A stretch of 27,798 nt of DNA from Chromera velia (taxonomy: Eukaryota; Sar; Chromeraceae), in NCBI GenBank assembly GCA_018398765.1, contig JAHBMJ010005754.1, positions 38,227 through 66,024 on the forward strand. The letters are read 5' to 3'. The translations under genes and the position numbers were made by a program. Positions 1 to 27,798 of the stretch are shown here, piece after piece. Within the stretch, counting starts at the first letter, position 1. The number at the start of each line of letters is the position of its first letter. The notes beneath the pieces are model-generated. The model was given only the letters and a program-made list of their open reading frames with translations, was not told the origin of the DNA and did no database searches.

Positions 1-619
1 GCCGCGGAACTTTCTCCCCCCCCCCCGCCGGGAAAAAAGCCCGGGGATAAGCTGAAACCCAGGCACGCATGGCGCAAATCAGCCTTTCAGGGCCGGGTTT
101 TTGGTGAAAGACACTGCATGCATGCATGCATGCGTGGGCTGGGGTATTTCTGTTTTGTAAGTGTCCCCTGCTTCGCTTTTTGAGGCCAAAAAAGGCCTCG
201 GAAAGATTCCGCTCAAATAGTTAAGAAAAGCGTGAACCTGTCGCCATGCATGCATGCATCAGATAGGTGGCCCCGGAAAGCGACCGCGGAAAGGCTGAAT
301 TTGCGCCATATGTGCGTTAGAGCATACCCCTAGGCTTTTTTTCCGGGGAAGGGGGGGTTCCGCGGCTTTTTCCGCGGGGGGGGGGGGATTGGTACGACCG
401 CCCGGTTGGCTGGCTGGCGTGCGTCAATCGTGTAATTCTCATTTTTCTTGCTTTCCGGGGCCGTTCGCAAGCTTGCTTGCGTCAGATAAATTAAAGGCCC
501 AAAGGCTCCCCCCTCCCATGCACGTGTCAAGGCAAGCGCGGGCGTTCGTGAGATGTCGATCATAAAAGCAGTAAGGAGTCTAAGGACTAGTTCATATCGC
601 CTATTATTTTTTTACGTCA
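1..619. other. Gene-free left end, homopolymer and GCAT-repeat rich
   Basis: No coding region is recognisable here. The stretch has a run of 11 C at 16-26, a G run at about 376-387, the CCGCGG inverted pair around 359-378, and two GCAT-type repeats (about 115-133 and 244-259). Several long homopolymers and CCGCGG palindromes so close to a contig end could reflect either real low-complexity DNA or weak assembly. I see no RNA gene or promoter that I can support. Confidence 0.5.
115..259. repeat. Two (GCAT)n simple-repeat tracts
   Basis: Alternating TGCATGCA sequence occurs at about 115-133 and again at 244-259. Each tract is self-complementary and could form a cruciform. No associated gene is visible. 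Confidence 0.7.
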
Positions 620-644
620 TAATGATGATGATGATGATGATTGA
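620..644. repeat. Putative target-site duplication, LINE 3' side
   Basis: A 25-bp sequence, TAA followed by TGATGA-type repeats and ending ATTGA. It matches 5659-5680 except for one extra TGA unit. It lies where the minus-strand LINE would end. It could instead be the LINE's own simple-repeat tail. Confidence 0.6.
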
Positions 645-849
645 TAATGATGTTACATACATTTGGTTCAGTCTAAAAGTTTAGTTTCATTTTGGTTAGT
701 TAGTTAATTAGAGGATGCCTAACCCCAGTTGGAGCGCTAAGCTCCTGGGCGGCACATACATGCATGGTTATTGTTTGTTAAGTCGTCGGTGGAGTTGATC
801 AGTTAATCACTTTCTAGAATTGGGAGACAGACATCAAAGAAACAGGCTG

Positions 850-3483
850 GATATGAGCATAGAAGCGATTGAATGACATTACGGATAAAGAGTTCAGATG
901 TATTTGCACTAGGGAGTGGACAGTTACAATCATTTGAATTAATGGATTCCAGCTTAGCCAGGCAGTCACCTGGTAGTGCAGGAATTCTCTTTCATCCAGT
1001 CACTTGGCACATGAAGAAAGTCTATGCATGAAGTCATCAACATACCGAATACAAGAATCATATACACAGATTCTGTGGTCGCTATATTCAACAAACAGAG
1101 CATTGCTTTCGCCTTGTGGGTTAAATGAGAGCAGACGTAAGAAACCGAATAAAGAGCCGTCGGTTACTATAAGAGCAGATCGAGGGAGGGCGGAAAAGGA
1201 GTAGAGACCAGAGGCAGATTTGTTGCAAAAAAGAAACACAAACATGTGATGAGAGGAGGGAAAAGCTTATTGAAGGGGGATGAGCTTAGCCAGAGGAGGG
1301 AAATGTGAAGAAGCGATAGCCCCCGCCCGCCGCGTGCAGACCTCTTCCGCAACTGCATGTCTAGCTCTGCCCTTAAAGAAGAGAAAGCCAATGCCTTGAA
1401 CTCTCCGTCACTGCTGCCCGCTGGTGCCAGGGTATTGCGGCACTCCCACCTCTAACGAACAAACAAAATCCAGACCAGTCCAACGAAGCAGCCGCAAGGA
1501 GGCTCTCAAAAACTTTGAACAACTGTTTCTCTTCCAGGCACACAGCATTGCAGCGGGAACAGTGTGTATAGTTTGCGAGAGCGAGCACCACCAGTTGACC
1601 ACTCTAGAGCAAAGTAGGGCTTTTGCAGAAAGTAGGCCAAAAATACACAGGGAGGGCAAACGAAGGCTGCGAGCAGACAGACGGCCAGACCAGCATGCAA
1701 AACGGAGCTGCAAAGCATCGATTGCAAGAAGATTGGCATCACGAAGAGGGAAGCATTTGAGGCAGGACAGTGCGACAGGGGACCAACACGCTCTAAAAAT
1801 AGTTTTCTGTGCATCTACACTGAGGAGACCCATGCTGGCAATCAGACCAAACACAGCCCCCAGGGTGCGGGAGGCCACAGAAATATGCGATTCAACTATC
1901 TCACTGAGGCATCCCCCGTCTGACTCAAAGAACAGACACCCCAGATACTTATATTCCATTGCCCATTCAACCATTTTCCCTTCATACACCACCAAACCGG
2001 AGCTTTCCCCAAATGCAGAGGCAGACAGGCGGAGAATCTTTGTCTTTTTCAGATTGACTGTAAGTCTTCATTCTTAACAATACTTCTCGAGAGCAGAGAA
2101 TTTCTTTTGAAGGTCTGAGACGGAATAGACAAGAAAACAAAGATCGTCAGCATACCCCAAACTGTCCAGGACACAATCATCCAGCAAAACTGGCTCCGGC
2201 TCGCTCTTTAGCTCCTCTCCACTGCCCGCTTCCATTTCTACGTCTGCCCGCTCTCGCTCGACTGCCTCACTGGTATGCTTTACCTCGCTCTTGCTTGCAG
2301 AACACACACGGAGGAGATCATTTATGTACAGAAGAAAAAGAATAGGTGAAAGGGCATCCCTTTGCTTCACTCTAGCGCCCTCCTAAAAACGTAGAGAGTC
2401 ACCGTCAACCTTGCTCCATACCTCTCTGTATATTTCACAGATCATGCAGATATCTGCCTCACTCACGCCCTCATTTCTCAGTTTCTGAATTAACTTTACT
2501 CTTAGCACAGTGTCAAACGCCTTTGAAAAGTCAACAAAGCCTGCCAACAGAGCCTTTCTTTTCTTTTTGCATGAAGAGACAACAGAAGCAAGAGCTCCAA
2601 CCCCCTCCCTCATTCCCACCCCTTCACGGAACCCCAGCTGTCTGAAGTCAAGACGGACCTGGGGACGCACACGGCAGTGCATCAGGAGGCCAAAAAGTTT
2701 TGCAAAAGGGTTCACAACATGGATTGCTCTCCATTCGTTAGGAGAGGGGGAAGCAGGGCCTTTTAGAACTGGACAAATGCGTAAAACATTCCATGAAGGA
2801 GGCCAGCAAGCATGAATATGCATCAGGTTAAATAAAACAAAAAGTAAAAAGTGGGAGAGGGCCTAGGAGAGGGCAGATTCAGCAAAGCAGAGATCTAGCT
2901 GTGCAAGAGAGATGCCTTCAAGGCCAGCAGCTTTCTTCTTGCTCATTTTCTTCAGGTGGGAAGAGATCTGGTGAAAAGAGAAGGGCAGAGCAGAGGGGTG
3001 GAAGGGAGGAGGGGCAGGGGGATGGACCGAAGGGAGAGGCTCCTCGTTTAAATCTTCAAAAACACCCACCCAATGGTTTAAAAATATGCAGGGGGATGGG
3101 CGTGATACACCACCAGCCGACGAGGCGGCTTTCTTCTCCCTTTTTCAAAGGGAGAGAGGATCCTTGAGGAGTTTTTCTTGAACTCTCTGTGCTTGTTTTT
3201 TCTTTTACGCAGCTTGTTTGCATTTAAAACGGCTACGGCAGACCCGGAGTAGTCTTTAAAGGCGATCGAATTCCAACCCTCTCCTACCCACATCTCTTAC
3301 CAACTTCCAAACGCGGTCTGCCTCCTTCACTTCCTTTTGCATGGACTTACATTCTTTATCAAACCAAGCCTCTTTCGTTCTATGCTTGACCCCCGACCTA
3401 AATCCTGCTCCGTCCTTTTTCGGTTTCACAGGCCCAACGAGCAGTCGAGACCACTTCTGGATAAAATTAATCTGAAGAGGCAA
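850..3483 (-). pseudogene. LINE reverse transcriptase, broken by stop codons
   Basis: Read from 3483 down, the frame begins with a pre-RT segment containing KEAWFDKECK, common just before LINE RTs. A KKKAAGLEGIS segment near 2940 resembles RT motif 0. PSWNVLRICPVLKG with NEWRAIHVVNPFAKLF follows near 2790-2680. Motif A is FVDFSKAFDTV (both Asp present), motif B is VKQRDALSPILF, and the catalytic motif C is GYADD near 2150. LTVNLKKTKIL and MEYKYLGCLFF mark the palm/thumb boundary near 2050-1930. All of these lie in one frame, separated by in-frame stops at about 3256, 3200, 3130, 2863, 2383, 2074, 2068 and 1408. The frame stays open from 1245 to 1000 and probably ends near 850 in Cys-containing sequence. 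The catalytic residues survive although the protein is interrupted. Confidence 0.9.
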
Positions 3484-3489
3484 GCGCGA

Positions 3490-5217
3490 CTGTCTTTGGC
3501 TCCCCCTTGCAGGGAAAAGAGGGGATCAGGCGAGTCAGAGGGGTCAGAAGAGAAAGGGCGGGGGGATTCAGGAGGGGGAGGAGGGACAGGCGGCTCCACA
3601 AAAGGCTCAATCTGGTTATGATATTCCTATAGACCTGGCCAGCGCTGTTCTGCAAAACTTTTGACTGCAGCTGCCAACGGTGCAAGCTCTTCATCTAATA
3701 TGGGGGTAGATCGGTTAGAACAGAAGAGCGAAGGGTATTCAGAGAGGTTCTGGTGGGACAGAAGGGCGTCTTCTTGCTCTGGTTCGATTAGAGAAAGGCA
3801 GAGGGAAAAAGAGACAGATGCGTGGTCGGGGGAGGGAATGCCATCAAATTCAACCTTCTAATCAGCGATCCTCTCAACAACAGAGGGGTCAGCCAACAGA
3901 TAATCTATGACGGAGGTGGGCTTTGGCATCTGCAACTGTCTGGAGTAATGCGTACAGGCTTTGCCGGCCGCCGGTGCCGCGCTCGCGCCGCCGCGCCGCT
4001 CCACCCACCTTTCTTTTTAATCCGTTCAGGAAGACAAGGTTCGAGTCGCTGCAGAGCTGAATAAAATTCTTTCCGCAGGGTTTGACTTCTTGTGTGCATT
4101 CAGAGGACCATTCGAACAACGGTCTGTCTGCTTCAGTTTCGGGCCCCTCCCCCACAACACCACCATCTCCATTGCCTCCCCCTTCAAAAGGCTCCTCACT
4201 GCTACTAGACTTATTGGGTGGAAAGACGAGATCTGTACGGGACCAGAGAAGATTCTCGGGTAAAAGAGAGCCTGTATGCATGTTACAGTCCCCAACCACT
4301 ACTCTATCAAGTTAAACGTCCAGAGGGACCCCCCCATAAAGGTTACTCAAAAGGTCAGAGACCTTGCTGTCTCTGTGATCTGACCAGGAGCCAAGCAGGT
4401 AGACGCAAAAGATGTGAACCCTTTTAGAACCCCCCAAGAGAACTTTTGTTTCCACTATACTGGGGCCGACCAGCAAGATTTCAGGTTTCAATTCGCTCCA
4501 TCTTTCTTCTCAAACTAACATACAAACTCCCCCAGTTCTCAATTCCCTGTCATGCGCTGCCTTATGTGTGCCTAACTGCCGCCGGTACCATTCTCTGTGA
4601 CTAAAATTCTTTCCCTTCCACCCCTCGCACGAAACGTCCCTCATGACCTCTGACGTCTCTGTCAAGATCACAATATCGCAATTAATGTCATTCAGCCAAT
4701 GAGCGAGGGAACCATCCTCTTCCCTGGCCTTCAGGCTGGAGACATTCAGGGTAACAATCTTTACTCTCCCATCCCGGGCCCTAATTATGGCCAAAACCTT
4801 CCTTTCTGCCACCTTCTTTCTCTCTCTCCAAGAAGCTCTTCTCAACTCTTCCGAATGCTTCAAATTATCTGCCAACTCCCACAAATACGAAAAAGCAGGG
4901 CCCCAATCCACATAATCCTGCCTCTGCCCCTCTTCATTGATGCAGGTATCTAACATCTGCACCACCTCCCACTCCGTCTCCGAAGTAACCGAGCCTCCTG
5001 CTTCTCCCAGCTGATCCAGCTGAGACTCTTGGGATGCGACGCCTGCCATCTTGCTTTCTCTTCTTTTCTTCCCCCTTCCTTTTCTACGATTCTTCCTCTC
5101 TACCCCAGACAAAAGAGACGGATCCAAGTAAAAAAACTCTGGAGAGGCTTGGCTGCAGGGGGGGGGAGGCTTAGCAGCATATCTCCCTCTCCTTGTACCT
5201 TTCTCTCCGTTCCCCAA
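3490..5217 (-). pseudogene. LINE endonuclease (APE/EEP-type) region, broken
   Basis: The first 130 or so residues after 5217 are basic and charged, with no clear zinc knuckle. The EEP fold begins near 4770 with VKIVTLNVSSL (active-site Asn) and DIVILTETSEV (metal-binding Glu). It continues across a TGA at 4510 and a TAA at 4312 through VHIFCVYLLGS to VVVGDCNMHTG near 4300, which holds the catalytic Asp and Asn. A frameshift in GC-rich sequence near 3960-4000 moves the domain to another frame. There SVIDYLLADPS and, after a TAG at 3858, SPDHASVSFSL give the final Asp-His pair. The frame returns to the original one before 3483. The motif order matches LINE endonucleases that nick the target for target-primed reverse transcription. 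Confidence 0.88.
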
Positions 5218-5595
5218 TTTGCTACCTGAGGCCTGACTACTGTTTGACTGCTGCTCCCCCTTTCCACATTCTCTCTGCGGGGGGGATAGGAAGGAAAAAG
5301 CAGAACGAGAATAGATGGGCGGAGGAAGAGAGAGAGAAGAAGCTGAGAAGAAGAAAGAAGCGCCATGAGGAACACTGTAACTTGGTCCGCAGGCTGCTTA
5401 AACAATAGGCAGAGAGGACAGGGAGGAGCAAAAAGGAGGGGGTGCCACTGGAGGTGGAGTGAGGGGAAATGGAAGTGAGGCAGGTGGAGAAGGAGCAGGA
5501 AAGCAAAGTTGAGAGGCGGTGACTCGTCCGGGAGAGTGGAAGGGAAGACTGGACCGAAAAAGGAAGAAGGAGAAAGGAAGGGAAAAGCGTGCGAT

Positions 5596-5650
5596 GAATT
5601 GAATTGAATTGAATTGAATTGATTTATTTCATTTTGAATTGAATTGAATG
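5596..5650. repeat. (GAATT)n simple repeat at LINE 5' side
   Basis: Five GAATT units run from 5596 to 5621, followed by a T-rich break and three more units to 5650. The tract lies just inside the right-hand putative target-site duplication and may be part of the LINE 5' untranslated region. Confidence 0.75.
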
Positions 5651-5658
5651 GAGGCAGT

Positions 5659-5680
5659 TAATGATGATGATGATGATTGA
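5659..5680. repeat. Putative target-site duplication, LINE 5' side
   Basis: A 22-bp sequence beginning TAATGATGATG and ending ATTGA. It matches 620-644 except for one fewer TGA unit. The pairing of these two copies around the element defines its probable limits. Confidence 0.6.
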
Positions 5681-6079
5681 GGGTTAAATCTTAGATTCAG
5701 CGATTGATTCAGCGACGCCAAATCCTAAACCACTAACAACGCTAGTTAAAGCCGGTGAGCACAAATTGTCTATTATCGTTTATATAGCTTTTTTTCGTTT
5801 TTGAATGCGAAAGTATGCACAATAATGAAAAAGACAAAAGAGCTCTAAAAAGAGCTTCATATAGCCTTTCGGGACTTATGTGTTTTCGTGGTCGCAGACC
5901 CACTACGGAAGCGCATACACCAATGATTTTTCTCTCCATAAGGCAAACATCCAATGTCATATAGTAAATAAACTGAGATGCTCTTCGTTAAGGCTAGTTA
6001 AGGCACTCATTGGCACTCAGCGTGAAGTAATTGGCACTTACTAATTGTAAACTTATGCAAACTCTAATCCTTACCAGTC

Positions 6080-6103
6080 CTAGAATATTTAAGAATATTC
6101 TAG
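6080..6103. repeat. Perfect 10-bp inverted repeat with 4-nt loop
   Basis: CTAGAATATT (6080-6089), loop TAAG, then the exact complement AATATTCTAG (6094-6103). There is no T-run typical of a bacterial terminator, and no neighbouring gene that it would serve. Confidence 0.8.
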
Positions 6104-6402
6104 AATATGTTTGAAGATCTGTTTTACTACAACCCAAGCTAGCTGAACGCAAGCTTGATCATGGCATTACATGGTATTATCATACATTATGAGGAGAACA
6201 GGGCTAGGAACAGAGATAGATGAAGATAAAAAAACTCTTACAAATTATTAGCAATACAAAAAAAATTCTGTTGGCTTTTTCTCCAGTAAAACCCCTCCAT
6301 AAACAAATCCCTTTCGCAAATTTACATTGAACTAGCCGTAACAGGTGAAAATAGGTGAAAAGTTCACTAAAAAATAACTAAGGGGTGAGACCCTCTGTAA
6401 GA

Positions 6403-6417
6403 GGCGCTTAAAGCGCC
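6403..6417. repeat. GC hairpin in AT-rich island
   Basis: GGCGCTT, one central A, then AAGCGCC form a near-perfect palindrome. It is followed by CTTTGG rather than a T-run. Function unknown. Confidence 0.7.
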
Positions 6418-7446
6418 CTTTGGATTATCAATTAGTAGTAGGTCTGGTAGTAGAAGATGTCTCTCCATTAGACTCCCTACTTGGACTAGCAGTTAGAAAC
6501 ACAAAGTTCGCATTGTATTTGAATTTTGAAGTTACTGTAGCTTCAACTCATGGAAGAACGTCAACTTTCTTCAAATGATTCATTCATTGATTTTTAATCG
6601 TTCATTGATTTGGTATTCCACGTATAGAAACCGTCCACTGGTACATGTTAAGTACCGACTCGGAGTAGTTGAGAACGACCCCCACACTTTGTTGCCCCCA
6701 TCACGACACGCAATCAATCAGATTTGGCTAGAGGTTTAGACGAGAGGGGAAACATGACACCTGCTTCCTGAAGCCAAAAAGCATGAATAAGCATACAGAC
6801 ATCAGGAGGGAATAAAAGGATCCTGAGAGGGAGGAAGCAAGAGAAAACATTCTGCTCGTGTCACCGATCACGACGCCCACTCACTTACTCATGCCCAGTC
6901 GAGCTAGTCATTTGATCAATCGATCGGGATAGTTCCCCCAGGTCACTTTCCAAATTCGGTCGATCACGCTAAGTACAAATTCCCCTCTACTTGAACAATC
7001 AAGGCTCAAGAATGGATAGAGAGAGAAGCCCCACTCATTCACAGACTGTCTACTTTAATTTAACCGGTGGAGCCCCCTTTTGCACAGGATCTCCACAAGA
7101 CGCATGACGAGGTGGGAGTAAGTCAGTCAGTCAGTTCAGACCCAGTCAGCGATTTTAGATGGAGAAATAAGTCGGCGAACGCTTCAACGAAAAATGAGAA
7201 GATCGACGGACGGACAGGGAGGAATCCTCTTTCCGACCTCAACAAAGAACATAATTAAACGGACAGCGGGGCGAGCCGGACACCCCCCGACTCCTCCCCC
7301 CCAGAGTCCCCCCGGGCTGAAGGAAGGAAGGAAGCTGACTGATAATGAAAGCGAGGAAGAAAGAAAGAAGCAGTCAGTCCATTCAGGTCGTCAACAAGCA
7401 CCCATCCATATGTCGCTCGCATTCCATCAGAGAGATAGACAGGGTC

Positions 7447-7478
7447 GGAAGGAAGGAAGGAAGGAAGGAAGGAAGGAA
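7447..7478. repeat. (GGAA)n microsatellite
   Basis: About eight uninterrupted GGAA units, followed by imperfect AGGGAGG sequence. Confidence 0.85.
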
Positions 7479-8639
7479 GCAAGGGAGGAAGGGAGGAAAC
7501 ACCTGCAAAGAAGCACTGATTGATTGACAGAGGGACCAATTTAGATCAATCAAGTCACACTCCAGCAGCAACGAAAGAACAGCAAGCAAGAACAAAGTCA
7601 GTCAACAATCTATGCACCTTCCAAGAGCTAGTTTGTGTGAGCAAGAGTGCAACCTCACCTCCGCCTCGCCCAACCCCTTTCTGTACTTTTTCTGACACCA
7701 CCAAACCCGCGCCCCCAGCTAGGTACACGCATACACACACAGAGAAAGTCAAAAAGGCGCCTGCAAGCGACCCTTGAGAGCATCATGCATGCAAACGCGC
7801 ACACCTGCGTGTCGGCCTTTCCCCCCCTTTTTTTGAAATTCGTTCCAATCCTTCTGCTGAGACGAATTCTTCTCGCATTGATTAGTTTCATCATTTCGGG
7901 GGCCGGACCCTTTTGATGGATTGACAAATTCCGAATTGGGGGGCCCTTCTTTCCCCTCAGTCAGCTGCAGTTGTTGTTCTTTGAGTGAGTGAGTGAGTCC
8001 GTTCTCTCTCAAAGCGATACCTCATACCTCTGCCTTTTCTTTCGAAGTTTTGCGCGGTTGACGCAAGGAACGATGCAGGAAAACAAACGGACAACCGACG
8101 CTTTCTTGCAAAGCCATGCAGCCCTGGACAGCCTTCATCGAACCCCTCCGACTGACAGACAGACAGAGAAGACGGATGGATGCAAAGGAGAAACACGAAG
8201 TTCTTCAACGAGAAAAAATGGAAGGGAAAGATCTTTTCGCTGTAGGAGCGGGCGGCCAAATGAAACAGTTCAGTCTGAATACATTTTATTGGTAGAGTAA
8301 GGCAGGCAAAGTCTGGTGGTGGTTTCACGTGACCGCCTGTATTTTTTGCTTCAGGAATGCGCGAAATCGACGAACAAAGCAGGAAGGAAAAAAACACAAA
8401 CAAGAATGACGCCGCACAAGAGCAGGCCCAGCTGAGAAAATAAGAATAATGAATGAAGCACGTTCTTTGTTCCTCCCTTCCCACCCTGAGAATAATTCCT
8501 GGAGCTAAAGACCAACAAAAGGAAAAGGAACCCCCCCCGGAGGCCATCGGCATGACTGGTCACATGGACCTAGACGTCAACACATCGGACCCGAAGTTCA
8601 TCTCATAGGTGGACACACGAACACAAAACATTGGCGAGG

Positions 8640-8880
8640 GTAAGCGGGCAAGGAAGAACGGAAGGAAGGAAGGGGGGAAAGAAGGAAGGAAGGAAGAAAG
8701 GAAAGGAAAGGGAAAAAAAGATGAAAGAAAGAAAAGAAGAAAAGAAACAACGAACGAACGAACGAAAGAAAGAAAGAAAAGAAAGAAAGAGACAGAAGCA
8801 AAGAAAGAGCGGAAAAAAGAAAGCCACGAAGAGGAAAGAGAAGTGGAGCGCCAGGCAGAGAAAGGTAGGGAAAAAAAGAT
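8640..8880. repeat. Long purine tract (AAGA/GGAA/GAAC repeats)
   Basis: Almost pure A/G on the plus strand, built of GGAA, AAAG, GAAA and CGAA units. Every open frame across it is a low-complexity translation of this tract. Confidence 0.8.
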
Positions 8881-8943
8881 AGAAGGAAAGATGATAGGAT
8901 TCCTTCCGCTGTTCAGCAAGGCATTCTGAGCCAATTTCCTGCC

Positions 8944-8968
8944 TCACTCACTCACTCACTCACTCACT
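8944..8968. repeat. (CACT)n microsatellite
   Basis: Six CACT units in the spacer downstream of the kinase gene. Confidence 0.85.
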
Positions 8969-10014
8969 GACACACTCACTTACTTTGACTGATTGATTGA
9001 TTGAGTCACACCCCCACATGAAGACACATCATCTTACCGGGCCCCCCATTCATCGCAAGGTGATCACGCACAGGCTCTGCCGGTCTGTCTGAGACTGTCT
9101 GCTTTCTTCATCCCTTCATTCCCGCGTGATTATTCATTTCTCTTCCTTCCTTGCCTTCATGGCAGGCAGGCAGGCCCAACCTTGTTTTGCTCCTTTCTGT
9201 GTTGCCTCCCATGGCCCCTTTCTGTGCAACGTCTAGCCGCCGCCTTTCGAAATCTGGACGGCAGACAGACGAGCGCTGTTTCCCTTTCTGTGAAGCGCCT
9301 CGTTCCACCATCAGTCAAGGGATCTGTCTTTTTGAATGAAGAGAGAACACAAAAAAGACAGTCAGGCAGACATATCGACAGATGGGCACGCAGGCGCTGT
9401 TGCCCTGTGGTCAAACAAGAGAAAGCACAGAAGAGTGGGACAGGCCCCAAAAATACAGCATAAAGAAAGAATTCGTCAGGCAGGCGAGACAGTGGATTGA
9501 CACGAATGCCATGGCGTCATGCCATGCACGTCTGCATGCATTCCCCCTCCCCCCCCTGCACGCACTCACTCACTCATCTCATGGCACCTACCCTTCAGGC
9601 CCATGAATCACTCACTCATCGCACAGACTGAAGGGAGAAAGGAAGGAACAGAGGAAGTGAAAGAAAAAATTGCTCGGCCGGCTGGGCGGTAGTACCACAC
9701 TCGGCATGGAAGAACAGTTCGTCATCGTCAACGTCTATCAGGCAGCCAGCCAGCCAGCACCCTCCATTCATACATTTACGGCGTGGAAGAGAAGGTAAGC
9801 ACGAAGAAAGAGAATTAAGGGACAGACAGAAAGAAAGAGAAAGACAGCAAGGAAGGAGTACAGGAATCATGCAGAAGGACAAAAGAAGAAAGAAGTGAGA
9901 CATGCAGGACGAAATGAATCAAGCAGCAGAATCTGCCCACAACCCCATCCATATATTCATTCCCTCCCCACACACACCCCAGCCCCCCCCTTGCCCGCCC
10001 GCCTCGACAGACAT

Positions 10015-10200
10015 TCACGTCGTCGTCCCCCCAGCACTCATGCTCGCCACCCGCTTCATCACTTTTTTGTGCAGCGACGTGATCGTCCTTGCCATCCCCT
10101 TTGCAGAGAGCGGCTTCTCGACGATCTCATCGAACATCGGGCAAACCTGCGGCCCCCATCTTTCTTCTATGTCGCGTCGGGCCTGCACGCCCCTCACACA

Positions 10201-10237
<37 letters not shown>

Positions 10238-13233
10238 GAAGAGAAATGCATTGTATTTCTTCATCCAGGGCACAAACACACACAGCAATTCTTCTTCACT
10301 CCGTCTGACAACCGCTTCCCTCCTTCCTTCCTGCCGGGAGGGATTCTGTACAGTCAAGACGAGCAACACAAGACCGGCACCTCGCCCGCCCAATGGATGG
10401 AAGGCCTTTCCACAGAGAGAGAGGGAATCACACAGAGAAACTAGAAACAGACAGAAAAAGAGACATACATACATACATACAGACAGACAGACAGGCAGAC
10501 AGACGGCAAACTCCCCACCCACCTGCGCACTGGCAAGGACCCTCCAGGACGTCGAGACATCGAATTTTGTTCCCTTTCCCTTTCCTCCCCCATCCCCTGC
10601 AGCTCCTCCCCCTCGAGATAAATCCCGGATCGCCCTCCCGACGTCCTCCCCGGACCCGTCGGGCATCTGCATCCATCCATCCATGTGTCGAGGGAAGGGA
10701 AGGGACATTGCTTGTATGACCGCGCTACGGAATGAATTGGAGTGGACTGACTGCATTGAATTGCAGTCAAGCAAGGCAGGCAGACAGGGCGGACACATTC
10801 TGCCAGTTGTAAAGCAATAAAAGGGGACTGTAAAAGAGCATCGGAGGGAGCAAAGCAGACAACTTCCTGCAAAGAGGCAGCAGCAGAGGGGGGCCCTACC
10901 AGAAAGGAACAATCGGAAGAGGGAGGCCTTACAAACAAACTTCATGGCCGGCAACTTCTTACAAAGAGAGGAGTAAAACCAACAGACCTCAAGGTCAGAC
11001 ACAATCAAGAAGCAACGAAGCTCCACTACTTCTTCATCCTTTCCTTCTTCCCCCCTGCCCCCACTCTTCTCTTTTTCCCTCTCCCCGTCCCCATCTGCCA
11101 AGATTTCGTGCAGCTTGTTGATGAGGCCCTGGCCCGAGTCAAACAGATGGAGCGAGTGCTTCGGAACTCCTAATCTCTCGAGAAGCATCCCGATCATCGA
11201 ACGCCCCACGAAATCGTCATCGGCTGCACTCACTCACTCACTCATTCACGCACTCACTCACTTGTCAAGAACCAACAGGGGACGTTCACACACACACACA
11301 CACACACACACGCACTGGGAAAGAGTGCGTGTGTGTGTGCGAGAGAGGAGGGAACGAGAAAGAGAGAGACATACAAAGAGCACTCGTGACCGGTTCTACT
11401 GTGCACTGAACTTGGTTTGCAAGAAGTATGAAAAAATTGTTGACCTAAAATGCCAAAAGATTGAGCGCACAACTTCAGAGCTTGCATTGTCTGACTAGAA
11501 GAATACACACATGGTCGCGGCTCCCCAGATCCTTTACCCCCCGTATTCCCCCCCCACATGAGTGTGCATGGGGGGGGAGGAAAAGTAGCAAGCTGAGATG
11601 CTTGAGAATGTTCAAAGGCCTCACATATATATATCTTTACCCAAACGTTCCCTCCCATGCATTTTATTTATCCTTCCAAACTAATGAATTAATTCATCGG
11701 CCCTCCCTCCCTCCCTCCCTCTTTCCGTCCACTGACCTCCCAGGCAGAATGTCTTCAGACGGAACTTTTGCGGACCACTCGCATTCCCCCTCTCTCTCTG
11801 TGCCCCCGAGGAGGAGGAAGCCGGTCCTGCTGAGGAAGAGGATGCAGAGCCGGAGGACTGGGAGGAGAGGGTGTTGGCAGTGAGGGTCTTCCCCGAGAAG
11901 AAAATTTTGAGAACATCCCCGAGGCCAAAAGAAGGATCGTCAGATGTGTCGCGTCTCAAGGACGGCTGGAGACTCAAAGGCAAAGGGAAACACCGTCCCC
12001 TGCTCTGTGCTGTTGGGGACTGGCTCTCTGGGACCGGAGGAGAGAAAGACGAAATGCGGCCGGAAGAGTAATGTTGCAAGGTGTTCGTGCCCCCCCCCTC
12101 TTTGCGTATGCCAAGGAACGGCACAGGCGATCTTTTGGGTGGGCAAGGAGAAAAAATAGAGGAATCTCTGGTCCGCCCTGTCACAGGGTTTGAAGAGGAA
12201 GACGAGGAAGAAGACAAAGAGGAAGACTGTGCTGCAGCGTTTTGCTGCGCGTCATCAGGAACACGGGGAGGGAAACTGCTCTCAGGGGGTATGGGGGCAT
12301 GTCTGTCGTTTGCATGCGCAGACGAAGGTGCGGCGAGTGCGTTGGTAGAGGAGGAGGAAGAGCGCCGAGAGACTTCAGAGGGATCGGAAGGATTCCGACC
12401 GTCTGCTGTCTCTTTTGTGACAGCAGGGGCAATCGTTGAAGGCGACTGATCGCGCTCGAGGGAGGGGTCATCCGCGCATGAATGCTCCTCTGCAGGGACC
12501 AAGGGAAGCTCTAAGATTGTCTGCTTCTGCTGCTGTTCCTGCTGCTGCGTTGGTGCAGAGTCAGCCTGAGGTTGTTCATCATCCGAAGACCCCCCTGCCT
12601 GTCTGTCTCTGTGCAAAATCGAGTCGTCAGAATTTGCCTGACCAACATCTGTCACGAGATTGCAACTCGACATCGACTGTGTGCTCTCTCGTTCACCCTC
12701 TGCCTTAGGAGAAAGAGAACGGCCGAGACCTGTCGATGAAGACATGGACTCGGTTGTTGTCAGATGGAGAGGAAGAGACGCATTCTCGTCCTCCTCTACA
12801 GGCGGAATCCCTGGACTCCCAGACTGCCTCCAACTCTGCTGGCCCCTTTGAGTGTCGGGATTCAAATCGGCCTCTTTCTTACACAACGACTTGGAAGCCG
12901 GTGCGTGTTCTTGGAATGACGAACTCCCATTTCCGTGTTCATTCTCCCCCTCTTTTGTTTGACGACACTCTGATTCCCCCGCAGTTTCTTCGCCTTCCTC
13001 GTCTTCGTCTAATTCTTCTGCACCCCCTGCATGTACACTGCCCTCCCCCCTCCTTTCTCCCTCTTCTACCAGCTTCTCGAGCTTCCTCCTTCTATTCCCC
13101 GATGGTCTTCTCTGGAGCTGCACCGGCCCGTGAGAAGTCGGGGGTGAGGGCGTCGAGGGGACCCTGGTGGCCCCTTGCTGCGGTTGAGTAGCAGACTGCA
13201 AAGCAAGGAAGGCAATGGCAGGGAATCAATGAA

Positions 13234-13272
<39 letters not shown>

Positions 13273-16200
13273 GAGGGCAGGAGAGGAGGTGCAACAATAC
13301 CAAACGAGAGGGATTCACGAGGGGGAGCAGCCCACAGATACACGCGGGCAGGAAGAGAGCATGAAGAGATACACGCGGGCAGGAAGAGAGCATGAAGAGA
13401 TACACGCGGGCAGGAAGAGAGCATGAAGAGATACAGGCAGGCAGGAAGAGAGCATGAAGAGATACACGCGGGCAGGAAGAGAGCATGAAGAGATACAGGC
13501 AGGCAGGAAGAGAGCATGGAAGAGACGGTGGTAAAGCGGCAAACCCAACAAGCTAACAGGAGGGAGAGCAGTATGTCGATGACACGCGTCACTCCCCATC
13601 TCCCGAACAGAAAATTGAGCGTGACGCAAAAAAAGTGCCAGTCTGAGTGTCGGCACAAACAAGCGAAAGAAAACAGGGGGGGAGAGGACTGCAAAGGGGG
13701 GGAGAGTCCAGAAGGGAAAAGAAATGAGAACAAAGGGGATGCACAAAAAGTGCGAAAGGACGTGAGAAAAGAGGTTTCTTTTCTGTTTTTTTTTCCACAC
13801 TGACAAATGGACAGATCATATGTTGGGTTTAGATAGATAAGAGGCAGACGGACAGAGAGAGAACTGACCAAGCCAAGAAGGTTCTCTTGTCCCTGGCTGT
13901 CACTCCTGGCACTTTGGAACAGTTGCCGCCTCACAAATGTCGTGGACGTGGAGGTCAAACGAACCGGGTCACTGGGTTGCGAATGCTGCTGCTGCTGTTG
14001 GGAGAAAGGGGGCACCCCAAGGGGTCCCGTCGCTCCAACGCTCCAGAGCTCCCCCCTCAACCCAGGAGCACCGAACGAAGCAGCATGGGTGGGCGTGGTG
14101 TGCTTCTTCTTGATGTTCTGTTGCAGTGCTCTGAGTGCTGCTGGATTTCCTTTCTCTCCTGAGGCAGCGTCGGTTCTCAGCCCGGTCGGGGGCGAGCGGA
14201 GAGAAACCAGAAGGTCACTTCCACTCTGCGACAAAGCCGGAGACGCTCTCTGCGGATTTGAAACTTTAGATCCTCCCTCCGCATCAAGGAGGCCACCCCA
14301 AAGGCTTTGCTGATGGGGGAGGCTCTGGTGAAGAGGCCCCCCCCCTCCAGGTTGCAGCGTGCGGGAGTGGAAGAAGGGACCCGTCGTTGGCGTCGCTGTG
14401 GAGTTGCCAGGGGTGTCTGAGAGACGCCTCGGGAAGACCACGGCCGACCTGCATGGGAGGGAGGGACAGAGGGAGTCGATCGGATCTGATGGGATCAGTC
14501 AGAGTTTTACTTATTCATTGGTGCTGTTTCGTAAGAAACAAAAGCAGACAAAGTGGGTATCCGAATGAACAGTTTCCCTGCACAAGCAGAAAGCGTTGCA
14601 ATGCGTTGGCCTTGAAAGTTTTTTTTCGACACTCATTTGCACCCTGCGTACTTGCTTCATGTCATCTCGTTCTTTTTTCTTTCTTTCTTTCTTTCTTTCG
14701 TTCTGCTTTACTTTGCCTGTGTGCTCTCCCTTTCATCCAGTCACTCGTCCACCTGTCCACTTGTCTTTCTCGACATTCTTCTTCTTCTCTTGCCTTGTCT
14801 TGTCTTGTCTTGTTTTGTCTTTTCCACTAAGTTCCTGCTGCTGAATGGAATGGCGGACCGTCCGTCTTCAGACAGGGGTCCAGAAACCGACGCCGCCTGG
14901 TCCAGAGCAAAATTGCAAGCCTGCACGCACGCACGCACGCAAAGCACTTGGTTTCCTTTACAGTGAGCGTATCCGGGGAGCACTCAGGCAGGTACAGAAA
15001 GCGAGAAAGAAAGAACAAAAAATCGGCAGGGGGGTGAGCTGAATTCACCGACGCAAAAAGACAAAACCACCCACACAAATGGATCGTCAATAAGGAGAAG
15101 AGGGTGTAGGCGAGCTCTTGATGATCTGCCGAGAGAGACCAGCCTGGCAGAAAACGACGAAGGGCTCGACACAATTTGAAGGACGAGAAATGGAAGACGA
15201 GCTCTCGCAGACTGAAACACTCATAGCCGGCAACAGAGAGAGACAGCCCGAGAGAACGAGAGAGAGAGAGAGAGGTTTATCAGACAGGGAAAACCAGACA
15301 CACAGACAGACAGACCTACCTCTGGAATCGCAGCGTCGAGGGGTACCCAGAACAAAAAGCTTGTTCCTGCATGAACAGATAGATGGGTCGAAGGAACCAA
15401 ATCGAAGGAAGTAAGAAAGCGACAAGCAAGAGAAAAAGAGTGCGCAACAGCCAGCAATGTTCCTCTTTTCTTCCCTCTGGGGGAGTGTCAGAGATCGTAC
15501 TTCGTACATCTTCTTTCATATGCGTATTTTCTTACTATACTCCAACAGACAGACAGACAGACAGTGAAACGTCTAAAAGAAGCGAGGTAGGCCCTGTGCC
15601 CCACAGGGAATATGTGGGACAGACACATTCAAAAAAAATAATTACGCAGTGAAAGAAAGCCATTAACCGGAGAAGGGCGAAAGGCGGCATGGCCTTTCTG
15701 ATCCTCACCCACCGAAATGTCCTCCTCACCTCACCTCCTTACAGAAAGAGGAACAAAGAGGGAGCCAAAGAAAAAAACGTCGCCTCATAACAGAAGAAAA
15801 TCTCCACGAGCATCCTTATGAAAGGGGAGGATAGTGTCCTTCCTCTGAGCTCTCTCTTCGAAGAAAAAAGGGGCAGGTAGAGGAACACCAAGAGCACTCG
15901 CATGCAGAAACCCATCAAGACACATGTGACCGGACAGGATGAAAAAAAAAAAGCATGTAACAATACACAAATACAAAGTCAAAGCCCCACGTTCCTCCTT
16001 TTTTGTCTTGCTTCCTGCTGACCTTTGTCCACCCCTTCTGATCTCAGCACACAGTCTCCTCCCATCGCTCTCGCAATGTCGCGTGCAAGCGAAAGACCTG
16101 CAATGCAATAGAAGGTACAGTCAGACATATTTGTATCACGCCCGGAATTTCTTTCTGCCCTTTTCTGTCCACGTTCTTTCTCTGTTTCCTCTGCTGAGTC

Positions 16201-19200
16201 GAACTGCGCGGCTTGCATTTCCTCTTTCTTTCTCTCTCTCTCTCTCTCTCGCTCTGTGTGTGTGCGTGTGTCTTTTCCCCTCTCTCCACAGACTCTCACG
16301 CGCAAACAGCAGCAGGACGGCGGACAGACAAGACACACGAATTCACCCTCGCGCCCCCACTGATCTCTCTACTAGCCAACCAACATTGGGTCTCTACGCC
16401 GATTTAAAGGAAGACGGGTAATCGACGGAACGTCTCAAAGAGGAAGGGGCAAGGAAATGCACAGTGTTTCCTGTACAAGAGCGGCCCTGTCCTCTTTGCT
16501 CCAAATTTGAATGAATTGAATTGAACAACCATATACCAGGCCCCTGCATCCACCCTGGTGTTCCGGATATGTCCCTGCATGTCGGTGAGGGAACAAAATT
16601 TGCATCGCCACTACAACTTCCGTGCAACTGACCGAGGCCGCTTCCCGCCATCGCTTCTTCGTTGGAGAGATGAGTGAAGTCACAGAAAAGACTTCCTAGT
16701 CTTTCAGGGGGAACACCCTTGCCCGTGTCTTTCACTTGGACAACCAAAATATGGGCCGCTTCTCTCTCCCTTTCCTTTTCCCCAGGCTGTTGTTTCTCTT
16801 TATCTCCGTCTCTTCCAGGATCTTTCACTGCTTTTTGATCCACGTCGTCACGGCCACCTTCCTTTTCTGTGGCTTCTCTCTCTCTGTCCTTAACCCCCCT
16901 GCCAATCAGACTACCTTTAGTCAAGCTTCGAGGAACTCTCCCACCACCCTGTGCTGCCTGCGAACTTTTGATGGAGACAGACGAACTTGAGCGTCCACTC
17001 ACACAGGTTCCCCTCTCTGCAGAGGGACCCCCAACTCCTCTGGCAGAAGAGGAAGAGGCGAGCGGCCTCCTCACGCCATTGCTCTTTCTGTCGTTTCCTG
17101 CTCCCACTCTTTCCCTTTGTTCATCCTCTCCCGCCTGCTGGCTTCTTCTTACAAGCCCCCGAGAAACGCCGCTCAAACCCCGCCCTCCCTCTAGGTCTCC
17201 TTCCTTATCGTCTTCCTCCTCCAGATTCAAATTCAAATTCTCGGAGGTATATTTCTTTTCCCACGTCCGCACAGGCGCGTAGCCACGTGAGGCAGCACCA
17301 GAAGCACTTTGTCCTCCACCCTCAGATAAGCCCCCAAGTCGCTCTTTTGCATACTCAAACGCATTCAAAGCAGACTGCCGAACAGCGGCCCCTGCCCGCG
17401 CTATCCTAGTGGACAGCGGTTGCCCCCCAGCTCTGCCAACCCCCCAGGTCAACCCGTCTCTCTCATGGCCTCCTGTCGCCTCTTTGTCCTTCCCCGTTCT
17501 CAAACGAGCTCTTTCAGATTCATGCTCACCCGCCGCCGATACAGCAGCTGCCACCTCCCTCTCCTCCTCCCCCCGGTGCACCGGTTCCCTCGCACTTCGC
17601 AAGAGGAAGGGGAGGGTCTGTCCTGACGGGAGCGGAGGCAGGGTCTCTCTCTGGCTTTGTCCTGTCGGCAGAGGGGGGGCTGCTGCTGCCGGAGCAGGAG
17701 CAGGGACATCGAGACCTTCAGGGAGCACGGTGCTGAAACCCCTCTCGGCACCGGGAGTCCTTAAGATGCCCCCGGCAACGTACAATGTCACCAATCTGCA
17801 CAAAGACAACCACACACACCCACAGAGTTAGAGTAAGAGCCAGGAAAAGAACGCAAAAGTGCCGAAGAGAAGACAACTAAAAGCGAGACCCCCCCCTCAT
17901 TCCGTGTTCCCTTCAGCGCCCCACCCCGAATCACAAAGGCTGAATAGAGGATTGGCAGTCCGACGGAGACCGTAAGGACATAAAATCGGATTCAGCACGA
18001 GAAGGACAAGTGTGCATACATGAAAGAAGCTGGCAGGTACAATCGGAGTTGGAAGGAAAATATGCATGGCGGGAGCTGCCTGCCTGCCGAGTCAACTGAC
18101 CCTCCCTCAGGCGTGTACTTGATCGCGTTGGAAAGTCCGTTGTTGACCATCTGGAGGAAACGAATCTGCATGTGCACACATACACACACACACACATACA
18201 TATACGTACTCAGATAGAGACATGTGTACACACAGATATACAGACACCGAGGGGCGAGTGTCTACATGAACATGAGCATGTTTCATTGAGGGGGTGAGGC
18301 GGTGAGCAAATGAGTTTGTCTCATACCTCCCGAAGAAATCAGAAGGTGAATGAATGATGACAGAATCCCGCCTTCCATTTTGCAGAAAAGAAAACAGAGA
18401 GCATTGTTCACACCTTTAAAGAAAGACAGACTGATCGATGATTCGAACTCACAAATTCATTCCCCGTATGCATTCTGATGTCTGTTTGCAAATTTGTCTG
18501 TTCGTCTGTATTCGTGCAACGTACAGAAAGGCGGCATGGAGAGTAACAGAGAGCTTCTGTACAGGGCAATTCTCCCCCCGCCTGTCTGACTGCCTGCCTG
18601 CCTACATTCCAACGTCAAAACAACAAACGCTTAATTCCCTTAAGAACGAATGCACCAAGCAACCGACTTACTTACCGTGTCGATTGAGAAGAGAACGTTC
18701 TGGAGTACTTCTGGTGACATCCACTCCGCAACTTCTCGGAGTTTCCATACAGACCCCCCCTCCGTCTCCGTGCCCTCCTCTCCAGCCTCAGCATGCTCCA
18801 GCGTGTCCCCAGTCGGCCTCGAAAAAGACGAGGAGGAAGACGAATCCCCCGGAACCCGAAAACCCCCACTGGAAGGAGAAGTCGGTGAGCCCCCTCTGTC
18901 CGATGATTCAGCAGCAGCAGCAGCAGCAGACGAGGAGTTGGATGACCACAGAAGAGGAGGACCTCCTCGCCGGTCTCCTGCCACCAGAAGCACACCAGCG
19001 TTCTCGATGAACTCCTCCACCTCCAGGGCTCCACACACCACAAAATTCATCCGGACTCTCCGCACACGGGCGCTTGCGGCATTCATCGCGAGGGCCATCC
19101 TGAAATAAATTCAGTCAAATGAGATCAGTTAGTAAGTCAGTCAGTCAGCGGCAAGGCAGAGGGGAAGAGAGAGGCAGGGAGGAGCGCCACTTGATCGTCC

Positions 19201-21777
19201 GAGGGGCCAGCAGACCAACGGGTTGATAGGGGTGAGCAAGATGAGAAATGAGGGAGTGATAGCCGTTTCTTTGATTAACAGTTTTCGGCTGCCACGCTCT
19301 CTGAACGATCACTCCAAGCTCACAAAAATAAATCGACATGCCGGATCACATAGGCGCTCATGCACAGGGCAGAAGAAAGAAAGAAAGCCCGGGCGGACGG
19401 ACGGACGGCCGGAAGCAACGAAGGAAGGAAGAAAACAGAAAAAGAAAAAGAGAAGACCGTCCCACAGAAAAAAGACAGACAGACTATACAGACAGACAGA
19501 CAGACCGAAGCGAATCGGCAACGTTGTCCCAGGATCTGAAAATGCGAATTCGCGGTAGCTCCTCCTCGTGGTTCCCCTCGTCCACCGCGTCTGTCAATCA
19601 GTCAGTCAGTGAGTCAATGAGTCATTCATTCAAATTGTGGGAAAGTGTGCACAACAAGAGAGTAAGAAATGCGCGCAGCAGGAGAGAAGGACATCAGGGT
19701 GGGTCCGTGCAAATTTTCTTGAGGCCAAAAAAGGGGGGAGGAAACACGGCAGAAGCGCAAAAATTCAAAAAGAAAAGAGCCAATCAACGAACGGAGTGAT
19801 GAACAGCAGGGAAAAGCGAAATAATGGAGGAAGTAAATGCAAGAGGCGGGCGCTAAAGAAAGGACAGAAAAACAACAGGAAGCAAGCACAAATGCATGCC
19901 AAACGCCAGGAGACAAGAGCGGAGAGGAAGAAGACCAGGAAAGCCAGCAGAGTCGAAGCAAGATTGTCATTCTTTCACTGAACTGACTTGCTTCCTGGCT
20001 TGAGAGGGCCATCCGAAGCCTGAAAGAACGAAGGCACAAAATCAAGAAGAAGTACACAAATGTCTCGGCCAGCCACACGATCGCACATGCAGGAAGGAAT
20101 GAAAAGACCATTTCGGAGAGGGAACATTGCAGTCATATCATGAAGAGAGGAGATGGAGGAGACTCACTTCCTGTCGTACGGAGTGTCTGCGAATGCACAG
20201 ACAGAAAAGACGATGATGGGTGCAACTTCTTGAGGGAAACTATGAATACATCCATCAGGAAAAGAAATGCAAAAGAACGACAGACGAACTCTTACAGCCT
20301 GTCCGCATGCGAGTGCGAAGACGGCTCTTTGCTAAGAGGGTCACAGAAGTTCCCCCCTCCCTCGGCTGCTCCCGCTTCTCCATTGCCGTCCGACTCGCAC
20401 CGCTATCTTCACTGTCTTGTTTAAAGTATCTTCCCTTGCGTGCCGACCGACTTCATACCATACCATGCCAGGCTGCTTGCTTGCTGACCTGATGACGTCC
20501 AGCATGTTGTTGGTCATCAGTTGCATGAACCTCGCACAGGACTCGACGGCGTCCACCTGCATCCATCCATTCATCAAGAGACGAGAGGGAGGAAAAGGAA
20601 GAAAGGGGGGAAGAGAAATACTCCAAGAGGGAAAGTCGAATTGTTGCAGAAGCCCCTTGAGACATCGGGACGTCTTTCGATTTCTTAGAACAGGTGACAG
20701 CTGCATCTACGGATGTCTGTCTGTCAGGCTCTGATCGCATCACGACCACAGTAGGCAGAAAGGTCTCTCTCAAGCAACAGTAGACAAAGTCAGCCGGACG
20801 GAGCCAGGCACCAGAAGATTTAGTTCTGTACAAAGTCTTCTCCTTTCTCCCAGGAAGGAAGCGCCACCCACCCACAGAGAGACCCCCCATCCCATCCCAT
20901 CCCATCCACCTGTTCTGCCGCCGCCCCGACACACGCCAGTGCGTCGTATCCCGCGGGTGTCCCTTGGGGGTTTTGTTGGGCACTGCCCGGAGGAACGGAC
21001 GAAATGCAGAGACCCTCCGCAGCGCTCTGCAGCAGGAGGAGTTAAGGGGGCAGGATAGACGGAACGTCCGAAGGCTAAAGGGGGAAGGTAAACTCTCTGC
21101 TTCTTTTGTCTGTGTCTGGAAGAGGAAACAAAGCACAACGAGCTACTGTTTCTGCACAATTCTTTCAGTCCATTAATGAACAACAATGTAGAGTTTACAT
21201 ATGGGAGACTGTTCTCCATCTCGCACCTGGAGAGAAGGGAACAGAAGAGAAGAAAAGGGACGCAGCGAAACATTCAGCCAACAGCTCCAGAGTCACCTGT
21301 GTGCATCACGACTCTTTCGAAAGATAACAGAGAGAAGAGACAGAGCGAGCGGACAGTCAGCTCCCCCCCCCACCTGCAGATGCTCTCGGATCAACGGAAC
21401 CCCGTTCAGTATTCCGTTCAGGGGGGTGCGCAGTTCGTGAGTCACCTGCAGTGCAAGGGCAGGGAGGCAAAGATGCACGGGGGCAGGTGACGCAAAAACG
21501 TGGAACCTCACAGAAACGGGAACGACATTGAAATTCTATTTGGCTGCACTGCTCATGGAAAAAAGACAAAAAGAAAGGAAAGGAACGCAACGGATCTGCA
21601 TGAAACGTCAGCACACACAGGCATCCCCCCCCCTCCCAACGATCCATTCTCTTTGTGCGAATCCAACCGGGCGTCCACCCACAAGACGACCATGGACGGT
21701 CAGACACCCTCAGAATCAAGATGGCCTATTCCAAAAATGAGACGCAGAGACACAGAGAGACACACAGACAGAGAGAC

Positions 21778-21817
<40 letters not shown>

Positions 21818-23134
21818 CGACCTTTCCGAATCCAACCTTCTGGCTCTGTAGCATCACTTGTAGAGCCCTGCTCTGCCGACGAATGACTCCCATCTGAAGT
21901 CAACCATACAGCCATATCAATCAACCCGTCAACGAACATGTGAGTTCACGAGTCTGGGAACACAAAAAACAGAGGAAGTGGAGGATGGATCAAAAAACTA
22001 GAGAAAAGGATAGATCTGTTCCCGCGAGAGAGACCAAATAATGATTCCGGACTGGCAGAAAGGTGAGCGAAGACAACGAAGGAAAATCAGAACAAGGACG
22101 TCAATACCGCGAACTGAAAAGACAGTCTCACGGAGGAGAAAAGCAGAAGGGGAAACAGGCGCCTCGATGATTCTTCATACAGCACAACGTTGTTTTCCCT
22201 TCCCTCTCCCAACCCAGGCAGGAACCTACCTGTGCATCCAGAATTCCAGATTCAGAAAGACCCAAAAGAACCAGCAGGATAATCTGCAAAAGAGAAGCAG
22301 AAGAGGGAAGCAAAATCGGTGATGCGGAACTCTTGCGAATAGCAGCTTTCCTCTTAATTGACGAGCGACCGGAATGAAAAATCCTTACAAACACGCAGAT
22401 CGAAGTGACGGACAGCCCACAGAAACCGCACAGATAGATCGCGCTCCCCTGAGGACAGACAAGACGAAGGATGACGCATCTGACGTGAAAATTGAGTACC
22501 CCTGAAAGAAAAAAAAAAAGCAGAAAAGCCTCCAAACCATAGTAGTCAGAACAAGACAGAAGAAGGCTTATCATCAAATTTCTCCACTACTTCTTCGGTA
22601 GTCCTTCCGCTAACTTCAGGCGCATCCGTGCGATGGTGATCCCACAAATCTCCTCTCTTGCTTGCGGTCACTATGACCGTCTCTCCTAGCCAGTTGAAAA
22701 ACGGGAGAGACAAGAGCCAACAACAAACGGCAAGGCCTTCCGAAGTTTCCCCCTCCATGCACCCTACCTGCACTGCAAAGGCGACGATCTGCAGCAGCTC
22801 CACCGAAATGGCCACAGAAAAACCTGTGGAGACCCATGGCTGGACGCCTGCGGGGTCGGCCTCTGAGTATTCATATCTGCAACCACGGGCAGATATATAC
22901 AGTGTACAAACAAGTTGCGTGTGTGAATGGATGATGTGGACAGAGACAGGAAGCAGACTTAGCGAAAAGGCAGAGAGACGACTGTCTGCACACCCCCACA
23001 TATGCGCTGCTGCGGCCAAATTTTTCCCTGCTGGTGCCTTCTGCCAAACAGATTTCTTCCGTCTCTTCACATTTCAATTATTTTCAACCGAACAAACAGA
23101 GAGGAACTCTCTCTCTCTCTCTCTCTCTGTCTCA

Positions 23135-23165
<31 letters not shown>

Positions 23166-25997
23166 TGTACAGAAGACAGCAAGACGGACCGGTGGCTCAA
23201 GATGGCCACGTAATGGATGCAACAAGTCGTGAGGGCAAAAAGAGTCGCTGCCAACAGGCGGACCAGCCACGTGTCTTGCCTCGTCAAATGGTACCTGCAA
23301 CCATTCATGCGCCATCAGCGTACGGAGGTCGGTTAGGGTCAATCGATGCACCATGCAACCGCAACCAACCAAGCAACCCATCATTCGGCCTTACAGACGC
23401 AAAGAAAGCTTAAGTCAACAAAAAGAATGGAGAGGGAAAGATGGAAGGGAAGAAAGAAGCAGGCGGATGTCCTGAGACGCGCTCTATTCCAAGGCAATCA
23501 GACACGGTCATTCACATCTCCCTTTTCAATCCCCATCCCCCCCCTGCATATCTAACCGACTGACAACACACCTCCATTTGGAAGAAAAGAAAAGTACGAG
23601 GAGACAGGCGGAGGAGGGGCCCAGAAGGAAACGAGAGGAAGAGGGAAAGAAAGAAAGAGACTCGTTCCATGATTGTACAGGGAGGGAGGAAGAACAGGTC
23701 TACCTCAAAGCGAATGCAAATGCAACGACCCCACACGGAACCACCAAGGCCAACGAGGCGACTGTGTATACTGTCGTGATCGTCCTGAAGGCTCCCTTGG
23801 TTGCTCCCACCGCGACGTAGTGCAGGACGACGACACAAAGGACAAGGAGGCCAGCTGCCCACATCAGACGCCTAGTCTCCAATCTGACAAGACACGCGCG
23901 CACATACGTACGTACACAGAGATGCATAGACAAGATGCATAGATACACACACACACACACACACACACGCACGCACGCGCACGCACGAACGCACGCAGCA
24001 TTTAGGAGCATACACAAATTTCTTACTCGACCCCTGTACGTGTCTTCCCGGCAATGGCCGAGACAGGGCAAGAGCGTTGAGAAAGAACATACCAGACAGA
24101 CAAACAGACAAACAGAGAGAAGCATTTCCGATGACATGCCCTCCCGCTCCAGACCGAAGAACCAACCCAACCTACCTATACATGGACCCACTGGGCCCTT
24201 CAGAAGACTCCTGCGTCCTTGCCCCTGAAGTAGCAGAGCCCCCCCTACGTTCCTGCAACTGTTGGCCTTCTGATGCTGCAGCTGCTGTCTGGGAGAAGGA
24301 AGAGGCCGCAGCCGACGTGGGGGAGGGAAACCGGAGTCCACTGTCCTCCGCCCCTGCACAGAGGCATGCATGAAGGCAGGAAGCCACACAGAGAGACACA
24401 CAGACGTCCCTTGAAAGTTAACTGAACATACACGAATTAAGGAAAGAAACACTCCGTGCTTTTGCATCCGCGATCGCCCCTTCTCAGGGTCGATACAGCG
24501 CCTTCCTGGCTTTCTGAGGGCCTGCTTCAGCCTGGTGCTTTCTGAGGGCCTGCCTCAGCCTGGTGCTTTTCCCTTTCCCCTTCCATTCTCTCTCTCACCT
24601 CACTCACTGTTTCAAAGTTTGCAAAAGTTTAAAGCTCTTTCCTGATTCTAAAGAAACACAGAAGAGTTTCATTTTGTCCCACACCCTCCCTCCCTCCCTC
24701 CCTTCCTTCCTTCCTTCCTTCCTTCCCTTCCTTCCTTCCTTCCTTCCTTCCTTCCCTTCCTTCCCTCCCTCCCTCTTTCCCTCCCTCTTTCCCTCCCTTC
24801 CTTTTCCTTCCCTCCCTCCCTCCCTCTTTCCCTCCCTTCCTTCCTTCCTTCCTTCCACCGACCTGGGACATCGCCCGTCTCCGTCAAGATTCGGATCTGC
24901 AACCGTGCAGCAGAACACGAAGAAACCAAGTCAGACAGCTATGCGGACAGCACAAGTAGAAAGTCCCCCTCTTGCACATTTTATTTGACAGTCTCCTCCC
25001 CTGACGACAGGAAGATGTGAGTGCAGGCCCCCCTCCGTTGGTCGTCTCCCAAGGTCACGGGAGGGACTCTCCGGACAGAACCCGCCGGCAGAAAAGAGAA
25101 GAGATGATCTAACTGGGTGGAAGATGACATGATTGAAACAAACGAACCCAATGTGAAAAAAAGAACAGAACAACCAAGAAAGAACTAGAACAAAATGGAG
25201 AGAGGCGGGAGGCTGACCTTGTTTGTGCACACCAGAGCCACACTCGCGAGTCCCAGTGCGAGGCAAAAGGAGGCCATGATCAGAAAGAGGTCGAACTCCA
25301 TCCCGAGCTTCGTGCTCACAGAGAACAGATCTCTCTTCGCACCCAACCCGCTGCAATTATTCATGCATCAGACGGGAGACGGGATTGAATACTCAAACAA
25401 AGAGGGGGCAGAACGGCGGACAGAAAAAGACACAATCGGACACATACAGCGCTACAGTTTTGCACCCGGTTCCCCCCCTCCCCCTCCTCAATCTCATCAG
25501 AAGCCCGACGGAGAGAGACGGCATGTAATCACCCTCCCTGCCAGTGTACGTCAGCAGACTGACCCGAGGTCCTCCATCATCTGCCCTCCTCCTCCTACTC
25601 CTACTCCGGCATGGGTGGCCAGCTTGAAGTAGTCGAAGGCAGGGAGCTGACGCACACCCAATTGCAGTGCCAGGATCCCGGCAAAGTGCATCGTCCAGAT
25701 ACCCACCGCAATGGACACACAAGCCCCCCAAAAGAGCAAGCCTCTCGCGTCTCGGTGGGCCTTCAGGACTGTCGAGGTTCCGCTTCCCGTCTGTCCAGAC
25801 ACGGCGGGCGTCTGGAGGAGAATCTTCGCAAACGAGAGACCAATCCACCAGCCTGCCAAAGCATAGAGGAAGGAAAGGACCACTGAAGGCCATGCGAAGG
25901 TGATCGAGAGTTGCTCTCCCACAGCGTACGGACATGGACTTTCTGAGTTCAAACATCCTTCAGAAAGAATCAAGCTGTGGACATGGACGTGCGGCAT
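10015..25997 (-). CDS. MHYT-domain transmembrane hybrid histidine kinase, 23-exon gene
   Basis: Phase-consistent joining gives exons 25997-25564, 25350-25218, 24896-24863, 24353-24176, 23883-23704, 23294-23163, 22876-22768, 22448-22389, 22283-22230, 21893-21822, 21445-21374, 20556-20489, 19099-18676, 18165-18101, 17795-16633, 16097-16023, 15366-15320, 14920-14859, 14448-13869, 13195-11737, 11223-10988, 10666-10523 and 10182-10015 (TGA). The sum is 5,949 nt, 1,982 residues, with no internal stop. Domain order: seven-helix MHYT sensor (about 1-438), HisKA (439-508), HATPase_c (about 509-1100), low-complexity linker (1101-1790), receiver (1791-1982). By family knowledge it should autophosphorylate H465 and pass phosphate to D1877, then to an HPt partner not present here. 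The start is the first ATG after an in-frame TGA near 26101, with A at -3. An upstream exon cannot be excluded. The exon 18 donor is the least certain junction (14859 or about 14784). Confidence 0.88.
10195..10237. repeat. (CA)n-(GA)n microsatellite in intron 22
   Basis: About twelve CA units pass directly into about nine GA units on the plus strand, 13 bases before the exon 23 acceptor in the minus reading. Confidence 0.9.
10462..10505. repeat. (ACAT)n-(ACAG)n microsatellite in intron 22
   Basis: Compound tetranucleotide repeat about 20 nt downstream of the exon 22 donor. On the minus strand it reads as TCTG units passing into TATG units. Confidence 0.85.
11287..11311. repeat. (CA)n microsatellite in intron 20
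   Basis: About twelve CA units. A (CACT)n tract also lies at about 11226-11260, touching the exon 21 acceptor. Confidence 0.9.
13235..13272. repeat. (GACA)n microsatellite in intron 19
   Basis: Nine or so CAGA/GACA units in intron 19, about 40 nt from the exon 20 acceptor. Confidence 0.9.
13338..13523. repeat. 31-bp minisatellite, six copies, in intron 19
   Basis: Units start at 13338, 13369, 13400, 13431, 13462 and 13493. Each contains GGCAGGAAGAGAGCATGAAG. Two variants exist: one with ACACGCGGGCAG and one with ACAGGCAGGCAG. Their order is A-A-A-B-A-B, so a two-unit A-B block was probably duplicated. The period is not a multiple of three and lies in an intron, so it is not protein coding. 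Confidence 0.93.
14664..14700. repeat. (TTTC)n microsatellite in intron 18
   Basis: Six TTTC units inside intron 18 of the kinase gene. Confidence 0.8.
15320..19099 (-). other. HATPase_c (GHKL) catalytic domain with large insertions, exons 13-17
   Basis: Exon 13 starts with the strand/helix leading into the ATPase fold, then has a Ser/Ala/Pro-rich insert of about 75 residues before MSPEVLQNVLFSID. Exon 14 gives the N box, QMVNNGLSNAIKYTPEGG (N659, N663). Exon 15 (1,163 nt) begins LVTLYV and then has about 325 residues rich in Pro, Arg, Ser, Gly and Glu. It resumes with ILVVQVKDTGKGVPPE (G1 box, D1028) and LFCDFTHLS (F box), and ends in GSGL. Exon 16 completes the G2 box, GLSLARDIARAMGG, and exon 17 ends the fold with TSFLFWVPLD. 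Every ATP-binding box is present. The insertion separates N663 from D1028 by 365 residues, against roughly 35-40 in ordinary family members. The exon phases agree at every junction. Confidence 0.92.
16215..16272. repeat. (TC)n-(TG)n microsatellite in intron 15
   Basis: A run of CT dinucleotides followed by TG dinucleotides in intron 15 of the kinase gene. Confidence 0.85.
20489..21893 (-). other. HisKA dimerisation and phospho-acceptor domain, exons 10-12
   Basis: Exon 10 (72 nt) encodes an amphipathic linker (MGVIRRQSRALQVMLQSQK) typical of the signalling helix before HisKA. Exon 11 (72 nt) encodes the H box, VTHELRTPLNGIL, with H465 the predicted autophosphorylation site. Exon 12 (68 nt) encodes the second helix of the hairpin (ARFMQLMTNNMLDVIR). 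Exons 10 and 11 begin and end in phase 0. Acceptors are CTTCAG, CTGCAG and ATGCAG. The HisKA is slightly shorter than usual between its two helices (about 45 residues from His to the end of LDVIR), but all hallmark residues are present. Confidence 0.93.
21766..21816. repeat. (GACA)n microsatellite at exon 10 donor
   Basis: About nine GACA/CAGA units. On the coding strand the repeat starts only a few bases after the donor GTCGGT of exon 10 and reads as GTCT units. Confidence 0.9.
23107..23162. repeat. (TC)n-(CA)n microsatellite at exon 6 donor
   Basis: About ten CT units, then GTCTCAA, then about fourteen CA units. On the coding strand the exon 6 donor is the first GT of the resulting GTGTGT run. 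Confidence 0.85.
23945..23968. repeat. (CA)n microsatellite in intron 4
   Basis: About twelve CA units, followed by CGCA-type tetranucleotide repeats to about 23998. Confidence 0.9.
24510..24565. repeat. 28-bp tandem duplication in intron 3
   Basis: Units 24510-24537 and 24538-24565 are identical except for one T/C difference (GCCTGCTTCAG against GCCTGCCTCAG). It lies in intron 3 of the kinase gene. Confidence 0.9.
24683..24857. repeat. Long (CCTT)n/(CCCT)n pyrimidine tract in intron 3
   Basis: About 175 bases of nearly pure C/T on the plus strand. On the coding strand it is a purine tract of GGAA and GGGA units that starts about 6 bases after the exon 3 donor GTCGGT. Confidence 0.9.
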
Positions 25998-26617
25998 TCT
26001 CTCTTTCTTGGTTGCCTTGCCGTGCCTTGTTTGTCTGATGCCGTCAACGTTGCACGCTTGAACTTCTCCCGCTCTGTATGCGGAGAACCGCAAAGAGGGT
26101 CAACTTCGCCATGTGGCGGCCAGCCTCATAGTTGAAGTTCATCTTTCGCAACTCGTACACGTGGCAATAGCTGTAAGGTACATCAAACAGTTATGACCAC
26201 TGTACATAGGGCATGTCACAAGCAAGTGGTGCATGCAAATACAAATTCTGCAAGCGTCTGTAGCAGTGAAACGTCCAGTTCCCACATGTTCCCACACTCC
26301 TTGACGGCCGAAAAAAAAAGAGTTGGGGAGACAGAAGATGATCGAAGCTTTCTCGCGTTTTGCGCGTTTTTTCTACTCACGCCAGGCAGCCGTCTGCGCG
26401 CGTGCGCATGCAGCTCGAGATTAATTAATTCATGCGAATCAGAAATTACGCCTGGCATATATAACAGTCAGGGACATTCAGGGACTTCCGCCAGAGCTGG
26501 GAAGAGTTCGATCTTCATCTCAGAAGAAACACGCGCGGATTTGTCGCGTGGGTTTGTTGAGTTGATCGGGTGGTCGGCGGCGCCGCTTTCTTTGTATCGC
26601 ACTGTTGCTTCTTGTGA
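25998..26617. promoter_or_regulatory. Shared upstream region of the two divergent genes
   Basis: This gap of about 620 bp separates the kinase start (minus) from the plus-strand ORF. It contains a TATA-like GCATATATAAC at about 26454-26464 and TTTCTCGCG / TTTTGCGCG near 26350-26370, which resemble E2F/DP sites. TTAATTAATT lies at about 26421-26430, and there are several CGCG-rich words. An open minus-strand stretch near 26180-26030, reading CHVYELRKMNFNYEAGRH, follows a TTACAG and could be an upstream exon of the kinase. It ends in a stop after about 40 codons unless spliced. The assignment as a promoter is by position; no element is proven. Confidence 0.4.
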
Positions 26618-27544
26618 ATGTCCGTCTCCTCAAATTCCCTCAGTTGTCAGATGGCCGTACCTCCCTCTCGGTCTGAGCCTTCTGCCGGTCTGGAAGTTGT
26701 GACTGTCCGTCTGCCGGCGTCCCTTTCTGTGTTTAAAATTGTTGGAGGGAAGGAAACCGTGGAAGAGTATCTCGCAGCCGTGCACAAAGCACGGGGAGGA
26801 TCGGAGACGGCGAAAGAACCCGACTGGTCCGCACTGTACCTGCAGTTTGATGAAGCGCACGCACTCGGCACTTTGCCCTATCGATGGGACCAGGGCTTTA
26901 GTTTGGCGTCTCTGTGGAAGCTTACTCTTAAAGGGAAAGAAGAAAGTCCGGCCCCAGGTGCGGCCGCTTCTGCTGGTGGGGAAGGAAAAGGAACTGGTGG
27001 ACAGGTAGAGTCAACGGTCGGATTACAGGCAGTGATAGTGAAGGGGGGCTGGATGGCTGGTGGTTCTGTAGCAGGAGAAGAGAAGGCAGACATCCTGAAG
27101 AAGAGTCTGGAACTCAATGTTGAGCTGCCATTAATGGCGCAGTTAGGGTCAAGGGGCATGGTTCTGTGTTGTAAGGAGACAGGGGGCCAGTGGGAGATGG
27201 CAGTGCCGCACTCGTGTGTGTCACGGTTTATGTCCAATACTGTTCAAAGAAGAGAGAAGGAGTTTGAGGAAAAGTGCGGAATGACACGACGCTGGAGATG
27301 GATTGAGGAGGAAATGTTGAAAGAGAATCCTGCAGAGGCAGATCGGCCTGAAGTTCAAGCAGATGGGGGTGGCGGGGTGCTCTCCAGCCCCCCTCCCACA
27401 TGTACAGGGGACTGTGAGTGGAGGCGGTGGACGGATGAGGACGATGCCGCTGTGCAGGCAGACGTGGCGGCGCCCAAATTTATTCGAGAGGCCCATCTGG
27501 GAGCTGATGGAGTTGAATGTGTTATCGAGAATGGGACGAAGTGA
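26618..27544 (+). CDS. Hypothetical protein, 308 residues, single open exon
   Basis: I do not recognise this protein. It is an uninterrupted frame of mixed, non-repetitive composition, unlike the repeat-driven ORFs nearby, which supports coding. The first part (about 25-105) reads as a compact fold (GLEVVTVRLPASLSVFKIVG, then DWSALYLQFDEAHALGTLPY and WDQGFSLASLWKLTLKG). A Gly/Ala/Glu-rich linker follows at about 107-130. A second conserved-looking part (about 134-240) has GLQAVIVKGGWMAG and WEMAVPHSCVSRFM, then a charged helix. The C-terminal third is acidic. There is no signal peptide or membrane helix. Two in-frame ATGs (26618 and 26651) are possible starts. The second follows TTGTCAG, which could also be a splice acceptor. 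It is divergent from the kinase gene across a 620-bp gap, so the two may share regulation. Confidence 0.7.
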   Translation: MSVSSNSLSCQMAVPPSRSEPSAGLEVVTVRLPASLSVFKIVGGKETVEEYLAAVHKARGGSETAKEPDWSALYLQFDEAHALGTLPYRWDQGFSLASLWKLTLKGKEESPAPGAAASAGGEGKGTGGQVESTVGLQAVIVKGGWMAGGSVAGEEKADILKKSLELNVELPLMAQLGSRGMVLCCKETGGQWEMAVPHSCVSRFMSNTVQRREKEFEEKCGMTRRWRWIEEEMLKENPAEADRPEVQADGGGGVLSSPPPTCTGDCEWRRWTDEDDAAVQADVAAPKFIREAHLGADGVECVIENGTK

Positions 27545-27798
27545 ATGAATTCAGTCAGAACAACATTGGAACAGAGCACGCTCACACAGGCGTACAGAGG
27601 GGCATTTCTTTGGTCTGTTGGTGCGTATCTGTACGACTTCATGAGACATAATTGAGGACAGGGAAAGACCCGTCTACCCTCTCTTTCTCTTCTGTCCGTG
27701 TCCCTGTGTGTGCACGTTGTGGAAAGCCACCTTGGTCTCTCCTTCAGTCTGCCAGTTTGTATTCAACGCCCCTCGTCCCCCCCCCCCCCCCCCCCCCC
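27545..27798. other. 3' flank of the plus-strand gene and terminal poly-C
   Basis: No gene is visible after the TGA that ends at 27544. The sequence closes with 22 consecutive C (27777-27798), which is probably where the assembly stopped. A polyadenylation signal cannot be pointed to with confidence. Confidence 0.5.

Follow-up and report, generated by a model that had tools for sequence, protein, structure and literature searches.

A probable membrane-bound hybrid histidine kinase with an MHYT sensor in the nuclear genome of the alga Chromera velia

An intron-rich gene on the minus strand

We analysed a window of 27,798 nucleotides from Chromera velia (contig JAHBMJ010005754.1, positions 38,227 to 66,024). 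On its minus strand, from a start codon at position 25997 to a stop at 10015, the predicted exon chain forms a single intron-rich gene with the domain order MHYT, HisKA, HATPase_c and receiver. Two models of this gene are open, consistent in phase and closed by one terminal stop each. The longer has 25 exons (6,018 nt, 2,005 aa). The shorter (23 exons, 5,904 nt, 1,967 aa) leaves out exons 8 (22389..22448, 60 nt) and 9 (22230..22283, 54 nt), which are doubtful and can be skipped without loss of frame. Exon 7 is then joined in frame to exon 10 by GT-AG sites across 874 nt, a gap similar in size to the other long introns of the gene (817 and 830 nt). Depending on these two exons there are 22 to 24 introns, and in the longer model 23 are GT-AG and one is GC-AG. 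At gathering scores, Rfam has no match in the whole window.

The 1,982-residue chain of 5,949 nt given in the earlier note was not reproduced, and the divisibility of a length by three is, taken alone, weak evidence that a chain is right. One chain of that length, the first exon set minus exon 14, contains 22 stop codons and was rejected. The least secure junction of our models is that between exons 20 and 21: boundaries at 15320/14448 lose the frame, and we used 15316/14485 because the frame must be kept.

Sensor, kinase core and receiver

Exon 1 (25564..25997) encodes an N-terminal C...CPYAVGEQL segment, the predicted helix TM1, and TM2 with the first MHYT motif, TMHF. A loop and TM3 follow in exon 2 (25218..25350), more of the loop after TM3 in exon 3 (24863..24896), and in exon 4 (24176..24353) an insert of the TM3-TM4 loop that the solo MHYTs discussed below lack. 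TM4 with the second motif, LHYV, and TM5 lie in exon 5 (23704..23883), TM6 with the third motif, IHYV, in exon 6 (23190..23294), and TM7 in exon 7 (22768..22876). Judged by its sequence, the region of exons 1 to 7 is a full MHYT sensor. With Pfam MHYT (PF03707, cut-off 21) the exon-1 frame alone scores 28.7 bits and the whole 2,005-aa model 20.6 bits, just below the cut-off, and hhalign aligns the sensor to a wider MHYT profile with a probability of 99.3% over 236 columns. Taken by itself, the sensor downstream of exon 1 has an hhalign score of 63.2; the highest among 200 shuffles is 23.9. Scored from exon 2 on with a profile built from nine other MHYTs, the sensor reaches 42.1 bits, a value to be compared with 7.3 for the best of 500 shuffles; its best single domain scores 39.7 bits, compared with 9.9 for the best shuffle's. 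In the alignment with these nine proteins all three motif histidines are kept, as the earlier note had described; the three aromatic residues are kept too. Only motif 1 retains its methionine, motifs 2 and 3 reading LHY and IHY, and the Met ligands proposed for MHYT motifs appear to be mostly absent. The sensor is spread over seven exons; the nine first reported would hold only if exons 8 and 9 are real. These two exons each encode part of a would-be eighth hydrophobic stretch, where hydropathy shows seven without them, and eight do not fit an outside N-terminus combined with an inside kinase.

The linker helix leading to HisKA is encoded by exon 10 (21837..21893), which opens with ATG. Exon 11 (21374..21445) carries the H-box VTHELRTPLNGI, its histidine present (HELRTPL), and exon 12 (20489..20556) helix 2 of HisKA. 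Two micro-exons, 13 (20168..20186, 19 nt) and 14 (19992..20019, 28 nt, with the GC donor gcaagt), precede the linker to the ATPase in exon 15 (19506..19590). The ATPase region starts in exon 16 (18676..19099) together with a Ser/Gly-rich insert. It continues with the N-box NNGLSNAIKYT in exon 17 (18101..18165), an insert of about 330 aa and the G1 box DTGKG in exon 18 (16633..17795), and the G2 box GSGLGLSLA, which spans exons 18 and 19 and is completed in the latter (16023..16097); the domain ends in exon 20 (15316..15366). Despite the long interruptions the identity of the ATPase domain is clear: on the whole model Pfam HATPase_c scores 64.1 bits (E 2e-17, cut-off 26.4), and 71.6 bits once the inserts are cut out. 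HisKA scores 23.7 bits (E 5e-5), just below its cut-off of 26.9. Once the inserts are removed, 49 distinct solved sequences match the kinase region at E<=0.01, headed by a histidine kinase (E 5.3e-13). No PAS domain turns up in the whole model when Pfam matches with E values of up to 10 are allowed.

A linker of about 690 residues, in exons 21 (13869..14485) and 22 (11737..13195), leads to the receiver, whose strand beta-1 (FCLG) is likely at the end of exon 22. Exon 23 (10988..11223) holds the acidic pocket DDD and runs through beta-3 to SDLE, exon 24 (10523..10666) runs from MPDGSG to beta-4, assigned by eye to LASAQ, and exon 25 (10015..10182) contains the receiver end with the EKPLS lysine, followed by the stop codon. 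DDD, SDLEMPDG with the phospho-acceptor Asp, and EKPLS with the Lys are collinear and in the order expected of a receiver; the Ser of LASAQ in exon 24 was placed by eye as its conserved Ser/Thr. The profile scores are low. Response_reg reaches 13 bits (12.1 to 13.5 among model variants) against a cut-off of 30.2, NCBIfam has no match, and the seven rows among solved structures at E up to 10 (best E 0.21) include no receiver. With HMMER, the best single domain scores 5.6 bits, against 5.4 for the best shuffle's, and the full receiver model 3.4 bits, a score exceeded by six of 500 shuffles. Compared with a profile of this genome's own receivers, the region has an hhalign score of 41.2 (probability 89.9%), the top two of 200 shuffles scoring 31.5 and 20.9. 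Because of the low Pfam score and the absent NCBIfam match, the identification rests on the motifs and on the own-genome profile. An additional exon within the last intron, proposed for beta-4, brought no gain (Response_reg 12.1 against 13 bits) and was rejected. The earlier note was largely right: the four-domain order stands on an open, in-phase chain, and the Pfam search it proposed recovers the ATPase domain and, on the exon-1 frame, MHYT. Its claims for the receiver and for the precise exon chain went too far.

Proposed working and origin of the fusion

A Pfam MHYT scan of the same genome revealed four further loci (C770, C1603, C2729 and C3894). The window gene is not in its output, although a protein search did recover it; hence the scan overlooks divergent copies. 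Unlike the window gene, these four have no kinase or receiver in the 7.5 to 8.4 kb downstream of each (tblastn, 11 queries), and we call them solo MHYTs. They resemble the window sensor in their MHYT helices and CPYxx(G/K)EEL N-terminus, with an overall identity of 24-27% for the three that were aligned; C770 and C1603 reach 40-45% over residues 22-116. Against solved structures at E up to 1, a solo MHYT gave no matches. The genome also has 53 HisKA matches. In the genome paper on Chromera and Vitrella, the terms "histidine", "histidine kinase", "two-component", "MHYT" and "response regulator" do not occur in the main text; the genome is nonetheless rich in histidine kinases. No Hpt partner was matched in an exon-wise scan of this genome, which a split Hpt would escape and which was positive in 8 of 14 control genomes. 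With its introns, the other MHYT loci and the HisKA matches, the view that this is a nuclear gene and not bacterial contamination is well supported. We consider it probable that the product of this single nuclear Chromera velia gene is a hybrid histidine kinase of about 1,970-2,005 residues that is bound to a membrane, has an MHYT sensor and arose by a fusion made in this lineage.

Such a protein could work as follows. A seven-helix sensor with its N-terminus outside would be coupled directly to the dimerisation helix of HisKA. The histidines of the three motifs, close to the outer face of the membrane, may hold copper and a diatomic gas (O2, NO or CO), or may respond to redox state, and the ligand would move the helices. 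The kinase would then phosphorylate the HELRTP histidine, from which the phosphate could pass to the receiver Asp of SDLEMPDG and then enter a downstream relay. Sensing of copper or gas is suggested by analogy with characterised MHYT proteins. The fold could instead have been retained as a membrane anchor without metal binding, constitutive or serving another ligand, as the two motifs without Met and a very long sensor branch (3.02) might indicate. We regard this as unlikely, though it deserves consideration: all three histidines and all three aromatic residues are preserved despite the long branch, and motif 3 of the solo MHYTs (VHY) likewise has no Met, so the loss is partly a family feature.

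The phylogenies that the earlier note had suggested for dating the fusion were informative for MHYT only. The free tree groups the window sensor with three solo MHYTs (96/94), against 11 bacterial rows, and these four proteins have in common a C...CPYxx(G/K)E(E/Q)L segment absent from six aligned bacterial proteins. The kinase-core tree (17 rows) is saturated and uninformative: three of its branches measure close to 10 changes per column, and none is starred. Because of the grouping and the shared N-terminus, the solo MHYT family of the alga itself is the likely source of the sensor, which would have been joined to a kinase within the lineage. Alternatively, a whole bacterial MHYT hybrid kinase could have been acquired by horizontal transfer and gained its introns later. 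Azospirillum ramasamyi has such a protein (MHYT-PAS-HisKA-HATPase_c-Response_reg), the AU test does not reject a grouping of the window sensor with two bacterial MHYT kinases (p-AU 0.121), and of all rows in the tree set a bacterial one, Shinella, comes closest to the sensor by raw identity (24% over 236 columns). Set against the tree, the bacterial rows without the CPY segment, a model with no PAS match, and H-boxes of HDLRQPL and HDFNNLL in the two bacterial kinases where the window has HELRTPL, this origin seems improbable. Searches of prokaryote genome and viral collections with the MHYT alignment gave 20 and 15 pattern matches, respectively, none confirmed.

It is more doubtful still that the fusion is an illusion created by two neighbouring genes, a solo MHYT (exons 1-7) and a kinase gene starting from or near the ATG of exon 10. 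Solo MHYTs do exist in this genome, and the doubtful exons 8 and 9 sit exactly at the border between sensor and kinase. But the in-frame GT-AG junction of exons 7 and 10 spans a gap about as long as the other long introns of this gene, the joined helix resembles, by eye, the TM7-to-tail stretch of the solos, and the model requires no stop at any point. A pseudogene or decaying kinase, as the very long inserts and weak receiver score might suggest, is very improbable given 6,018 nt open to one terminal stop, with every one of the H, N, G1, G2, DD, D and K residues in place.

Comparison with known MHYT proteins

Bacteria and a few fungi are already known to have MHYT-kinase fusions; what is new here is the unexpected host, a photosynthetic alveolate that counts the malaria parasites among its relatives. 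More tentatively, and with somewhat less than even confidence, we suggest that this close free-living relative of the Apicomplexa fused a resident eukaryotic MHYT receptor to a kinase from its unusually large histidine-kinase repertoire, giving it a gas or copper receptor kinase of its own. This would be the first report of an MHYT kinase from beyond the bacteria and fungi, and the design would have originated independently. If true, it would offer a testable route by which alveolates could sense O2, NO, CO or copper, and would point to more than one origin of the sensor-kinase design.

The closest bacterial counterpart in architecture, WP_111070205.1 of Azospirillum ramasamyi (locus L071), has its MHYT sensor, HisKA, HATPase_c and receiver in the same order as the window gene. 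It differs in that a PAS domain separates its sensor from its kinase, in its uninterrupted frame of 779 aa, in having no CPY N-terminus, and in its H-box. Among eukaryotes, the earlier statement that MHYT is known mainly from bacteria is fair, but fungal cases precede ours. As far as the available text of PMC4007546 describes them, the Taphrina MHYT histidine kinases are eukaryotic like the window gene, but fungal, with a single copy in each species studied and, according to its authors, a possibly horizontal origin; very few copies are given for Pezizomycotina. An "MHYT domain signaling protein" of Aspergillus fumigatus is listed in the portion available of PMC3576715.

For function, the closest comparison is CoxC of Afipia carboxidovorans (MHYT-LytTR; the strain OM4 counterpart is in L072), with which the earlier suggestion of metal, redox or gas sensing appears reasonable. 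The available text of PMC11347149 reports that its MHYT domain senses CO and requires copper, presents it (2024) as the first MHYT domain with gas sensing proven by experiment, and cites NO-linked roles of MucR and NbdA. Its sensor has three His motifs, as in the window gene. These motifs retain Met in CoxC (MHF, MHY, MHY) and only in motif 1 in the window gene, and where the output of CoxC is a LytTR DNA-binding domain, that of the window gene is a kinase and receiver.

Gene model and domain order

The window carries what is predicted to be a single nuclear gene, reading on the minus strand from an ATG at 25997 to a stop at 10015. In its longest form it has 25 exons (6,018 nt, 2,005 aa) with a single terminal stop, and its introns are GT-AG in 23 cases and GC-AG in one, the GC donor lying after exon 14. 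Exons 8 and 9 (60 and 54 nt), each skippable in frame, are doubtful: the 874 nt around them contain 13 candidates for in-frame micro-exons in a simple count that includes exons of their kind (0 to 16 in other introns), the aligned solo MHYT genes of this genome have no matching stretch, and their inclusion brings an eighth hydrophobic stretch. Without them the chain keeps one stop (5,904 nt, 1,967 aa), and the join of TM7 to the HisKA linker resembles the solos, as judged by eye. We prefer this 23-exon chain over the 6,018-nt form. The 5,949-nt chain of the earlier note could not be reproduced; one chain of that length carries 22 stops.

The central claim of that note, a nuclear MHYT hybrid kinase gene, is supported with either chain, and the analysis establishes the gene, its domain order and its conserved residues. 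The profile search that it suggested gave a mixed answer on the 2,005-aa model: HATPase_c scores above the Pfam cut-off (64.1 bits), and HisKA (23.7 bits, cut-off 26.9), MHYT (20.6, just below 21) and the receiver (13, Response_reg cut-off 30.2) fall below. For MHYT, the exon-1 frame alone reaches 28.7 bits. Against a wider MHYT profile, built from three algal solos and six bacterial proteins with the window left out, the sensor scores 75.0 bits and its part from exon 2 on 42.1 (none of 500 shuffles above 7.3); hhalign gives 99.3% across 236 columns. All three motif histidines are present (TMHF, LHYV, IHYV), the motif Met in one motif only. With seven helices, the loop charges, judged by eye, would place the N terminus of the sensor outside and the kinase inside.

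An NCBIfam search with the receiver gave zero matches. With a home-made profile of 56 receiver stretches from this genome, counting overlapping loci, HMMER gave 10.6 bits for the final 203 residues (500 shuffles reached at most 6.5), but the best single domain scored 5.6, against 5.4 for a shuffle, and the whole model only 3.4 bits; hhalign gave 41.2, the top two of 200 shuffles 31.5 and 20.9. The alignment is collinear across DDD, SDLEMPDG and EKPLS, and globally it puts strand beta-1 at the end of exon 22, in agreement with the splice after that exon. By our own placement by eye, the Ser of LASAQ may be the conserved receiver Ser/Thr. Long Ser/Gly/Glu-rich inserts lie within the ATPase domain (16633-19099, minus strand) and between kinase and receiver (11737-14485, minus strand); with the TM3-TM4 loop they make up an estimated more than half of the protein.

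Relatives and origin of the sensor

We searched the whole genome (177.8 Mb, 4,040 contigs; the window at C3826:38227-66024). The Pfam MHYT scan matched five places on four contigs, none on the window's contig, and so missed the window's own sensor; as far as read, these matches are solo MHYT genes. Used as a protein query (E up to 10), the window sensor matched only its own contig and those four. We ran tblastn (E up to 0.1) over the 7.5-8.4 kb downstream of each solo, using the window protein together with kinases and receivers, 11 queries in all. This gave no kinase or receiver, while several of the queries recovered a control kinase locus. Hence the MHYT-kinase fusion looks single-copy in this genome. 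One solo gene (C1603, about 1468-1470) has an in-frame stop where a close relative in C770 reads on, which could reflect a pseudogene, a polymorphism or an assembly error.

Was the fusion made within this lineage? We find this likely from sequence comparison. Ahead of TM1, the window and three aligned solos have in common the motif C...CPYxx(G/K)E(E/Q)L, absent from the six aligned bacterial MHYTs. The MHYT half of the phylogeny proposed in the earlier note joins the window and three solos in one group (96/94; 15 rows, columns filled in >=60% of rows, the CPY segment thereby left out); the kinase-core tree added nothing on sensor origin. Against the grouping count the long window branch (3.02), its highest raw identity in the tree set being to the bacterial Shinella (24%), and a tree forcing the window with two bacterial MHYT kinases, which was not rejected (p-AU 0.121).

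Genomic setting

The genome has a very large histidine-kinase repertoire across many contigs (loci L011-L065): 53 HisKA matches (E<=0.01), at least 50 receiver matches from the 50 candidates scored among 139, and 94 kinase-core matches (E<=1), of which 83 lie off the window's contig. Many of these kinases have an unusual H-box like LSYIMHEMRNPLSGASLL, and by this shared box look like a lineage-specific family. Apicomplexa are usually described as having no kinases of this kind. An exon-wise scan for Hpt (PF01627), which split or divergent forms could escape, gave 0 matches (8 of 14 control genomes match). Alveolin (IMCp; 11) and light-harvesting (58) matches, each family with a match in one of the 14 prokaryotic controls too, indicate a photosynthetic alveolate.

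Elsewhere in the window, a LINE-like element remnant (1408-5397, minus strand) includes reverse-transcriptase pieces at 2383-2862 (minus; Pfam 29.4 bits, cut-off 29.6) and, weakly, 2074-2382 (minus; Pfam); we read the upstream frames, by eye and without a Pfam match, as a putative endonuclease part. An ATG-initiated open frame of 308 aa with zero Pfam matches (26618-27544, plus strand) is divergent from the kinase gene across about 620 bases.

Proposed sensing mode and known MHYT kinases

By analogy with CoxC and histidine kinases, a ligand would bind at the three motif histidines and shift the helices, leading to autophosphorylation at HELRTP, from which the phosphate would pass on to the receiver Asp. 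We consider the whole reading quite probable: a nuclear gene for an MHYT hybrid kinase, apparently present once, in which the fusion is likely home-grown and sensing works in this way.

We came across no MHYT kinase from an alga or alveolate in the literature searched, which covers few subscription papers. The MHYT-LytTR regulator CoxC is a CO sensor that works with copper (PMC11347149). In keeping with that role, four alphaproteobacterial plasmids (L070, L072, L073, L083) carry MHYT genes immediately upstream of genes for CO dehydrogenase or the xanthine-dehydrogenase family. A Taphrina study describes a single MHYT-domain histidine kinase in every species studied (PMC4007546). Among bacterial proteins, one of Bosea is an MHYT-PAS-kinase, and one of Azospirillum ramasamyi has the domain order of the window kinase, plus PAS. 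The design is thus already known, and what stands out here is the host organism.
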